A stretch of DNA of 64,000 nt from Streptomyces liangshanensis. Lineage in GTDB: Bacteria; Actinomycetota; Actinomycetes; Streptomycetales; Streptomycetaceae. The notes beneath the pieces were generated by a model. It had not been told where the DNA came from, ran no database searches, and saw only the letters and a list, made by a program, of their open reading frames with translations. Location of the stretch: assembly GCF_011694815.1 (NCBI RefSeq), contig NZ_CP050177.1:4931001-4995000 (forward strand), in the 5' to 3' direction. Every line of letters starts with the position of its first letter. The first letter of the stretch is position 1. Shown one piece after another: positions 1-64,000 of the stretch. Made by a program: the position numbers and the translations under genes.

Positions 1-996
1 CGCGGCGATGGCCGCGTCACGGTCCTGGACGAGGAGGGGCACGCGGAACAGCGGCTGCACGGCGGTCCCGCCTCCTCCCCAGGTGGTGTCCAAGAGCCTT
101 TCCGTACCGGCCCGGTGGGCGTCCAGGCGTGCGTCGAGGCCGGCGAGCAGCCGCTCGGTACGCCGCAGACGGGTGCGCCCGGGCCGCAGCCGGTAGTCGT
201 GCATGTCGACACGCACCCAGGAGTGGAAGCCGCTCAGCCCGGACTCCCCGGCGAGCGCCTGCTTGAGCTCACCGGCCCGCAGCGGCATGCGGATCGCCTC
301 CCGTTCCTCCTGGCCGAGCGCGCGCAACGCGGCGCGCGCGGCCCGTACCAGACGCAGCCCGCGCACGCCGGCCTCGGCGTACGGCCGGACGGCATAGGCG
401 AGTTCGGCGCCGAGCCGGGAGGGGAGAAGCAACTCGTCGCGGGCCAGGGCCAGTTCCGTACGGACAGCCGGATCCGCCACCGCCAGGAAACCCCCGGTCT
501 TGGCCCCCACATGCTTGGAGAGGCTGAACACGGACGCGTCCCCGAACCCGCCGACGGGCCGCCCGGCCACCGCGCTGCCGATGGCGTGCGCGGCGTCCTC
601 GATCAGCGGAATCCCCAACATGTCGCAGCGGGAGCGGAGTTCGGGAGCCGGGTCGGGATTCCCGTACAGATTCGTGGTCAGTACGGCGGACAGGCCGCGC
701 CAGTCGGAGTCCGGCACGCGGTCGAGGTCGATCGACCCGTCGTGCGGGTGCAAGGGCGCCTGTACGGGCCGCAGGCCGGCGGCGAGCACCACGAAGAAGA
801 TGACGTCGTCGTTGACCGGCGACATGAGGACCCGCCCGCCGGGCGGACACCAGTGGCGCAGCGCCAGATACAGCCCGAAGCGGCACGACGGCACGTACAG
901 ACATTCCCTGCCGAGGCGATGGCGCATGAGCGACTCCAGACCGGAGTACGCGGTGCGCCCACTGTTCTCCGCCGGGCAGCTCTCCCCAAGAGCCAT
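1..996 (-). CDS. DegT/DnrJ/EryC1-family PLP-dependent aminotransferase-like protein (partial)
   Basis: The reading frame is open on the minus strand from an ATG at 996 to the window edge, so the C-terminus is missing. Residues show the DegT/ArnB pattern: a conserved stretch IEDAAHAIGS, then FSLSKHVGAKTGG, where the lysine after SLS aligns with the lysine that binds pyridoxal phosphate in ArnB-type sugar aminotransferases. The family uses PLP to aminate keto-sugars, and some members are regulatory. The first ~70 residues are short compared with typical DegT proteins and no glycosylation cluster is visible next to it, so the substrate cannot be named. Codon bias (G/C third positions) supports this frame over the overlapping ones. 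Neighbour on the right is a divergent P-loop kinase. Confidence 0.8.
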   Translation of the reverse strand, partial: MALGESCPAENSGRTAYSGLESLMRHRLGRECLYVPSCRFGLYLALRHWCPPGGRVLMSPVNDDVIFFVVLAAGLRPVQAPLHPHDGSIDLDRVPDSDWRGLSAVLTTNLYGNPDPAPELRSRCDMLGIPLIEDAAHAIGSAVAGRPVGGFGDASVFSLSKHVGAKTGGFLAVADPAVRTELALARDELLLPSRLGAELAYAVRPYAEAGVRGLRLVRAARAALRALGQEEREAIRMPLRAGELKQALAGESGLSGFHSWVRVDMHDYRLRPGRTRLRRTERLLAGLDARLDAHRAGTERLLDTTWGGGGTAVQPLFRVPLLVQDRDAAIAA

Positions 997-1074
997 TCCG
1001 ATTCCCCCCTGCCCCGGGCTCAATGTGGCCCATACCGGACGGCCGCGTCAATAAGGCGGGGGGAGGGGAGGCGC

Positions 1075-1215
1075 GGGGCGGATGTTGGGGGCGGATGCGG
1101 GGACCGGATGCCGGGGGCGGATGCCGGGACTGGACGTCGGGACTGGATGCCGGACTGGACGCGCGGGCCGGACGCAGGGACCCGGGCGCCGGATCGGACG
1201 CCCGGACCGGACGTC
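1075..1215 (+). repeat. Degenerate short tandem repeat (GGATGCCGG-like, ~10-13 bp period)
   Basis: Between the divergent DegT-like gene and the P-loop kinase gene the plus strand repeats variants of GGATGCCGGG, GGACGTCGGG and GGACGCCGG about a dozen times. The spacing is irregular, so it is a decayed tandem array. It lies just upstream of the kinase start and gives spurious long ORFs in several frames. Confidence 0.7.
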
Positions 1216-1240
1216 GGACCGCTGTCGGTACGATCCCCGG

Positions 1241-1768
1241 ATGCGGCGCGTTCTGGTGGTGGGCATCAGCGGGGCCGGCAAATCCACGCTCGCGCGGACC
1301 CTGGCCGGCGAACTCGCCCTGCCCTACTACGAGATGGACGCCCTGCACTTCACCGGCCCCGGCTGGGCGGTGGACGAGGACTTCGCGGCCCGGGTGGCCG
1401 ACATCGCGGCCTCACCGTCCTGGATCTTCGACTCGTTCGGTTACCCCGAGGTCCGCGACCTGCTGTGGGAACACGCCGACACGGTGGTCTGGCTGGACTA
1501 CCCGAGGCGGGTCGTGATGCCGAGGGTGCTGCGGAGATCGCTGAGGCGGACCGTACGCCGGGAACGCATCTTCGGCGGCAACAGGGAAACGCTGGCGGCC
1601 TGGTTCCGCCGCGACCACCCGGCCTGGTGGGCCTGGTCCCAACACGCCCCGCGCCGCTCGGAGATAACCCACCGCACTACTAACCCACGCTTCGCCCCAC
1701 TGCGGGTAGTAAGACTGACGACCCCGGCGGAGACGCGGGGTTGGGTGCGGGTTCAGATCAAGACCTAG
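1241..1768 (+). CDS. P-loop NTPase, adenylate kinase / DNA topology modulation (FlaR)-like protein
   Basis: 175 aa. The Walker A motif GISGAGKST sits at residues 8-16 of the chosen ATG. Next come a YYEMDALH segment and an RRVVMPRVLRRSLRR basic helix, typical of the small FlaR-type P-loop kinases annotated as adenylate kinase or topology modulation protein. These bind ATP; the physiological substrate is not known. An upstream in-frame ATG at 1082 would translate the degenerate repeat, so the start at MRRVLVV was preferred because it begins directly with the beta strand leading into the P-loop. The gene is monocistronic and its stop codon lies inside the outer edge of the inverted-repeat element that follows. 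Confidence 0.75.
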   Translation: MRRVLVVGISGAGKSTLARTLAGELALPYYEMDALHFTGPGWAVDEDFAARVADIAASPSWIFDSFGYPEVRDLLWEHADTVVWLDYPRRVVMPRVLRRSLRRTVRRERIFGGNRETLAAWFRRDHPAWWAWSQHAPRRSEITHRTTNPRFAPLRVVRLTTPAETRGWVRVQIKT

Positions 1769-1826
1769 TCGGGGTGGGCGTTGTTGTTCTGTGTGACGTG
1801 GGGGCCGCCCCTTGCTGTTGAGTGTC

Positions 1827-1918
1827 GCGGTTTCGGGTCGGGCGTCAAGGGCGCTCCTTCGTCGCGTCGGCAAGCCGATTCCGCTTCGCTCCACCCTTGA
1901 CTCCCGCCCCGAAACCGC
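1827..1918. repeat. 92-bp palindrome in the left arm
   Basis: The ends form a 25-bp stem: GCGGTTTCGGGTCGGGCGTC plus AAGGG on the left pairs with the right end 1894-1918 with only two mismatches. The enclosed part holds a small hairpin TCGGCAAGCCGA at 1867-1878. If transcribed it would fold into a long stem on either strand. The same palindrome recurs inverted at 3143-3234. Confidence 0.8.
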
Positions 1919-2202
1919 AAGTGAAGGCGAGGGGGGGCGGCCCGGGGGAGGGGTCCCCCGGGAAGGCCCGGGAGCGGCTGGGCTATCAGCCCGGGCTGCG
2001 GCTCCGGCCGTGGTTTGCGCACCACTTGAATGGGGCGGTGACGACTCGGCTCAGCGGCTGACCACCGCCTGTTGGCAGGTGTACAAGCACCGTGTCTGAG
2101 ATCCGTAGGCGAGCTGCGGGGCGGGGAGAGGGACATCCGATCCGGCGACCAGGACACCCCATCTCCCCAGGCCTGGGAGTCCAGTCCCCTGCGGACCATC
2201 CC

Positions 2203-2922
2203 TCCCCGGCCTTGCGTCCTGTGTTCCGTTGACCGGAACCCAGGACACACGACCCGCCAGATAGGACCGGGGAAGGGCCAGACAGCGCCTGCGGGCCACC
2301 TCACTCACCCCACCAACCCCACCCGCCTCCCGGCCCGAGCTTGCTGTCCACATGTGGGCCGGTGGACGGCAACCGACGGCTGAGACCACCCCACCACCCA
2401 CCCCAGCCAAGCCGTATGCCGCATTCGCCCAGGCCTGAAGTCCCTTGTCGGTCCTGTCTCCCCGGCCTTGTGCGCTGTGTTCCGTTGAGCCGCACCCAGG
2501 ACACACAACCCGCCTAATGGGGTCGGGGGTGGCAACCGACCGCCGCACCACCACACCCCGCCCGGGCATCTGTCGCATTGGCCGAGGCTCGGGAGTCCTC
2601 TGGGGTCTCTTCTCCCCGGCCTTGCGTGCTGCGTTCCGTTGATTCGCACTCAGGGCACAAAGCCTGCCGGATGGGGCTGGGGGAGGGGTGGATGGGGTCT
2701 GCGGATCACCTCGCCTGCCGCACCCGCCCCACCTCATTAGCCTCCCAGGGCGGGTGTGATGTCCGCATGGCCGGTGGGTGGCGACCGACCGTTGAGACCA
2801 CCCCACCAACAGGACGAATGCCCTATTTGCCCTGCCTTGGGAGTCTCCTGGCGGCCCTTCCTCCCCAGTCTTGTGTGCTGTGTTCGGTTCGTGCGTACCC
2901 CGGGCACATCACCGGGCGGTAG
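2203..2922 (+). repeat. Four degenerate ~60-bp direct repeats inside the inverted-repeat element
   Basis: Copies at about 2203-2263, 2458-2518, 2612-2672 and 2860-2922 share CTCCCCGGCCTTG, then a GTGTTCCGTT core, then a conserved CA-rich segment (CCCAGGACACAC or CGGGCACA variants). Each is preceded about 20-35 bases earlier by a (C)TGGGAGTC-like box. Copy 1 contains an imperfect inverted repeat (GTCCTG ... CAGGAC) around TTGAC. A second pair of similar sequences lies at 2345-2399 and 2757-2811 (CATG...GGCCGGTGG...GAGACCACCCCACCA). Confidence 0.7.
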
Positions 2923-3142
2923 GGGGAAGGCTTCCCGCCTGTCCCCCTCCACCCACCCAGCTCAGACACGGTGCTTGTACGCCTGTCAGCGGACGGCCGG
3001 CTAGCCGCTGAGCCGAGTCGCACAGCCCCATTCAAGTGGTGCGCAAAACCCCAACCGGAGCCGCAGCCCGGAAAGAAACGGCAACCGCTCCCGGAGTGTC
3101 CCGGGGGACCCCTCCCCCGGGCCGCCCCCCTCGCCTTCACTT

Positions 3143-3234
3143 GCGGTTTCGGGGCGGGGGTCAAGGGTGGAGCGAAGCGGAATCGGCTTGCCGACGCGAC
3201 GAAGGAGCGCCCTTGACGCCCGACCCGAAACCGC
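3143..3234. repeat. 92-bp palindrome in the right arm
   Basis: Inverted copy of the palindrome at 1827-1918, again with a 25-bp stem and two mismatches at the same two stem positions. The loop sequence is essentially unchanged, including TCGGCTTGCCGA. Conservation of both copies contrasts with drift elsewhere in the arms. Confidence 0.8.
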
Positions 3235-3334
3235 GACACTCAACAGCAAGGGGCGGCCCCCAGGTTGATCAATGCAAGAACGGTGACCTCGACCGGGTCT
3301 TGGTTTGAACCCGCACCCACCAACCCACCCCCCC

Positions 3335-4231
3335 TCACTCCTCCACCATCAACCCATCCCGCAGTTTGTCCAGCGTCCGCGTGAGCAGGCGTGACACGTG
3401 CATCTGTGAGATGCCCAGTTCCTCGCCGATCTCCGACTGGGTCATGTTGGCCACGAACCGCAGCGAGAGGATCTGCCGGTCCCGCTGGGGGAGTTCCGCG
3501 ATCATGGGCTTGAGCGACTCGACGTACTCGATGCCCTCCAGGCCGTGGTCGTCGTAGCCGATCCGGTCCGACAGGGAGCCCTCCGCGTCGTCCTCCGTCG
3601 GCTGGGCGTCCAGTGAGCTCGCCGTGTACGCGTTGCTCGCCGTCATCCCCTCGACCACCTCGTCGTGGGTGAGGCCCAGCCGCTCGGCCAGCTCGCCCAC
3701 GGTCGGTGCCCGGTCGAGGCGCTGCGCCAGCTCGTCACTCGCCTTCGCGAGTTCGAGGCGCAGCTCCTGGAGCCTGCGCGGCACCCGTACCGACCACGAC
3801 GTGTCGCGGAAGAAGCGCTTGATCTCGCCGACGATCGTCGGCATCGCGAACGTGGGGAACTCCACGCCCCGGCTCAACTCGAAGCGGTCGATGGACTTGA
3901 TCAGGCCGATCGTGCCGACCTGGACGATGTCCTCCATCGGTTCGCTGCGGGAGCGGAAGCGGGAGGCCGCGAACTTCACCAGGGCCAGATTCAGCTCGAC
4001 GAGGGTGTTGCGGACGTACGCGTGCTCGTACGTGCCCTCTTCGAGGGCTTCGAGGCGGGCGAAGAGCGTCTTGGACAGGGCCCGGGCATCAACCGCCCCC
4101 ACCGCGTCGAAGGGTGGGATCTCGGGCAGGCTCTCCAGTCCGGTGCGGAGGTCCGCACGGAGGTCCGTACGGTGCCCCGTACGGGTTTCGGAGAGCGGTT
4201 CGTCGAGCGGTTCGTCGAGCCGGGGTGCCAT
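3335..4231 (-). CDS. RNA polymerase sigma factor, SigB/SigF family (SigI-like)
   Basis: 298 aa. Region 2 is recognisable (EDIVQVGTIGLIKSIDRFE), with VEFPTFAMPTIVGEIKRFF for promoter melting. Region 3 follows (TVGELAERLGLTHDEV). Region 4 ends in the helix-turn-helix SEIGEELGISQMHVSRLL. This is the stress/development branch of group 3 sigma factors found in several copies in Streptomyces. The start at MAPRLDEP was chosen because GGAGGAG lies 8 bases upstream; a longer ORF start at 4276 lacks one. The N-terminal tail has a repeated RLDEPLDEPL motif. It is divergent from a STAS antagonist and an ATPase gene, giving a complete partner-switching set like sigI-arsI-prsI of S. coelicolor; the gene symbol is left open because there are paralogues. 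Confidence 0.93.
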   Translation of the reverse strand: MAPRLDEPLDEPLSETRTGHRTDLRADLRTGLESLPEIPPFDAVGAVDARALSKTLFARLEALEEGTYEHAYVRNTLVELNLALVKFAASRFRSRSEPMEDIVQVGTIGLIKSIDRFELSRGVEFPTFAMPTIVGEIKRFFRDTSWSVRVPRRLQELRLELAKASDELAQRLDRAPTVGELAERLGLTHDEVVEGMTASNAYTASSLDAQPTEDDAEGSLSDRIGYDDHGLEGIEYVESLKPMIAELPQRDRQILSLRFVANMTQSEIGEELGISQMHVSRLLTRTLDKLRDGLMVEE

Positions 4232-4509
4232 GGTGTGTCTCCTCCATCGTTCTCGGCATGTGGCCGCCGAAGCCAATACGCGCTGCTGCGGTTTGCGGCG
4301 CCTCCGAAGCCGGTCGTGTGGAATGTGTCCCTACAAGCCCTACCTGCTCGGTATGGACAGTTGCAAGTGCTAATTGTTCTGTTTGCCCTTATTGTGGGGG
4401 AGTTCGGCTACCGGTCGGCCTGTGAAAGGCGTAATGTTCGACCGGCGTCAACGGCATGCGACGCGCGCGAACTTCCGACGATGGCTACCAGACGCGAAGA
4501 GGGACGGGA

Positions 4510-4878
4510 ATGGACCGGCAGACGGTCGGCAGCGCGAACCGAGGCCGACTTCGGGTCGAGGTTCGGACCGAGGGCCGGAGCGAGGTCGTGACCGCGGCCG
4601 GCGAGTTGGACCACCACACGGCGGACGTTCTCCGGGTACCGCTGGAGACGGCGCTCGAGCAGGGCCGGGTACGCCTGGTCATCGACTGCTCACAGCTCGA
4701 ATTCTGCGATTCCACCGGGCTCAACGTGCTGCTCGGTGCCCGCCTTACGGCGGACGCCGCCGGCGGCGGGGTCCATCTGGCGGGCATGCAGCCCGTCGTG
4801 GCCAGGGTCTTCGAGATCACGGGGGCGGACGCGGTCTTCACCCTCCATGATTCCGTCGAAGACGCCCTGGCGGACTGA
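4510..4878 (+). CDS. Anti-sigma factor antagonist (STAS domain)
   Basis: 122 aa single STAS domain. The phosphorylatable serine is in CDSTGLN (Ser68, aligned with Ser58 of SpoIIAA). In partner switching the unphosphorylated form binds the anti-sigma ATPase and frees the sigma factor. The start at MDRQTVG follows GGGACGGGA; an upstream in-frame ATG at 4456 is less well placed. It is divergent from the sigma factor gene (about 280 bp shared regulatory region) and upstream of the ATPase gene. The matching of these three proteins is inferred from neighbourhood. Confidence 0.9.
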   Translation: MDRQTVGSANRGRLRVEVRTEGRSEVVTAAGELDHHTADVLRVPLETALEQGRVRLVIDCSQLEFCDSTGLNVLLGARLTADAAGGGVHLAGMQPVVARVFEITGADAVFTLHDSVEDALAD

Positions 4879-5088
4879 AGCGGACACGGGTACGTGACCC
4901 CCTACTCCCCCCGTCACTTCCCTCGTCGCGCCGGCGCCCGCGCCGGCCGCGCCGTGGGCCGGACGGGTCCTCGTGACTTTCACACCGGTGATGTGGGTGT
5001 TGTCACGATAGGCAGGGGCAGGAGACTCCCCGCAGGCCCACCGACCCAGCTCCCCCGATCTGGTCTGTGACGTGCAGTGCGTGTATTG

Positions 5089-5114
5089 ATCGATGTAGTG
5101 AATCGATGTAGTGA
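5089..5114 (+). repeat. Perfect 13-bp tandem duplication ATCGATGTAGTGA
   Basis: Two adjacent identical copies, 5089-5101 and 5102-5114, in an unusually AT-rich patch about 50 bases upstream of the ATPase gene. Position and composition suggest a regulatory region, but no consensus site is recognised. Confidence 0.8.
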
Positions 5115-5162
5115 CCTGTGATGACGAACTGGAATTCGGTGAATCGGTGAGGTGAAGCGCTG

Positions 5163-5654
5163 ATGAGCACCACCCGGCAGCCTCCGCCGGGCGACCTCGG
5201 CCCCGAGCCGGACGACGCGGGAAACACCTCCGCACCGTCCGACCGGCGGGTACGCGCGCTCGCGCTGTCCGACGCGAGCGGGGTCGTCCCGCTCGCGCGT
5301 GACTTCACCCGCCAGGCGCTCCACGACTGGGGCTGGCTCCCCGCGGCGACCGCCGACCGGCGGGCGGCCGCGGAAGACGTCCTGCTGGTCGTCTCCGAGC
5401 TGGTCACGAACGCGTGCCTGCACGCCGAAGGACCCGAGGAGCTGCGCGTCTCGACCCACGCGAAGGTGCTGCGCCTGGAGGTCTCGGACCGCGGCGCGGG
5501 ACAGCCCGAGCCCCGCACCCCGCACCGTGCCGGCCGCCCCGGCGGGCACGGCATGTTCATCGTCCAGCGGCTCTGCCTCGACTGGGGTGTCGTACGGAAC
5601 CCCGGCGAGACGGGCAAGACGGTCTGGGCGGAGCTGGCGGCCCCGCCCTCGTGA
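5163..5654 (+). CDS. Anti-sigma regulatory factor, ATP-binding (HATPase_c_2, RsbW/SpoIIAB-like)
   Basis: 163 aa. The GHKL ATPase signature is clear: N-box ELVTNACLHA (residues 79-88, with Glu79 and Asn83), G1 box VSDRGAG (107-113), and a G2-like GGHGMFIVQRL segment. Such proteins bind and block a sigma factor and phosphorylate a STAS antagonist. Directly downstream of a STAS gene and close to a SigB/F-type sigma gene, it is likely the switch kinase of that set. About 25 N-terminal residues are disordered. It could instead serve another sigma factor, since Streptomyces has many such ATPases. Confidence 0.85.
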   Translation: MSTTRQPPPGDLGPEPDDAGNTSAPSDRRVRALALSDASGVVPLARDFTRQALHDWGWLPAATADRRAAAEDVLLVVSELVTNACLHAEGPEELRVSTHAKVLRLEVSDRGAGQPEPRTPHRAGRPGGHGMFIVQRLCLDWGVVRNPGETGKTVWAELAAPPS

Positions 5655-5834
5655 GAGGCCGCCCGCGAAGACGAGAGGCCGCCCCCGAAGGCCCCGCGCT
5701 CCTGAGAGATGGACCACAGGCAGAAGCGGAACCTTTCCTTCGCATTCGCGGGTGTCCCGCGGGATCGACTCCCTGACCCGCAGGCACCGGCGATCGCTAC
5801 CCAAGGCGCGCCCGGCGCGGACTACCATCACCCC

Positions 5835-6512
5835 ATGACCCGTGTACTGCTCGCCGAGGACGACGCATCCATCTCGGAGCCGCTGGCCCGCGCCCTGCGT
5901 CGGGAGGGTTACGAGGTCGAGGTCCGCGAAGACGGTCCGACCGCCCTCGACGCCGGCCTCCAAGGTGGGGTCGACCTGGTCGTTCTCGACCTCGGTCTGC
6001 CCGGAATGGACGGCCTGGAAGTCGCCCGCAGGCTCCGCGCCGAGGGCCACACCGTGCCGATCCTCGTGCTCACCGCCCGCGCCGACGAGGTGGACACCGT
6101 GGTCGGGCTGGACGCCGGCGCCGACGACTACGTGACCAAGCCGTTCCGCCTGGCCGAACTGCTCGCCCGCGTGAGGGCCCTCCTCCGGCGCGGCGCCACC
6201 GACCCCTCGCCCGCCCCCGCCACCCACGGCGTGCGGATCGACGTCGAGTCGCACCGCGCCTGGATGGGCGACGAGGAGCTCCAGCTCACCGCGAAGGAGT
6301 TCGACCTCCTGCGCGTCCTGGTCCGCGACGCCGGCCGGGTCGTCACCCGTGACCAGCTGATGCGCGAGGTCTGGGACACCACGTGGTGGTCGTCCACCAA
6401 GACCCTCGACATGCACATCTCCTGGCTGCGCAAGAAGCTCGGCGACGACGCGGCGAACCCCCGGTACATCGCGACGGTACGGGGCGTCGGCTTCCGCTTC
6501 GAGAAGAGCTAG
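5835..6512 (+). CDS. OmpR/PhoB-family response regulator
   Basis: 225 aa. Receiver domain 1-115 with acidic pair AEDD, phospho-acceptor Asp52 in LDLGLPGMDG, Thr80 and Lys102 (VTKPF). A winged-helix DNA-binding domain covers about 128-225 (LTAKEFDLLRVLV ... YIATVRGVGFRF). The ATG at 5835 starts right at the first beta strand; longer upstream starts add an unlikely N-terminal tail. The gene is followed 5 bases after its stop by a TTG-started histidine kinase, so the pair is cotranscribed. The signal sensed is unknown. Confidence 0.95.
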   Translation: MTRVLLAEDDASISEPLARALRREGYEVEVREDGPTALDAGLQGGVDLVVLDLGLPGMDGLEVARRLRAEGHTVPILVLTARADEVDTVVGLDAGADDYVTKPFRLAELLARVRALLRRGATDPSPAPATHGVRIDVESHRAWMGDEELQLTAKEFDLLRVLVRDAGRVVTRDQLMREVWDTTWWSSTKTLDMHISWLRKKLGDDAANPRYIATVRGVGFRFEKS

Positions 6513-6517
6513 GCACC

Positions 6518-7810
6518 TTGCGCCGTCGTCTCATCCAATCCACGCTCGCGGTGGTGCTCGTCGTCATCGCGGTGTTCGGGGTGTCGCTCGTCATCGTCGA
6601 GACCCGCACCATCAGCAGCAGCGCCCAGGAGAGCGTGGACAACGAGGCCGTCCGGATCGGCAGCATCGTCGACAGCCGCCTCCTCGGCGGCGAGAACATC
6701 ACCCCCGGCATGCTGGCCGACCAGATCAGCAAGGACCGCTACGCCCGGGTCGACATCCCCGGCCACCCGCCCGTCCAGTTCGGCGACCACCCCACCGGCA
6801 GCGTCATCCGGGGCAAGGCGACCGGCGAGCAGGGCGAGAAGGTGGTGGTCGAGGAGCGCCGTTCCTCCGTCACCCGTGAGGTCGGCCGCACTCTCCTGAT
6901 CATCGGCGGGGTCGCGCTCCTCGCCGTCATCGCCGCCGTCCTGCTCGCGGTGCGGCAGGCCAACAAGCTGGCCTCGCCGCTCACCGACCTCGCCGAGACC
7001 GCCGAGCGCCTCGGCTCCGGCGACCCGCGCCCCCGCCACAAGCGGTACTCGGTGCCCGAGCTGGACCGGGTCGCCGACGTCCTCGACTCCAGCGCCGAGC
7101 GGATCGCCCGCATGCTCACCGCCGAGCGGCGCCTCGCCGCCGACGCGTCGCACCAGCTCCGTACCCCCCTCACCGCGCTGTCCATGCGGCTGGAGGAGAT
7201 CTCCGCCACCGACGACCTGGACACCGTCAAGGAGGAGGCCACGATCGCGCTCACGCAGGTCGAGCGGCTGACGGACGTGGTGGAGCGGCTGCTCACCAAC
7301 GCGCGCGACCCCCGTACCGGCTCCGCCGTCGCCTTCGACATCGACGAGGTCGTCAAGCAGCAGCTGGAGGAGTGGCGCTCCGCCTACCGCAGCGCCGGGC
7401 GGGCGATCGTCTGTTCGGGCCGCAACGGCATGCGGGCCGTCGGCACCCCGGGCGCGGTCGCCCAGGTCCTCGCCGCCCTGATCGAGAACTCACTCATGCA
7501 CGGCGGCGGTACGGTCGCGCTGCGCACGCGCGTCACCGGCAACCAGTCCGTCATCGAGGTGACCGACGAGGGGCCCGGGGTGCCCGCCGACCTCGGCGCC
7601 CGGATCTTCGAGCGGTCCATCAGCGGCCGCAACTCCACCGGCATCGGCCTGGCCGTGGCCCGCGACCTCGCGGAGGCGGACGGCGGGCGGCTCGAACTGC
7701 TCCAGCAGCACCCGCCGGTCTTCGCGCTCTTCCTCAGCCGGGAGGCGCGCACCCGCAAGGCGCCGCACACGTCGCGGGGCGACGACGGCGGCGACCGCCC
7801 GGTGCGCTGA
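6518..7810 (+). CDS. Sensor histidine kinase (HAMP-HisKA-HATPase)
   Basis: 430 aa from a TTG at 6518, five bases after the regulator stop. Transmembrane helices lie at about 8-27 and 124-145 with a ~95-residue extracytoplasmic loop between them. A HAMP linker runs to ~198. The phospho-acceptor His212 is in DASHQLRTPLTAL. The ATPase boxes are ENSLMHGGG, VTDEGPGVP and STGIGLAVA. The longer ORF start at 6383 lies inside the regulator gene and would place ~45 basic residues before the first helix, so TTG was preferred. It presumably phosphorylates the regulator encoded just upstream. Confidence 0.93.
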   Translation: MRRRLIQSTLAVVLVVIAVFGVSLVIVETRTISSSAQESVDNEAVRIGSIVDSRLLGGENITPGMLADQISKDRYARVDIPGHPPVQFGDHPTGSVIRGKATGEQGEKVVVEERRSSVTREVGRTLLIIGGVALLAVIAAVLLAVRQANKLASPLTDLAETAERLGSGDPRPRHKRYSVPELDRVADVLDSSAERIARMLTAERRLAADASHQLRTPLTALSMRLEEISATDDLDTVKEEATIALTQVERLTDVVERLLTNARDPRTGSAVAFDIDEVVKQQLEEWRSAYRSAGRAIVCSGRNGMRAVGTPGAVAQVLAALIENSLMHGGGTVALRTRVTGNQSVIEVTDEGPGVPADLGARIFERSISGRNSTGIGLAVARDLAEADGGRLELLQQHPPVFALFLSREARTRKAPHTSRGDDGGDRPVR

Positions 7811-7828
7811 GCGGCTCGTACGGCTCAG
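7807..7828. terminator. Short inverted repeat between convergent genes
   Basis: CTGAGC at 7807-7812 pairs with GCTCAG at 7823-7828 across a 10-base centre, overlapping the stop codons of the convergent kinase and GtrA genes. It may serve as a bidirectional terminator; the stem is short and lacks a T run. Confidence 0.45.
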
Positions 7829-8322
7829 CTCTGGATCCGATCGGCGGGCCGCCGCTCCAGGAACGATTCGCCTGCCTCGTCCTCCGGCCGCGGCACGGAC
7901 AGGAACACCCAGCTGCGGTACGACCAGAAGCGGAACAGCGTCGCGACCCCGATGCCCAGGAACTTGAACACGTTGCTCTGGAGCGGGGTGTCCCAGCCGA
8001 ACCCGTACGTCGCGGCGTAGAGGATCCCGTTCTCGATCACCAGGCCGACCACGCTGAACAGCAGGAACAGCGACAGTTCCTTCGTACGCCGGGTCTTGTC
8101 GCGGTCCCGGTACGTGAAGTGGCGGAAGCCCACGTAGTTGAAGACGATCGCCACGACCGTGGCGAGGATGCCGGCCCGTACCACCGGTACGTCCGTGCTG
8201 TGCCGTACGAGGTTGAAGACCACCAGATTGACCAGCAGCCCCACGGCGCCCACCGCACCGAACTTGGCGGCCTCGCGCGCGAGCCGGTCCAGCCGCACAC
8301 GGAGTGCGCCCCGTTCGCCCAT
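7825..8322 (-). CDS. GtrA-family membrane protein
   Basis: 165 aa. Four hydrophobic helices (GAVGAVGLLVNLVVFNLV, ILATVVAIVFNYVGFR, LFLLFSVVGLVIENGILY and the FKFLGIGVATLFRFWSYR region) match the GtrA/PF04138 fold. The family is linked to flipping or transfer of polyprenyl-linked sugars during envelope polysaccharide synthesis. Its role here is inferred from the many envelope genes in the window. It is divergent from purK, with a tandem repeat in the shared intergenic region, and convergent with the kinase gene. Confidence 0.9.
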   Translation of the reverse strand: MGERGALRVRLDRLAREAAKFGAVGAVGLLVNLVVFNLVRHSTDVPVVRAGILATVVAIVFNYVGFRHFTYRDRDKTRRTKELSLFLLFSVVGLVIENGILYAATYGFGWDTPLQSNVFKFLGIGVATLFRFWSYRSWVFLSVPRPEDEAGESFLERRPADRIQS

Positions 8323-8413
8323 GCCCGTTCAGCCCCGTCCGGTCGATGTCCCTGTGCCGGACATGCTAACCAGCGACCCTGTCCGCCGACGGTGGCCGGG
8401 GACCGTGGCCAAC

Positions 8414-8479
8414 GACACACCTGGGGCCACGCAAGGACATGTCGGGGGCCACGGAAGGACACACCTGGGGCCCCGGTGA
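8414..8479 (+). repeat. Three tandem 22-bp repeats upstream of purK
   Basis: Units 8414-8435, 8436-8457 and 8458-8479 begin GACACACCTGGGGCCACG or a close variant (unit 2 has GACATGTCGGGGGCCACG). They are exactly 22 bp long. They lie about 110 bases upstream of the purK start and 90 bases from the GtrA start, in the divergent regulatory region. Confidence 0.8.
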
Positions 8480-8588
8480 CGCGCTGTAGGCCCTCCGCGG
8501 CCCCCTCCCGACGGCTCCACCGGCCCCTCCGACCCCTCCGGGACCTCTCGCGGACTCCGTCCCTTCGCGCGCCGGATACCCTGGGGGC

Positions 8589-9724
8589 GTGACGTTCCCG
8601 GTAGTCGGCATGGTCGGCGGCGGTCAGCTCGCCCGTATGACCCACGAGGCGGGCATCCCCCTCGGCCTCAGGTTCAAGCTCCTCAGTGACACCCCCCAGG
8701 ACTCCGCGGCGCAGGTCGTCGGCGATGTGGTCATCGGCGACTACCACGACCTGGACACGCTGCGTGACTTCGCGCGGGGCTGTGACGTGATCACGTTCGA
8801 CCACGAGCACGTGCCCATCGAGCACCTGCGCGCGCTGGAGGCGGACGGCATTCCCGTACGCCCGGGTCCTGACGCGCTCGTCCACGCCCAGGACAAGGGC
8901 GTGATGCGCGCCCGGCTGACCGAGCTGGGCGCCCCCTGCCCGCGCCACCGCATCGTGGCCGACCCCGCCGACGCCGCGGCTTTCGCCGCCGAGGTGGGCG
9001 GCTTCCCGGTCGTCCTCAAGACCGTGCGCGGCGGCTACGACGGCAAGGGCGTGTGGGTCGTACGGTCCGAGCGCGACGCCGAGCAGCCCTTCCGGGCGGG
9101 CGTCCCGGTCCTCGCCGAGGAGAAGGTCGACTTCGTACGGGAACTGGCGGCGAACATCGTCCGCTCCCCGCACGGCCAGGCCGTCGCCTACCCCGTCGTC
9201 GAGTCCCAGCAGGTCGACGGGGTCTGCGACACCGTCATCGCGCCCGCGCCCGGCCTCTCCGACGAGCTGGCGGGCGAGGCCCAGCAGCTCGCCCTGCGCC
9301 TCGCCAAGGAACTGGGCGTCGTCGGGCACCTCGCGGTCGAGCTGTTCGAGACGGCCGACGGCCGGATCCTCGTCAACGAGCTGGCCATGCGCCCGCACAA
9401 CTCCGGGCACTGGACGCAGGACGGCGCGATCACCTCGCAGTTCGCCAACCACGTGCGGGCGGTGCTCGACCTGCCGCTGGGCGACCCCCGGCCGCGCGCG
9501 CCCTGGACCGTCATGTGCAATGTCCTCGGCGGCGACTACCCCGACATGTACCAGGCGTACCTGCACTGCATGGCGAGGGACCCGCAGCTCAAGATCCACA
9601 TGTACGGCAAGGACGTGAAGCCCGGCCGCAAGGTCGGGCACGTCAACACCTACGGCGACGACCTGGACGACGTGCTGGAGCGCGCCCGCCACGCCGCCGG
9701 ATACCTGCGAGGAACGATCACAGA

Positions 9725-9728
<4 letters not shown>
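8589..9728 (+). CDS. purK: N5-carboxyaminoimidazole ribonucleotide synthase
   Basis: 379 aa from a GTG. It converts AIR, ATP and bicarbonate to N5-CAIR in purine synthesis. An ATP-grasp fold is evident: N-terminal [39 protein letters not shown] for nucleotide binding, and the C-terminal [19 protein letters not shown] motif with metal and substrate residues. Length matches the family. Its stop overlaps the purE start (ATGA), so the two consecutive pathway enzymes are translationally coupled. Confidence 0.97.
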
Positions 9729-10245
<517 letters not shown>

Positions 10246-10249
<4 letters not shown>

Positions 10250-11448
10250 CCGCCATGGACTCCACCGACTTCCTCGAAGAGGCCCGTGACCTGCTGGCCG
10301 AGTTTCCCGTGGTCGACGGCCACAACGACCTGCCGTGGGCGCTGCGTGAGCAGGTACGTTACGACCTCGACCGCCTCGACATCGCCGACGACCAGTCGGC
10401 CCATCTGCACACCGACATCCCCCGGCTGCGGAAGGGCGGGGTCGGCGCGCAGTTCTGGTCCGTGTACGTCAGGTCCGACATGGCCGGGGACGACGCGGTC
10501 AGCGCGACGCTGGAACAGATCGACGTCGTCGGGCGGCTCCTCGCGCGCTACCCCCAGGACCTGGTCCGCGCGCTGACCGCCGACGACATGGAGACGGCCC
10601 GCCGGCAGGGCCGTATCGCCTCGCTGATGGGCGCGGAGGGCGGCCAGTCGATCAACAACTCGCTGGCCACGCTGCGGGCGCTGTACACGCTGGGCGTGCG
10701 CTACATGACGCTCACCCACAACGACAACCTCGCCTGGGCGGACTCGGCGACGGACGTGCCGTCGGTGGGGGGTCTCTCGGCGTTCGGCCGCGAGGTCGTC
10801 CGGGAGATGAACCGGCTCGGCATGCTGGTCGACCTCTCGCACGTCGCGGCGACGACGATGCGGGACGCGTTCGCGGTGACCGAGGCGCCGGTGATCTTCT
10901 CGCACTCGTCGGCGCGGGCGGTCTGCGACCATCCCCGCAACGTCCCGGACGACGTCCTGTCGCTCCTCCCCGCGAACGGGGGCCTCGCGATGGTCACCTT
11001 CGTCCCGAAGTTCGTCCTGCCCGAGGCGGTGGCGTGGTCGGCGGCGGCCGAGGCGAACATGACCGCGCACGGGGTGCACCCGCTGGCCACGACGGCGGAG
11101 GCGATGAAGGTCCACGAGGCGTTCGAGGCGGCGAACCCGCGGCCGCGCGCGTCCGTGGCGACGGTGGCGGACCATCTCGACCACATGCGCGAGGTCGCGG
11201 GCGTCGACCACATCGGCATCGGCGGCGACTTCGACGGCACGCCGTTCACCCCCGTGGGGCTGGACGACGTGGCGGGCTACCCGAACCTGATCGCGGAACT
11301 GCTGGCGCGCGGGTGGTCGCGGGCGGACGTCGCGAAGCTGACGTGGGGGAACGCGGTGCGCGTGCTCCGCGCGGCGGAGGACGTAGCGCGAGCACTGTCC
11401 ACAGAACGCCCCCCTTCCCAGGCAACACTCCCCACCCTGGACCACTGA
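10246..11448 (+). CDS. Membrane dipeptidase (renal dipeptidase family, M19)
   Basis: 400 aa. All binuclear zinc ligands of the family are visible: DGHNDLPW (His and Asp), GAEGGQS (Glu), VDLSHVA (His), [15 protein letters not shown] (His) and the catalytic Asp in GIGGDFDG. It hydrolyses dipeptides, in many cases including D-amino acid containing ones. There is no signal peptide, so it is cytoplasmic. It is translationally coupled to purE (ATGA); a second ATG three codons in (10255) is possible. A catalytically degenerate paralogue lies at 14974-16137. Confidence 0.95.
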
Positions 11449-11459
11449 CGCCCACGGAC

Positions 11460-11664
11460 GTCCTCAAGCGCCGGACGGGCTTCGGGGCCGGTGGGCCGCG
11501 CGGGTCAAGGACGTCCTCAAGCGCCGGACGGGCTGGGGTGGGCGCTGTGCGGGCTGGGAAAGCCGGGGTGGGCCAGCCTGTCTTGGCGCGCGCCCCCGGC
11601 GACAACCCGCACCAGCGCACCCGGCCCGCAGCGGCACCATCAAGCCTGTCCGGCGATTGAGGAC
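11460..11664. repeat. Three copies of a dispersed 22-bp repeat (GTCCTCAAGCGCCGGACGGG)
   Basis: Copies at 11460-11481 and 11513-11534 are direct and identical over GTCCTCAAGCGCCGGACGGG; 11643-11664 is an inverted, slightly altered copy. The rest of this 250-base gap between the dipeptidase and the minus-strand kinase is featureless GC-rich sequence. Three more copies lie at 56653-56831. Confidence 0.85.
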
Positions 11665-11701
11665 AACAGTGACCGCAACGCGGTCGCCACCCGCGCCCCG
11701 G

Positions 11702-13732
11702 CTACGCACCCGGCATGGGCAGCGTCAGCGTGAACACCGTCCCCACGCCCAAAGAACTCGACGCGCTCACCACACCCCCATGCGCCTCCGCCAACTTCCG
11801 CACGATGGACAGCCCCAACCCACTCCCTCCCGTCCCCCGACTCCGGGACTTCTCCGCCCGCCAGAACCGGTCGAAGACATGCGGAAGCTCGTCCGGAGCA
11901 ATCCCACTCCCCGTGTCCTCGACCTCGATCAGCACCCGAAGCCCCTCCACCCGCGCCCGGAGCGTGACCTCACCACCCCGCGGGGTGTGCCGGATCGCGT
12001 TCGAGACCAGGTTCCCCAACGCCTGCCGCAGCCGCACCGGATCCGCTTCCAACAACAGCCCCAGCGGGGACCCCGCGACCGAGAGCGCCACCCCCGCCTG
12101 TTCCGCGCTCGCGCGGTGCGCCACCGCCGTCTGCGCCAGCAGGTCCCCCACGTCCACCCACTCCTTCCGCAGCCGCAACTCACCCGCGTCCGCCGCCGAC
12201 AGATCCCGCAGGTCGTCGATGACGTGCTGGAGCAGCAGCGCCTCCTCCAGCAGCGAGGTCAGCAGGACCTGGTCGTGCGCGACCACCCCGTCCTCCGCCG
12301 CCTCCAGCCACCCGCGGATGTTGCTCAGCGGCGTCCGCAGCTCGTGCGCGACGTCGCTGACCATCGCCTTGCGTACGGACTCCAGTTGCTCGCGCCGCTC
12401 CGACATGGAGTTGAACGCGACCGCGAGGCGCGCCAGTTCGTCGCCGCCCGTCACCCGCACGCGCGCGGCCGTGTCGCCGCCCTCCATGCGCCGGGCCGCG
12501 TGGGTCAGGGCCCGGAGGGGCCGTACGAGCCGGATGCCCGCCAGGGTGGTGACCGTGACGGTCACCAGCAGGACCAGCGCCGCGCCCCCGGCGATCCGCG
12601 CCCGATTCCCCGCCGACAGGTCGAAGAACGTCGTGGCCGCGCGGGCGGGACTGCTGACGTACAGGAGCGCGGAGGGCGCCACGTACGGTGCCAGCTGCTC
12701 GGCGCGGCTCGTGCTGACGCAGGTGTTGACGAGCGAGGTGTTGGCGTCGGAGGGCGCCTTGACCGGAGCGGGGGCGGCAGCCGTGTCCTGAGGCGGGCTC
12801 GCACGCGGCGTGGCCACCGCCTCCGCCGCGCCACCCGGCCCCGTACCAGGAACCCGGCCCGTACCAGGAACCCCGCCCGCCCCCGGAACCCCTCCCCACC
12901 CCGGAGCCACCCGCGTCGCGTCACTCGGCACCACGCGGGCGGCCCCCGGCGCCGACGTGGGCGCCTGGGACATCGGCGACCACGTGTAGTCCCTGGCCAG
13001 CACCACCGGCTCCGCGTGCACCCGGTCCAGGCACTTGTCGACCAGCGTGCTCAGCGCCCCCAGCGCCCGCGTCTCCGTCCGCGTCGAGGCGTCCAGCGCC
13101 GTGTTGGCGCAGCGCTGCCCGGAGGCGTTGGCGTCGTCGCCGTTCGGGACCACCAGGCGCGGGCGGCCGTTGGGCTCGTTCGTGATCTGGGCGGTGACGC
13201 CCCACGTGTCGCTCAGGCACTTCACGGTCCGCGACGCGGCCTCCCGCAAGGCCGTACGTTCCTTCCCCGTCAGCCGGAAGGGCCCCACCGCGCGCGGGTC
13301 GATCCGGTCGGCCGACCCGGTCCGTGACAGTTCCGGGCTGACCGACAGCGGGTTGACGACGGCGGTCGGCTTCGACGGAGGCCGGTACGGGTGTCCCCGT
13401 ACGGGCGCGGAGTCGGCGACCGGCACCTCGCCCTGGAGCAGCACGATGCGGTGGTTGGTGTCGTCGGCGAGGGCCGCGACCGTGGGGCCGACCCCGGCCC
13501 AGTTCGGATGGGTCGCCGCGTACCCGAGAAGGTGGTCGTAGATCTTCGCGTCGTCCGCGAGGGCCTGGCCCTGCTCCTTCTGGATCGCGACCGCCGTCGT
13601 CCGGACGACCACCCACGCGGTCGCGGCGACCGAGCACACGGAGACGAGGACGGTCACCGCCAACAGCCGCAGCAACAGGCTCCGGCGCAGCGGTACGTCC
13701 CGGCCACCGGCGGCCGGCTCCCTACGCCACAC
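11702..13732 (-). CDS. Sensor histidine kinase with large extracytoplasmic domain
   Basis: 676 aa from a GTG at 13732, which has AGGGGGG five bases upstream and overlaps the end of the regulator gene by 11 bases. Helix 1 is at about 17-42 (LLAVTVLVSVCSVAATAWVV). A ~350-residue outer domain includes an alanine/proline-rich low-complexity part. Helix 2 is IAGGAALVLLVTVTVTTLAG, then HAMP, His463 in VAHELRTPLSN, and the ATPase boxes NLVSNAIRH, VEDTGSGIAPDEL and GGSGLGLSI. It pairs with the OmpR-type regulator just upstream. An alternative start at 13789 lies deeper inside the regulator gene. Confidence 0.92.
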   Translation of the reverse strand: MWRREPAAGGRDVPLRRSLLLRLLAVTVLVSVCSVAATAWVVVRTTAVAIQKEQGQALADDAKIYDHLLGYAATHPNWAGVGPTVAALADDTNHRIVLLQGEVPVADSAPVRGHPYRPPSKPTAVVNPLSVSPELSRTGSADRIDPRAVGPFRLTGKERTALREAASRTVKCLSDTWGVTAQITNEPNGRPRLVVPNGDDANASGQRCANTALDASTRTETRALGALSTLVDKCLDRVHAEPVVLARDYTWSPMSQAPTSAPGAARVVPSDATRVAPGWGGVPGAGGVPGTGRVPGTGPGGAAEAVATPRASPPQDTAAAPAPVKAPSDANTSLVNTCVSTSRAEQLAPYVAPSALLYVSSPARAATTFFDLSAGNRARIAGGAALVLLVTVTVTTLAGIRLVRPLRALTHAARRMEGGDTAARVRVTGGDELARLAVAFNSMSERREQLESVRKAMVSDVAHELRTPLSNIRGWLEAAEDGVVAHDQVLLTSLLEEALLLQHVIDDLRDLSAADAGELRLRKEWVDVGDLLAQTAVAHRASAEQAGVALSVAGSPLGLLLEADPVRLRQALGNLVSNAIRHTPRGGEVTLRARVEGLRVLIEVEDTGSGIAPDELPHVFDRFWRAEKSRSRGTGGSGLGLSIVRKLAEAHGGVVSASSSLGVGTVFTLTLPMPGA

Positions 13733-14516
13733 GGAAGCCCCCCTCGGCGCCCCCGGACCCGCCACCGTCCCCACGGGCGCCCCCCTCACCAGCGCCGGCC
13801 CCTGTCCCCGCCCCCGCGGCCTCCCCGTCCGCCAGCTTGTACCCCACCCCGTACACCGTGACCAGCGTGCGCGCCCGGCGCGGATGGGGCTCGATCTTCT
13901 TCCGGAGGTTCATGACGTGCACGTCCACCGTCCGCGACGTGATGTAGCGGTCGAAGCCGTGCAGCTGCTCCAGGATCTGCGCGCGCGTGAAGACCTGCCC
14001 AGGCCGCTCCGCCAGCACCTCCAGCAGCCGGAACTCGCCCGGAGTGCACTCGATCCGCCGGCCGTGCGCCCACACCTCGTGCCGCCCGGGGTCGACCCGC
14101 AGCGCCCCGACGGTCAGGACGGGGTCGGGGGCCGGCGCGGCGGCAACCGTACGGGCGCTCCTGCGCAGCAGCGAACGGATCCGCGCCATCAGCTCGCGCG
14201 GGCTGAACGGCTTGGTCATGTAGTCGTCCGCCCCCAGGTCGAGCCCCAGCAGCAGGTCGTCCTCGGTGGAGCGCGCGGTGAGCATCAGCACCGGCAGGTC
14301 GGACTCGGTCCGCAGGATCCGGCACACGTCGAGACCGTCGACCTTGGGCATCATCACGTCCAGGACGAGGAGGTCCGGGGGCCGGTGCCGTACCTGTTCC
14401 AGCGCGGCCCTGCCGTCGTGCACGACCACCACGTCGTGGCCCTCCCGCTCCAGGTAGCGGCGGACCAGCTCGGCCTGCTTCTTGTCGTCCTCGGCGACCA
14501 CCACGTACGCGCACAT
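13722..14516 (-). CDS. OmpR/PhoB-family response regulator
   Basis: 264 aa. Receiver domain with VVAEDDK, Asp53 in VLDVMMPKVDG, Thr80 and Lys102 (MTKPFSPREL). The winged helix follows (CTPGEFRLLEVLAERPGQV ... TLVTVYGVGYKL). The last ~35 residues are a glycine/alanine-rich tail (GAGTGAGAGEGG), longer than usual. The start at MCAYVVV fits the fold. The downstream kinase gene overlaps its 3' end, so the two are cotranscribed on the minus strand. Confidence 0.94.
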   Translation of the reverse strand: MCAYVVVAEDDKKQAELVRRYLEREGHDVVVVHDGRAALEQVRHRPPDLLVLDVMMPKVDGLDVCRILRTESDLPVLMLTARSTEDDLLLGLDLGADDYMTKPFSPRELMARIRSLLRRSARTVAAAPAPDPVLTVGALRVDPGRHEVWAHGRRIECTPGEFRLLEVLAERPGQVFTRAQILEQLHGFDRYITSRTVDVHVMNLRKKIEPHPRRARTLVTVYGVGYKLADGEAAGAGTGAGAGEGGARGDGGGSGGAEGGFRVA

Positions 14517-14973
14517 GCGAACGAGTCTAGGAACGGGCGCCGCCCAGGAGGCCCGCGAGGGGTCCCCCCGACCCGCGGACCACGAGCGCCACACCGTTCC
14601 CTGACAAGTCTCTGACATTCCGCCGGGCGTACCCCCCCACCCCTCACCGCCCACCCCCACGGCCCCACCCGCCCCCGCACCCGCACGTGTCCGTCCCAGC
14701 CCCGTCGGCTCGACGGCTCGGAGGCATGCCGCACCCACCCGCACGGCGGCCGCACAGGGCAGCCCCCCGCCCCGCACCCGCAGGCGGCCGCACACCCCCG
14801 CCCGCACCACGGCCTCGCAGCCCCCGAACCACGCCCCCGCAGCCCCCGCGCAGGCCCCCCGCACAGCTCCCCGCAGCCCCCCGTACCCCCGAACGCCCCG
14901 TCCGCCGCGACCCCCGGCCGGTCCCGTGACACGGTGGCCTGACTGCCGTCACCGACGACCCCGGAGCCTCGTA
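14517..14973. other. C-rich intergenic region with quadruplex-prone minus strand
   Basis: No gene is supported. The plus strand is strikingly C-rich with many runs of four to six C (for example 14842-14888), so the minus strand has several closely spaced G runs. It separates the divergent regulator gene and the dipeptidase-like gene and should contain both promoters, but no -10/-35 pair stands out. Confidence 0.6.
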
Positions 14974-16137
14974 ATGGCAGATTTGCAGGACGATCCGTAC
15001 ACCGACACCACGACCGCCCCGTCCACCCCACCGGACACGGCCCCGGCCGACGCCGTCGACACGACCCCCGTCGACGCGACCCCCTTCGACGTGGTCGACC
15101 CCCGGGTCGGCTCCGACGAGCGGGCCCGGGCGCTGCTCGCCGCCCACCCCGTCATCGACGGCCACAACAGCCTGGCCCAGGCGCTCCGGCACATGAGCCC
15201 GCACGACCTGGAGCTGGGCGAGGCGGCGCTCGACACCGACATCCCGCGGATCCGCGCGGGCGGCGTCGGGGGACAGTTCTGGTCCCTGGTCGTCCCCGGA
15301 CAGGCCGCCGACCAGAACCGCGCGATCAGCTCCACCCTGGAGCTGATCGACCTCCTGCGGTCACTGATCTCCGACTGCCCGGAAGGCCTGCGGCTCGCGC
15401 TGAACGCCGGTGACCTGTCCGACGCCCGCAACTGCGGCCGGGTGGCCTCGTTCCTCGGCCCGGTCGCCGGGTACGCCCTGGGCGACTCCATCGGCACCCT
15501 GCGCGGCTACCACGCGCTCGGCGTCCGGTGTGTCGCGCTCGCCGGCGCCGGCTGGGCGGCCGACGGGCTGACCCGCTTCGGCCAGGAGATGGTCAGGGAG
15601 ATGAACCGCCTCGGCGTACTTGTCGACCTGTCGGGCACCTCCGGCGCGACGATGCGCGCCGGGCTCGCGGTCGCGAAGGCGCCCGTCCTGCTGTCGCGTT
15701 CGGCGGCCGGCGCCCTGACCGACCACCCGGCCAACGTCGCCGACGACGTCCTGGCGCTGCTCCCCGCCAACCACGGCGTCTGCATGGTGAGCTTCGCCCC
15801 GGAACAGGTCGTCCGTGCCGCGGGCCGGCCGTCTGTCCGGGACGTCGCCGACCATGTCGAGCACGTACGGAAGGTGGCGGGCCCGGAGTGCGTGGGCCTG
15901 TCGGGGACGTACGGCCTGGCCGCCGACACCCCTCGTACCGCCGGGCTGGAGGACAGCTCCCGCTACCCCGCGCTGATCGCGGAACTGTTCGACCGGGGCT
16001 GGGACGAGACCGATCTGGCGGCCCTGACCTGGGGCAACGCGGCGCGGGTGGTACGGGACGTGGAGTTCGCGGCCCGCGCGGCGCAACAGCGCCGAGGCCC
16101 GTCGAGCGCCACCATGGAGGACCTGGACGGCAGATGA
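14974..16137 (+). CDS. Dipeptidase (M19) paralogue lacking metal ligands, probable pseudoenzyme
   Basis: 387 aa, collinear with the M19 enzyme at 10246 (shared blocks such as [51 protein letters not shown] and LTWGNAARVVRDVE). The catalytic positions are changed: HND becomes HNS, GAEGG becomes GPVAG, DLSHVA becomes DLSGTS, SHSSAR becomes SRSAAG and GGDFDG becomes SGTYGL. Only the first His remains. The reading frame is intact with normal codon bias, so it is selected as a protein but cannot use the family's binuclear zinc mechanism. The N-terminal 40 residues are acidic and Thr/Pro/Asp-rich. Possible roles are binding, scaffolding or regulation (inference). Confidence 0.85.
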   Translation: MADLQDDPYTDTTTAPSTPPDTAPADAVDTTPVDATPFDVVDPRVGSDERARALLAAHPVIDGHNSLAQALRHMSPHDLELGEAALDTDIPRIRAGGVGGQFWSLVVPGQAADQNRAISSTLELIDLLRSLISDCPEGLRLALNAGDLSDARNCGRVASFLGPVAGYALGDSIGTLRGYHALGVRCVALAGAGWAADGLTRFGQEMVREMNRLGVLVDLSGTSGATMRAGLAVAKAPVLLSRSAAGALTDHPANVADDVLALLPANHGVCMVSFAPEQVVRAAGRPSVRDVADHVEHVRKVAGPECVGLSGTYGLAADTPRTAGLEDSSRYPALIAELFDRGWDETDLAALTWGNAARVVRDVEFAARAAQQRRGPSSATMEDLDGR

Positions 16138-16202
16138 CCCCACGCGGCGCGTGCCCAAGGACCGGAGCCACGCGCCGACCCCCACCTCCGGGCCCCCGCC
16201 CT

Positions 16203-16235
16203 ACGCCCCCGCCCCCACCTCAGGCGCGGGGGCGT
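16203..16235. terminator. Hairpin at the convergent dipeptidase-like / UGD junction
   Basis: ACGCCCCCGC at 16203-16212 pairs perfectly with GCGGGGGCGT at 16226-16235. It spans the stop of the UDP-glucose dehydrogenase gene and lies 66 bases after the dipeptidase-like stop. Probable bidirectional terminator. Confidence 0.6.
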
Positions 16236-17566
16236 CCCATGGCCCGGTACGTCCAGCCCGCCGCGCGCCACACCCGCGGGTCCAGGGCGTTGCGGCCGTC
16301 CAGGATCAGCCGGCGCGACGCCGCCGCGCCCAGGGCCGCCGGGTCCAGCTCCCGGAACTCCCGCCACTCCGTGAGGTGCAGGACGACATCGGCGCCCCGT
16401 ACCGCCTCCAGCGCGGAGTCCGCGTACCCGAGCGTCGGGAACAGCCGCTTGGCGTTCTCCATGCCCTTGGGGTCGTACACCGTCACCTGGCCGCCCTGGA
16501 GGTGGATCTGCCCGGCGACGTTCAGCGCGGGGGAGTCCCGTACGTCGTCCGAGTCCGGCTTGAAGGTCGCGCCCAGCACCGCGACCCGCTTCCCGAGGAA
16601 CGACGAGTCGCCGCCCACGGCCTCGCGGGCCAGCTCCACCATGTCGCGGCGGCGGCGCATGTTGATCGAGTCGACCTCGCGCAGGAAGGTCAGCGCCTGG
16701 TCGGCGCCCAGCTCCCCGGCGCGCGCCATGAACGCGCGGATGTCCTTCGGCAGGCAGCCCCCGCCGAAGCCGATGCCGGCCCGCAGGAACTTGTTCCCGA
16801 TCCGCTCGTCGTACCCGAGCGCCTCCGCGAGCTTCTGCACGTCCCCGCCCGCCGCCTCGCAGACCTCGGCCATCGCGTTGATGAAGGAGATCTTCGTGGC
16901 GAGGAACGAGTTCGCGGCCGTCTTGACCAGTTCGGCGGTGGGGAAGTCCGTCACCACGAAGGGCGAGCCCTCGGCGATCGGCGTCGCGTACACCTCGCGC
17001 AGGACCCGCTCCGCGTGCTCGCTGCGCACCCCGACGACCAGCCGGTCCGGGTGCAGGGTGTCCTGTACGGCGAACCCCTCGCGCAGGAACTCGGGGTTCC
17101 AGGCGAGCTCCACCTCCCCGCCCGCCGGGGCCAGCTCGGCGATCCTGGCGGCGATCCGCTCGGCGCTGCCCACCGGCACGGTGGACTTGCCGACCACCAG
17201 CGCCGGCCGGTGCAGGTGCTTGGCGAGGCTCTCCATCGCGGAGTCGACGTAACTCATGTCGCAGGCGTACTCGCCGTGCTTCTGCGGGGTGTTGACGCAG
17301 ACGAAGTGCACGTCGCCGAACTCCGCGACCTCCGCCCAGTCCATCGTGAAGCGCAGCCGCCCGCTGGATCCCTCGACGCCGGCGACGTGCCGGGCGAGCA
17401 TCTCCTCCAGGCCGGGTTCGTACATCGGGACGCGCCCCGCCGACAGCATCGCGATCTTCTCGGGCACCACGTCGAGCGCCAGCACCTCGAAGCCCAGTTC
17501 CGCCATGGCCGCGGCGTGCGTGGCGCCGAGGTATCCGGTGCCGATCACGGTGATCTTGAGGGCCAT
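16220..17566 (-). CDS. UDP-glucose 6-dehydrogenase
   Basis: 448 aa. It oxidises UDP-glucose to UDP-glucuronate with two NAD+. The Rossmann motif GTGYLGATHA is at 9-18; the mid-protein NPEFLREG follows; the catalytic cysteine is Cys271 in GFGGGCLPKDIRAF; the C-terminal NAD-binding lobe has VAVLGATFKPDSDDVRDSPA. The start at MALKITV has CAGGAG upstream; the longer ORF start was rejected. The product can feed envelope polysaccharide synthesis, in keeping with the LCP and mannose genes nearby. Confidence 0.95.
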   Translation of the reverse strand: MALKITVIGTGYLGATHAAAMAELGFEVLALDVVPEKIAMLSAGRVPMYEPGLEEMLARHVAGVEGSSGRLRFTMDWAEVAEFGDVHFVCVNTPQKHGEYACDMSYVDSAMESLAKHLHRPALVVGKSTVPVGSAERIAARIAELAPAGGEVELAWNPEFLREGFAVQDTLHPDRLVVGVRSEHAERVLREVYATPIAEGSPFVVTDFPTAELVKTAANSFLATKISFINAMAEVCEAAGGDVQKLAEALGYDERIGNKFLRAGIGFGGGCLPKDIRAFMARAGELGADQALTFLREVDSINMRRRRDMVELAREAVGGDSSFLGKRVAVLGATFKPDSDDVRDSPALNVAGQIHLQGGQVTVYDPKGMENAKRLFPTLGYADSALEAVRGADVVLHLTEWREFRELDPAALGAAASRRLILDGRNALDPRVWRAAGWTYRAMGRPRA

Positions 17567-17736
17567 GCGGAGCTCCTGGGGGGTGCGGGCGGGGGTGCGG
17601 TGCCTGAGCATAGCCGCGTGTCACGGGCGTTCAGCAGGGGCATTCCAGGTGTGCGGGGCGGTCGCGGGACCGCCGTCACCGAACGCGCCCGCGGCTGTCG
17701 TCAAACTCACGTAGGCCCCTTCGGCACCAGGCGCCT

Positions 17737-17775
17737 AAAATCGAGTTACTTAACGGTAGTTAGCATCCCTGGGGA
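17737..17775 (+). promoter_or_regulatory. AT-rich palindromic region upstream of the acyl-CoA dehydrogenase gene
   Basis: Within GTTACTTAACGGTAGTTAGC two inverted repeats overlap: GTTA-CT-TAAC and TAAC-GGTA-GTTA. It lies about 20-30 bases before the start codon, in an otherwise GC-rich context. This arrangement suits a repressor operator or a leader promoter; no regulator gene is adjacent. Confidence 0.45.
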
Positions 17776-17779
17776 GTGA

Positions 17780-18958
17780 ATGACCGTGGCCGGATCGGCT
17801 GATTTCGACCTGTACCGCCCCTCCGAGGAGCACGACATGCTCCGCGAGACCGTCCGCGCGCTCGCCGAGGCGAAGATCGGCCCGTTCGCCGCCGCGGTCG
17901 ACGAGGAGGCCCGCTTCCCGCAGGAGGCGCTGGACGCGCTGGTCGCGGCCGACCTGCACGCCATCCACGTCCCGGAGGAGTACGGGGGCGCGGGCGGCGA
18001 CGCGCTCGCCACCGTGATCGTCGTCGAGGAGGTCGCCCGCGTCTGCGCCTCGTCCTCCCTGATCCCCGCCGTGAACAAGCTGGGCTCGCTGCCGGTGATC
18101 CTCGCCGGCTCCCCGGACCTGAAGAAGAAGTACCTGGGTCCGCTGGCCAAGGGGGACGCGCTGTTCTCGTACGCCCTCTCCGAGCCGGACGCGGGCTCGG
18201 ACGCGGGCGGGATGAAGACGCGGGCGGTACGGGACGGCGACCACTACGTCCTCGACGGCGTGAAGCGCTGGATCTCCAACGCCGGTGTGTCCGAGTACTA
18301 CACGGTGATGGCCGTCACCGACCCCGAGAAGCGCACCAAGGGCATCAGCGCCTTCGTGGTCGAGAAGTCCGACCCGGGCGTGTCCTTCGGCGCCCCGGAG
18401 AAGAAGCTCGGCATCAAGGGCTCCCCGACCCGCGAGGTCTACCTGGACCAGGTCCGCATCCCCGCGGACCGCCTCATCGGCGCGGAGGGTACGGGCTTCG
18501 CCACCGCGATGAAGACCCTGGACCACACCCGCATCACCATCGCGGCCCAGGCCCTCGGCATCGCCCAGGGCGCCCTGGACTACGCGAAGGGGTACGTCCA
18601 GGAACGCAAGCAGTTCGGCAAGCCCGTCGCCGACTTCCAGGGCGTCCAGTTCATGCTGGCCGACATGGCGATGAAGCTCGAAGCGGCCCGCCAGCTCACC
18701 TACGCGGCGGCGGCCCGCTCGGAACGCGTCACGGCGGGCGGCACCAAGGAGGACCTGACCTTCTTCGGCGCGGCGGCCAAGTGCTTCGCCTCGGACGCGG
18801 CCATGGAGATCACCACGGACGCGGTCCAACTCCTCGGCGGCTACGGCTACACCCGCGACTACCCGGTGGAACGCATGATGCGCGACGCGAAAATCACGCA
18901 AATCTACGAAGGCACCAACCAGATCCAGCGCATCGTCATGGCCCGCAACCTCCCGTAA
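17780..18958 (+). CDS. Acyl-CoA dehydrogenase (short/branched-chain type)
   Basis: 392 aa, the normal length. It catalyses FAD-dependent alpha,beta-dehydrogenation of an acyl-CoA and passes electrons to ETF. Visible are [20 protein letters not shown] for flavin and substrate binding, [13 protein letters not shown], the helix [34 protein letters not shown] and the catalytic Glu377 in YEGTNQIQR. Glu at this place is typical of short-chain and many branched-chain enzymes; the exact substrate is not determined. It appears monocistronic and ends at a strong hairpin. Confidence 0.95.
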
Positions 18959-18994
18959 CGGCGACGCGGCGGCTCGAACGCTGTCCACCAAGGG

Positions 18995-19025
18995 CAAGCG
19001 GGCGGTATCGCGTACCGCCCGCTTG
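18995..19025. terminator. Strong hairpin between convergent genes
   Basis: CAAGCGGGCGGTA at 18995-19007 pairs perfectly with TACCGCCCGCTTG at 19013-19025 around a TCGCG loop. It lies between the acyl-CoA dehydrogenase stop and the methyltransferase stop, so it probably terminates both. Confidence 0.8.
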
Positions 19026-19033
19026 TGACCGGC

Positions 19034-20143
19034 CTACCGCCGTCGGCCGACGACGTGGTGTGGGTCGTCCATCCAGACCCGCTGCCCGTCCCCGTCCACC
19101 GACAGCCCGAAGCGGGCGCGCTCCGGCGTCCCCAGGTCGTGCCACTGAAGGAACGCCTCGCGTACGTCGTCCCACAGCGCCCGCGAGCCGTACTGCTCCA
19201 CCTCGTACGTCTCCGAGTCCGGGACGTACTCCACCGTCGCCCATGACGCGCCGTCGTCGGCGAAGAACCACAAGGTGGCTTCCCCACTGTTGTCGTCGGC
19301 CTCGCACCACCGGAACCACGCGTCGGTGAGGGTCAGGCCGATGAAGAAGGCCGGATCGTCCTGGACAACATTCTGCGGCGGGATGTCCGTCGTCCCCTTC
19401 ACCCCTTCCTCCGCGCGGTACAGGTCCGCGATACGCCCGGCCCCGCCCCGGTGGGCGCGATCCCACATGAAGGCCGGCGACCCGGAGAACGTGCCCTGGG
19501 CCTTCCCGTCCACCACGTCCAGGGTGGCGAACGAGCCGCTGAAGAAACTGCTCCCCCAGGGCGTGACGATCCGCCCGTCCGGACACTGCTCCAACCACGC
19601 TCCAGGCACGTCACGCATCGTGCAGGTGCAGACGATCCGGTCGTACGGCGCTCCTTCGCGATGCCCGTCGCGGCCGTCACCGAGAATCGTCGTCGGCCGG
19701 AACCCGGCCCGCTTCAGATTCGCCTCGGCCAGGGACAGCACCTGTTCGTCCACCTCCACACTGGTCACCCGGGTCTCGCCCAAGCGGTGGGAGAGCCATG
19801 CGGCGTGGTAGCCGGTACCGGTGCCGATCTCCAGAACGCGATGCCCGTCCCGTACGTCCAGCAGGGCGAGCATTTCGAGCATGACCGACGGCATGGACGA
19901 GGACGACGTGGGCAACCGGAAGGCATCGTCGGGCGCGGGGTGCCCGTCGTTGACCTGGGTCACGACCGGCCTGTCCGCGTAGACGATCCGTAACCATTCC
20001 TCCGGGTCCTCGGCGAAATCACCACCGACGATCACCTCAGGAATGAACAGCGCCCGATCCACCGACGCCACGGCGTCGCGCCACTCCGGTGGCAGCGCGC
20101 CCTTCCCCACGAGGCTCCGAACAAGCCGCTGCTGTGTTGTCAT
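19034..20143 (-). CDS. PIMT-like protein O-methyltransferase with C-terminal extension (RiPP-associated type)
   Basis: 369 aa, about 150 longer than ordinary protein-L-isoaspartate O-methyltransferases. The SAM fold covers about 60-225: VLEIGTGTGYHAAWL (motif I), VTSVEVDEQVLSLAEANL, GDGRDGHREGAPYDRIVCTC and PDGRIVTPWGS, all PIMT-like. The extension (WFRWCEADD, EATLWFFADDGASWATVEY, RFGLSVDGDGQRVWMDDP) resembles that of methyltransferases associated with ATP-grasp or FxLD RiPP precursors. In established RiPP systems such enzymes methylate an Asp side chain that then closes to aspartimide. Its start lies 6 bases after the stop of a 38-aa peptide gene, which is the likely substrate. A general repair role is less likely given the extension. 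Confidence 0.88.
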   Translation of the reverse strand: MTTQQRLVRSLVGKGALPPEWRDAVASVDRALFIPEVIVGGDFAEDPEEWLRIVYADRPVVTQVNDGHPAPDDAFRLPTSSSSMPSVMLEMLALLDVRDGHRVLEIGTGTGYHAAWLSHRLGETRVTSVEVDEQVLSLAEANLKRAGFRPTTILGDGRDGHREGAPYDRIVCTCTMRDVPGAWLEQCPDGRIVTPWGSSFFSGSFATLDVVDGKAQGTFSGSPAFMWDRAHRGGAGRIADLYRAEEGVKGTTDIPPQNVVQDDPAFFIGLTLTDAWFRWCEADDNSGEATLWFFADDGASWATVEYVPDSETYEVEQYGSRALWDDVREAFLQWHDLGTPERARFGLSVDGDGQRVWMDDPHHVVGRRR

Positions 20144-20149
20144 CGAGCC

Positions 20150-20266
20150 TCACTTCTTCTTGGGCGGCGGCTCGTAGGGCCGGGTCGGCCCCGGCGGCTT
20201 GTCCCGGTGGCCGTCGCTGCTGGAGGTGTCCGGCGTCCCGGAGTGGCTTCCACCCTTCTTGCTCAT
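20150..20266 (-). CDS. 38-residue candidate RiPP precursor peptide
   Basis: ATG at 20266 to TGA at 20150, 38 codons. Features in order: basic start MSKKGG, a Ser/Thr/His/Asp core with three aspartates (13, 18 and 22) including Asp18-Gly19 in SSSDGHRD, then a proline-rich segment KPPGPTRPYEPPP and a lysine tail KKK. There is no Cys, no hydrophobic segment and no FxLD motif. Asp-Gly is the classic aspartimide-prone pair and PIMT-type enzymes act on such sites. The stop is 6 bases before the methyltransferase ATG, and GAGG just after the peptide stop can act as that gene's ribosome site, so the two are coupled. The coding call rests on this coupling and composition; function is inferred. Confidence 0.7.
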   Translation of the reverse strand: MSKKGGSHSGTPDTSSSDGHRDKPPGPTRPYEPPPKKK

Positions 20267-20319
20267 CTCGGACTCGCTTCCCGTTGAGTGCGGATGGTCA
20301 CGACAACGACGCTACGAAC

Positions 20320-20362
20320 CGACGAAGGTCTTGGTCCACGTTCTTGCACGACCTTGCGTGCG
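20320..20362 (-). promoter_or_regulatory. Candidate promoter/operator of the peptide-methyltransferase pair
   Basis: The 98 bases between the XRE regulator stop and the peptide gene contain AAGGTC (20325-20330) inverted against GACCTT (20350-20355) and two similar boxes, CTTGCACG and CTTGCGTG (from 20343), in a row. The adjacent XRE protein is the natural candidate to bind here. No experimental consensus is known to me for this family, so this is a location hypothesis only. Confidence 0.35.
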
Positions 20363-20364
20363 GA

Positions 20365-21213
20365 CTATCCGAGACGGGTGATCGATTCCGAGATCAGAGC
20401 GCGTGCGGGAGCGCCGTGAACAGCGATCCTGGACAGCTCGGAGAAGGCTTTCGCGTAGGTGGCGACCTCGCTCGGCGCCGAGACGTTCACGGCGGCGGTC
20501 AGCAGCTCGACGCTCGCTTGCCGGCTGTCGAACAAATAGAAGGCCTCCAACGGCCAGACGCGCCGCTGAGCCGTGAAGGGGATCACCCCCAGGCTCACGT
20601 TCGGCAGAGCCATGACCGCCAACAGGTAGCCGAGTTGGCCGGCCATGGTGGCATCGTCACCGATGCGGTACCGGAGAACCGTCTCTTCCAGGAGCAGGGC
20701 GAACCGGTGGTCCCCTTCATGCAGGACGCGTGAGCGCTCGACCCGGGAGGCAGCCGCCGTATCGGAGTCGTCGGGGGTGCCCTGGAACGCGGCGATCGTG
20801 GACAGCAGGGCGGCTGCGTACGCCTCGGTTTGGAGTATGCCCGGTACCACGTTCGAGCAGTACACACGGAAGTGGCGGGTCCGCTCGTACAGCGGAACAA
20901 CTTCCTCCTGGGCCCGGCGCATGCCGTGCCGGTGCAGCTTCTGCCAGTGGACGTACATCTGGTCGGCCTGGCGGTTCGCCGCGATCAGGTCGTCCGTCTG
21001 GTCCACCGCACCGCACGCTTCGCACCAGGCGCGGATGTCCGCGGCCGACGCGGGTGTCTTCGCCCGCTCGATGCGGGACGACTTCGCAGGACTCCACCCG
21101 CACCGGAGAGCCAGCTCATGCCCGGTCAGCTCCGCGTCCTTGCGCAGGTCCCCGAGGCGGGCGGCGATGGCTTCACGGGCGGCCTGGGCGCTGGAGGAGG
21201 GGGATGCGGACAT
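20365..21213 (-). CDS. XRE-family helix-turn-helix regulator (Scr1/DUF5753 type)
   Basis: 282 aa. N-terminal HTH at about 16-70 (LRKDAELTGHELALRCGWSP, RIERAKTPAS), followed by the DUF5753 domain (FRVYCSNVVPGILQTEAYAA, LLLEETVLRYRIGD, LGVIPF, WPLEAFYLFD). Such regulators are numerous in Streptomyces, usually next to a DUF397 or similar small protein, and some control development or antibiotic production. Here the partner upstream is a DUF6879 protein rather than DUF397. It lies between that gene and the peptide-methyltransferase pair, all on the minus strand. Confidence 0.92.
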   Translation of the reverse strand: MSASPSSSAQAAREAIAARLGDLRKDAELTGHELALRCGWSPAKSSRIERAKTPASAADIRAWCEACGAVDQTDDLIAANRQADQMYVHWQKLHRHGMRRAQEEVVPLYERTRHFRVYCSNVVPGILQTEAYAAALLSTIAAFQGTPDDSDTAAASRVERSRVLHEGDHRFALLLEETVLRYRIGDDATMAGQLGYLLAVMALPNVSLGVIPFTAQRRVWPLEAFYLFDSRQASVELLTAAVNVSAPSEVATYAKAFSELSRIAVHGAPARALISESITRLG

Positions 21214-21239
21214 GAGTGGGCTCTTCGTTCTCCGTCGGG

Positions 21240-21770
21240 TCAGACCGTGTAGTTCTCGTGCGGGATGCCGCGTTCCCAGACCGCCTCGAACGCAGCCGAG
21301 GCCAGTCCTGCCACCGCGGGTTCGGAACGAACCTCCCAGCCCGGCTCGGACCAGTCCCCCTCACCGGAGAAGTGGTTGAAGAGCACGATCGCTCCGTCGA
21401 ACACCCAGCAGTCGTTTCCGGGAAGCGCGATGTCCGAAGCGCGCCGCCTCGGCAGCCAGCGAACCCGTTCCCCGGCGTGCAGGTTGACCACCGTGCCCGC
21501 GTGCTCGTACCGGATGTAATCGGTCACCGGTTCCGACACGACCCGAGCGCGGCGGACCACCACGCCTCGGGCGACCGTGCTCCGAACCAGATCAACCCAC
21601 GGCGTCCAGTAGGAGGACGTCGGTTCGATGTCGCGCCGGCCGGTGCGCTTCCAGGTCTCGAAGTCGTCGGCTTCGTCCCCGACGCCGTACGAGTCGCGCA
21701 TCTCCAGGTGTACGGCGGAGCGCTCGGCCGCGGCCAGCAGCTCGTCAAAGCCCGGCTCGTTCTGCGACAT
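21240..21770 (-). CDS. DUF6879-family protein
   Basis: 176 aa. Typical of the family: FDELLAAAERSAVHLEMRD at the N-terminus, W-rich centre (SYWTPWVDLVRSTVARGV), VVVRRARVVSEPVTDYIRYE, and ending with FDGAIVLFNHFSGEGDW. The family is commonly found beside XRE/DUF5753 regulators in actinomycetes and has been likened to a toxin-antitoxin-like or signalling pair; its biochemistry is unknown to me. It ends 26 bases before the XRE start and overlaps the end of the small upstream gene, so all are probably cotranscribed. Confidence 0.85.
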   Translation of the reverse strand: MSQNEPGFDELLAAAERSAVHLEMRDSYGVGDEADDFETWKRTGRRDIEPTSSYWTPWVDLVRSTVARGVVVRRARVVSEPVTDYIRYEHAGTVVNLHAGERVRWLPRRRASDIALPGNDCWVFDGAIVLFNHFSGEGDWSEPGWEVRSEPAVAGLASAAFEAVWERGIPHENYTV

Positions 21771-22002
21771 CGCACGCCTCCCTGAGCATCGGCACCATGC
21801 GGGCCGGAATCCGAATCACGGCTTCGTGCGGCGGGATGCCCGGAGCGTGCCCGGGAAGCTCGAACAGCGCGCACTCCGCCTCCAGCTTCTCGTCCGGCCG
21901 CCAGCCCTGGAGCACCAGCTCTCCCTTCTCCTCGTCCACCCATACCGTGGGGGAGCCCTGCTGCCCGGTGTCTGGATCGATTCCGATGAACCGTAGTGCC
22001 AT
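21745..22002 (-). CDS. Small conserved hypothetical protein
   Basis: 85 aa, starting MALRFIGIDPDTGQQGS with GGAGG 6 bases upstream; the longer ORF start at 22050 was rejected. It includes SPTVWVDEEKGELVLQGW and a C-terminal IRIPARMVPMLREACDVAE. The pattern (short beta-rich N-terminus, amphipathic C-terminal helix) is seen in small proteins encoded before DUF6879 genes. Its 3' end overlaps the DUF6879 start by 26 bases. Function unknown. Confidence 0.75.
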   Translation of the reverse strand: MALRFIGIDPDTGQQGSPTVWVDEEKGELVLQGWRPDEKLEAECALFELPGHAPGIPPHEAVIRIPARMVPMLREACDVAERAGL

Positions 22003-22157
22003 GACTGCCTCCGGCGTTGAGGGGCTTACGCCAACTTGCACGAGCGTCATCCCTGAACCGCTTGGACGTCAAGAGGGCAGCCGGGCCCCGCAGCAGGCGA
22101 CCGACGCTCCCGTGCGGCCCGCAATCGGGCGTGGCCACCGAGCCGCCGCTCAACGTG

Positions 22158-22190
22158 CCGCAGGGGCGCCCGGTTCGGGTGCCCCTGCGG
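22158..22190 (-). terminator. Rho-independent-like hairpin after the first LCP gene
   Basis: CCGCAGGGGC at 22158-22167 pairs perfectly with GCCCCTGCGG at 22181-22190. It is 27 bases past the stop of the LCP gene (minus strand), separating it from the accessory block at 19-22 kb. Confidence 0.7.
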
Positions 22191-22216
22191 TGGTTCCGCG
22201 CGGTGTGGTGGTCGGG

Positions 22217-23446
22217 TCAGTTGCCCTTGACCGTGACCTTTTCGTCGTTGTTGAGCTGGTTCACCAGTTCCTTGACCTTCGCCGTGTCCCAGAGCAGGTT
22301 GCCGCCCGAGCTGCCCGCGAGCGGGATGTTCATCGACGTGCCGTCGCCGCCCGTGACGCCCTTCATCGCGAAGAACATCTTGCCGAGCGAGTACAGGGAC
22401 ATGTCCTTGTCCACGATCAGGGTGTCCAGGCCCGAGCCCATGGTCGGGTAGAACTTGAACGGGTTGAGGACCGTGCCCGGGGTCGCCGTCTGGGAGGCCA
22501 GGGCCGCGAGGAACTTCTGCTGGTTCTTCGTACGGTCCAGGTCACTGCCCGCGAACGCGTACCGCGTCCGGACGAACGCCAGCGACTGCTCGCCGTCCAG
22601 GGTCTGCTTGCCCGCCTTGAAGTCCGCGCCGGACTTCTTGTCCTTGAAGGCCTTCGGGATGTCGAGCTCCACCCCGCCGATCGAGTCCACGATGTTGGCG
22701 AAGCCGGCGAAGCCGATCTCGACGTAGTGGTCGATCCGCAGGCCGGTCTTGGCCTCGACGGTGCGGACCAGCAGGGTAGGGCCGTCCTCGGCGTAGGCCG
22801 CGTTCAGCTTCTTGTGCTGGTTCGGCTGGGCCGGGAACAGCTTGCCCGACTCCGAGCCCTTGAACGACGGGATCGTCACGTCCGAGTCACGCGGCAGCGA
22901 GATCAGCGTCGGACCGTTCGACCCCGTGTGCAGGATCATCATCGAGTCGGTGCGCTTGCCCTCGGCCGAGCCGGTGTGGAGGTCCTTCTTCTCCTCCGAC
23001 GACATGCCCTCGCGGCTGTCCGAGCCGACGATCAGGTAGTTCGTGCCGTCGCCCTGCGCCGGGCGGTCGATGACCTGCGACAGGTCGACCTCGCGCTTGA
23101 GCTTGCCGTCCGCCCAGAAGTACGTGCCGATGGAGACACCGAGGACCGCGACGACCAGCACCAGCGAGCCGATCTTGAGCCGGCGCCGCCAGTCCGGCGC
23201 CTGCCGCGGCGCGGATCCCGCCGGGGGCGGGGGATAACCGCCCCGGCCACCGCCGCCCGCGCCCCCCGCGGGCGAGCCGTAGACCTGGCCCGTGTTGTAG
23301 CCGCTGTCGTACCCCTGCTGCTGGGGTACGCCCTGCGGTGCCTGTACGTGGGGCATCGCGCGGGCGCCCTCGGGCTGCGCGCCCGTACTGCCGCGTCCGT
23401 AACGCCCGCCGCTCTCGCCGTTCCGCCCCTCGGGCCACTCGTTCAT
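22217..23446 (-). CDS. LytR-CpsA-Psr (LCP) family protein, paralogue 1
   Basis: 409 aa; start at MNEWPEG rather than the long ORF start at 23929, which runs into the divergent thioesterase. The first ~85 residues are cytoplasmic and Gly/Pro/Gln-rich; one helix (about 91-110, IGSLVLVVAVLGVSIGTYF) anchors the protein. The LCP domain outside contains LIVGSDSREG, TDSMMILH, ISLPRDSDV, KLNAAYAEDGP and LAFVRTRYAF with the conserved Arg residues that bind polyprenyl pyrophosphate. LCP enzymes attach glycopolymers to peptidoglycan. It lacks the LytR_C domain present in paralogues 2-4. Confidence 0.93.
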   Translation of the reverse strand: MNEWPEGRNGESGGRYGRGSTGAQPEGARAMPHVQAPQGVPQQQGYDSGYNTGQVYGSPAGGAGGGGRGGYPPPPAGSAPRQAPDWRRRLKIGSLVLVVAVLGVSIGTYFWADGKLKREVDLSQVIDRPAQGDGTNYLIVGSDSREGMSSEEKKDLHTGSAEGKRTDSMMILHTGSNGPTLISLPRDSDVTIPSFKGSESGKLFPAQPNQHKKLNAAYAEDGPTLLVRTVEAKTGLRIDHYVEIGFAGFANIVDSIGGVELDIPKAFKDKKSGADFKAGKQTLDGEQSLAFVRTRYAFAGSDLDRTKNQQKFLAALASQTATPGTVLNPFKFYPTMGSGLDTLIVDKDMSLYSLGKMFFAMKGVTGGDGTSMNIPLAGSSGGNLLWDTAKVKELVNQLNNDEKVTVKGN

Positions 23447-23576
23447 GTCAGCCAGTGTGCCGGGCCGTGCCCGGCCGCTGACAGGGAGGATGGGGAATCG
23501 GGTCGGCCCTGTTGCCAAGCTGATGCAATGCGACCCGTATCGGAACGCCACAGACCTCCCACATAGGGTGGAGGGC

Positions 23577-24140
23577 ATGACAGCCCAGCCGGACCGTCCG
23601 GACCTTCCCGGGAAACCGACCTCCGCGTCCCGGACCACGCTCAGCCACATCATGACCGGCAGCGACACCAATCTGCTGGGTACGGTGCACGGCGGCGTGA
23701 TCATGAAGCTCGTGGACGACGCGGCGGGCGCCGTCGCGGGCCGGCACTCCGGCGGCCCCGCCGTCACCGCCTCCATGGACGAGATGGTCTTCCTGGAGCC
23801 GGTCAGGGTCGGCGACCTCGTCCACGTACGCGCCCAGGTCAACTGGACCGGCCGCTCCAGCATGGAGGTCGGCGTACGGGTCATGGCCGAGCGCTGGAAC
23901 GAGTCGACGCCCGCGACCCAGGTCGGCACCGCGTACCTCGTCTTCGCCGCCGTCGACGCGGACGGCAGGCCCCGCCCCGTACCGCCGGTGGTCCCGGAGA
24001 CCGAACGGGACCGGCGCCGCTACCAGGAGGCGCAGATCCGCCGTACGCACCGGCTCGCCCGGCGCCGCGCGATCAAGGAACTGCGCGAGAAGCGCGCGGC
24101 CGAGGGCTTCGACGACACGCGCGAGGCGCGGGAGAACTGA
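23577..24140 (+). CDS. Acyl-CoA thioesterase (hotdog fold)
   Basis: 187 aa from an ATG with GGAGGG close upstream. The hotdog signature TVHGGVIMKLVDDAAGAVA with FLEPVRVGDLVHVRAQVN marks a BACH/YciA-type acyl-CoA hydrolase of the cytosol. The C-terminal ~45 residues are highly charged (RDRRRYQEAQIRRTHRLARR) and helical, as in actinobacterial members. It stands alone on the plus strand between two minus-strand LCP genes, divergent from paralogue 1 and convergent with paralogue 2. Acyl-chain preference unknown. Confidence 0.9.
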   Translation: MTAQPDRPDLPGKPTSASRTTLSHIMTGSDTNLLGTVHGGVIMKLVDDAAGAVAGRHSGGPAVTASMDEMVFLEPVRVGDLVHVRAQVNWTGRSSMEVGVRVMAERWNESTPATQVGTAYLVFAAVDADGRPRPVPPVVPETERDRRRYQEAQIRRTHRLARRRAIKELREKRAAEGFDDTREAREN

Positions 24141-24168
24141 CCGCCGGCCGAGGACAGGGCGTGCCGTC

Positions 24169-25842
24169 TCAGGGGCACGCCACCTGGTCGCCCGTCATCG
24201 CCTCGAACCGACCCGCGGGCGTCGCCTCGACCCGTACCGGCGCCACCGTCCGGTACTCCGACCCCGCCATCACCTTCAGCGTCCCGCCCTGCCCCTTCAC
24301 GGCCCGCAGCTCGCTGCCCGGCAGCGCGGCCGCCAGGGACCGCGCCGAACGGTCCCAGCGCGGGTCGTAGAGCACCTGTGTGCGCTTGACGTCCCGTACG
24401 CCGGCGGCGAGCGGCGCGCCCGTCGTACGGAAGCCGGTGGCGCGCAGCGCGTCGTCCACCTGCTTGCCCAGGCCGTCCGTACGGGTCGCGTTGTAGACCT
24501 GCACCCGGATGTCCGCCGGCTTCACGTCGACGAGGGCGGCCTTGGGAGCCGCGGAAGGTGCCCCCGGAGGTGCCGCGGAAGCTGCCGCGGAGGGTGCCGC
24601 GGAAGGCGCCCCGGCCGCCGCCGTCCCCGGGGCCTTCGACGCGGCGGGCGGCGGTACGGACGCCGGCGGCGCGGCGGACGGCCCCGGCGCACCCGCCGCC
24701 CCAGGTGCCGGCCCGGCGGCCGGGTCCCGGGGGACCGACGGTCCCGGCAGCGCCAGCGGCTTGTCCTCGCGCAGCGCCCGGAACAGCTTCTTCGACTTCT
24801 CCGGGTCCCACTTCACCGTCGAGCCGATGCCCGGCAGCGACACTCCCTTGGCCAGCAGAGGTACGGAGGTGAACTCCGAGGACGACGGGGAGAAGCCGCG
24901 CATCGCCTTGTTCAGGCTCAGCAGCTGCTGCGCGCCGAAGCCCGCGTCCGCCCGTACCGAACCGAGCAGGGCCCGCGTCACGTCGCGGAACTTCACCGGG
25001 TTCAGCAGCACCCCGTTGCTCGTGGCCCGGCTGATCAGCGCCGCGACGAAACGCTGCTGGCGTTGCATCCGGCTGAGGTCGGCGTTGCCGTCGATGTGCC
25101 GCGACCGCACGTACTGGAGGGCCTGGCCGCCGTCGAGCCGGTGCGTGCCGGGGGTCAGGTCGAGTCCGGTGTACGAGTCCTTCAGCGCCCGCGGCGTGCA
25201 GATCTCGACCCCGCCGATCGTGTCCACCGTCTTCATGAAGCTGGTGAAGTCGACCTCCAGGTAGTGGCTGATCTTCACGCCCGTCATGTGCTCCACGGTC
25301 CTGACCGTGAGGTTGGGACCGCCCTCCGCGTACGCCGCGTTGATCTTCACCGGGTGCGCCTTGTGCTTCTTGCCTGTGGTGGAGTCGGTGTGCGCGGGGA
25401 TCTCGGCGTAACTGTCGCGGGGCAGGCTCACGACGCTGGCCCGCTTCCCGTCCTCCGAGAGGTGGACCAGCATGATCGTGTCGGTGCAGTGGCAGGGCGC
25501 GCCGCCCAGCCGGTACTTCTGCCGCTCGGCCTCGGTGATCCTGTCCCGGCCGTCGGTGCCGACGAGGAGGAGGTTGAGGCCGTGGCCCGCGTCGGGCCTG
25601 TTCTTCATGTCCTTGAAGGCGTCGACCCGGTCGATCCCGGTGTCGAGGCTGGTCACCACCGCGTGGCCGATCCCGCCGGCGCCCAGCACGAGCACGGACA
25701 GGGTGGTCGCCGCGCGCATGCCCCAGCGGGGCCGCCCGTCACGCCGTACCGGCTGCCGTCCGGCGCCGCGCCGGGCGGGCGGCCTCGGGCGGGCGGCGGC
25801 CGGGCGGCGGGCGGGACGGGGGGAGCGGGGCGGCGTGGGCAC
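24169..25842 (-). CDS. LCP family protein with LytR_C domain, paralogue 2
   Basis: 557 aa from GTG at 25842, which has GGAGG eight bases upstream. Basic, proline-rich cytoplasmic N-terminus, one helix (AATTLSVLVLGAGGIGHAVV), LCP domain (LLLVGTDGRDRI, TDTIMLVHL, VVSLPRDSYAEIP, KINAAYAEGGP, YVRSRHIDGNADLSR). An Ala/Pro-rich linker of about 60 residues precedes a LytR_C domain (DIRVQVYNATRTDGLGKQV). Extra cysteines (CHCTDT) sit in the LCP core. Probable cell-wall glycopolymer ligase. Confidence 0.92.
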   Translation of the reverse strand: MPTPPRSPRPARRPAAARPRPPARRGAGRQPVRRDGRPRWGMRAATTLSVLVLGAGGIGHAVVTSLDTGIDRVDAFKDMKNRPDAGHGLNLLLVGTDGRDRITEAERQKYRLGGAPCHCTDTIMLVHLSEDGKRASVVSLPRDSYAEIPAHTDSTTGKKHKAHPVKINAAYAEGGPNLTVRTVEHMTGVKISHYLEVDFTSFMKTVDTIGGVEICTPRALKDSYTGLDLTPGTHRLDGGQALQYVRSRHIDGNADLSRMQRQQRFVAALISRATSNGVLLNPVKFRDVTRALLGSVRADAGFGAQQLLSLNKAMRGFSPSSSEFTSVPLLAKGVSLPGIGSTVKWDPEKSKKLFRALREDKPLALPGPSVPRDPAAGPAPGAAGAPGPSAAPPASVPPPAASKAPGTAAAGAPSAAPSAAASAAPPGAPSAAPKAALVDVKPADIRVQVYNATRTDGLGKQVDDALRATGFRTTGAPLAAGVRDVKRTQVLYDPRWDRSARSLAAALPGSELRAVKGQGGTLKVMAGSEYRTVAPVRVEATPAGRFEAMTGDQVACP

Positions 25843-26020
25843 GGGGGACACCTCCGCGGTGGGTAGGGATCGTGAGCACCGTAGGCCCATACGATCAGCG
25901 ACCTCGGAAGCGACCGGACGGCGCGCGCCGCTGTCCCCCGTTCGCGGTAACGCGACGGCCGCGCCTTGCCCGCCGTACCCCCTCCTACCTACCTGCCTGC
26001 CTGCGTGCCTGCCCGCCCGC

Positions 26021-27763
26021 TCAGAAGCGGTACGGCGCGTACACGTCCATGCACGCCTTGCTGTCCGACCCGTTGATGGCGTCCGCCGTACCGGGGATGC
26101 CCCCCGCCTTCGGCTTCGCCTTCGCCGGGTACGACGTGCCGGTGCGCCAGTCGGCGCCCACGACGACCGTGATCCCCGAGACGCTCGTGGACTGTGTGAC
26201 CGACGTCAGCGGGATCCCGAGGGCCTTCGCGACGGCCTGGGCGTCCCCCTCCAGGTCCGCGCTCGGGTACGTCACCTCCGTGGCCTCCTGCGGGCTCTGC
26301 TGCGTGCCCGCCTCGGCCCGCGTGAAGCCCTTGCCGTCGAGCACGTCCGCGACGGCCCGCGCGCGGCCCGACACCGGGGCCTGCTCCCCGCCGGTCCCGT
26401 TGAGCACCGTCACGCCCGTGTCGGCGGGCGCGTCGGACGGCGCCTTCGACGCGGGCCCGGTGGGCTTCCCGGCCGCCTCGGCCTTGTCGCCGTTGGCGTC
26501 GAACGCCACGTCGTCGCGGATCATCGTCCACATGCGGTCGGCGTCCGCCTTGTTGGGGACGACGTGGTTCCGGTTCTGCGGGTCCTCGATCCACGGCATG
26601 GTCGTCATCGTGAGGCGGTTGGTCGGCACGGCCTTGAGCTGCATGCCGAGGTCGAACAGCTTCTTGACCGTACCGATCTCCTTGGAGACCTCCAGCGACT
26701 TCGTGGCCGCCTCGGCGAGGCCCCTGAGCCGCAGCGAGTCGGTGAAGACGTTCTGCGACTTGAGCTCACGGATCATCGAGTTCATGTACATGTGCTGGGC
26801 CCTGGCCCGGCCGATGTCGCTGGAGAACGCGTGCCGCGTCCGCAGCCACTGCAAGGCCTGCTTGCCCTGGATACGGGTCGTGCCCTTCTCCAGCTTCAGC
26901 CCGGAGCCGCCCGGCACGCCCGGCAGCGGCCGGTCCCAGACGTTGTCCTTGACGCAGACGTCGACCCCGCCGATCGCGTCGGCCATCTGCACCACACCGG
27001 AGAAGTCGATCGTCATCCAGTGGTCGATGTAGACGCCGGTGAGGTTCTCCCAGGTGCTGAGCGTGCAGCCGGGGCCGCCGCGCCCCAGGGTCTCGTTGAT
27101 GATGCCGTTGGTCTTCGGGTAGACCTTGCCGGTCGCGCTGTCCTTGCACTCCGGGATGTCGACGCGGGTGTCGCGGGGGATGCTGACGACCGAGGCGTTC
27201 TTGCGGTCGGCGGAGACGTGGAACAGCATCTGCACGTCCGCGAGCGGGGGATTGCCCGCGGTGTCCTTGCTGCCGCCGAGCTTGACGTTCTCCGGATCCG
27301 CGCGGCTGTCCGAGCCGATCAGCAGGATGTTGAGAGGGGTCTGCCCGGCCTCGTTGGCCGCGGGCTTCTTGAGGCCGGTGTCGCCGTTGTTGCGGTCGTC
27401 GGTGCGTATGTTGCCGTTGAGGTGCCGGTAGTACAGGTATCCGGCCCCGGCGGCCACGAGCAGCAGCAGGGCGAGGACACCCGCGGTCCAGCGGACGACG
27501 CGCCAGCCCCGGCGTCTGGGGGGTTTCCCGCCTTTACGGGCCTTGCGGGGCGCGGTCCCGTCCGTACCGTGCCCGTCCGCCCCGCCGGCCCTGTCAGCCC
27601 CGTCACCGGCCGGCCCGTCCACCGCGCCGCCCGAGCCGCCCGTACCGTCCGACGGTGCGCCGCCGTCGGAGCCCGCGTCGTACAGGCTGTCGTCCCAGCC
27701 CAGTTCACGGGCGTGCGGCTGGCGCCGCCGCGACCGCTCCCTGGGCGTGCTGCTGTGACCCAC
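26021..27763 (-). CDS. LCP family protein with LytR_C domain, paralogue 3
   Basis: 580 aa from GTG at 27763 with AAGGGGGA upstream. Acidic/Gly-rich cytoplasmic tail of ~85 residues, helix WTAGVLALLLLVAAGAGYLYY, LCP domain (ILLIGSDSRADPE, DVQMLFHVSADRKNA, VVSIPRDTRVDIP, LRTRHAFSSDIGRARAQ) and LytR_C (DTGVTVLNGTG ... ITVVVGADWRTG). Conserved cysteines near PECKDSATG and GPGCTLST may form the disulfide known from actinobacterial LCP proteins. It ends 179 bases before paralogue 2 and starts 51 bases after paralogue 4, so it is probably cotranscribed with paralogue 4. Confidence 0.93.
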   Translation of the reverse strand: MGHSSTPRERSRRRQPHARELGWDDSLYDAGSDGGAPSDGTGGSGGAVDGPAGDGADRAGGADGHGTDGTAPRKARKGGKPPRRRGWRVVRWTAGVLALLLLVAAGAGYLYYRHLNGNIRTDDRNNGDTGLKKPAANEAGQTPLNILLIGSDSRADPENVKLGGSKDTAGNPPLADVQMLFHVSADRKNASVVSIPRDTRVDIPECKDSATGKVYPKTNGIINETLGRGGPGCTLSTWENLTGVYIDHWMTIDFSGVVQMADAIGGVDVCVKDNVWDRPLPGVPGGSGLKLEKGTTRIQGKQALQWLRTRHAFSSDIGRARAQHMYMNSMIRELKSQNVFTDSLRLRGLAEAATKSLEVSKEIGTVKKLFDLGMQLKAVPTNRLTMTTMPWIEDPQNRNHVVPNKADADRMWTMIRDDVAFDANGDKAEAAGKPTGPASKAPSDAPADTGVTVLNGTGGEQAPVSGRARAVADVLDGKGFTRAEAGTQQSPQEATEVTYPSADLEGDAQAVAKALGIPLTSVTQSTSVSGITVVVGADWRTGTSYPAKAKPKAGGIPGTADAINGSDSKACMDVYAPYRF

Positions 27764-27813
27764 GCGGGTCCCCCTTGCTCAGGCCGCCGTGCGCGTGAGC
27801 CGGGAATCCGGCG

Positions 27814-29652
27814 TCACTTGGCGCAGACCTGTTTGTCGGCTTTTGTGGTCGGCACCGGCGCCTTTGCCGGACCGGTGATGGGCACCCCCGCGCCCTTGAA
27901 GTCCTTGCCGAGGGTCAGCTCCATCGCCTGGAGACCCACCGCGTCCTCCGTCCCCTGCTTCAGCGCCGCGCCCGGCAGCCCCATCATCGCGGCGAGCGCG
28001 CGGGCCTGGTCGGCCTGGTTGGGCGCGTACACGAGGGTCGTCTTGGCCAACGGCGCCGGCGCGTTGCCCTTGTTCGTGGACTTGAGCACGCCCTCGTCGT
28101 TCTGGAGCCAGTTGAGCGTCGTCTGCGCCGAGCCCTGCGGGCCGCCGCCGTTGAAGACGTCCACGCGCACGTCCGCGGCATCCGCCTTCGGGCCCTGGAG
28201 GACCTTGTTCTGCGCGGCCTTGGCCGCGCTCTCCTTCTCCTTCACCTCGCTCAGCGAGGTGTCGTTCGCGATCAACGAGAACAGCTGCTCGGCCGGCGCC
28301 TCGTTGACGACCACCGTGGCCCTCCTCGTCGGGGCCTCGCCCGGGTTGTCCAGCACCGGGACGGTGGCGAAGGTGATGTTCTTGGGACTGACCTTGGCGA
28401 TTTCCTTCGCCAGCGACACGAGCTTGGTGATGGAGCCGATGCCGGAGTCGACCGTCAGCGACTTCGTCGCCGCCTCGGCCAGGTCCGTCACCTTGGAGAC
28501 GTTGGTGAGGGTGTCCTTGGACGCCATCTGCCGCAGCAGCGAGCTCAGGAACTGCTGCTGCGTCTTGATACGGGTCAGGTCGCTCCCGTCGCCGAAGGCG
28601 TGGCGCGTACGGACGAAGGCGAGCGCCTGCTCGCCCGCGATGGTGCTCTCGCCCGCGGGAAGCTTGAGGTGCGACTTGGGGTCGTCGACGGCCTTGTCGA
28701 CACACACCTGGACCCCGCCCACCGCCGTGCTCATCGTCTTCACGGCGTTGAAGTCGGCCATCATGAAGTGGTCCGGTGTGATCCCGGTGAGTTCCTTGAC
28801 CGTGGCCATCGTGCAGCCGGGGTCGCGGCCGTCCTGGCCGAGGCTGGTGTTGAACCGCGGTTCCGACACACTGTGCGGTGTGGCCGGAATGACCTTGGTC
28901 TCGCCGTCCGCGGTCTTGGTCGTGCACTCCGGGATGTCGAGGACGAGGTCACGCGGGATGGACAGCACCGTCGCGTTCGTCCGGTCCTGGGAGACGTGGA
29001 AGAGGAGGGTCGTGTCGGCGTGGCCGACGCTGCCCGCGTCGCCGTAGCTCTGGTTCCCGGCTCCGGTGCGCTTGTCCGTGCCGATCACGAGGATGTTGAT
29101 GGGCTTGTCCTTCTCGAAGCCCTTGTCGCTCGCGCCCGCCACGTCGATGGTCGAGATGTTGCCGTTCAGGTGCCGGTAGTACAGGTACCCGCCGGTGGAC
29201 GCGGCGATGAGTACCACCGCCATCGTGCCGCCGGTCCACAGCAGCACCTTCTTCGCCCGCGACTTCTTCTGCTTGCGCTTGCGCCGGCCGGCCGCCGCCT
29301 GCGTCTCGTTCGCGGGGCCCTTGCCGGCCCGGCGGCTGCGCTGCCCCGGTACGTCGGCGGCGCGCGTCCCGCTGTCCGCCGCGCCGCCCTTCCCCCGGGC
29401 ACCGCCGCGCCGGGGCGTGCCCCCGGCGGGCGTGTCCGTCCTCGGCGTGTCCCTGCCCCGCCCGGGCGCCTCCGACTTGGCGCTCGGCGGCGTGCCACGC
29501 CTGCCGGAGCGGGCCCCCGGCGGCGGCGACGCGGGGGCCGACTGCCCTCCGGAGTGGTCCAGTCGCAGTTCGTAATTACCGGTTCGCGGGTTGAGTACCC
29601 ACTGGTCGGCGGGGTCGATCTCGTCCGCCTGTCCACGGTTCTGCGCATCCAC
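27814..29652 (-). CDS. LCP family protein with LytR_C domain, paralogue 4
   Basis: 612 aa, the longest of the five. The ~135-residue cytoplasmic part is very basic (RRKRKQKKSRAKK just before the membrane). Helix VLLWTGGTMAVVLIAASTGG, then the LCP domain (ILVIGTDKRTGAG, ADTTLLFHVSQDRTNA, VLSIPRDLVLDIPEC, FVRTRHAFGDGSDLTRIK) and a LytR_C domain (DVRVDVFNGGGPQGSAQ). Its N-terminus (ADQWVLNPRTGNYELRLD) is an Actinobacteria-type motif that may contact cytoplasmic partners. Ligase role inferred from family. Confidence 0.93.
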   Translation of the reverse strand: MDAQNRGQADEIDPADQWVLNPRTGNYELRLDHSGGQSAPASPPPGARSGRRGTPPSAKSEAPGRGRDTPRTDTPAGGTPRRGGARGKGGAADSGTRAADVPGQRSRRAGKGPANETQAAAGRRKRKQKKSRAKKVLLWTGGTMAVVLIAASTGGYLYYRHLNGNISTIDVAGASDKGFEKDKPINILVIGTDKRTGAGNQSYGDAGSVGHADTTLLFHVSQDRTNATVLSIPRDLVLDIPECTTKTADGETKVIPATPHSVSEPRFNTSLGQDGRDPGCTMATVKELTGITPDHFMMADFNAVKTMSTAVGGVQVCVDKAVDDPKSHLKLPAGESTIAGEQALAFVRTRHAFGDGSDLTRIKTQQQFLSSLLRQMASKDTLTNVSKVTDLAEAATKSLTVDSGIGSITKLVSLAKEIAKVSPKNITFATVPVLDNPGEAPTRRATVVVNEAPAEQLFSLIANDTSLSEVKEKESAAKAAQNKVLQGPKADAADVRVDVFNGGGPQGSAQTTLNWLQNDEGVLKSTNKGNAPAPLAKTTLVYAPNQADQARALAAMMGLPGAALKQGTEDAVGLQAMELTLGKDFKGAGVPITGPAKAPVPTTKADKQVCAK

Positions 29653-29883
29653 GGTTGCTTGAATCCTCCGTCGGTGCCACGCGAGGCGCCTCCCCCCGAA
29701 AGCGCTCGGTCAGTCGATCCAGCAGTGCGCGGCCCGAAGGCCGGACGCACCGGATCGCGTCACACTATCCGCCCCGTCTGGCGTCCAGTGACGCCAGTGA
29801 CCCATTGCACGCTCCTTACAAGCGGGCAATACGCCTATTCCTCATCGATCCCCGCCGGACCCGCGTTCTCCTTGGGCCCTGCT

Positions 29884-31452
29884 TTACCCGCACATCCCCA
29901 CTGCGGCGTTCGTGCCCGAGAACGTGGGACTCTCCTCGGGGCGTTCCGACGGCTCGGGCGTTGACGTCCCGTCGCTGTCGCCCGCCGCCTCGGTGTCCCC
30001 GCTGTCACGCGCCGTGACGGAGATCGGGGCGTCCTCGCGCAGCGCCTTGAACAACTGGTCGGCCTGCGGCTGCACCAGTTCGTCCCGGTTCCTGTTGCCC
30101 GAGTACGGTTGGCGCGGAGCCGTCAGGAACTGCACCTTTTCCGTCGGTACGTTCCGCATGGAACTCGCCAGGTCGTACAGGTCCTTGAGGCTGTTCAGCC
30201 CGGGGTCCGTGGTGATGGACTTCGTCGCCGCGTTGAGCACCGGGTAGAGCCGCGTCGGGTTGAGCAGGACGCCGTTGCTCTGCACCTTCTTGAACAACGC
30301 GCCCAGGAAGCGCTGCTGGCGGTCCATGCGCTGCGTGTCGCTGCCGTCGCCGAATCCGTGGCGGCTGCGCACGAACCCGAGGGCCTGCTCGCCGTCGAGC
30401 TTCTGGCGGCCCTTGGGGAGCTTGAGGTGGGCGTCCACGTCGTCGACGGGCTCGGCGAGGCAGACCTCGACGCCGTCGACCGCGTTCACCATGTCCTTGA
30501 ATCCGCTGAAGTCGATCACCATGTGGTGGTCGATCCTGATGCCGGTGAGCTTCTCGACGGTACGGATGGTGCAGGCGGCGCCGCCCAGCTCGAAGGCCGA
30601 GTTGAACTGCGCGAACTGCTCCCGGCTGCGGGAGCCGTCCGACTCGCGGCAGCTGGGGATCTCCGCCATCAGGTCGCGCGGTATCGAGACGGCCGTCGCG
30701 CTCTTCCGGTCCGCGGCCAGGTGCAGCAGGATCACGGTGTCCGAGCGCTGCGAACCGCCGTCGTCCTTGCCGTACTTGTCGTTGTCGCCGGCCCGGCTGT
30801 CGGACCCGATCATCAGGATGTTCGTCGCGTCGGTCACGACCGGTACGGGGCGTTCCTTCTCGTACGTACGCAACTCGGAGGCGGCGGCGGTGTCCGTCGT
30901 GATGTTGCCGTCGAGCTTCCGGTAGAGCCACCAGCCGGCCGCCGAGACGCCGAGCAGGACGACGGAGGTGCCGACGGCGGTCCAGCGCAGCCAGTGCCGA
31001 CGCCGCCGGGCGCGGCCGGTCCCGCTCTCGGCATCGTTGTCGCCGAGCGCGGCGACGGGGGTGGGCGCGGTGGGCGCGGCGGGTGCGAAGGGGAGTGCGG
31101 AGGCGCCGGAGACCGGGAGCTTCTCGGGGGCGTCGGCGGCGTCCGCGGTGCCCGCGCCGCTGTCCGCGCTGCCGTCCGGGGTGTCGGTGGTGACCGCGTT
31201 CTCCGCGCTGTCTGTTGTGTCTGTTGTGTCCGTACGGGAGGTGGCGTCCGCCTCCGGGGTCGCCGCGGGGGCGGGAGCCGTACGGTCGTCGGCGTCCCCG
31301 TCCGCGGTGGGTTCCGCGGGCGGGTCGGTCACGGGGGGCCGGGGCGCCGTCGCCTTCTCGTCAAGCCCAGGCGCCCCGCCCTGCGGCTCGTCCTCGGCCG
31401 GGTTGTCCGGTTCGGCCGGGGTGCCGGCACTGTCGGTCACGTCTGCGTCCAT
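29884..31452 (-). CDS. LCP family protein, paralogue 5
   Basis: 522 aa. The first ~145 residues are acidic, Ala/Thr/Asp-rich and disordered; basic RARRRRHWLRW precedes the helix TAVGTSVVLLGVSAAGWWLY. The LCP domain has ILMIGSDSRAGDN, SDTVILLHLAADRKSA, AVSIPRDLMAEIPSC and FVRSRHGFGDGSDTQRMDRQ. There is no LytR_C domain; the C-terminus is a Ser/Pro/Glu tail. It is the first gene of the minus-strand LCP series; 232 bases separate it from paralogue 4. Confidence 0.93.
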   Translation of the reverse strand: MDADVTDSAGTPAEPDNPAEDEPQGGAPGLDEKATAPRPPVTDPPAEPTADGDADDRTAPAPAATPEADATSRTDTTDTTDSAENAVTTDTPDGSADSGAGTADAADAPEKLPVSGASALPFAPAAPTAPTPVAALGDNDAESGTGRARRRRHWLRWTAVGTSVVLLGVSAAGWWLYRKLDGNITTDTAAASELRTYEKERPVPVVTDATNILMIGSDSRAGDNDKYGKDDGGSQRSDTVILLHLAADRKSATAVSIPRDLMAEIPSCRESDGSRSREQFAQFNSAFELGGAACTIRTVEKLTGIRIDHHMVIDFSGFKDMVNAVDGVEVCLAEPVDDVDAHLKLPKGRQKLDGEQALGFVRSRHGFGDGSDTQRMDRQQRFLGALFKKVQSNGVLLNPTRLYPVLNAATKSITTDPGLNSLKDLYDLASSMRNVPTEKVQFLTAPRQPYSGNRNRDELVQPQADQLFKALREDAPISVTARDSGDTEAAGDSDGTSTPEPSERPEESPTFSGTNAAVGMCG

Positions 31453-31688
31453 CCTTCAAGGCGTCGGCGGCGCGCTGGGCCACCGGTTGCAGGGGTAGAC
31501 GGGCGAACCCCGCGCTTGGTTGTGCGAAGTGCCGCACGTTTCGCCGATCATGTCGTGCCGTGCGCCTTCCCTCCCGGGGGCTCGGCACGCTGTCCGCCGG
31601 ACGGGTATCGCCGCAGGGATTGTCCTACTCGTATGTGAGAGGTGCGTTAACGCGGCACACGCGGGGCGTCTCGCGGCCGCCCGCGCGC

Positions 31689-32468
31689 TCACACCGTACG
31701 GTCGGTCACCCGCTCGCTCTCCACACGCTTTTCGAGGCTCTCCGCCGACAGCTCCCCGAGGTTCCGGCAGAGCACGACCGACCCGCCCGCGGCCAGCGGC
31801 GCGAACAGCCCGGCCGAGAGCCCGGCCCACGTGTCGTACGCGAGCCCGGAGAGCACCCGGGACCCAGGCCCCAGCCCGCGCGCCCCGGCGTCCGCGCGGG
31901 CGCGCGCGACGAGCCCGGCCCACGTCAGCTTCGTACGACCGGAAGCGCCCGCACTGCCCTCTTCACCGACCACCAACCCCGGCGCGTCCGGGTCCACCGG
32001 CGCGAACGGCGCGAACCGGTCGCCCTGCCCCGGCACCTCCACCGCGTAGTCCGCGAAGCCCGCCGGAGCCGCCGGGAACCGGCCGCCCAGCGGACGCAGC
32101 GCCAGCGCCACCCGCTCGCCGCCGCACGCGCGCGCCGCGTCCAGCGTGTCGGGACCGCTGACGACCAGATCGGCCGCCGCCGGGTCGCCGCCGATCTCCA
32201 CGGTCACCCCGACCGACGCGCAGGCGAGCAGCCACACCGCGCTCTGCCAGTGCTGGGGCAGCAGCAGCGCGAGCCGGTCGCCCGGCTCCGCGCCCAGGTC
32301 GCCCTGGAGCAGATTGGCCGTCTTGGACACCCAATTGGCGAAGGTCGCGACGGACAATTCCACGCGCTCTCCGGTGGCATCGTCGTAGAAAGTGACCAAG
32401 GGGCGGGCGGGATCCGTGGCGAGCGCGGATCGCAGCAGGTCGGCAGGGGTGCGGTCGGTGGCGTTCAC
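31689..32468 (-). CDS. TIGR03089-family protein (AMP-binding-like)
   Basis: 259 aa. It resembles the N-terminal half of an acyl-adenylate-forming enzyme: PLVTFYDDATGERVELSVATFANWVSKTANLL, GDRLALLLPQHWQSAVWLLA, but lacks the P-loop-like TSGTTG signature and the whole C-terminal domain. This matches the actinobacterial TIGR03089 family, whose function is unknown. It lies between the LCP series and a divergent amidase; the ~240 bases towards the LCP genes hold their promoter region but no clear motif. Confidence 0.88.
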   Translation of the reverse strand: MNATDRTPADLLRSALATDPARPLVTFYDDATGERVELSVATFANWVSKTANLLQGDLGAEPGDRLALLLPQHWQSAVWLLACASVGVTVEIGGDPAAADLVVSGPDTLDAARACGGERVALALRPLGGRFPAAPAGFADYAVEVPGQGDRFAPFAPVDPDAPGLVVGEEGSAGASGRTKLTWAGLVARARADAGARGLGPGSRVLSGLAYDTWAGLSAGLFAPLAAGGSVVLCRNLGELSAESLEKRVESERVTDRTV

Positions 32469-32605
32469 CCGGGAAAGGGTACGCGGCGGGCCGGGCGCGC
32501 CGCCGCCGTACCGGTGACGGCGTCCACCGGTCGGCCCGATGGCCCGTCAGCTTTCCGCGGGTTTCTGGACGGGCGGGGGCGGCCGGTCGCGCCGACGATC
32601 TTCAC

Positions 32606-34108
32606 ATGCGTGCCTACCTTGCTTCTTCGATCGGCGTCGCGTGCACCGCCGCGCTGGTCCTGCCCCTGTCGCTCCCGTCCGGCGCGGTCGCCTCCCCCCA
32701 GGCCTCCGTGCCCCACACGGCCGTCCAGGCCGCCCCCCGTACCGCAGTCCAGGCCATGACCCCCCGTACCGCCCCTTCCGCCCCTTCGGCTGCCGACCCC
32801 CGCGCCGTCGCGGGCTCCACCCAGTCGCTGCCGCTGGCCCCCCTCGCCACCGACCGCGCGACCGGCGTCGCCACGGTCCAGGGCCTGGCCCGCCGGGACG
32901 TACGGCCCTTCTCGCTCCTCGGCGTCGTCTGGGACAGCGCCGACGACGAACTCAACGGCACCGTCCAGGTCCGCACCCGCGCGACCGGGACGCAGGTCTG
33001 GTCCGGCTGGCTGGACCTGGAGACGCACAACCAGGAGCACGGCGCCGACCTCGGTACGGAGGAGCGCTCGGCGGCCACCGTCCACGGCGCCACGGCCCCG
33101 CTGTGGGTCGGCGACTCGGACGGCGTCGAGCTGCGCGTACGCGCGGTCGAGGAGTCGAGCCCGAAGGGTCCGGCCCGTCCGCTGCTCCCGCGCGGGCTGC
33201 GCCTGGAGCTGGTCGACCCGGGCGCGGAGCCGGCGGCGACGACGACGGCGGGCGGCCCGCAGGCCACCCGCCCCAACGGCCCGTCCGACACCCCCGATAC
33301 CCCGGCGGTCCCCGGCACCGTGCCCGGCACGGCCGGCACCCCCGCCGAGGAGGAGCGCATGCCCGTCGCCATGACGGCCGGGGACGCGGCCAGTTCGGCG
33401 GTCAACGCGGACCTGGCGGAGCTGGGCGCGACCGAGATCGCCGCCCAGACCAAGGAGCAGACCGAGGCCGACCTCGCCGACCAGGTCGGCTTCGCGCAGC
33501 CGTACATCGGCGCCCGTCCGCGCATCGTCACCCGCAAGGGCTGGGGCGCCGACGAGAATCTGCGCGAGCGGAAGTTCGGCTACACGAAGTCGGTCAAGGC
33601 CGCGTTCGTGCACCACAGCGCGACAGGGAACAACTACACCTGCGCGCAGGCGCCCTCCGTTCTGCGCGGTATCTACCGGTACCACGTCGTGAGCAGCGGA
33701 TGGCGTGACATCGGCTACAACTTCGCCATCGACAAGTGCGGAAACATCTACGAGGGACGCGCCGGTGGTGTGGCCAAGCCGGTCATGGGCGCGCACACCC
33801 TCGGTTTCAACACCAACAGCGTGGGCATCGCCGTTCTCGGAACGTACAGCAGCACCAATCCGCCGGCGGCCGCCACGACCGCCATCGCCAAACTGACCGC
33901 GTGGAAGCTCGGGCTCTACGGAGTCAATCCGCGCGGGAAGTCCACGCTGACGTCCGGGGGGAGCAACAAATACAAGAAGGGCACGAAGGTCGCGCTGAAC
34001 GCCATCTCCGGTCACCGGGACGGCTTCGTCACCGAGTGCCCGGGAAGCCGGCTCTACGAGAAGCTCGGCACCACGCGGACGACATCGGCCAAGTACCAGG
34101 GCCGCTGA
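32606..34108 (+). CDS. Secreted PGRP / N-acetylmuramoyl-L-alanine amidase-like protein
   Basis: 500 aa. A signal peptide is present (MRAYLASSIGVACTAALVLP, then AVASPQ). The N-terminal half is an Actinobacteria-specific beta-rich region (TGTQVWSGWLDLETHNQEHG), a Pro/Thr linker follows, and the PGRP/amidase_2 domain occupies about 310-490: IVTRKGWGADENL, VHHSATGNN (zinc His near 337), YHVVSSGWRDIGYNF, GAHTLGFNTNSVGIAVLG and SGHRDGFVTECPG. The ligand triad His/His/Cys suggests an active amidase. It probably trims peptidoglycan outside the cell. Confidence 0.93.
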   Translation: MRAYLASSIGVACTAALVLPLSLPSGAVASPQASVPHTAVQAAPRTAVQAMTPRTAPSAPSAADPRAVAGSTQSLPLAPLATDRATGVATVQGLARRDVRPFSLLGVVWDSADDELNGTVQVRTRATGTQVWSGWLDLETHNQEHGADLGTEERSAATVHGATAPLWVGDSDGVELRVRAVEESSPKGPARPLLPRGLRLELVDPGAEPAATTTAGGPQATRPNGPSDTPDTPAVPGTVPGTAGTPAEEERMPVAMTAGDAASSAVNADLAELGATEIAAQTKEQTEADLADQVGFAQPYIGARPRIVTRKGWGADENLRERKFGYTKSVKAAFVHHSATGNNYTCAQAPSVLRGIYRYHVVSSGWRDIGYNFAIDKCGNIYEGRAGGVAKPVMGAHTLGFNTNSVGIAVLGTYSSTNPPAAATTAIAKLTAWKLGLYGVNPRGKSTLTSGGSNKYKKGTKVALNAISGHRDGFVTECPGSRLYEKLGTTRTTSAKYQGR

Positions 34109-34244
34109 GGAAGGCCGACGTCGTCGGGCGCGGGAATCGCGGAACGAAGCGGGACGTACCGAAAGGCTGCATACACTGGCCGGTCATATGTACGGAGAAG
34201 TTGTGTACGCGGTGCCGGCCCCAGCAGGAAGCAGAGACGACACG

Positions 34245-35327
34245 GTGACAGAAGCGATCCTCCTGGTCGGCGGCAAGGGCACCCGGCTGCGGCCGCTCAC
34301 GGTGCACACACCCAAGCCGATGGTGCCGGCGGCGGGCGTCCCGTTCCTCACGCATCAGCTGGCCCGCGCGCGGGCGGCGGGGGTCGAGCACATCGTCCTC
34401 GCCACGTCGTACCTCGCCGAGGTCTTCGAGCCGTACTTCGGCGACGGCTCGGCGCTGGGGCTGCACATCGAGTACGTGACGGAGCGCGAGCCGCTCGGCA
34501 CGGGCGGAGCGATCCGCAACGTCGCCGGACGGCTCCGCTCGGGTCCGGACGAACCGGTCCTGATCTTCAACGGCGACATCCTCACCGGCCTCGACATCAA
34601 GGCACTCGTGCGGACCCACGAGGTGTCGGGGGCGGACGTCTCGCTGCACCTGACCCGGGTCGAGGACCCGCGCGCGTTCGGCCTGGTGCCGACGGACGCC
34701 GACGGGCGGGTGACGGCCTTCCTGGAGAAGCCGCAGACGCCGGAGGAGATCGTCACCGACCAGATCAACGCGGGGGCCTACGTCTTCCGCCGCTCGGTCA
34801 TCGACACGATCCCGGCGGGCCGGCCGGTCTCCGTCGAGCGGGAGACCTTCCCGGACCTGCTGGCGTCGGGCGCCCACCTCCAGGGCATGGTCGACTCCAC
34901 GTACTGGCTGGACCTGGGGACCCCCCAGGCGTTCGTACGGGGCTCGGCGGACCTGGTCCTGGGCCGCGCCCCGTCCCCGGCCGTCCCGGGCCGCTGCGGC
35001 GACCGCCTGGTCCTCCCGACGGCCACCGTCGCCTCCGACGCGAAGCTGACGGGCGGCACGGTGGTGGGCGAGAACGCGGTGATCGGCGAGGGCGCCCGCA
35101 TCGCGGGCAGCGTGCTCCTCGCGGGCGCGGTGGTCGAGGCGGGCGCGGTGATCACGGACTCGCTGATCGGCGCGGGCGCGAGGGTGGGCGCGCGCACGAT
35201 CCTCGCGGGCGCGGTGATCGGCGACGGCGCGACGGTCGGCGCCGACAACGAACTACGCGAGGGCGTCCGCATCTGGTGCGACGCAACCCTCCCCCCGGCG
35301 TCGATCCGCTTCTCCTCGGACGCGTAA
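34245..35327 (+). CDS. Sugar-phosphate nucleotidyltransferase, mannose-1-phosphate guanylyltransferase-like
   Basis: 360 aa from GTG at 34245. Activation motif GGKGTRLRPLT at 9-19, TPKPMVPAAGVP, FNGDILTGLD with the metal Asp, FLEKPQTPEEI, and a C-terminal left-handed beta-helix (repeats such as GENAVIGEGARIAGSVLLAG) typical of GDP-mannose and glucose-1-phosphate nucleotidyltransferases. An ATG at 34188 is a possible earlier start, but a -10-like CATACACT lies just before it, so it may be in the leader. With manB and manA at 55-60 kb it would complete GDP-mannose supply (inference). Confidence 0.88.
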   Translation: MTEAILLVGGKGTRLRPLTVHTPKPMVPAAGVPFLTHQLARARAAGVEHIVLATSYLAEVFEPYFGDGSALGLHIEYVTEREPLGTGGAIRNVAGRLRSGPDEPVLIFNGDILTGLDIKALVRTHEVSGADVSLHLTRVEDPRAFGLVPTDADGRVTAFLEKPQTPEEIVTDQINAGAYVFRRSVIDTIPAGRPVSVERETFPDLLASGAHLQGMVDSTYWLDLGTPQAFVRGSADLVLGRAPSPAVPGRCGDRLVLPTATVASDAKLTGGTVVGENAVIGEGARIAGSVLLAGAVVEAGAVITDSLIGAGARVGARTILAGAVIGDGATVGADNELREGVRIWCDATLPPASIRFSSDA

Positions 35328-35346
35328 CGTCCCCCGAACGCGCTGA

Positions 35347-35380
35347 GCCCCGCCGCGCCGCGGACGGCGAACGGCGGGGC
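35347..35380. terminator. Hairpin between convergent genes
   Basis: GCCCCGCCG at 35347-35355 pairs with CGGCGGGGC at 35372-35380, just after the nucleotidyltransferase stop and before the DUF397 stop on the other strand. Probable bidirectional terminator and the left border of the accessory stretch. Confidence 0.7.
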
Positions 35381-35392
35381 CCAGTAGGGGCG

Positions 35393-35599
35393 TTACGCCT
35401 GAACGCACCCGCGACGGGCAAGCGCGACCAGCCCGGCGAAGGCAGCGGGGGAGAGCGTGAGCTGCCCGGCGAGGGGGTCCTTGGAGTCGCGGACGGGGAC
35501 GATGCCGTGGGTAGCGGCCAGGTTGGTGGCGACCTCGACGCAGTTGCCACCGTTGGAGCTGTACGAGGATGTGAACCAGCGCGGGGATGGGGTCGTCAC
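35393..35599 (-). CDS. DUF397 domain small protein
   Basis: 68 aa from GTG overlapping the regulator stop (GTGA). The family signature is obvious: WFTSSYSSNGGNCVEVA, then VPVRDSKDPLAGQLTLSPAAFAGLV. DUF397 proteins are encoded beside XRE/DUF5753 regulators throughout Streptomyces (whiJ- and abaA-type loci) and are thought to modulate the partner regulator. Coupled translation supports pairing here. Confidence 0.95.
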   Translation of the reverse strand: MTTPSPRWFTSSYSSNGGNCVEVATNLAATHGIVPVRDSKDPLAGQLTLSPAAFAGLVALARRGCVQA

Positions 35600-36432
35600 G
35601 GGGTGCCCTTTCGTAACTGGTTGATCATGGCTACAGATGCCGCTTGCGACAGCGCTTCGGCCTGTAGTTGATGGTAGGCCGTCAGCATGCGCAGTACGGA
35701 AGTGGTTTCGCGCTCCAGATGTCCTTGAGCTTGCGACTCTGAGTATGCGAGAACCGAGCGGTCGGACAGCGTGAGCAGGTTGACGGGCAAGTTGAACGGG
35801 CGCCGTTCTCCCATGCTGAACGGTGCTACCTGGAAAACGGTGTTGGGGCGGGCCGCGAACTCGACCAGTCGTTCAAGTTGCGCGTCCATGACCTCGGGGC
35901 TGCCGATGGGCCGTCGGATGCAACTCTCGTCCATCACCAGAAACACCATGGGCGGACGACGCCGTACCAGAGCCGCCTGTCGTTCCGCGAGGAACGAAAC
36001 CCGTTCCGAGGCCTGCTCGGGTGTGATGGCCCCCCGCTGTACGTCGCTACCCGCCAACACACCTGCGTACTCAGGAGTTTGCAGCAACCCGGGGATGATC
36101 CCGATCTCGAAGAGCCGAAGTTCAGCAGCCCGGCCTTCGTAGCCGACGTACTCCGGGAAGCCTTCCAGCAGCGACCCGTTCCGGATCTCCTGCCACTGAC
36201 GCTCGAAGGAGTCGGCTGTGCCGGCCGTTCCGAAGGCGACGTCCAGGCGGCGCGAGAACCGAAGAGTCGTCATCTTGCGACCAGTTTCCACGGCCGAAAT
36301 ATGCGTACTGGAATATTCCGTCCGCTCCGCGAGCTCTTCCTGCTTCCATCCGTGCGCTTCCCGAAACCTGCGGACCCGCGCTCCGAATGCTGCCGCCGGA
36401 CCACTGTCGGGGTTCAACTCCTTGATGTTCAA
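35596..36432 (-). CDS. XRE-family regulator with DUF5753 domain
   Basis: 278 aa. HTH at about 18-72 (REAHGWKQEELAERTEYSST, HISAVETGRK) and DUF5753 (FEIGIIPGLLQTPEYAGVLA, VFLVMDESCIRRPIGSPEVM, FQVAPFSMGERRPFNLP). It is the partner of the overlapping DUF397 protein and is divergent from three tiny ORFs. Third-position G/C use is lower than in housekeeping neighbours, consistent with an accessory gene. Confidence 0.94.
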   Translation of the reverse strand: MNIKELNPDSGPAAAFGARVRRFREAHGWKQEELAERTEYSSTHISAVETGRKMTTLRFSRRLDVAFGTAGTADSFERQWQEIRNGSLLEGFPEYVGYEGRAAELRLFEIGIIPGLLQTPEYAGVLAGSDVQRGAITPEQASERVSFLAERQAALVRRRPPMVFLVMDESCIRRPIGSPEVMDAQLERLVEFAARPNTVFQVAPFSMGERRPFNLPVNLLTLSDRSVLAYSESQAQGHLERETTSVLRMLTAYHQLQAEALSQAASVAMINQLRKGTP

Positions 36433-36516
36433 AGCCCAGACACCGACCTTCCGTTCGTGCCGTACAAGTTGAAGGGATATCGACTCTAGGCGACGCTGAA
36501 CCCGCTTGGTAGCGAA

Positions 36517-36732
36517 ATGGCTACGGAGAGGAGTCGGCTAGTGCTGCCCAACCCCCCTGAACCAGAGCCGGACAACGCCCCGGACGACGAACTCGCCTCC
36601 CTCGTGGAGGCCGGCGGATTCTGGCGATTGGCGCCCGAGTGGGTGCCGCGTACCGGCTATGCCGAACCAACTCCCGCCCTGCTAAGGGATGTTGAGTTCG
36701 GACTTCGAAGGCTGCTGGCGGCGGATGAGTAA
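36517..36732 (+). CDS. Small hypothetical protein (first of an overlapping trio)
   Basis: 71 aa. Pro/Asp/Glu-rich N-terminus (NPPEPEPDNAPDDELASLVE) and a C-terminal amphipathic stretch (PALLRDVEFGLRRLLAADE). It starts 85 bases from the divergent XRE gene. Its last 8 bases overlap the next ORF, so the set is probably an operon under the XRE regulator. No family recognised. Confidence 0.6.
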   Translation: MATERSRLVLPNPPEPEPDNAPDDELASLVEAGGFWRLAPEWVPRTGYAEPTPALLRDVEFGLRRLLAADE

Positions 36733-36934
36733 CACCTCACCCCACGCACACCCCGAGCCGGCCGACGACCGGTCGTTCAGCCCGACCATGCGGCGCATCC
36801 GCCCCCTCGTGGAGGCGGCGAACCGGCGGAGCCGGGGATGGGATCCGGCCGCCGACCGGGAGCGCTGGGAGCGGTGCGCCGAGACGACAAACGACCACGA
36901 CCACGACGAAGCAAGGCGGAAAGGCACACCATGA
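36725..36934 (+). CDS. Small hypothetical protein (second of the trio)
   Basis: 69 aa from the ATG at 36725, overlapping the previous stop by 8 bases. Highly charged and His/Asp/Arg-rich: MRRIRPLVEAANRRSRGWD, then RERWERCAETTNDHDHDEA. No hydrophobic segment. Its stop overlaps the next start (ATGA). Function unknown; coding status rests mainly on the chained overlaps. Confidence 0.55.
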   Translation: MSNTSPHAHPEPADDRSFSPTMRRIRPLVEAANRRSRGWDPAADRERWERCAETTNDHDHDEARRKGTP

Positions 36935-37134
36935 CGGACACGGGCACGGACGCTCAGACGCAGTACGTGGCGGGCACGGTAGGTGACGACGTACTGACCG
37001 TGCACAAGCTCAAGGCCACCCCGAACGCCCGCGGCGCGGCCACGCTGGAACCGGTCTGCCCCGTACCCGGCGCGGAACCCACGCAATGGCTGCGAGCAGT
37101 GAATTGCGCGGATTGCCTGGCCGTCGTCGGCTGA
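36931..37134 (+). CDS. Small hypothetical protein (third of the trio)
   Basis: 67 aa. The sequence VAGTVGDDVLTVHKLKATP is followed by VCPVPGAEPTQWLRAVNCADCLAVVG, with three cysteines, two as CADC at the end. It is translationally coupled to the second ORF. The N-terminus resembles a small beta-sheet protein; the terminal CxxC could bind metal. No family recognised. Confidence 0.6.
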   Translation: MTDTGTDAQTQYVAGTVGDDVLTVHKLKATPNARGAATLEPVCPVPGAEPTQWLRAVNCADCLAVVG

Positions 37135-37376
37135 ACGACCTGGCGGCTGAGGCCGTCCTCCCCGGGGCCTATGCGCCGGCCCACCCGACTGTGTTGGAGT
37201 ACGACTCGTAGCTGTAGCGAGTGCTGCGGTCCCATTCCTCGCCGGTGAGCTGTTCGGCAAAGCCGATCACAATCGTGGGCGTGGGCGTGACACGCCCAAG
37301 GCGTCAGTCGCACGCTGTCGGAACCCGAAGGGGCCACGAAAGTCGACGACGACGTCTTCGACCGTCTGGCATCCCT
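37135..37376 (-). pseudogene. Possible remnant of a minus-strand coding sequence
   Basis: On the minus strand two short coding-like stretches lie in different frames: one ending TVEDVVVDFRGPFGFRQRA and another reading GFAEQLTGEEWDRSTRYSY shortly after. Neither has a good start. This could be a frameshifted remnant of a small gene; the evidence is only amino-acid composition, so confidence is low. Confidence 0.25.
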
Positions 37377-37700
37377 TCAGGCGGCCGGGTCCTGAACCGG
37401 GCACCCCCCATAGACGTACTCGTCGATCTCGTTGCCCGCCCTGTCGCTGAGGTGGAAACAGTGGCCGTTGGCCCACACCGTGACCCACTCAGGTCCGTGG
37501 CCGACCTGAAACGGCTCGTCCCCAAGCTGCGTCCCAGGCCAAGAGCCATCTCCCGCAGAGAGGTGAGTGACAACGACGCACGTCTCTTTCGGCAAGATCC
37601 GATAGACGTCGCCCCAGGGCTCCAGCATCAGATCCAGCGGCTTCTCACCGTCATTGCTGACCACCAGCCGTGCCGCTTTACCCGCGAAGATGCGCGCCAC
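37377..37700 (-). CDS. Hypothetical protein of the accessory stretch
   Basis: 107 aa from a GTG at 37700; the start is uncertain because the purine-rich AAGGGGA touches the codon. The body reads like a folded beta-rich protein: LVVSNDGEKPLDLMLEPWG, RILPKETCVVVTHLSAGDG, WVTVWANGHCFHLSDRAGNE. Similar short proteins occur as orphans in Streptomyces accessory regions. Function unknown. Confidence 0.55.
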   Translation of the reverse strand: MARIFAGKAARLVVSNDGEKPLDLMLEPWGDVYRILPKETCVVVTHLSAGDGSWPGTQLGDEPFQVGHGPEWVTVWANGHCFHLSDRAGNEIDEYVYGGCPVQDPAA

Positions 37701-38052
37701 TCCCCTTCCGACCGCCTCGGGCGGCCGCGAGCAGCCCCCCCCCACACACACACGAGACAACCCTCACATGCACGACCAGCCGAACCAAGCGTGCACGCCC
37801 GATTCGCCAAGCGCCCCGCAGGGGAAAGCGCTCTTGCACGACCACCTTCGCCACTTCCGCCGGAGCCGCCACCCTCGCCGGGATCGCCCGGGCCACAGGG
37901 GGGACCGGGACCGCAGGGGTTGCCGGGCCTCCAGGACCACAGGGGCGACGGGGCCACCAAGGCGACCAGGACGGCCGGGGCGGGGGAGCACCCGGCAGGG
38001 GCAACCGCCTACCCTCTGGAGTGACCCCGCCCCCGACGAACCCGGACACCCC
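37701..38052. other. Low-complexity GC-rich gap
   Basis: Contains runs of C and CA (37731-37750) followed by a GGG/CCA-rich part that yields short collagen-like Gly-X-Y stretches in two plus-strand frames. No start with a ribosome site and no domain is seen. It precedes the DNA glycosylase gene and presumably holds its promoter. Confidence 0.5.
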
Positions 38053-39174
38053 GTGGCAGGCCGCTTCGCTCCGCGCCCCCGTACCGCCCCCGTAAGCGCG
38101 CCCGCGCTCCCCACCGCCCCGGCGCTCCCGGCAACCACAACCGAAACCGCCTCGGGTACAGCAACGGTCCCGGGCACCGAAACCGCCCAGGCAACCGAAC
38201 CCACCCCGGCAACCCCGAGCGCGGCGCTCCCGAGCGCCCCCGCCTGCGGCCCCCGCGCCGTCCACCGTCGCTGGACGCCACCCGACGGCGGCCCCTACGA
38301 CCTCGCCCTCGTCCTGGGCCCGCTACGCAGAGGTCCCGGCGACCCCACGTTCCAGGCCGCCGCGGACGGCTCCTTCTGGCGGGCGACCAGGACACCGGCC
38401 GGCCCCGCCACCCTCCGCGCCGCACCCGCCTCCCACGCGGGCGCCGTCGAGGCACAGGCATGGGGCCCGGGCGCCGAGTGGCTGCTCGACCACCTCCCCG
38501 ACCTGCTCGGCGAGGCGGACGACCCCAGCACCTTCACCCCCCGCCACCGCGCGGTCCTCACGGCGTACCGCAACCGCCCGGGCCTGCGCCTGTGCCGTAC
38601 CGGCCTGGTCCTGGAATCCCTGATCCCATCCGTCCTGGAACAGAAGGTCACCACCGTCGAGGCGTACCGCGCCTGGCGCCTCCTGGTACGGAAGTACGGC
38701 GAACCGGCCCCGGGCCCCACCCCCACCCGCCTCCACGTCATGCCCGACGCCCGCACGTGGGCGATGATCCCGTCGTGGGAGTGGCACAAGGCGGGCGTCG
38801 ACGCCAAGCGGTCGTCCACGATCCTGCGCGCGGTCCGGGTCGCGGCCCGCATGGAGGAGGCCGCCTCGATGGAACCCGAACAGGCCGCCGCCCGCCTCCA
38901 GTTGATCCCCGGCATCGGCCCCTGGACGGCCGCCGAGGTGATCCAGCGCACCAACGGCGCCCCCGACGCCGTCACGGTCGGCGACCTCCACCTCCCCGGC
39001 ATCGTCGGCCACGCCCTCGCGAACGACCGCCACGCCGACGACGAGACGATGCTGAAACTCCTCGCCCCCTACGCGGGCCACCGCCACCGAGCGATCCGCC
39101 TGATCCTCCTCAGCGGCCACACCCCACCCCGCCGAGCCCCCCGCATGCCGATCAGAAACTTCGCCGGCATGTGA
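38053..39174 (+). CDS. HhH-GPD superfamily DNA glycosylase (3-methyladenine glycosylase II-like)
   Basis: 373 aa using GTG at 38053 (VAGRFAPRP). A longer TTG-started ORF from 37654 was rejected because its extra part is low-complexity. A Thr/Pro-rich N-terminus precedes the conserved core: LVLESLIPSVLEQKVTTVEA, WRLLVRKYGEPAPGP, then the helix-hairpin-helix LQLIPGIGPWTAAEVIQR followed by the Asp of the GPD loop (AVTVGDLHLPG). The family excises alkylated bases. Actinobacterial members of this length are common; substrate not determined. Confidence 0.85.
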   Translation: MAGRFAPRPRTAPVSAPALPTAPALPATTTETASGTATVPGTETAQATEPTPATPSAALPSAPACGPRAVHRRWTPPDGGPYDLALVLGPLRRGPGDPTFQAAADGSFWRATRTPAGPATLRAAPASHAGAVEAQAWGPGAEWLLDHLPDLLGEADDPSTFTPRHRAVLTAYRNRPGLRLCRTGLVLESLIPSVLEQKVTTVEAYRAWRLLVRKYGEPAPGPTPTRLHVMPDARTWAMIPSWEWHKAGVDAKRSSTILRAVRVAARMEEAASMEPEQAAARLQLIPGIGPWTAAEVIQRTNGAPDAVTVGDLHLPGIVGHALANDRHADDETMLKLLAPYAGHRHRAIRLILLSGHTPPRRAPRMPIRNFAGM

Positions 39175-39230
39175 GACGTGTGAGACGTGCGAGAGGGGCG
39201 AGGCGCGTCGAGCCTCCCCGCGGGCACGGA

Positions 39231-39500
39231 TCAAACACTCGGAATGTCCGGTTTCGCGGCGATGAGCATGCTCCTGGGAATCACCACGAGCCGCTCGTCC
39301 GGACCGATCGACACCCCGGCGGGCAGCCTTGTGCCGAGCGCACCCGAAAGGTCCCTGCCTATGACGGCGACATCGCCGTTCTCCAACTCCCACATGTCGG
39401 GGCAGTCAGGAGTGTCGGAGGTGATCCCCAGTTCCTGCGGGGACTTGCCGATCCTTCTCAGGAAGGCCGTCTCCGGATCCGCTTCCCACGATCTCGCCAC
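39231..39500 (-). CDS. Small hypothetical protein
   Basis: 89 aa from GTG (MARSWEADPETAFLRRIGKS). Contains SPQELGITSDTPDCPDMWE, GDVAVIGRDLSGALGTRLP and GVSIGPDERLVVIPRSML, a pattern seen in orphan actinomycete proteins near XRE genes. An overlapping upstream short ORF (from about 39580) could be its partner but is too weak to call. Function unknown. Confidence 0.65.
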   Translation of the reverse strand: MARSWEADPETAFLRRIGKSPQELGITSDTPDCPDMWELENGDVAVIGRDLSGALGTRLPAGVSIGPDERLVVIPRSMLIAAKPDIPSV

Positions 39501-39721
39501 AACGACTCCCTCGCTTCGGGCCAGAACCGACCGACGGCGGTGCCGCCGTGGTGCTCACCCTCGCGGTCGTTCACCCGGTCCGTCAGGTGAACGACCTCAG
39601 GGATGATGAATCCCTACGGAAGTCGGCCGGAAGGCGACGGAGCGGTCGAGTTCCCGGCTCATGAAGAAGGTGACAAGTTCGAGTACTTCGGCGTCGTCCT
39701 CACTCCCCACTGGGCGGCGCG

Positions 39722-40285
39722 TCAGTCCTCGTCCTCGTAATCGTCCGCGTCCATCCGCGACAGCGCCTCCGTGACCATCCGGGTCGCGAAGTCGCGGTCC
39801 TCCGTGATGCGGTTGATGTGGTCCGCCAGCAGCAGTGCGGTGACCTCCAGAGGCGTCATCTCCACCTCCGTCCAGTCCCCGTACTGCTTGCGCCACAGGT
39901 TGGGGCTCAGGCCCGTGCCCGCCGCGATGACCAGGCCCGCCATGATCGGGATGGCCTCCGGGCGGACGCTCTTGGGCATCCGGCGCATCGAGGCCACGAG
40001 GGTCGGTACGACGTACTCGATGACGTCCTTGTCCACGTCTTCGTGGGCCTTCCGCAGCCACGTCATGTACAGGTAGATGAGCGTGCACGCGCCGTCCAGC
40101 ACGTCGTCGAGACCGTCGGGGCCCAGCGACGCGGTGACGTGGTCGAAGAGGGCCTGCCGTTCGGGGTCGGTCCCCGACCTGCCGTCGTGGACGGCCTTGA
40201 GCTGGGAGTCGATCATCATCAGCGCCGCGCCCACATCGCCGACCGGAGCGTTCGCGGGGCTGTAGGGCGACAAGGGCGACGACAC
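39722..40285 (-). CDS. Conserved hypothetical protein
   Basis: 187 aa from GTG at 40285, which has GGAGG six bases upstream; the longer ORF was rejected. Mostly alpha-helical with MMIDSQLKAVHDGRSGTDPE, VIEYVVPTLVASMRRMPK, IMAGLVIAAGTGLSPNLW and TALLLADHINRITEDRDF. Acidic C-terminus (DADDYEDED). No known domain recognised; it sits between the accessory stretch and the F420 genes. Confidence 0.8.
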   Translation of the reverse strand: MSSPLSPYSPANAPVGDVGAALMMIDSQLKAVHDGRSGTDPERQALFDHVTASLGPDGLDDVLDGACTLIYLYMTWLRKAHEDVDKDVIEYVVPTLVASMRRMPKSVRPEAIPIMAGLVIAAGTGLSPNLWRKQYGDWTEVEMTPLEVTALLLADHINRITEDRDFATRMVTEALSRMDADDYEDED

Positions 40286-40474
40286 AGGGTTCCTCCGGGG
40301 CGGCTGCGTGGCTGGCGTGGTGTGCGGACGTACGTGGTGTGTACGAACGGCGGACAGCCGAAAGCAAAGCGCACGCCGGGAGGGGTACGGGCGGTTTCCC
40401 GCCTTCCCGCCCCGTACGGTTCTCGTACGGCTACGATGCGTCACCACGTCGACCGACCTGCCACCGTCGCCCCG

Positions 40475-41779
40475 TCACCGCACCTCGATGAACGCCTCCG
40501 CCTCCCGCGCCGGGCGCTCCTTCGGCGGCGTCGCCGCGTGGCCCACCGCCACCGCGCCCATCGGGTCCCAGCCCGCCGGCAGGCCGAGGACGTCCCGTAC
40601 CACGTCGCGGCAGAACATCGTCGACGAGACCCACGCCGAGCCCAGCCGCTCGCCCGCCAGGGCGACCAGGAAGTTCTGGACCCCCGCGCCCGCCGCGACC
40701 ACGAACATCTCGCGCTCCGCCGCGTCGCGCCGGGCGTCGCCGTAGGTGTGCGAGCCGTCCATCACCAGGCAGGGCACGACGAGGTACGGCGCGGTACGGA
40801 GGAAGTCGCCCCGCTTGACCCGCTTCGCGATGGACTCCGGGGACTTGGCGTCGCCGCGCAGGTCCGCGATCCACGCGTCGCGCATCGCGTCCAGGAGCCG
40901 CAGCCGCGACGCGGCGGACTCCAGGAGGACGAAGCGCCACGGCGTCGTGTGGTGCGGCGCGGGCGCGGTGACCGCGGCCGCGACCGCGCGCCGGACCGCG
41001 CCCGGGTCGACGGGCTCGTCCGTGAACTCCCGTACCGTACGGCGCTGCGTCACCGCTTCCCGTACGGCCTCCGACGTGCCCAGCCGGAACATGTCGTCCG
41101 CCGCCACCCGCACCATCGCGCGGGCGCCGTCCGCCGAGGACGGGTCGGTGTCGCCGACCAGGTGCGGCAGACCGCTCACCACCGCCACCGGCAACCCCGC
41201 CGCCTTGCCCTTCACCAGGTCGCCGGCGGCGGCCAGTTCGTCGGCCAGCGCCACGACCGTCGCGCTCAGCGGGTTGCCCTGCGCGTCCGTACCGCCGCGC
41301 AGGTCGTCCAGGACCCGCACCCCCGCCGCGCCGATCGCGACGTCCGTCAGCCCGTTGCGCCAGGGCCGCCCGAACGTGTCCGTGACGATCACCCCGACGT
41401 CCACCCCGAGCGCCTCCCGCAGCCCGGTCCTGATGACCCGCGCCGACGCGTCCGGGTCCTCGGGCAGCAACAGGACCGTCCCGGGGGCGGTGTTCGAGGC
41501 GTCGACCCCGGCTGCCGCCATGACCAGGCCCTGCCGGTTCTCGACGATGCGCAGCGGGCCGCGCCGCGCCACCACCCGTACCGTCTCGGCGTCTATCGCC
41601 GCCTCGCGGTCCGTCGCCTCCATGATCCGGCCCTCGGCCTTGGAGACGATCTTCGAGGTGACCAGGAGGACGTCCCCGTCGGCCAGTCCGGGGTCGGCGG
41701 CCGCGATCAGCTTCGCGAGGTCGTCGCCGGGGCGGACCTCCGGCAGCCCGGGCAGGGCCCGTACGGAGAACGACGTCAT
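40475..41779 (-). CDS. fbiB: Coenzyme F420-0:L-glutamate ligase / FMN nitroreductase-type bifunctional protein
   Basis: 434 aa. The N-terminal ~245 residues are CofE-like ([51 protein letters not shown]) and add glutamates to F420. The C-terminal ~180 residues are a nitroreductase fold ([33 protein letters not shown]), which in mycobacterial FbiB reduces dehydro-F420. The ATG overlaps the fbiA stop (ATGA). Function from established actinobacterial F420 biosynthesis. Confidence 0.95.
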
Positions 41780-42732
41780 GCCCGCACCTCTTCGGCCAGC
41801 GCCAGCGCCTCACGCGCCATCGCGGCGGTCGCGTCCACGTCCGTCATCATCAGCGGGATCGCGCGGGCCCGGATGCCGGCGCCCTCGATGCCGGCCACCG
41901 CCGCCGCGTCCACGGTGTCGACGAGCCAGCCGTCGAGCAGCCCCGAGCCGTAGTGCTCGGCGACGGCCGTGGCCGTCGACTCGACGCCGATCGCCGCGAG
42001 CACCTTGTCGGCCATGCCCCGCACGGGCGCGTCCCCGACGATGGGGGAGAGGCCGACGACCGGCACCCCCGCGTCGGCGATGGCCTCGCGGATGCCGGGG
42101 ACGGCCAGGATCGTGCCGATGCTGACGACGGGGTTGGACGGCGGGAAGAGGATGACGTCGGCGGCGCCGATGGCCTCCAGCACGCCGGGCGCGGGCTTGG
42201 CCTGGTCCGCGCCGACCGGGACGACCGCCAGCGCGTCCACGGACGCCCGCATCTTCACCCAGTACTCCTGGAAGTGCACGGCCTTCCGCTCGCCGTCGAC
42301 CTCGACGGCCACATGCGTCTCGACCCGGTCGTCCGACATCGGCAGCAGCCGCACGCCGGGCTGCCAGCGGGCGCACAACGCCTCGGTGACGGCGCTGAGC
42401 GGGTAGCCCGCGCCCAGCATCTGCGTACGGACGATGTGGGTGGCGAAGTCGCGGTCGCCGAGGCCGAACCACTCGGGTCCCACCCCGTACGCCGCCAGCT
42501 CCCCCTTGACCTGGAAGGACTCGTCCGTACGCCCCCAGCCCTGCTCTTCATTGATGCCACCGCCGAGGGTGTACATCACCGTGTCGAGGTCGGGGCAGAC
42601 CTTCAGCCCGAACAGATGGATGTCGTCACCGGTGTTGCCGATCACCGTCACGTCCGCGTCGGGCGCGGCCTGCTTGAGGCCGCGAAGGAAACGGGCGCCG
42701 CCGATACCGCCGGCCAGAACCACAATGCGCAT
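41776..42732 (-). CDS. fbiA: 2-phospho-L-lactate (phosphoenolpyruvyl) transferase of F420 synthesis
   Basis: 318 aa, CofD/FbiA family. N-terminal [16 protein letters not shown] nucleotide-binding loop, [49 protein letters not shown] and [14 protein letters not shown]. It transfers the lactyl/enolpyruvyl-phospho-guanosine moiety to Fo, giving F420-0 or its dehydro form. First gene of a two-gene operon with fbiB. Confidence 0.96.
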
Positions 42733-42790
42733 GAACCCATCGTGTCAGGCCGCGGGGACGTTCCCCTCCCGGAGGGGGTGGGTGACCTCG

Positions 42791-43306
42791 CTACGCCGGT
42801 ACGGACTCCTCCGGTACGGACTCCGTCGCGTGCGGCGCGCAGCTCGCCGCGTGCATCGGCATCTCCGTCAGGCCGGGGAAGTAGATGTGCAGGCTCACGG
42901 CGGGCTCGATCGTGTCGTTGACGACGTCATGCACGTACCCGGGCGCGAAGACGCGCTGCGCGCCGGGCGCGAGCGTACGGGCGCCGCTCCTCGTCCGCTC
43001 GGTCAGCTCGCCCTCCAGCACGGTGAGGACGCCGGAGGACCGACCGTGGTCGTGCGGGCCGCTGCCCTGGCCCGGCACCCAGGAGAGCAGCCACACCTCG
43101 TACCCGGGGCCGGTGCGGAGCCGGTGGTACCAGCGGGTGGTGGTGTCGTACCGGACGAGCGGGGCCCACTGCGCGCGGTCGGCGGCGAGTGCGCGGGCGA
43201 GCCCGGCGAACTCGGCCACCGTGAGGGGGTGCTCGCGCGGGGGCTGGAGGAGGTGCGGGACCTCGAGGAGGTCGCCGGCGATCTGGAGGTCGCTGTCGCT
43301 GTTCAT
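42791..43306 (-). CDS. Cysteine dioxygenase-like cupin protein
   Basis: 171 aa starting MNSDSDLQIAG. The cupin metal site is clear: His85 and His87 in GPHDHGRSSG and His126 in YVHDVVND, with VLEGELTERTR between. The length and motif agree with bacterial type I cysteine dioxygenases, which oxidise cysteine to its sulfinate using Fe(II) and O2; other thiol dioxygenases remain possible. Its stop is 58 bases after the divergent region of fbiA; no operon partner. Upstream lies a tandem repeat. Confidence 0.88.
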   Translation of the reverse strand: MNSDSDLQIAGDLLEVPHLLQPPREHPLTVAEFAGLARALAADRAQWAPLVRYDTTTRWYHRLRTGPGYEVWLLSWVPGQGSGPHDHGRSSGVLTVLEGELTERTRSGARTLAPGAQRVFAPGYVHDVVNDTIEPAVSLHIYFPGLTEMPMHAASCAPHATESVPEESVPA

Positions 43307-43430
43307 GGGTGCGGTGGTTCCTCGGCGGGAAGAGCTCGGAGCCGACGGGCGCCCGGACACGCGGGCGTGACGACCGGAGGAGACGAACGAGCCAACGGGG
43401 GGGGGGAAAGCCAGGAGGAGGCTGGAGCGC

Positions 43431-43513
43431 TGGGGCGTCAACGACGCGGGAGCGTCGACAACGCGGGAGCGTCGGGACGCCGGAACGTCAACGACGCCAG
43501 GGCATCAACAGCG
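43431..43513 (+). repeat. Degenerate ~17-bp tandem repeat upstream of the dioxygenase gene
   Basis: About five units of the type CGGGAGCGTCGACAACG / CGGGAGCGTCGGGACGC / CGGAACGTCAACGACGC, 125-210 bases upstream of the minus-strand dioxygenase gene. The rest of the 750-base gap to whiB holds no credible ORF. Confidence 0.6.
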
Positions 43514-43957
43514 GGAAGAACACGGACAGCAACAGCCGGCCTGGGCAACGCTGCGGAATCCACGGACGTGGGTCGCGGTGTGCACGGCGATCGCTGGCAT
43601 GTCACTAAAGGTGGCGAATCTGGTTGCCAGTGTCAACTCAATGCCCGATTTGGGGGTAATGTTTCACCACATCCGGTTACTCCGAGCGGAGAAAGGTTTG
43701 TGCACGGGCACCTGCGGAGACATGGCGCAGCAACCGCGTACGCAAACACCGTCGCGCCCTCGTGATCGGACTGTGATCCGGATCGCTTTCCGTGGCCGGA
43801 CCGGCACGGGCCCGGGGCTCGTGGCGTCTCTCCCGGAGAGGGGAGGGGGTGGGCGCGGGCAGGCCAGTGGCATGTGTCAGGTTTTTGGTGATTTGAACAC
43901 TTTCCGCATAGCCTTGGTTCCGCAGAGTGAATACCGGGCCCAATAGCAGATCTCCGC

Positions 43958-43987
43958 TTGACTGCCCCGGAGCCACCCACTTGTAAT
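43958..43987 (+). promoter_or_regulatory. Candidate vegetative-type promoter of whiB
   Basis: TTGACT at 43958-43963 and TGTAAT at 43982-43987 with an 18-base spacer, about 75 bases upstream of the whiB start, in the only AT-rich part of the gap. A GTGTC box (reverse of the WhiA half-site GACAC) lies at 43995-43999, just downstream of the -10; its relevance is speculative. Confidence 0.5.
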
Positions 43988-44060
43988 TTCACTCGTGTCG
44001 TTCGGCCGGAATCGGTAGCGGCCACCGCACGGGGACGCAAAAGACAGACGAGGGGCGCAC

Positions 44061-44324
44061 ATGACCGAGCTGTTCCAGCAACTGCTGGTCGAGGACGCGG
44101 ACGAGGAACTCGGCTGGCAGGAGCGCGCCTTGTGCGCCCAGACCGACCCCGAGTCCTTCTTCCCCGAGAAGGGCGGTTCCACCCGCGAGGCCAAGAAGGT
44201 CTGCCTCGCCTGTGAAGTCCGTTCAGAATGCCTTGAATACGCCCTGGCCAACGACGAGAGATTCGGTATCTGGGGCGGCCTGTCGGAACGTGAGCGTCGG
44301 CGATTGAAGAAAGCCGCGATCTGA
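44061..44324 (+). CDS. whiB: WhiB, iron-sulfur developmental transcription factor
   Basis: 87 aa, essentially the Streptomyces WhiB sequence from MTELFQQLLVEDADEELGWQ onward. Four cysteines (25, 48, 51, 57; pattern C...CLAC...C) hold a [4Fe-4S] cluster; GIWGG at 69-73 and the basic tail RERRRLKKA contact sigma and DNA. WhiB works with WhiA to start sporulation septation in aerial hyphae. The long upstream region (755 bases free of genes) fits a heavily regulated developmental gene. It is monocistronic with a hairpin downstream. Confidence 0.98.
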   Translation: MTELFQQLLVEDADEELGWQERALCAQTDPESFFPEKGGSTREAKKVCLACEVRSECLEYALANDERFGIWGGLSERERRRLKKAAI

Positions 44325-44491
44325 TCGCGCTCCGATCACTTTCTTTCGTTGATTGTCTTACCGTCTGACGATCGGCGGTCGGCAACTGGCGACGCACGGC
44401 CGGCGATCCGCGAGCGACGGCCACACGCGCGACAACTACGCGCGCGACGACCGGTCCACGCGACCAATCCGCGCAAACCCGTACGTAGGGA

Positions 44492-44532
44492 ACGGTCCGC
44501 GGTCTGCGACAACACCGCAGGCGGCGGACCGT
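44492..44532 (+). terminator. Inverted repeat downstream of whiB
   Basis: ACGGTCCGC at 44492-44500 pairs with GCGGACCGT at 44524-44532, and the inner CTGCG/CGCAG extends the stem with a bulge. It lies 168 bases after whiB and 90 bases before the glycosyltransferase gene. It may terminate whiB transcription or act as a regulatory palindrome. Confidence 0.5.
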
Positions 44533-44622
44533 CATGGTGTCAGCCGTTAGTGTGGGGCCCCGTCCGAGACGCATCGACGCCCCCCTCGGGGCGACCCCCC
44601 GGCCGGAGGGCCCGTTACCTCA

Positions 44623-47600
44623 ATGTCCCCCACCAACGCCGCGTTCGTCCCCGCCACCGCACCCGAGTTCCCGCGCCACGTCGTGACCGCGGTCCTCGTC
44701 GCCCATGACGGTGCGCGCTGGTTGCCCGACGCCCTCGCCGGGCTGCTGGGCCAGGAACGCCCCGTGCAGAACGTCATGGCCGCCGACACCGGAAGCGCCG
44801 ACGACTCCGCCCAGCTGCTCACCGAGTCGCTGGGCGACGAACGGGTGCTGCACCTCGCCCGCAGGTCCGGATTCGGTACGGCGGTCGAGGAGGCCGTGCA
44901 CGCCGCGGGGACGCTCACCCCCGACGACCTGCCGTACCTGAAGCGGCCCAGCGGCTGGGACCCCGAGACCAGGACCTGGCGCGACGACACGTACGACCTG
45001 CCGGAACTGCCCCACGGCGAACCGGTGCAGTGGCTCTGGCTCCTCCACGACGACTGCGCGCCCGACCCCCGGGCCCTCGCCGAACTCCTGCGCGTCGCCG
45101 ACTCCGACCAGTACGCCGCCGTCGTCGGCCCCAAGCTCCGCGGCTGGTACGACCGCAAGCAGCTCCTCGAGGTCGGCGTCTCCATCGCCAACAGCGGACG
45201 CCGCTGGACCGGCCTCGACCGCCGCGAACAGGACCAGGGCCAGCACGACCAGGTCCGTACCGTCCTCTCCGTCTCCAGCGCCGGCATGCTCGTCCGGCGC
45301 GACGTCTGGGACGAACTCGGCGGCTTCGACCGCGCCCTCCCGCTCATGCGCGACGACGTCGACCTGTGCTGGCGCGCGCACGCGGCCGGACACCGCGTCC
45401 TCGTCGCCCCCGACGCCGTCATGCGGCACGCCGAGGCGGCCGCCAGGGAGCGCCGTACCGTCGACTGCGCGGGCCGCTCCGTCGTCAACCCGCACCGCGT
45501 CGACAAGGCCGGCGCCGTCTACACGATGCTCGTCAACGCGCGGGCCGCCGTGCTCCCGTTCGTGTTCTTCCGGCTGGTCCTCGGCACCCTCCTGCGCACC
45601 CTCGCCTACCTCGTGGGCAAGGTGCCGGGACAGGCCGTCGACGAGGTCATGGGGCTGTTCGGGACCCTGCTGCGCCCCGGACGGATCATGGGTGCCCGGC
45701 GCGCGCGGGGCAAAGGGGTCACCGAGGCCTCCGAACTGCGCCCCCTCTTCCCGCCGCCGGGCGCCACCATCCGCGCCACCGTCGAACAGATCGCGGGCAG
45801 CCTCGGTCGGGACACCGACACCGACGCGGGCGGCTCCCGCCACGGCGTCGTCGAGTCGGGCCCCGGCGGCGAGGACGCCGACTTCATGGAGGTCGAGCAG
45901 TTCGCCCGGCTCAAGAAGCTGGCCCACCGGCCGGGACCCGTGCTCTTCGGGATCCTGCTGCTCGTCTCGCTCGTCGCCTGCCGCTCGCTGCTCAGCGGCG
46001 GGGCACTGGCCGGCGGCGCCCTGCTGCCCGCCCCCGGTGACGTCTCGGCCCTCTGGTCCCGGTACGCGGACGGCTGGCACCCGGTCGGTACGGGCGGCAC
46101 GCAGACCGCCCCGCCGTACCTCGCCGTCCTCGCCGCCCTCTCCGCGCTGTTCCTCGGCTCCACCGGCTTCGCGCTGACGCTCCTGCTCGTCTGCTCCGTC
46201 CCGCTCGCCGGGGTGAGCGCCTACTTCGCGTCGCGGCCCCTCACCGAGTCGCGGCTGCTGCGGGCCTGGGCGAGCGTCGCGTACGCCTTCCTGCCCGCCG
46301 CGACCGGCGCCCTGGCCACCGGACGCCTCGGTACGGCCGTCCTCGCCATCCTGCTGCCCCTGATCGCCCGCGCGGCCGTCGGCGCGTACGCGCTGCGCTC
46401 CGGCGGCGGCGGGCGCGCCGGGGCGCGCGCCGACTCCGACTCCGACGACGAGTGGGACGACACCGAGCACCCGAAGGAGCAGGCGGACCCTCCGGCGCGC
46501 GGCAGTTGGCGCGCCACCTGGGCCTACGCCTTCCTGCTGACGCTCGTCACCGCCTTCACCCCCGTCGCCTGGCCGCTGGCCGTCGTGCTCGGCGTCGCCG
46601 TCCTCGCCCTGCGCCGCCGCGACCTCGCCGGGTACGTCCCGCGCGTCCTCGCCGCACTCGGCACGCCCCTCCTGCTCCTCGCGCCCTGGTCGCTCTCCCT
46701 GCTGACCGACCCCGCCGCCTTCCTCCGGGAGGCGGGCCTGGAGTTCGGTACGGGCTCCGCCACCGCCCTCGACCTGCTCGGCATGAGCCCCGGCGGCCCC
46801 AAGGCGGCCGGCGGCATCGTGCTCCTCGGCATCGTCCTGGCCGCACTCGGCGCCCTGCTGCGCGGCGAGCGGCAGTTCGCCGTCCGCGCGGCCTGGGTCG
46901 TCGCCCTGGTCGGGCTGGTCTTCGCCGTCGTCACCAACAACTCCGGCTGGGCGGGCCCCGCCACCCTCGTCTACGGCCTCGCGCTGATCGCCGCCGCCGT
47001 CGTCGGCGCGGAGGGCGCGCGCGAACGCGTCGCCGCCCAGAGCTTCGGCTGGCGCCAGCCCGTCGCCGCGCTCGTCGCCGCCGCCGCGCTCGTCGCCCCG
47101 CTGTTGTCCGTCTTCGGCTGGATGATCAGCGGCGCCGCGGGACCGCTGGAGCGCCGCGACCCGGTCCAGGTGCCCGCCTTCGTTGCCGAGGAGTCCATCA
47201 CCCGCGACCAGCCCCGCACCCTCGTCCTCGACGGCACCACCACCGCCGAGGTGTCGTACGCCCTGGTCCGGGGCTCCGGCAGCCGCCTCGGCGATGCCGA
47301 ACTGACCGCGTCCGGCGGCAGCGACCCGCGACTCGACAAGGTCGTCGCGAACCTGGTCGCCGGATCGGGCGCCGACCAGACGCAGCAGCTCAGCGGCTTC
47401 GCGATCCGCTACGTGCTGGTACGGGACGGCGCGCCGCGCGAGATGGGCCGCGTCCTCGACGCCACGCCGGGCCTCAGCCGGCTGAGCCAGCTGGACGGCA
47501 GCGCGCTGTGGCGCGTCGACCGCCAGATCTCCCGGGCCACCATCGTCAACGGCAAGGCCGACGGCGAACCGCTCGCCGTCGCCGCGGGCCCGGTCGAGGC

Positions 47601-48606
47601 GCACACGAGGATCCCGGCGGGCGCCGACGGACGGGTGCTGCGCATCGCGGACCGCGCCGCCGAGGGCTGGCAGGCCACCCTCGACGGGAAGCCGCTCGCC
47701 GCGCGGACCGTCGACGGCTGGGCGCAGGGCTTCGCGCTGCCCGCCGCCGGGGGCCGCCTGGACCTCACGTACGAGGACCCGATCACCCACACCGCGTGGA
47801 TCTGGGCGCAGGGCGCGCTCGCCGTGGTCCTGCTGGTGCTCGCCCTGCCGGGGCGGCGCCGGGAGATCGACGACGACCTGCCCGACGAGGAGCTGGCGTA
47901 CGCGGCGCAGGCGGTCGAGGGCGAGGGCCGCAGGGCGCGCAGGCTGCGGGCCGCGGCGGAGGCCGAGGGGGAGACCTCCGGCGGTACGGACGCGGTCGGC
48001 GCGGGGGAGACGCCGGACGGGTTCGGCTTCGACCTGCCGGAGCAGCGGCAGCCGGGGAGCGCGGACCCCTCGGGTGACGATCAGGGCCAGGGCCAGGACC
48101 AGGGCCAAGGTCAGGGCCAGGGGCCGGACCGAGCGGGCGTTCCCGACGCGCCTCCGGTGCCGTCCGCGCCTCCCGGCTCCGACGGGTACGCGGCGGTGCC
48201 GCAGCAGCAGCCGTACGGGGAGTGGGACGGCCAGACGTACGCGGAGCCGCAGTACGCGCCCTACCAGGGCGACCAGTACCAGGGCGAGTACCCGGCCGGG
48301 CAGTACCAGGGCGACCCGTACCAGCAGCAGCCGTACCAGCCCTACCCGGACCAGCAGCAATACCCCGGCCAACAGGGGTACCCCGACCAGCAGTACGGGG
48401 ACCAGCAGCAGTACCCCGCGCAGCCGTACCCGGACCAGCAGTACCCGGCGGACCCGTACCAGCAGGGGACGTACGAGGAGGGGCAGCAGCCCCCGCCGTA
48501 CGACCCGGCCTCCTACGACCCGTACGGCTACGGGCAGCAGCAGCCGTCCCCCGAGGGCCCTGACAACGAGCGGCGTCCGCGCCCCGACGGGAGCACCGAC
48601 CAGTGA
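44623..48606 (+). CDS. Large polytopic membrane glycosyltransferase (GT2 N-terminus)
   Basis: 1327 aa. Residues ~12-290 form a GT-A family 2 domain (VTAVLVAHDGARWLPDALAG, LLHDDCAPDP near 140, FDRALPLMRDDVDLCWRAH near 245). Helices from about 290 onward are followed by a block of many transmembrane segments (about 440-850, e.g. GILLLVSLVACRSLL) and then an extracytoplasmic domain. After a last helix (ALAVVLLVLALPG) the ~240-residue cytoplasmic tail is Gln/Tyr/Pro/Asp-rich with YPDQQ and YQGD repeats. This layout is found in actinobacterial envelope glycan transferases; donor and acceptor are unknown. The next gene overlaps its stop (GTGA). Confidence 0.88.
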   Translation: MSPTNAAFVPATAPEFPRHVVTAVLVAHDGARWLPDALAGLLGQERPVQNVMAADTGSADDSAQLLTESLGDERVLHLARRSGFGTAVEEAVHAAGTLTPDDLPYLKRPSGWDPETRTWRDDTYDLPELPHGEPVQWLWLLHDDCAPDPRALAELLRVADSDQYAAVVGPKLRGWYDRKQLLEVGVSIANSGRRWTGLDRREQDQGQHDQVRTVLSVSSAGMLVRRDVWDELGGFDRALPLMRDDVDLCWRAHAAGHRVLVAPDAVMRHAEAAARERRTVDCAGRSVVNPHRVDKAGAVYTMLVNARAAVLPFVFFRLVLGTLLRTLAYLVGKVPGQAVDEVMGLFGTLLRPGRIMGARRARGKGVTEASELRPLFPPPGATIRATVEQIAGSLGRDTDTDAGGSRHGVVESGPGGEDADFMEVEQFARLKKLAHRPGPVLFGILLLVSLVACRSLLSGGALAGGALLPAPGDVSALWSRYADGWHPVGTGGTQTAPPYLAVLAALSALFLGSTGFALTLLLVCSVPLAGVSAYFASRPLTESRLLRAWASVAYAFLPAATGALATGRLGTAVLAILLPLIARAAVGAYALRSGGGGRAGARADSDSDDEWDDTEHPKEQADPPARGSWRATWAYAFLLTLVTAFTPVAWPLAVVLGVAVLALRRRDLAGYVPRVLAALGTPLLLLAPWSLSLLTDPAAFLREAGLEFGTGSATALDLLGMSPGGPKAAGGIVLLGIVLAALGALLRGERQFAVRAAWVVALVGLVFAVVTNNSGWAGPATLVYGLALIAAAVVGAEGARERVAAQSFGWRQPVAALVAAAALVAPLLSVFGWMISGAAGPLERRDPVQVPAFVAEESITRDQPRTLVLDGTTTAEVSYALVRGSGSRLGDAELTASGGSDPRLDKVVANLVAGSGADQTQQLSGFAIRYVLVRDGAPREMGRVLDATPGLSRLSQLDGSALWRVDRQISRATIVNGKADGEPLAVAAGPVEAHTRIPAGADGRVLRIADRAAEGWQATLDGKPLAARTVDGWAQGFALPAAGGRLDLTYEDPITHTAWIWAQGALAVVLLVLALPGRRREIDDDLPDEELAYAAQAVEGEGRRARRLRAAAEAEGETSGGTDAVGAGETPDGFGFDLPEQRQPGSADPSGDDQGQGQDQGQGQGQGPDRAGVPDAPPVPSAPPGSDGYAAVPQQQPYGEWDGQTYAEPQYAPYQGDQYQGEYPAGQYQGDPYQQQPYQPYPDQQQYPGQQGYPDQQYGDQQQYPAQPYPDQQYPADPYQQGTYEEGQQPPPYDPASYDPYGYGQQQPSPEGPDNERRPRPDGSTDQ

Positions 48607-50228
48607 ACCGTACGACTCTCTCCCTGCTCGCGGCCGCGACCGCCCTCGCGGCGGTCACCGGATTCGCCACCCTGTCCGCGCCCGCCGACGACGGGAAGGC
48701 GCCGGTGGCGGCGACGCCGAAGCTGCTTCCCGTGGAGCGGAGCAGCCTGGTCTGCCCCGCGCCGAGCGTCTCGGACCTCGCGGAGACGACGTACACGTCC
48801 TTCACGCCCGCGGGCGGCACGTCCGGCGGGAGCACGACGGGTACGGCCGAACTGGTGCCGTCCGCCGCCGCGTCGGCGGGTACGGACAGTTCCACGGGGG
48901 ACGACAAGAAGAGCGACGACAAGAAGGACGACGCGAAGCAGGACGACGCGGCGAAGGACGACGCGGCGAAGGACGACGCGGCGAAGGACGGCGACAAGAA
49001 GGCGGCGGACCAGAAGGCCGACGCGCCCGCGAAGGCGTTCGTCGGCGTCAAGGCGCCCGGCACCCCCGTCTCCAAGGAGGCGGAGGGGGCGGACACCCCC
49101 GCCCTCATCGGCACGGCCACCGGCAGCCTCGCCCCCGGCTGGACCACCCAGCAGTCCACCGTGGACTCCGTGGGCGGCTCGCGCGGCCTGCTCGGCCTGT
49201 CCTGCACGCCGCCCGACACCGACTTCTGGTTCCCCGGGGCCAGTACGGAGAAGTCCCGGCAGGACTACGTCCACCTCACCAACCCGGACGACAGCGCCGC
49301 CGTCGTCGACGTCGAGCTGTACGGGAAGAACGGCGCGCTCAAGTCCGAGGTGGGCGAGGGCATTCCGGTGCCGGCCCGCTCCAGCGTCCCGGTGCTGCTC
49401 TCGACGCTGACCTCGGAGGCGTCCCAGGACGTGACCGTGCACGTCAGCACCCGTACGGGCCGGGTCGGCGCCGCGGTGCGCGTGGCCGACGACACGGTGG
49501 GCAGCGACTGGCTGGCCGCCTCCGCCGACCCGGCGGCCACGCTGGTGCTCCCCGGCATCCCGGAGGACGCGACCGACGTCCGGCTGGTGGCCTTCGCGCC
49601 CGGCGGGGACGACGCGGACCTGAAGGTCCAACTGGCGGGCGCCGACGGCACGATCACCCCGGCCGGGAGCGAGAGCCTGCACGTCAAGTCGAAGATGACG
49701 GCGTCGCTCGACCTGGCCGACGTCACCAAGGGCGAGGCCGGCTCGCTGATCCTCAGCCCGTCGCAGGCCGGCAGCCCGACCCCGGTGGTCGCGGCGCTGC
49801 GGGTCGTACGGGGCAAGGGCAGCGACCAGGAGATCGCGTTCATCCCCGCGACCGGGCCCGTCACCGCCCGCGCGAGCGTGGCCGACAACCGCGCGAAGGG
49901 CACGACGCTCTCGCTGACCGCGCCGGGCGCGGCGGCGACGGTGAAGGTCGTCGCCTCGGCGGGGAGCGGCGGGGGCGAACCGGCCGAGAAGACGTACAAC
50001 GTCAAGGCTGGTACGACCCTGGACGTCACCCCGCCGGTGCCGGCCGGGCTCAAGGGCCAGTACGCGCTGACCGTCGAGCCGCAGTCGGGCGGGCCGGTCC
50101 ACGCGGCGCGCATGCTGGCGCTGCCGGAGGACGGCGTACCGATGTTCACGGTGCAGACGCTGCCGGACGACCGGGGGACGGTGTACGTACCGACGGCCAA
50201 GGAGGACCTGTCGATCCTCGGCGACTGA
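48603..50228 (+). CDS. DUF5719-family exported protein
   Basis: 541 aa, translationally coupled to the glycosyltransferase gene. N-terminal signal or anchor (TLSLLAAATALAAVTGFATL). Residues ~100-145 are a low-complexity Asp/Lys/Ala tract (KKDDAKQDDAAKDDAAKD). The rest consists of beta-rich repeats (VYHLTN-like: YVHLTNPDDSAAVVDVELYG, VHVSTRTGRVGAAVRVAD). DUF5719 proteins always travel with this GT2 membrane protein in actinomycetes as far as I recall, so a joint envelope role is likely; the biochemical role is unknown. Confidence 0.88.
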   Translation: MNRTTLSLLAAATALAAVTGFATLSAPADDGKAPVAATPKLLPVERSSLVCPAPSVSDLAETTYTSFTPAGGTSGGSTTGTAELVPSAAASAGTDSSTGDDKKSDDKKDDAKQDDAAKDDAAKDDAAKDGDKKAADQKADAPAKAFVGVKAPGTPVSKEAEGADTPALIGTATGSLAPGWTTQQSTVDSVGGSRGLLGLSCTPPDTDFWFPGASTEKSRQDYVHLTNPDDSAAVVDVELYGKNGALKSEVGEGIPVPARSSVPVLLSTLTSEASQDVTVHVSTRTGRVGAAVRVADDTVGSDWLAASADPAATLVLPGIPEDATDVRLVAFAPGGDDADLKVQLAGADGTITPAGSESLHVKSKMTASLDLADVTKGEAGSLILSPSQAGSPTPVVAALRVVRGKGSDQEIAFIPATGPVTARASVADNRAKGTTLSLTAPGAAATVKVVASAGSGGGEPAEKTYNVKAGTTLDVTPPVPAGLKGQYALTVEPQSGGPVHAARMLALPEDGVPMFTVQTLPDDRGTVYVPTAKEDLSILGD

Positions 50229-50237
50229 GATGACCGA

Positions 50238-50270
50238 GGCCTGCCCGGCAGATTGTCGGGCGGGCAGGCC
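50238..50270. terminator. Bidirectional hairpin terminator
   Basis: GGCCTGCCCG at 50238-50247 pairs with CGGGCAGGCC at 50261-50270, between the stop of the DUF5719 gene and the stop of the convergent TetR gene. Confidence 0.75.
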
Positions 50271-50294
50271 GCCGGGTCTTCGTGGCCGGCCCGC

Positions 50295-50894
50295 TCAGGA
50301 CGGCCGCGGGCCCTCCAGCCCCCGGAGGAGCAGGTCGACCAGGCGGCGCGGGTCGTAGCGCGGATCGCTGTCCCGCCCGGCGCACAGGTTGCCGACGCCG
50401 CGCATCAGCTCGTACGGCCGCGTACCCGGCCTGATCTCCCCGGCGCCGGCCGCCGCGTCGAGCAGGTGCCCGCAGACGGGCACCAGGCGGTCCAGGAAGT
50501 ACGTGTGCAGCGCGTCGAAGCCGCCGCCGTCCGACTGCAGGGCGTTGGCGAGCCCGTGCTTGGTGACCAGGAAGTCCACGAACAGGTCGACCCACTGCCG
50601 CAGGGCCGCCAGCGGGGACGCGGCGCTCTCCAGCAGGCTCGGCCCCGCCTCGGCGCACGCCTCGACCTGGTGGCGGTAGACGGCGACGACCAGGTCCGCC
50701 CGCGTCGGGAAGTGGCGGTAGATCGTTCCCACCCCGACGCCCGCCTTGCCCGCGATCTCGCGGATCGGCGCGTCGACGCCGGAGGTGACGAACACCGCGG
50801 CGGCGGCGGCGAGCAGCGTCTGCTGGTTGCGCTGCGCGTCGGCCCGCTTGCTCCGGGCCGGCACCTCCCCTGACTGGCTCGTGCTGGGCACCAC
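50295..50894 (-). CDS. TetR-family transcriptional regulator
   Basis: 199 aa using the first of two adjacent GTG codons (50894, 50891), with GGAAGGAG just upstream. A longer ORF to 51011 would translate a 14-bp tandem repeat and the operators, so it was rejected. HTH: LAAAAAVFVTSGVDAPIREIA, VGVGTIYRHFPTRADLVVAV. The C-terminal ligand domain is of the SetR/TetR_C_33 kind. It is divergent from an alpha/beta hydrolase gene and two matched palindromes lie in between, so autoregulation and control of the hydrolase are likely. Confidence 0.93.
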   Translation of the reverse strand: MVPSTSQSGEVPARSKRADAQRNQQTLLAAAAAVFVTSGVDAPIREIAGKAGVGVGTIYRHFPTRADLVVAVYRHQVEACAEAGPSLLESAASPLAALRQWVDLFVDFLVTKHGLANALQSDGGGFDALHTYFLDRLVPVCGHLLDAAAGAGEIRPGTRPYELMRGVGNLCAGRDSDPRYDPRRLVDLLLRGLEGPRPS

Positions 50895-50905
50895 CGCGCT
50901 CCTTC

Positions 50906-50975
50906 CGACGACCTCGGGCCAACGATTTCGGGCCGACAACCCTGGGCCGACGACCTCGGGCCGACGACCTTTGAC
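50906..50975 (+). repeat. Five tandem 14-bp repeats (CGACGACCTCGGGC)
   Basis: Units start at 50906, 50920, 50934, 50948 and 50962; units 1 and 4 are identical, the others differ by 2-5 bases. The last unit runs into the TTGACA of the hydrolase promoter. The array sits in the TetR leader, 12 bases upstream of its start codon. Confidence 0.85.
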
Positions 50976-51018
50976 AAAGCGGAACAGTGTTCCGTATCGT
51001 AATCGGAACAACGTTCCG
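50971..51018 (+). promoter_or_regulatory. Hydrolase promoter with two TetR-type operators
   Basis: TTGACA at 50971-50976 and TATCGT at 50995-51000 form a -35/-10 pair with an 18-base spacer. CGGAACAGTGTTCCG (50980-50994) is a perfect palindrome between them, and CGGAACAACGTTCCG (51004-51018) is a near-identical palindrome just after the -10. Centres are 24 bases apart. This is what is expected of a repressor that blocks polymerase, and the TetR gene is adjacent. Confidence 0.85.
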
Positions 51019-51081
51019 CTTTCAGCTTAGCCGAAAGCGGCGGCTTCCGACCGCCTCGGCCGTCGAAGGGACCTCCCCGAC

Positions 51082-52041
51082 ATGAACACGCCCACGCACC
51101 CGGCCGGCCTCCCCGGCCCGCCCGCCCCCGTCCTCTCCGTCAGCCCCGTGGTGCTGGCGGCCCCCGGCCGGCCCGTCGACCTGGAGGTACGGGTCTCGGT
51201 GCCCGTGACCGGGAACAACCTGCCGGTCGTCCTCCTCTCGCACGGCCAGGGCCACTCCCACCACCTGTCCTCGCTGAACGGCTACGCCCCGCTCGCCACC
51301 TTCTGGGCGGCGCACGGCTTCGCCGTGATCCAGCCCACCCACCTCAGCTCACGGTCGCTGGACCTGGACCCCGCCACTCCCGGCGCGCCCATGTTCTGGC
51401 GCTCGCGGGTGGAGGACATGAAGCACGTCCTGGATCAGTTCGACGCCATCGAGGCCGCCGTCCCGCAGCTACGCGGGCGCCTGGACCGGAGCAGGGTCGC
51501 CGTGGCGGGGCACTCGATGGGCGGGCACACCGCGAGCCTGCTGCTCGGCGCCCGGCTGACCGACCCGGACGACGGTACGGAGGTGGACCTCGCCGACGAC
51601 CGGGTCAAGGCGGGGGTCCTGCTGGCCACGACCGGCCGGGGCGGCGACGCCCTCACCGGGTCCATGGCCGAGGCCCTCCCGTTCCTGTCGACCGCCGACT
51701 TCTCCGCGATGGCGACGCCCGCGCTGGTGGTGGCTGGCGACCAGGACACGTCCCCCCACCTGACGGTCGCGGGCGCGGACTGGCACGCCGATCCGTACGT
51801 CCTCGCCCCGGGGCCCAAGTCCCTGCTCACACTGTTCGGCGCGGAACACGGGCTGGGCGGGATCTCCGGGTACGACGTCGCCGAGACCACGGACGAGAAC
51901 CCCGGGCGGGTGGCCGCGCTCCAGCGGCTCACCTGGGCCTACCTCCGTACCGCGCTGCACCCCGGGGATCCGGCCTGGGCGGTGGCGCGGGACGCGCTGG
52001 AGGCGGATCCGGCCCCGGTCGGACGAATCGAGTCGAAGTAG
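51082..52041 (+). CDS. Alpha/beta hydrolase (chlorophyllase / PAF-acetylhydrolase-like)
   Basis: 319 aa. Nucleophile elbow GHSMGG with Ser145; oxyanion segment LLSHGQGHSHH; acid in GDQDTSP; His in GAEHGLGG. Also AHGFAVIQPTHLSSRSL, typical of the platelet-activating-factor acetylhydrolase-like clan. No signal peptide. The substrate is unknown; the divergent TetR repressor suggests induction by a small molecule, possibly the hydrolase substrate. Confidence 0.9.
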   Translation: MNTPTHPAGLPGPPAPVLSVSPVVLAAPGRPVDLEVRVSVPVTGNNLPVVLLSHGQGHSHHLSSLNGYAPLATFWAAHGFAVIQPTHLSSRSLDLDPATPGAPMFWRSRVEDMKHVLDQFDAIEAAVPQLRGRLDRSRVAVAGHSMGGHTASLLLGARLTDPDDGTEVDLADDRVKAGVLLATTGRGGDALTGSMAEALPFLSTADFSAMATPALVVAGDQDTSPHLTVAGADWHADPYVLAPGPKSLLTLFGAEHGLGGISGYDVAETTDENPGRVAALQRLTWAYLRTALHPGDPAWAVARDALEADPAPVGRIESK

Positions 52042-52066
52042 GCGGGGTCGTCACCGGGCCCCCGCG

Positions 52067-52495
52067 TCACTCCTGCCCGTACCGCGGATCCACCGACTCC
52101 GGTGCCAGGCCCAGCAGTTCGGCGACCTGCTCGACCACCACCTCGTGGACCAGCAGCGCCCGCTCGTCGCGGTTCTTGGTGCGGATCTCCACCGGGCGCC
52201 GGTAGACCATGATGCGCGCCGGGTGATCCTTGCCGGCGGAGACCGAACTCCCCAGCGGTACGGACTCGTCCTGCGTGCCGGGCACGTCCAGGACCAGGAA
52301 CTCGACCTCGGCCAACTGGGGCCAGCGCCGCTCCAGCCGGTCCACGGAGTCCCGTACGAGATCACGGAACGTCTCCGAGCGGCTGGCGGAGAGGGGCACC
52401 TGCGGCGGGGCGACGGGGCCACGCATGCCTCGGCCGTGGCGGTCGCGGCGGCGCGGCCGGGGCTCGGTCGGGCGGGGCGGTACAGGACTGTCCAT
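52067..52495 (-). CDS. Zincin-like metallopeptidase-family protein with altered active site
   Basis: 142 aa starting MDSPVPPRP. It is related to the small PF06262 zincin family (DSVDRLERRWPQLAEVEFLV, VEIRTKNRDERALLVHEVV). The usual HExxH is HEVVV here (ALLVHEVVVEQVAELLG), so the second zinc histidine is missing, and activity is doubtful. The N-terminal ~40 residues are basic and proline-rich. Convergent with the hydrolase gene and divergent from the DUF3499 gene. It has an intact frame, so the change is probably a family trait rather than decay. Confidence 0.8.
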   Translation of the reverse strand: MDSPVPPRPTEPRPRRRDRHGRGMRGPVAPPQVPLSASRSETFRDLVRDSVDRLERRWPQLAEVEFLVLDVPGTQDESVPLGSSVSAGKDHPARIMVYRRPVEIRTKNRDERALLVHEVVVEQVAELLGLAPESVDPRYGQE

Positions 52496-52818
52496 CACTG
52501 ACGCAGGGTAGCTCTCTCCGCGCCCCGGCGATCGCGGCTCCCGCCCCCCGCGGCCCCCATGTCGCATATTGAGCATTCCGGCCAAGCTTGGGCTCATTTA
52601 CATGGGGTCGCGCGATCGCCGACCTTGCCGTCCTTGACGGGATTTGCCCCAAGTGATGACTGTGTCACGGGCTGTCGCCACCTGGCCACGCGTCTTCCCG
52701 CGCAGGTCAGGCCAGTTACTCCGGAGGCCGTTGTGCGGGATGTCACAGCGCGACACGGGCGAGTGACCTGGTGGAGAGTCGTCGCGGCCCGCTCAAGAGT
52801 GCGGTACCGTCCAACGTC
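52496..52818. other. Divergent intergenic region, no gene seen
   Basis: About 320 bases between the zincin-like gene and DUF3499. It includes an AT-richer patch (GCATATTGAGCATTCC near 52562) and repeated TGTCAC words (e.g. TGTGTCACGG, GATGTCACAG) that could be regulator half-sites. A TACCGT near 52804 is a possible -10 for DUF3499. Confidence 0.4.
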
Positions 52819-53226
52819 GTGAGCCCTGTACGTCGCTGTTCGCGCACCGCGTGCGGCCGTTCCGCTGTCGCGACACTGACGTACGTCTATGCCGATTCGA
52901 CCGCGGTCCTCGGCCCGCTCGCCACCTATGCCGAGCCCCACTGCTACGACCTGTGCGCGGAACACAGCGAGCGGCTGACCGCTCCGCGCGGCTGGGAGGT
53001 CGTCCGCCTGACGGACGGCTCGGCCCCGCCACGCCCGAGCGGTGACGACCTGGAGGCCCTCGCCAACGCCGTACGGGAAGCCGCCAGGCCCCAGGAGCGC
53101 GCCGCCGGTGGCGGCGGCAAGGGGAACGGCGGCGGGAGCGGTGGCGGCAAGGGGGCGCGGGGGGCGGATCCGGTCGAGGTCGGGCGGCGCGGGCATCTGC
53201 GGGTGCTGCGTTCCCCGGAGTCCTGA
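52819..53226 (+). CDS. DUF3499-family protein
   Basis: 135 aa from GTG at 52819. It has CSRTACGRSAVATLTYVYAD, GPLATYAEPHCYDLCAEHSE (four conserved cysteines plus His, a likely metal site) and TAPRGWEVVRL. A Gly/Lys-rich low-complexity insert (AAGGGGKGNGGGSGGGK) precedes a short basic end. The family is restricted to Actinobacteria and of unknown function. It is commonly near manB, as here. Confidence 0.9.
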   Translation: MSPVRRCSRTACGRSAVATLTYVYADSTAVLGPLATYAEPHCYDLCAEHSERLTAPRGWEVVRLTDGSAPPRPSGDDLEALANAVREAARPQERAAGGGGKGNGGGSGGGKGARGADPVEVGRRGHLRVLRSPES

Positions 53227-53417
53227 TGTCGGAGTCCTGACCTCATGTCGGGGTCCTGACGCCGCATTCTCCCGTTTGCCGCCACGGTTGCCGCTTGTTA
53301 TCAGCCCGCTCCGCCACAGTTCCTGTCCGCGCCATTGACCTGTGCTTGTCATGCGCATGACCATTCCTCCACCGGTGAGAGATTCAGTTTCCGTATCGCG
53401 GAACCCGGAGGGCTGTC

Positions 53418-55058
53418 ATGTCCGTATCCGTACACCAGCTGGCCTTCGAACAGCGACTGCACCCCGTCGGCGGCTCGCTCGCGCTCTCCGCCCTCGTCGC
53501 GGCCCTTCCCCTGGCCGCCGTGCTGATCCTGCTCGGCGGCCTGCGCGTGAGAGCGCACCGGGCCGGGCTGACCGGTCTCGCCGTCGCCGTCCTGGTCGCG
53601 TGGCTCACCTTCGGGATGCCGCTCGGCCAGACCCTGTCCGCCGGGGCGCAGGGCGTGCTCTTCGGGCTCTTCCCGATCATGTGGATCGTCGTCAACGCCC
53701 TCTGGGTGTACCGGATGACGGTCCGCACCCACCACTTCGACATCCTGCGGCGCTCGTTCGGGCGGCTGTCCGACGATCCGCGCATCCAGGCGCTGGTGGT
53801 CGCCTTCTGCTTCGGCGCGCTCCTCGAAGCGCTGGCCGGCTTCGGGGCGCCGGTCGCGATCTCCGCGGTGATGCTGGTCGCGCTCGGCTTCGACCCGGTG
53901 AAGGCCGCCGTCGTCGCGCTCGTCGCCAACACCGCGCCCGTCGCCTTCGGCGCGATGGGGACGCCGGTCGTCACCCTCGCGCAGGTCACCGGGCTGCCCC
54001 TGGACACCGTCGCCTCCGTCGTGGGCCGGCAGACACCGCTGCTCGCGCTGGTCGTGCCGCTGGTGCTGGTCGGGCTGGTCGACGGGCGCCGGGGACTGCG
54101 CGAGACGTGGCTGCCCGCCCTCGTCTGCGGAATCGCCTTCGCCGCCGCCCAGTTCGCCGCCTCGAACTTCGTCTCCGCCCAACTCGCCGACATCGCCGCG
54201 GCGCTGGCGGGCGCGGCGGCCCTGGTCGCGGTGCCCTCGGCACGCGAGCCGGCGCGCGAGGAGGTGCGGGTCGCGGTCCTCACGGGCGTACGGAGCGGGG
54301 ATCTCGACGAGGAGGACCCGCGCCGCGAAGTGCTGCGCGCCTACGCCCCGTACGCCCTGATCGTCGTCATCTTCTCGCTCGCCCAGGTCCCGCCGGTCAA
54401 GGACCTGCTGGCGAGGGCGACCCAGGTCTTCGACTGGCCCTTCCTCGACGTCTCCGACGCGGAGGGGAAGCCGGTGGGCGCCAACGTCTTCTCGCTGCCG
54501 CTCGTGGCGACCGGCGGGACGCTCGTCCTGCTGGCGGGTCTGCTCACGGCTGGGGTGCTGGGGGTACGGGTGGCGGACGCGGCGCGGGAGTGGGCGGCGA
54601 CGGTGGGCGAGTTGCGGTACGCGATCCTCACCGTCACCTCCGTCCTGGCCCTCGCCTACGTCATGAACCTGTCCGGACAGGCGGCCACCATCGGCCACTT
54701 CGTGGCGGCGGCGGGCGCCGGGCTGGCCTTCCTGTCGCCGATCCTGGGGTGGTTCGGCGTCGCGGTCACCGGCTCGGACACCTCGGCCAACGCACTGTTC
54801 GGCGCCCTCCAGGTCACGGCGGCACGGGAGTCGGGCCTGTCCCCCGCGCTGCTGGCCGCCGCGAACAGCTCCGGGGGAGTGCTGGGCAAGATGATCTCCC
54901 CCCAGAACCTGGCCATCGCGTGTGCGGCGGTGGGGTTGGCGGGGAAGGAGGGGGATCTGCTGCGCAAGGTGCTGCCGTGGAGCCTGGGGCTGTTGCTGGT
55001 GATGTGCCTGATCGTGGTGGGGCAGAGCACGGCGGTCCTGGGGTGGATGCTTCCGTGA
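53418..55058 (+). CDS. lctP: L-lactate permease
   Basis: 546 aa, about 13 membrane helices. It carries lactate (and likely glycolate) with protons. Visible family motifs: ALLEALAGFGAPVAISAVML, NTAPVAFGAMGTPVVTLAQV, GWFGVAVTGSDTSANALFG and SSGGVLGKMISPQNLAIACA, all diagnostic of LctP. No lactate dehydrogenase gene is next to it. Length is standard. Confidence 0.95.
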   Translation: MSVSVHQLAFEQRLHPVGGSLALSALVAALPLAAVLILLGGLRVRAHRAGLTGLAVAVLVAWLTFGMPLGQTLSAGAQGVLFGLFPIMWIVVNALWVYRMTVRTHHFDILRRSFGRLSDDPRIQALVVAFCFGALLEALAGFGAPVAISAVMLVALGFDPVKAAVVALVANTAPVAFGAMGTPVVTLAQVTGLPLDTVASVVGRQTPLLALVVPLVLVGLVDGRRGLRETWLPALVCGIAFAAAQFAASNFVSAQLADIAAALAGAAALVAVPSAREPAREEVRVAVLTGVRSGDLDEEDPRREVLRAYAPYALIVVIFSLAQVPPVKDLLARATQVFDWPFLDVSDAEGKPVGANVFSLPLVATGGTLVLLAGLLTAGVLGVRVADAAREWAATVGELRYAILTVTSVLALAYVMNLSGQAATIGHFVAAAGAGLAFLSPILGWFGVAVTGSDTSANALFGALQVTAARESGLSPALLAAANSSGGVLGKMISPQNLAIACAAVGLAGKEGDLLRKVLPWSLGLLLVMCLIVVGQSTAVLGWMLP

Positions 55059-55222
55059 CCGGCTGATGACCGGCCGATGACCGGACGATTCCGTAACGCG
55101 ATCGTCAACGAGTACGCCGCCCCGTACGGGTAGTTTGAGCCGATCGCAGCGGTGCGGTCGGCGCGCGGTTCCGGGCGCACGGCCGCGGCACGCGCTGGCG
55201 GAGAACTCAGGAGGGGTAGCTC

Positions 55223-56608
55223 GTGGCGGACTTGTCGGGGATCGTGAAGGCCTACGACGTGCGTGGGCTGTATCCGGAACAGCTGGACGACCGGCTCGCG
55301 GAGCTGTTCGGCGCGGCTTTCGTGGAGGTCACCGAGGCCGAGGCGATCGTGATCGGCCACGACATGCGCCCGTCGTCGCCCGGGCTGGCGGCGAGCTTCG
55401 CGCGCGGAGCCGTCTCGCGCGGCGCGGACGCCACGATCATCGGCCTCTGCTCGACGGACCAGCTGTACTTCGCGTCGGGGGACATGGGGCTGCCGGGGGC
55501 GATGTTCACGGCGTCGCACAACCCGGCGCAGTACAACGGCATCAAGCTGTGCCGGGCGGGCGCGGCCCCGGTGGGGCAGGACACGGGGCTGGGGGAGATC
55601 CGCGCGAAGGTGGAGGCGTGGCTGTCGACGCAACCCGCGTCTCCGTCCCCCTCCTCCCCTTCCCCCACTCCCGGAACGATCACAGAACGCGACACGCTGT
55701 CGGAGTACGCGGCGTACCTGCTGTCCCTGGTCGACCTCTCGGAGATCCGCCCCCTGAAGGTGGTCGTGGACGCGGGCAACGGGATGGGCGGCCACACGGT
55801 CCCCACAGTGTTCGCCGGGCTGCCGCTGGACCTGGTGCCGATGTACTTCGAGCTGGACGGCACGTTCCCCAACCACGAGGCGAACCCCCTCGACCCCAAG
55901 AACCTGGTGGACCTCCAGGCCCGCGTCGTGGCCGAGGGCGCCGACCTGGGTCTGGCCTTCGACGGGGACGCGGACCGCTGCTTCGTCGTGGACGAGCGCG
56001 GCCGGGGCGTCTCGCCGTCGGCGATCACGGCGCTGGTGGCGGCGCGCGAGCTGGCCAAGCACCCGGGCGGCACGATCATCCACAACCTGATCACGTCCTG
56101 GTCCGTCCCCGAGGTGGTGAAGGAGCACGGGGGTACGGCGGTGCGGACCCGGGTGGGCCACTCGTTCATCAAGCAGGAGATGGCGAGGACCGGCGCGGTC
56201 TTCGGCGGCGAGCACTCCGCGCACTACTACTTCCGCGAGTTCTGGAACGCCGACACGGGCATGCTGGCCGCCCTCCACGTCCTGGCGGCCCTCGGCGGCC
56301 AGCCCGGCCCGCTCTCCGACCTGGTCGCGTCGTACGACCGCTACGCGGGCTCGGGCGAGATCAACTCGACGGTCGACGACCAGATGGCCCGCACGGCAGC
56401 GGTACGGGAGGCCTTCGCCACGCGCGAAGGAGTCACGACGGACGACCTGGACGGCCTGACGGTCACAGCGAAGGACTGGTGGTTCAACCTCCGCCCCTCC
56501 AACACGGAACCCCTGCTGCGCCTGAACGTAGAGGCAAGGGACACCCCTTTGATGACCAAGATCAGAGACGAGGCCCTGACCCTGATCCGCACACCCCCCA
56601 CCCCCTAG
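55223..56608 (+). CDS. manB: Phosphomannomutase / phosphoglucomutase
   Basis: 461 aa from GTG. It interconverts mannose-6-phosphate and mannose-1-phosphate. Catalytic Ser98 in FTASHNPAQYNGIK; Mg-binding DGDADR at 247-252; sugar loop GEHSAHYYFREFW; phosphate loop RPSNTEPLLRLNVEA. A 17-residue Ser/Pro insert (ASPSPSSPSPTPG near 139-151) interrupts domain 1 and is not part of the fold. With manA downstream and the nucleotidyltransferase at 34 kb it forms a GDP-mannose supply route. Confidence 0.96.
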   Translation: MADLSGIVKAYDVRGLYPEQLDDRLAELFGAAFVEVTEAEAIVIGHDMRPSSPGLAASFARGAVSRGADATIIGLCSTDQLYFASGDMGLPGAMFTASHNPAQYNGIKLCRAGAAPVGQDTGLGEIRAKVEAWLSTQPASPSPSSPSPTPGTITERDTLSEYAAYLLSLVDLSEIRPLKVVVDAGNGMGGHTVPTVFAGLPLDLVPMYFELDGTFPNHEANPLDPKNLVDLQARVVAEGADLGLAFDGDADRCFVVDERGRGVSPSAITALVAARELAKHPGGTIIHNLITSWSVPEVVKEHGGTAVRTRVGHSFIKQEMARTGAVFGGEHSAHYYFREFWNADTGMLAALHVLAALGGQPGPLSDLVASYDRYAGSGEINSTVDDQMARTAAVREAFATREGVTTDDLDGLTVTAKDWWFNLRPSNTEPLLRLNVEARDTPLMTKIRDEALTLIRTPPTP

Positions 56609-57046
56609 AACCACCAACTCCGAAAGCCACCCCCTCCAGCCCGTCCCCCTCCAGCCCGTCCGGCGTTTGAGGACGGACCGTTGCACGGGACGGGCGTCCC
56701 CAACCTGCCCGGGTCCAGCCACGCCCCCCTCCAGCCCGTCCGGCGCTTGAGGACAGACGCGCGCCTGTGGTGGGCGCACCCACCGCCTCCCTCCAGCCCG
56801 TCCCCCTTCAGCCCGTCCGGCGTTTGAGGACGGCCCGTTGCGCGCGACGGGCGTCCCCAACCTGCCCCGGCCCAGCCACACCCCCTCCAGCCCGTCCGCC
56901 ACGAGGACACCCCCGCACCCGCCGAGCAGGCGCACCCCCCAAGCTCCCGCAGCCCCCTCCGTACCCCGTACATCGACACACCCCCCCACCCCCCAGCGGT
57001 ACGCTGACATGGCCAGATCCACGCACCCCGAAGGGATCCCACCGAC
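56609..57046. repeat. Repeat-rich intergenic region with three copies of the 22-bp dispersed repeat
   Basis: AGCCCGTCCGGCGTTTGAGG (with AC) occurs at 56653-56674, 56733-56754 and 56810-56831, plus truncated AGCCCGTCC pieces. A longer unit of about 110 bases (repeat, then GACGGGCGTCCCCAACCTGC, then CAGCCAC) is present twice, about 157 bases apart (from 56653 and from 56810). No gene is seen. Confidence 0.85.
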
Positions 57047-57229
57047 ATGCCGCTAGAAGCCGGCCTCCTCGAAATCCTCGCCTGCCCGGCCTGCCACGCC
57101 CCCCTGAACGACCGCACCACCGCCGAGCCCCCCGAGCTGGTCTGTACGTCCGACACCTGCGGCCTGGCCTACCCGGTACGGGACGACATCCCCGTACTCC
57201 TCGTCGACGAGGCCCGCCGCCCCGCCTGA
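57047..57229 (+). CDS. Trm112-family protein
   Basis: 60 aa, the normal size. Zinc-ribbon-like cysteines in [10 protein letters not shown] and [20 protein letters not shown]. The family supplies activators or partners of methyltransferases and glycosyltransferases; bacterial partners are largely unknown. It sits in the manB - SIS - manA order found in Streptomyces. Confidence 0.93.
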
Positions 57230-57353
57230 CAGGCAGAGGCGCAACGCCCCAGCGCCACGCCCACGTCCCACCGCACCCCACCGCACCCCACACCACCCCC
57301 GGCGAACAGCGCGCCCAGCGCCCCCCGCGCCCGGCGATCGGAGGCCCACTCCC

Positions 57354-58496
57354 ATGCTCGACGAGTCGCTCCTCGACGCCCCCGACGCGCTGACCCGCGC
57401 CGACCGCCACGGCCTCCTCCGCGGCGCCGCGGAAGCCGGCGCCCGCGTCCGCACCGCGCTGCGGCACACCGCCGAGGCCGGCGTCACCCAGCTCAACCCC
57501 GAGGGCCGCCCCCGCGCCGTACTGATCGCGGGCTCCGGCACCGCCGCCACCGGCGTCGCCGAACTCATCGCCGCCCTCGCCGGCGGCACCGCCCCCGTGA
57601 CCCGCCTCCACGCCACCGGCGTCGCCCCCGCCGCGGGCGCCCTGCGCTGGACGCTACCGGGCTGGGCCGGCCCCGTGGACCTGCTCCTCGTCGTCACCAC
57701 GGAGGGCACCGAACCAGGCCTCGCCCTCCTTGCCGAGCAGGCCTACCGCCGAGGCTGCACCATCGTCGCCGTCGCCCCCGCGGGCTCCCCGCTCAGCGAG
57801 ACCGTCGACGGTTCGCGCGGCCTCCTCGTCCCCATGGCGACGACACCCAGCGAGCAGTACGAGACCGAGCCGCCCCCCGCGGCGGGCCCCGGCGCCCTGT
57901 GGGCCCTGCTCGTCCCGCTGCTGGCCCTCCTCGACCGCGTGGGCCTGCTCACCGCGCCGACCGAGACCCTCCACCTCGTCGCCGACCGCCTCGACCGCAC
58001 CGCGGAACGCTGCGGCCCGTCCATCGCGACGTACAGCAACCCCGCGAAGACCCTCGCCGCCGAGCTCGCCGACAGCCTCCCGCTCATCTGGACGGAAGGC
58101 GTCGCGACTGCCCCGGCCGGCCGCCGCTTCGCCGCCGTACTCGCTGAACTGACCGGCCGCCCCGCCCTCGCCGCCGAACTCCCCGAGGCCCTCCCCGCCC
58201 ACGGCGCCCTCCTCGCGGGCGACCTGACCGGCGGCGGCACGGACCCCGACGACTTCTTCCGCGACCGGGTCGACGACCCCCAGACCCTGCGCCCCCGCAT
58301 CGTCCTGCTGCGCGACCGCCCCGCCGGCGGCCTGACCGCCGCCCCGGCCGCCCGCGAACTGGCCCTCGGCCACGACACCCCCCTCAGCGAACTCGAACCC
58401 GACGAAGGCACCGAGCTGGAAGCCCTCGCCGAACTGATCGCCGTCACCGACTTCGCCACCGTCTACCTGGCGCTGGCCGGCGGAGCCCCCGCATGA
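57354..58496 (+). CDS. SIS domain protein, phosphosugar isomerase-like
   Basis: 380 aa. N-terminal helix (LDESLLDAPDALTRADRHG), SIS core with AVLIAGSGTAATGVAELIAA and LLLVVTTEGTEPGLALLAEQ, and a second half akin to the bifunctional phosphoglucose/phosphomannose isomerase C-terminal region (SLPLIWTEGVATAPAGRRFAA). Usual catalytic Glu/His of PGI/PMI are not confidently identified. Placed between manB and manA, so a role with mannose phosphates is likely. Alternative: a regulatory sugar-phosphate-binding protein. Confidence 0.82.
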   Translation: MLDESLLDAPDALTRADRHGLLRGAAEAGARVRTALRHTAEAGVTQLNPEGRPRAVLIAGSGTAATGVAELIAALAGGTAPVTRLHATGVAPAAGALRWTLPGWAGPVDLLLVVTTEGTEPGLALLAEQAYRRGCTIVAVAPAGSPLSETVDGSRGLLVPMATTPSEQYETEPPPAAGPGALWALLVPLLALLDRVGLLTAPTETLHLVADRLDRTAERCGPSIATYSNPAKTLAAELADSLPLIWTEGVATAPAGRRFAAVLAELTGRPALAAELPEALPAHGALLAGDLTGGGTDPDDFFRDRVDDPQTLRPRIVLLRDRPAGGLTAAPAARELALGHDTPLSELEPDEGTELEALAELIAVTDFATVYLALAGGAPA

Positions 58497-58674
58497 CGCG
58501 AACACCCCACCCCGGACCCTGAACCCGCCCCACCGGCACCGCCGCCCCCGCGGACCCCGACCCCAACGCCCCGGCACACGAACGCCCCGTACAAGAACGC
58601 GCCCCACCGCAGACCCGCTGCAAACCCACCCCCCGCCCCACCCACCTCCCCTCCCTCGCACAAGGAACCCACCC

Positions 58675-59844
58675 ATGGACCGCCTCTCCAACACCGTGCG
58701 CCCCTACGCCTGGGGCTCCACGACCGCCATCCCGGAACTGCTCGGCATCGCCCCCACGGACGAGCCCCAGGCCGAGATGTGGATGGGCGCCCACCCCGGC
58801 GCCCCCTCCCGCGCCGACCGCGGCCGCGGCGCCGGGGAACAGCCGCTGCACGAGATCATCGCCACCGACCCCGCCGCGGAACTGGGCGCGGCCACCGTCG
58901 AGAAGTTCGGCCCCCGCCTGCCCTTCCTCCTCAAACTCCTCGCCGCCGGCTCCCCGCTCTCCCTCCAGGTGCACCCCGACCTGGCCCAGGCCAAGGAGGG
59001 GTACGCCGACGAGGAGCGCCGGGGCGTCCCGATCGACGCCCCGGAGCGCAACTACAAGGACGCCAACCACAAGCCCGAACTGATCTGCGCCCTCACCCCG
59101 TTCGACGGCCTCTGCGGCTTCCGCGCCCCCGAGGACGCAGCCGACCTCCTCGCCGGACTCGACGTCGACTCCCTCAAGCCGTACGTCGACCTCCTCCGCG
59201 CCCACCCCCAGGAAGCGGCGCTACGCGAGGTCCTCACCGCCGTCCTCGCCGCCGACCCGGCCGAGATGGCCGCCACCGTCGCCGAGACCGCCGTCGCCGC
59301 GGAACGCCTCGGCGGCCCGTACGAGCCGTACGTCTCGATCGCCCACCACTACCCCGGCGACCCCGGCGTCATCGCCGCCCTCCTGCTCAACCACGTCCGA
59401 CTCCAGCCCGGCGAAGCCCTCTTCCTCGGCGCCGGCGTCCCGCACGCCTACCTCGACGGCCTGGGCGTCGAGATCATGGCCAACTCCGACAACGTCCTGC
59501 GCTGCGGCCTCACCCCCAAGCACGTCGACGTCCCCGAACTGCTCCGCATCGTGCGCTTCGAGACCACGGAACCGTCCGTCCTGCGCCCCGAGGCCTCCGC
59601 CACCGGCGAGGAGCTGTACGAGACCCCGATCGACGAATTCCGCCTGTCCCGCTACCTCCTGGCACCCGGCGCCGCCCCGCGCGACCTCACCGCCCCCACC
59701 CCCCAGATCCTGCTCTGCACGGCCGGCACGCCCCGCGCGAACGACCTGGAACTCACCCCGGGCACCTCGGTCTTCGTCGCGGCGGGAGAAAAAGCCGAAC
59801 TGTCCGGTGACGGGACCGTATTCCGGGCAACTGTTGTGGTCTGA
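58675..59844 (+). CDS. manA: Mannose-6-phosphate isomerase, class I
   Basis: 389 aa. It converts fructose-6-phosphate to mannose-6-phosphate. Cupin zinc site: SLQVHPDLAQAKEGY (His), NHKPELICALTPFDGLCGFR (Glu), and LFLGAGVPHAYLDGLGVEIM with the final His. Start ATG is preceded by CAAGGAA. It follows the SIS gene after a C-rich spacer of about 180 bases; probably in the same transcription unit. Confidence 0.96.
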   Translation: MDRLSNTVRPYAWGSTTAIPELLGIAPTDEPQAEMWMGAHPGAPSRADRGRGAGEQPLHEIIATDPAAELGAATVEKFGPRLPFLLKLLAAGSPLSLQVHPDLAQAKEGYADEERRGVPIDAPERNYKDANHKPELICALTPFDGLCGFRAPEDAADLLAGLDVDSLKPYVDLLRAHPQEAALREVLTAVLAADPAEMAATVAETAVAAERLGGPYEPYVSIAHHYPGDPGVIAALLLNHVRLQPGEALFLGAGVPHAYLDGLGVEIMANSDNVLRCGLTPKHVDVPELLRIVRFETTEPSVLRPEASATGEELYETPIDEFRLSRYLLAPGAAPRDLTAPTPQILLCTAGTPRANDLELTPGTSVFVAAGEKAELSGDGTVFRATVVV

Positions 59845-59931
59845 GTGGGTGACCGCGCCGACGGCTGCAACAATGTGCCGCCGTAGCGCGGCGCCAGGGC
59901 CGCGGCACCGAAGAAGGGACTCCAGGCACCC

Positions 59932-60909
59932 ATGAGCGCGTCAGGCGGAACCAAGGCGATCGTGGCGGCGCTCGGCGCCAACCTCGCGATCGCAGTAGCC
60001 AAGTTCGTGGCGTTCCTCTTCAGTGGCTCGTCGTCGATGCTCGCCGAGAGCGTCCACTCCCTCGCCGACTCCGGCAACCAGGGACTGCTTCTCCTCGGCG
60101 GCAAGCGGGCGCAGCGCGAGGCCACCCCCCAACACCCCTTCGGCTACGGCCGCGAGCGCTACATCTACGCGTTCCTCGTCTCCATCGTCCTCTTCTCCGT
60201 CGGTGGCATGTTCGCGATCTACGAGGGCTACGAGAAGATCAAGCACCCGCACGAGATCGAGGCCTGGTACTGGCCGGTCGGCGTGCTGGTCTTCGCGATC
60301 ATCGCCGAGTCGTTCTCCTTCCGTACGGCCATCAAGGAATCCAACGTCACCCGCGGCTCGCTCTCCTGGACGGAGTTCGTCCGCCGCGCGAAGGCCCCCG
60401 AACTGCCCGTCGTCCTCCTGGAGGACCTCGGCGCCCTGATCGGCCTGATCCTCGCGCTCTGCGGCGTCGGTATCGCCCTGGCCACCGGCGACGGTGTGTG
60501 GGACGGCATCGGCACCCTCTGCATCGGCATCCTCCTCATCGTGATCGCCCTGGTCCTCGCCGCCGAGACGAAGTCGCTGCTCCTGGGCGAGGCCGCCGGC
60601 ACGGAGGACGTCGAGAAGATCAAGACCGCCCTCGTCGACGGCGACGTCGTCACCGGCATCATCCACATGCGTACGCTCCACCTCGGCCCGGAGGAACTGC
60701 TCGTCGCCGCCAAGATCGCGGTCCAGCACGACGACACCGCCGGCGAGGTCGCCCAGGCCATCAACGCCGCCGAGAACCGCATCCGCGAGGCCGTCCCGAT
60801 CGCCCGCGTGATCTACCTGGAGCCGGACATCTACAGCGAGTCCGCCGCCGCGGCCGGCACCAACCCGGCCAAGCACCCGGGCGGCCCCACGCCGACCCCC
60901 GCCTCCTGA
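59932..60909 (+). CDS. Cation diffusion facilitator (CDF) transporter
   Basis: 325 aa. Six membrane helices starting with [20 protein letters not shown]; transport-site region [18 protein letters not shown] in helix 2 and the partner site in helix 5 ([19 protein letters not shown]). C-terminal cytoplasmic ferredoxin-like domain ([20 protein letters not shown]). CDF proteins export Zn, Fe, Mn or Co; the metal is not decided here. Downstream of manA by 88 bases. Confidence 0.93.
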
Positions 60910-61150
60910 TCGCTCCCGGCACTCGACTTTCCCTGGAGCGCTTGCCCGATCGACTGTGGGCGGCTGAGCCGATCGGTGTAGATTCGTGCACAGAGCCAGA
61001 CGTCGCTGCTGATGGCGGTCGGGCGGCCCGCTCACGCGGACCGACCGAGGGAGAGAGGGCCTCCGACGGACCGGTCCGCGAGTGCTCGGGCATTCGTATG
61101 CCCGGACACCGCAGAGCCAGCCGAACGTATCCACCCTCGACCCACCCTTC

Positions 61151-61166
61151 ACGAGGAGCAGCTCGT
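61151..61166 (+). promoter_or_regulatory. Hairpin containing the ahcY ribosome-binding site
   Basis: ACGAG-GAGCAG-CTCGT: a perfect 5-bp stem (61151-61155 with 61162-61166) with the Shine-Dalgarno GGAG at the stem-loop junction, ending directly before the ATG at 61167. It may modulate initiation. The preceding ~240-base leader did not match the SAH riboswitch core. Confidence 0.5.
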
Positions 61167-62624
<1,458 letters not shown>

Positions 62625-62675
62625 TCGACCGGCGCTTCCCACGGACCAGCGCCACCGATCGCACCGCACGTCGAC

Positions 62676-62712
62676 GGACAGGCCCCCGCACCCCCGTGCC
62701 GGGGGCCTGTCC
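62676..62712 (+). terminator. Strong terminator hairpin of ahcY
   Basis: GGACAGGCCCCCG at 62676-62688 pairs perfectly with CGGGGGCCTGTCC at 62700-62712; 52 bases after the ahcY stop. Confidence 0.85.
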
Positions 62713-62774
62713 CGTGTACGGCGCCCGACGGCGCGCGATCAGTACCCGCGTACCGGAAAGACCTGAAGGACCCC

Positions 62775-63389
62775 ATGCCCCGCGGCCGTTATTCGCTCCA
62801 TGACCCGCACGACCACACCCCTCTCGGCGAAGAACACTTCCACTGCGCCCCCGGCCCGTCCGGCTGGCGCTACGTCTCCCAGATCACCACTCCGGCGGGC
62901 GACCACGCGGGCTCCGTCGACCTGGCCCTCGACGAACTCGGCCGCCCCATCCGCCTCGAACTGCACGCCGCCAGCTGGCAGATCCGCGGCGCCGCCCTCG
63001 ACGGCGTCACCTGGGTCCGTACCGACCCCTCCGGTGTCCACGCCACCGAAGGCAACGTCGGCGCCCACGCCTTCACCGGCACATCCCCCGCCTTTCTCGT
63101 CGCGACCGCCCGTCTCCTGCGACTCAGCCCCGGCGCGCCCGCGACCCGCGTCCGGCTCGTGGCATTCACCGACCCGGTCCTCGCCCCCCGCACGCTGGAC
63201 CAGTCCTGGGCCTTGATGAACAGTGAAGCGCACGCCACTGACAACGGGCCCCTGACGGTGGACGAGTACCAGGTCAGCGCCCTGGACACCGGTGAGCAGC
63301 ACACCGTTCACCTCAGCGGCGACGTCGTGCTCTCGGCGCCGGGCATCGAGCTGGAGGACCTGGAGACACCCCCGTCGACCCTGCCCTGA
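62775..63389 (+). CDS. Conserved hypothetical protein
   Basis: 204 aa with AAGGA before the ATG. Sequence features: MPRGRYSLHDPHDHTPLGEE, EHFHCAPGPSGWRYVSQITT, LDELGRPIRLELHAASWQIR, GVTWVRTDPSG, RLLRLSPGAPATRVRLVAF. It looks like a beta-barrel of the putative glycolipid-binding kind (repeated LxLD/WxIRG strands), but the family is not securely recognised. Soluble, no signal peptide. Confidence 0.8.
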   Translation: MPRGRYSLHDPHDHTPLGEEHFHCAPGPSGWRYVSQITTPAGDHAGSVDLALDELGRPIRLELHAASWQIRGAALDGVTWVRTDPSGVHATEGNVGAHAFTGTSPAFLVATARLLRLSPGAPATRVRLVAFTDPVLAPRTLDQSWALMNSEAHATDNGPLTVDEYQVSALDTGEQHTVHLSGDVVLSAPGIELEDLETPPSTLP

Positions 63390-63422
63390 CCCGTACCTCC
63401 CGCGGCTCCCGGCGGAGTGACC

Positions 63423-64000
63423 TCAGGCAGGCGGCGCGAAGCCGGTGGCCGGGGGGAGCTGCTGAACGGGGGCAGGGGCGGTCTGCGGCGCAGGTGCCGG
63501 TGCGGGTGCCTGTGCGGGTTCGGGGGACAGGGCCGGGTACGGGTACGGGTGCGGCGACGGAGGCAGGAAAGCAGCCGCGGCCGCAGATGCCTGCGCGGCC
63601 GTACCGCGCCCACCGGCCTCGGGCCCGCTGAGCGTCCGCCGGGCGTCCCGCGCCCGCCGCTCACTCACCACCGCCGCCAGGAACGCCGCCGGAGGAACCC
63701 CCTCCGGCGCCGGCGTCCCGGTGCGCGCCACCAGATCCCCCGCCAACCGCTGCGCCATCGACCAGCTCACCGCCGGATCCAGCTGCGTCATCCGCGTCAG
63801 GTACTGGCGGATCGCCAGCCACAGGCCGTCCGGCACATCGGAGAGGTCGAGCTCGGAGAAGCGCCCGACGAGCCACGGCGGCGGAGGCGGGACGACCACC
63901 ATGGGCGCGTTCGGCACCCGCTCCCGTACGACCAGGGTCCCCGCGAAGACATCCCCGAGCCGGCGCCCCCGCGCCGACACGAGGGAAGCGATGCAGGAGA
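63423..64000 (-). CDS. RDD-family membrane protein, C-terminal part (partial)
   Basis: The frame continues past the right edge (reading SCIASLVSARGRRLGDVFAG in front of the GTG at 63980), so the 5' end is outside the window. RRLGDVFAGTLVVRE is the end of an RDD domain. A ~60-residue soluble helical region follows (SDVPDGLWLAIRQYLTRMTQ, SMAQRLAGDLVARTG), and the C-terminal ~70 residues are an Ala/Pro-rich tail. RDD proteins are small transporters or unknown membrane proteins. Confidence 0.85.
   Translation of the reverse strand, partial: SCIASLVSARGRRLGDVFAGTLVVRERVPNAPMVVVPPPPPWLVGRFSELDLSDVPDGLWLAIRQYLTRMTQLDPAVSWSMAQRLAGDLVARTGTPAPEGVPPAAFLAAVVSERRARDARRTLSGPEAGGRGTAAQASAAAAAFLPPSPHPYPYPALSPEPAQAPAPAPAPQTAPAPVQQLPPATGFAPPA

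Follow-up and report, generated by a model that had tools for sequence, protein, structure and literature searches.

Organization of the locus

The window, i.e. the whole 64,000-nucleotide stretch of Streptomyces liangshanensis DNA that was analyzed, contains a small peptide gene and a methyltransferase gene preceded by a three-gene regulator cassette. All five genes lie on the minus strand and are listed below with their putative control elements.

19034..20143, minus strand: gene of a PIMT-family O-methyltransferase (PAMT), 369 aa, with TIGR04188 and PF01135 matches and motifs
20150..20266, minus strand: gene of the predicted 38-aa precursor of a type I pamtide/imiditide, with D13/D18/D22 and a Lys-rich C-terminus
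20273..20282, minus strand: GGGAAGCGAG, putative ribosome-binding region of the peptide gene
20309..20314, minus strand: TAGCGT, putative -10 element of the operon for peptide and methyltransferase, 29 nt downstream of O1
20344..20359, minus strand: O1, putative XRE operator of the peptide promoter, tandem direct repeat ACGCAA-N4-GTGCAA
20365..21213, minus strand: gene of an XRE-family regulator, HTH_31 + DUF5753
21240..21770, minus strand: gene of a DUF6879 protein (DUF6879 match, E 5.6e-53)
21745..22002, minus strand: small-protein gene, 85 aa, first in the regulator cassette
22026..22041, minus strand: O2, putative autoregulatory operator, tandem repeat GTGCAA-N4-GCGTAA
22067..22072, minus strand: TTGACG, putative -35 element of the cassette promoter, located 25 nt upstream of O2

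A preliminary description of this DNA had reported a 117-base ORF for a basic peptide with three Asp residues that stops shortly before a PIMT-like enzyme. Reading of the ORF confirmed this, with a gap of 6 bp between the peptide stop and the methyltransferase ATG. The DUF5753 XRE regulator, the DUF6879 protein and the small protein placed on the same strand were likewise recovered by profile scan and coordinates. The 85-aa protein has no family above cut-off in the NCBIfam/Pfam profile scan, and no DUF397 match was found in the five locus proteins scanned at E ≤ 0.1. In a Pfam scan of 16 selected flanking ORFs (8.0–31.5 kb; four without a match at E ≤ 1e-5), neither an ATP-grasp peptide ligase nor a LanB/C enzyme was detected, as had been claimed; the sole ATP-grasp protein among them is PurK (8589–9728), a purine enzyme 9.3 kb away.

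Conservation of the precursor peptide

The 38-aa peptide (MSKKGGSHSGTPDTSSSDGHRDKPPGPTRPYEPPPKKK) carries Asp at positions 13, 18 and 22, has no Cys and a charge of +3.7, and gave no match against NCBIfam and Pfam. An orthologue is located directly upstream of the enzyme in eight loci, the enzymes of which are 67–82% identical. Because the frame, the start and the place before the enzyme are kept in these eight orthologous loci, the ORF goes beyond chance. In seven of the eight peptide pairs, each compared with the window, dN is less than half of dS (0.05 and 0.37 for L095); the exception is L033, with nearly equal values (dN 0.23, dS 0.26). Judged from this conservation, the 38-aa ORF is a real gene.

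A homologous peptide ORF before related methyltransferases, which the preliminary description had made a test of its proposal, was found at 9/9 close loci (window counted throughout), and a comparable Gly/Pro/Asp-rich peptide precedes the enzyme at 57 of 68 loci overall. These 57 peptides have a median length of 42 aa and contain 22.0% Gly, 14.7% Pro and 11.0% Asp, next to about 45 aa and 17.3, 16.8 and 10.2%, respectively, published for type I pamtides. Asp-Gly is present in 52 of them. The peptide filter was negative at the other 11 loci (L039, L057, L064, L072, L073, L074, L079, L080, L085, L087 and L101); at L080 and L085, a pamtide-like tail lies inside a longer frame. The third full homologue of the genome (L092; a 388-aa open frame with WELEGRP) has no such peptide within 450 nt upstream.

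The anticipated retention of Asp in homologues holds for D13, D18 and D22 alike, each conserved in 9/9 close loci, and D18 was consequently rejected as the single conserved Asp. In an alignment of 16 peptides the D18 column is Asp in 16/16 and the D13 and D22 columns in 12/16, an ambiguous count, as the aligner took an Asp other than the SDG one in four L034-type peptides. D18, with its Asp-Gly context, had been proposed as the likely site; it is still favored, but it is not singled out by conservation and the site is not settled.

The methyltransferase

The best NCBIfam model for the enzyme is TIGR04188, of the graspetide system, which matches residues 7–355 (E 7.9e-92; 308.4 bits, short of the curated cut-off of 380 bits); the FxLD model also matches. 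The PIMT core domain matches PF01135 and four canonical PIMT models (E 5e-22 to 2e-27), and the enzyme displays a SAM motif (103–111) and an SSSS motif (80–83). The C-terminal domain contains an acidic stretch, EADDNSGE (281–288), and WHDLGTP (334–340), a WxxxGxP motif in which, over 27 sequences, P340 is invariant and W334 and G338 are nearly so. The charge from residue 216 onward is about -14. The enzyme is an extended PIMT-like methyltransferase, as previously described. A defence reading was rejected, since the PADLOC mad2 match (E 1.8e-18) is limited to residues 90–174, the methyltransferase core; matches to TIGR03830 and TY-Chap3 were dismissed as chance level.

The matches of the core would also suit a repair-type PIMT that stands by accident beside a small ORF that is not its substrate. 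This reading is scarcely credible, given the additional C-terminal domain with WxxxGxP, the conservation of the peptide together with the enzyme, and the cut-offs of the canonical repair models TIGR00080, NF001453 and NF010549, which the 369-aa enzyme does not reach (the models comprise 215–217 positions). The enzyme could instead perform the tailoring step of a graspetide or lanthipeptide pathway that has its remaining enzymes elsewhere in the genome, as the TIGR04188 and FxLD matches might suggest. At two of the 68 loci (L074, L087), moreover, what we take to be the C-terminus of an ATP-grasp protein lies directly upstream of the methyltransferase. This alternative is very improbable, because no such enzyme occurs among the 16 scanned flanking ORFs, the peptide lacks Cys and the peptide-enzyme pair is kept in 9/9 close loci.

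We favor a two-gene, regulated type I pamtide (imiditide) locus of Streptomyces, and assign this full explanation, chemistry and circuit included, a probability of roughly 0.8. By analogy with characterized relatives, the acidic C-terminal domain of the methyltransferase would hold the basic linear peptide, and one Asp would be methylated, most likely D18, which has Gly next to it. The methyl ester would close spontaneously to an aspartimide, with hydrolysis to isoAsp/Asp. The charges in the window fit the scheme of a basic precursor C-terminus and an acidic PAMT loop, but the last ten residues are net-positive in only 41 of the 57 peptides.

The regulator cassette

Genes for XRE(DUF5753), DUF6879 and the small protein adjoin 9/9 close loci, in varying placement (inverted at L032, downstream at L099). 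XRE-type ORFs number 47 in the 715 kb of the 68 methyltransferase loci versus 2 in 40 control stretches that total 800 kb, with counts of 21 versus 0 for DUF6879 and 19 versus 0 for the small protein; these profiles were built from the test loci themselves, which biases the counts towards them, and the loci are also related. In total, 133 XRE matches occur in 66 of 150 genomes, about nine of them, by eye, beside a listed methyltransferase. Twenty XRE loci without a listed methyltransferase were examined; each of them has DUF6879 and the small protein, and a methyltransferase match is absent from all 20. A pamtide-specific regulator was rejected because the cassette is complete in these 20 loci, and it often occurs with no pamtide enzyme in its vicinity.

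The cassette shifts in place and orientation and also occurs elsewhere, as would be expected of a toxin-antitoxin or mobile unit that has simply landed next to pamtide loci. For the related XRE/DUF397 pairs, a toxin-antitoxin role was suggested in the past (Makarova et al. 2009, cited in PMC10364602 and PMC7159879). We regard this reading of the cassette as unlikely. Fourteen DUF397 proteins were non-toxic in S. coelicolor, according to a passage of PMC10364602, PADLOC gave no match for the XRE, DUF6879 or small protein, the cassette is enriched at pamtide loci, and repeats occur at the peptide promoter.

DUF6879 models clearly as a phospholipase-D-like fold, and DUF5753 does so less clearly. 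The phospholipase D catalytic motif HxK(x4)D was found in 1/36 DUF5753 rows and 0/21 DUF6879 rows, and HxK alone in 7/36 and 3/21, respectively. Tentatively, the two domains may be the halves of one sensor, with phospholipase-D-like lobes and a ligand in a shared cleft that sets XRE operator occupancy. The cassette would then act as a switch of general use in Streptomyces, its target operons being exchangeable and the pamtide pair one of them; this proposal is possible rather than probable.

Candidate operators and promoters

Tandem YGCAA-type repeats occur at two places, between the XRE and peptide genes (O1) and before the small-protein gene (O2). The pattern forms of O1 and O2 each match once in the window and once in 7.7 Mb; as a control, the backward patterns match the genome once for O1 and not at all for O2. 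The repeats were found again at corresponding positions in orthologous loci; L034, L097 and L099 showed none behind their XRE, and L096 none behind its upstream XRE. With at most one mismatch to GTGCAA-N4-GTGCAA, 11 sites lie in the test loci, 10 of them where expected, and none in the control. O1 and O2 of the window are each two mismatches off this symmetric form, a class that comprises 24 test-locus and 11 control sites.

Repeats are present at both promoters; therefore, XRE probably controls both the peptide promoter and that of its own cassette. The regulator genes of the preliminary description are present, but they are not a passive neighborhood, as similar repeats lie at their promoters and the peptide's. 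From the layout, the peptide-methyltransferase operon would have its own promoter right behind the XRE gene. XRE would occupy an activator-like position at O1, upstream of the -10, and a repressor-like position at O2, near the start of its own cassette promoter. The locus looks as if it carries a putative on/off switch of its own.

The linkage of the cassette to the pair and the repeats at both promoters would also agree with a peptide-sensing switch, in which the DUF5753 regulator would bind the modified peptide as its ligand and thereby report on the modification. However, L142 has a near-identical cassette (XRE 90%, DUF6879 87%) and a perfect repeat, with no methyltransferase match in 9.8 kb of its 10.5-kb contig, and the same XRE subfamily adjoins pamtides whose sequences differ widely (L049, L051, L078). 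Such self-reporting is improbable.

The cited class literature assigns no firm biological function to the aspartimide/isoAsp of type I pamtides. A conserved regulator with two candidate operators offers a handle on when the cell makes the peptide, and induction or deletion of XRE is expected to switch it on or off. The fold models provide a first structural idea for DUF5753 and DUF6879, two actinobacterial domains of unknown function.

Comparison with known systems

Group 13 graspetides (graspimiditides) with PIMT have a homologous methyltransferase, and DUF397/DUF5753 genes may co-occur with them, as a section of PMC13097080 indicates. They differ from the present locus by the ATP-grasp macrocyclase in the cluster, PurK being the sole ATP-grasp protein in the 16 scanned flanking ORFs, and the XRE partner here is DUF6879, not DUF397. 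Type II pamtides/cysimiditides (FcaA-FcaM) share a stand-alone PAMT and a small precursor, but that precursor bears a CxxCxGxG zinc-ribbon motif, which the Cys-free peptide lacks. The Streptomyces XRE-DUF397 pairs (Scr1/Scr2 and others), as presented in part of PMC10364602, resemble the cassette in combining an HTH + DUF5753 regulator with a small partner protein; here, the partners are DUF6879 and the 85-aa protein, both upstream of XRE, and DUF397 is absent from the five locus proteins.

The closest counterparts are SpaA-SpaM from Streptomyces sparsogenes and NmaA-NmaM from Nonomuraea maritima (PMC10787088, PMC13001092), of the published type I pamtide/imiditide class with 1414 members; the stand-alone imiditide-like class proposed earlier agrees with it. 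As in these two-gene clusters, the precursor adjoins its PAMT, and the conserved pair has no RiPP enzyme in the 16 flanking ORFs. The PAMT has a C-terminal extension of >100 aa with WxxxGxP, as in SpaM and NmaM. The precursor (38 aa, against about 45 aa for the class) is a linear Gly/Pro/Asp/Lys-rich peptide of about 40 aa without Cys, like SpaA and NmaA, with a basic C-terminus and conserved Asp near Pro/Gly. It forms a sequence family of its own, GG..HSG.PDT..SDGHRD.PPGPT.PYEPP, set apart from SpaA and NmaA by their published descriptions rather than their sequences; His follows the modified Asp in NmaA, whereas Gly follows D18 here. The words "regulator" and "XRE" are missing from the main texts of PMC10787088 and PMC13001092. 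The peptide class itself is already known, and its linkage to XRE, DUF6879 and the small protein is new here.

Gene organization of the locus

The preliminary description had placed a 38-aa open reading frame (ORF) beside a methyltransferase gene, preceded on the same strand by an XRE regulator with a DUF5753 domain, a DUF6879 protein and a small protein. This arrangement was confirmed by ORF and family scans of the window, which belongs to a 7.7-Mb, single-contig genome, with 6 bases separating the peptide stop from the methyltransferase start:

19034–20143, minus strand: methyltransferase, 369 aa (ORF reading and family match)
20150–20266, minus strand: peptide ORF, 38 aa (ORF reading)
20365–21213, minus strand: XRE regulator with DUF5753 (family match)
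21240–21770, minus strand: DUF6879 protein (family match)
21745–22002, minus strand: small protein, 85 aa (ORF reading)

Among the ORFs scanned, four LytR-CpsA-Psr proteins are clustered on the minus strand at 22217–31452. At 10246–16137, two plus-strand genes of the M19 membrane-dipeptidase family flank a sensor kinase/response regulator pair on the minus strand.

The methyltransferase and its peptide

The methyltransferase matches TIGR04188 over nearly its full length (E 7.9e-92), with a score of 308 bits that lies under the cut-off of 380, and its core matches PF01135. The top match among 25 solved sequences is the Thermotoga PIMT 1dl5, in a list that also holds other methyltransferases. 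In an alignment of 27 relatives, Pro340 is invariant and Trp334 and Gly338 are nearly so; these residues form part of WHDLGTP, a WxxxGxP motif, which the review by Zhu and Link (PMC13001092) gives for several RiPP-associated PIMTs.

Matches to the methyltransferase at E ≤ 1e-20 were found in 94 of 150 related genomes. We compared 68 loci, namely the best 60 listed matches after the window's own, seven named loci and the window itself; the seven named relatives that a scan of genome contigs turned up are all Streptomyces. The pairing of peptide and enzyme in relatives, a check suggested earlier, holds at all eight loci with enzymes 67–82% identical to that of the window, where a clear peptide orthologue lies immediately upstream. 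Positions 13, 18 and 22 are each Asp in all nine close peptides, those of the window and the eight orthologous loci. Over 34 codons of these peptides, variable sites number 11, 9 and 23 at codon positions 1, 2 and 3, and dN is lower than dS in all eight comparisons with the window peptide, falling below half in seven but only barely lower (0.23/0.26) for the related locus L033.

A small peptide passed the filter (length and gap each at most 60, composition at least 0.7) at 57 of the 68 loci; the other 11 failed, and the pairing is thus not universal among the methyltransferase homologues. The 57 peptides have a median length of 42 aa and contain 22.0% Gly, 14.7% Pro and 11.0% Asp; Asp occurs in all of them, Asp-Gly in 52 and Cys in two. 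For type I pamtides, Lee et al. report about 45 aa with 17.3% Gly, 16.8% Pro and 10.2% Asp (PMC10787088). Pamtide clusters are defined there by two genes, one for a precursor and one for a PIMT-family methyltransferase (PAMT), and +14 and -18 Da species are described from the linear peptide SpaA with SpaM. Imiditides and type I pamtides are handled as one class in PMC13001092, which cites 1414 type I members. Because these published descriptions already cover such two-gene clusters, the locus is, as judged from its sequence, a further member of the known type I pamtide/imiditide class.

The same genome holds a second pamtide locus (L081; PAMT at G000:C1:5359329-5360459), with a peptide of the GTHGGGTGSGQGG type and the XRE, DUF6879 and small protein genes again upstream. 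A third methyltransferase homologue (L092, G000:C1:5331005-5331598; 388-aa open frame) carries the motif as WELEGRP, and its upstream 450 nt contain no pamtide-like peptide ORF.

A regulatory cassette at pamtide loci and elsewhere

Every one of the nine close loci has the XRE, DUF6879 and small protein genes: seven carry them upstream in the same orientation, L032 upstream but inverted, and L099 downstream. L096 has the set on both sides, and in L097 a more divergent XRE (32% identical) is accompanied by an extra DUF6879. The cassette of L099 is bracketed by two PAMT genes, which share 67% and 36% identity with that of the window. Within about 3 kb at the 68 loci, all three genes occur in 18, XRE alone in 10 and none in 40; the full cassette is found at 9/9 close loci, 9/48 other peptide loci and 0/11 peptide-less loci. 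The 715 kb of these 68 test loci contain 47 XRE-type ORFs, 21 DUF6879 and 19 small protein genes versus 2, 0 and 0 in an 800-kb control of 40 stretches, counts to be read in the light of profiles built from the test loci themselves, which are not independent. In the window's genome, Pfam detects four DUF6879 matches (one weak and containing a stop) and 22 DUF5753 matches, two of each adjoining the two pamtide loci.

The XRE search gave 133 matches in 66 of the 150 genomes, of which at least about nine adjoin a listed methyltransferase, as judged by eye from the coordinates. In 20 of 20 fetched XRE loci lacking a listed methyltransferase, DUF6879 and the small protein were present and no methyltransferase match was found. 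One of these 20, L142, a 10.5-kb contig, carries a cassette nearly identical to the window's (XRE 90%) and a perfect tandem repeat that precedes other genes. Judged by its gene context, the cassette is therefore a general module whose targets can be exchanged, and a role of the pamtide peptide as its specific ligand is unlikely.

Putative operators

Two tandem repeats are putative XRE operators:

20344–20359: O1, ACGCAA-GGTC-GTGCAA, after the XRE stop and ahead of the peptide start
22026–22041: O2, GTGCAA-N4-GCGTAA, before the small protein

RYGCAA-N4-GTGCAA has one match in the 64-kb window (0.01 expected) and one in 7.7 Mb, as has the backwards control in 7.7 Mb, and GTGCAA-N4-GYGYAA has a single match in window and genome and none backwards; these patterns were composed after the sites were known, and such counts by themselves prove little. 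Independent support for the putative operators comes from similar sites in relatives. A short distance past the XRE stop, such sites occur in L031, L033, L049, L078, L095, L098 and the L096 cassette that lies downstream; the inverted L051 has one in its shared gap. Sites also precede the small protein gene in L033, L049, L051, L095, L096 and L098. The shared gap of L032 holds a two-mismatch site only, and the stretch following the XRE showed no repeat in L034, L097 and L099, nor did that following the upstream XRE of L096. Sites with at most one mismatch to GTGCAA-N4-GTGCAA number 11 in the test loci (10 at expected places) versus none in the control; those with exactly two, the class of both O1 and O2, number 24 (15 at labelled places) versus 11.

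TAGCGT lies 29 nt downstream of O1, and TTGACG 25 nt upstream of O2. From this layout, XRE bound at O1 would activate the peptide promoter, and at O2 it would repress its own cassette.

Relation to known regulators

In these literature searches, neither the DUF6879 cassette nor the tandem repeats were found in print, and the words regulator and XRE are absent from the main texts of the pamtide papers PMC10787088 and PMC13001092. DUF6879 and the DUF5753 domain are both predicted to adopt phospholipase-D-like folds, and the models resemble the fold in archaeal TrmB regulators. DUF397/DUF5753 genes are noted as ones that may accompany graspetides of groups 11 and 13 (PMC13097080), and DUF5753 regulators are listed beside ATP-grasp loci (PMC8939145). 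In view of these reports, the tie between DUF5753 regulators and this PIMT-type enzyme family is partly known already.
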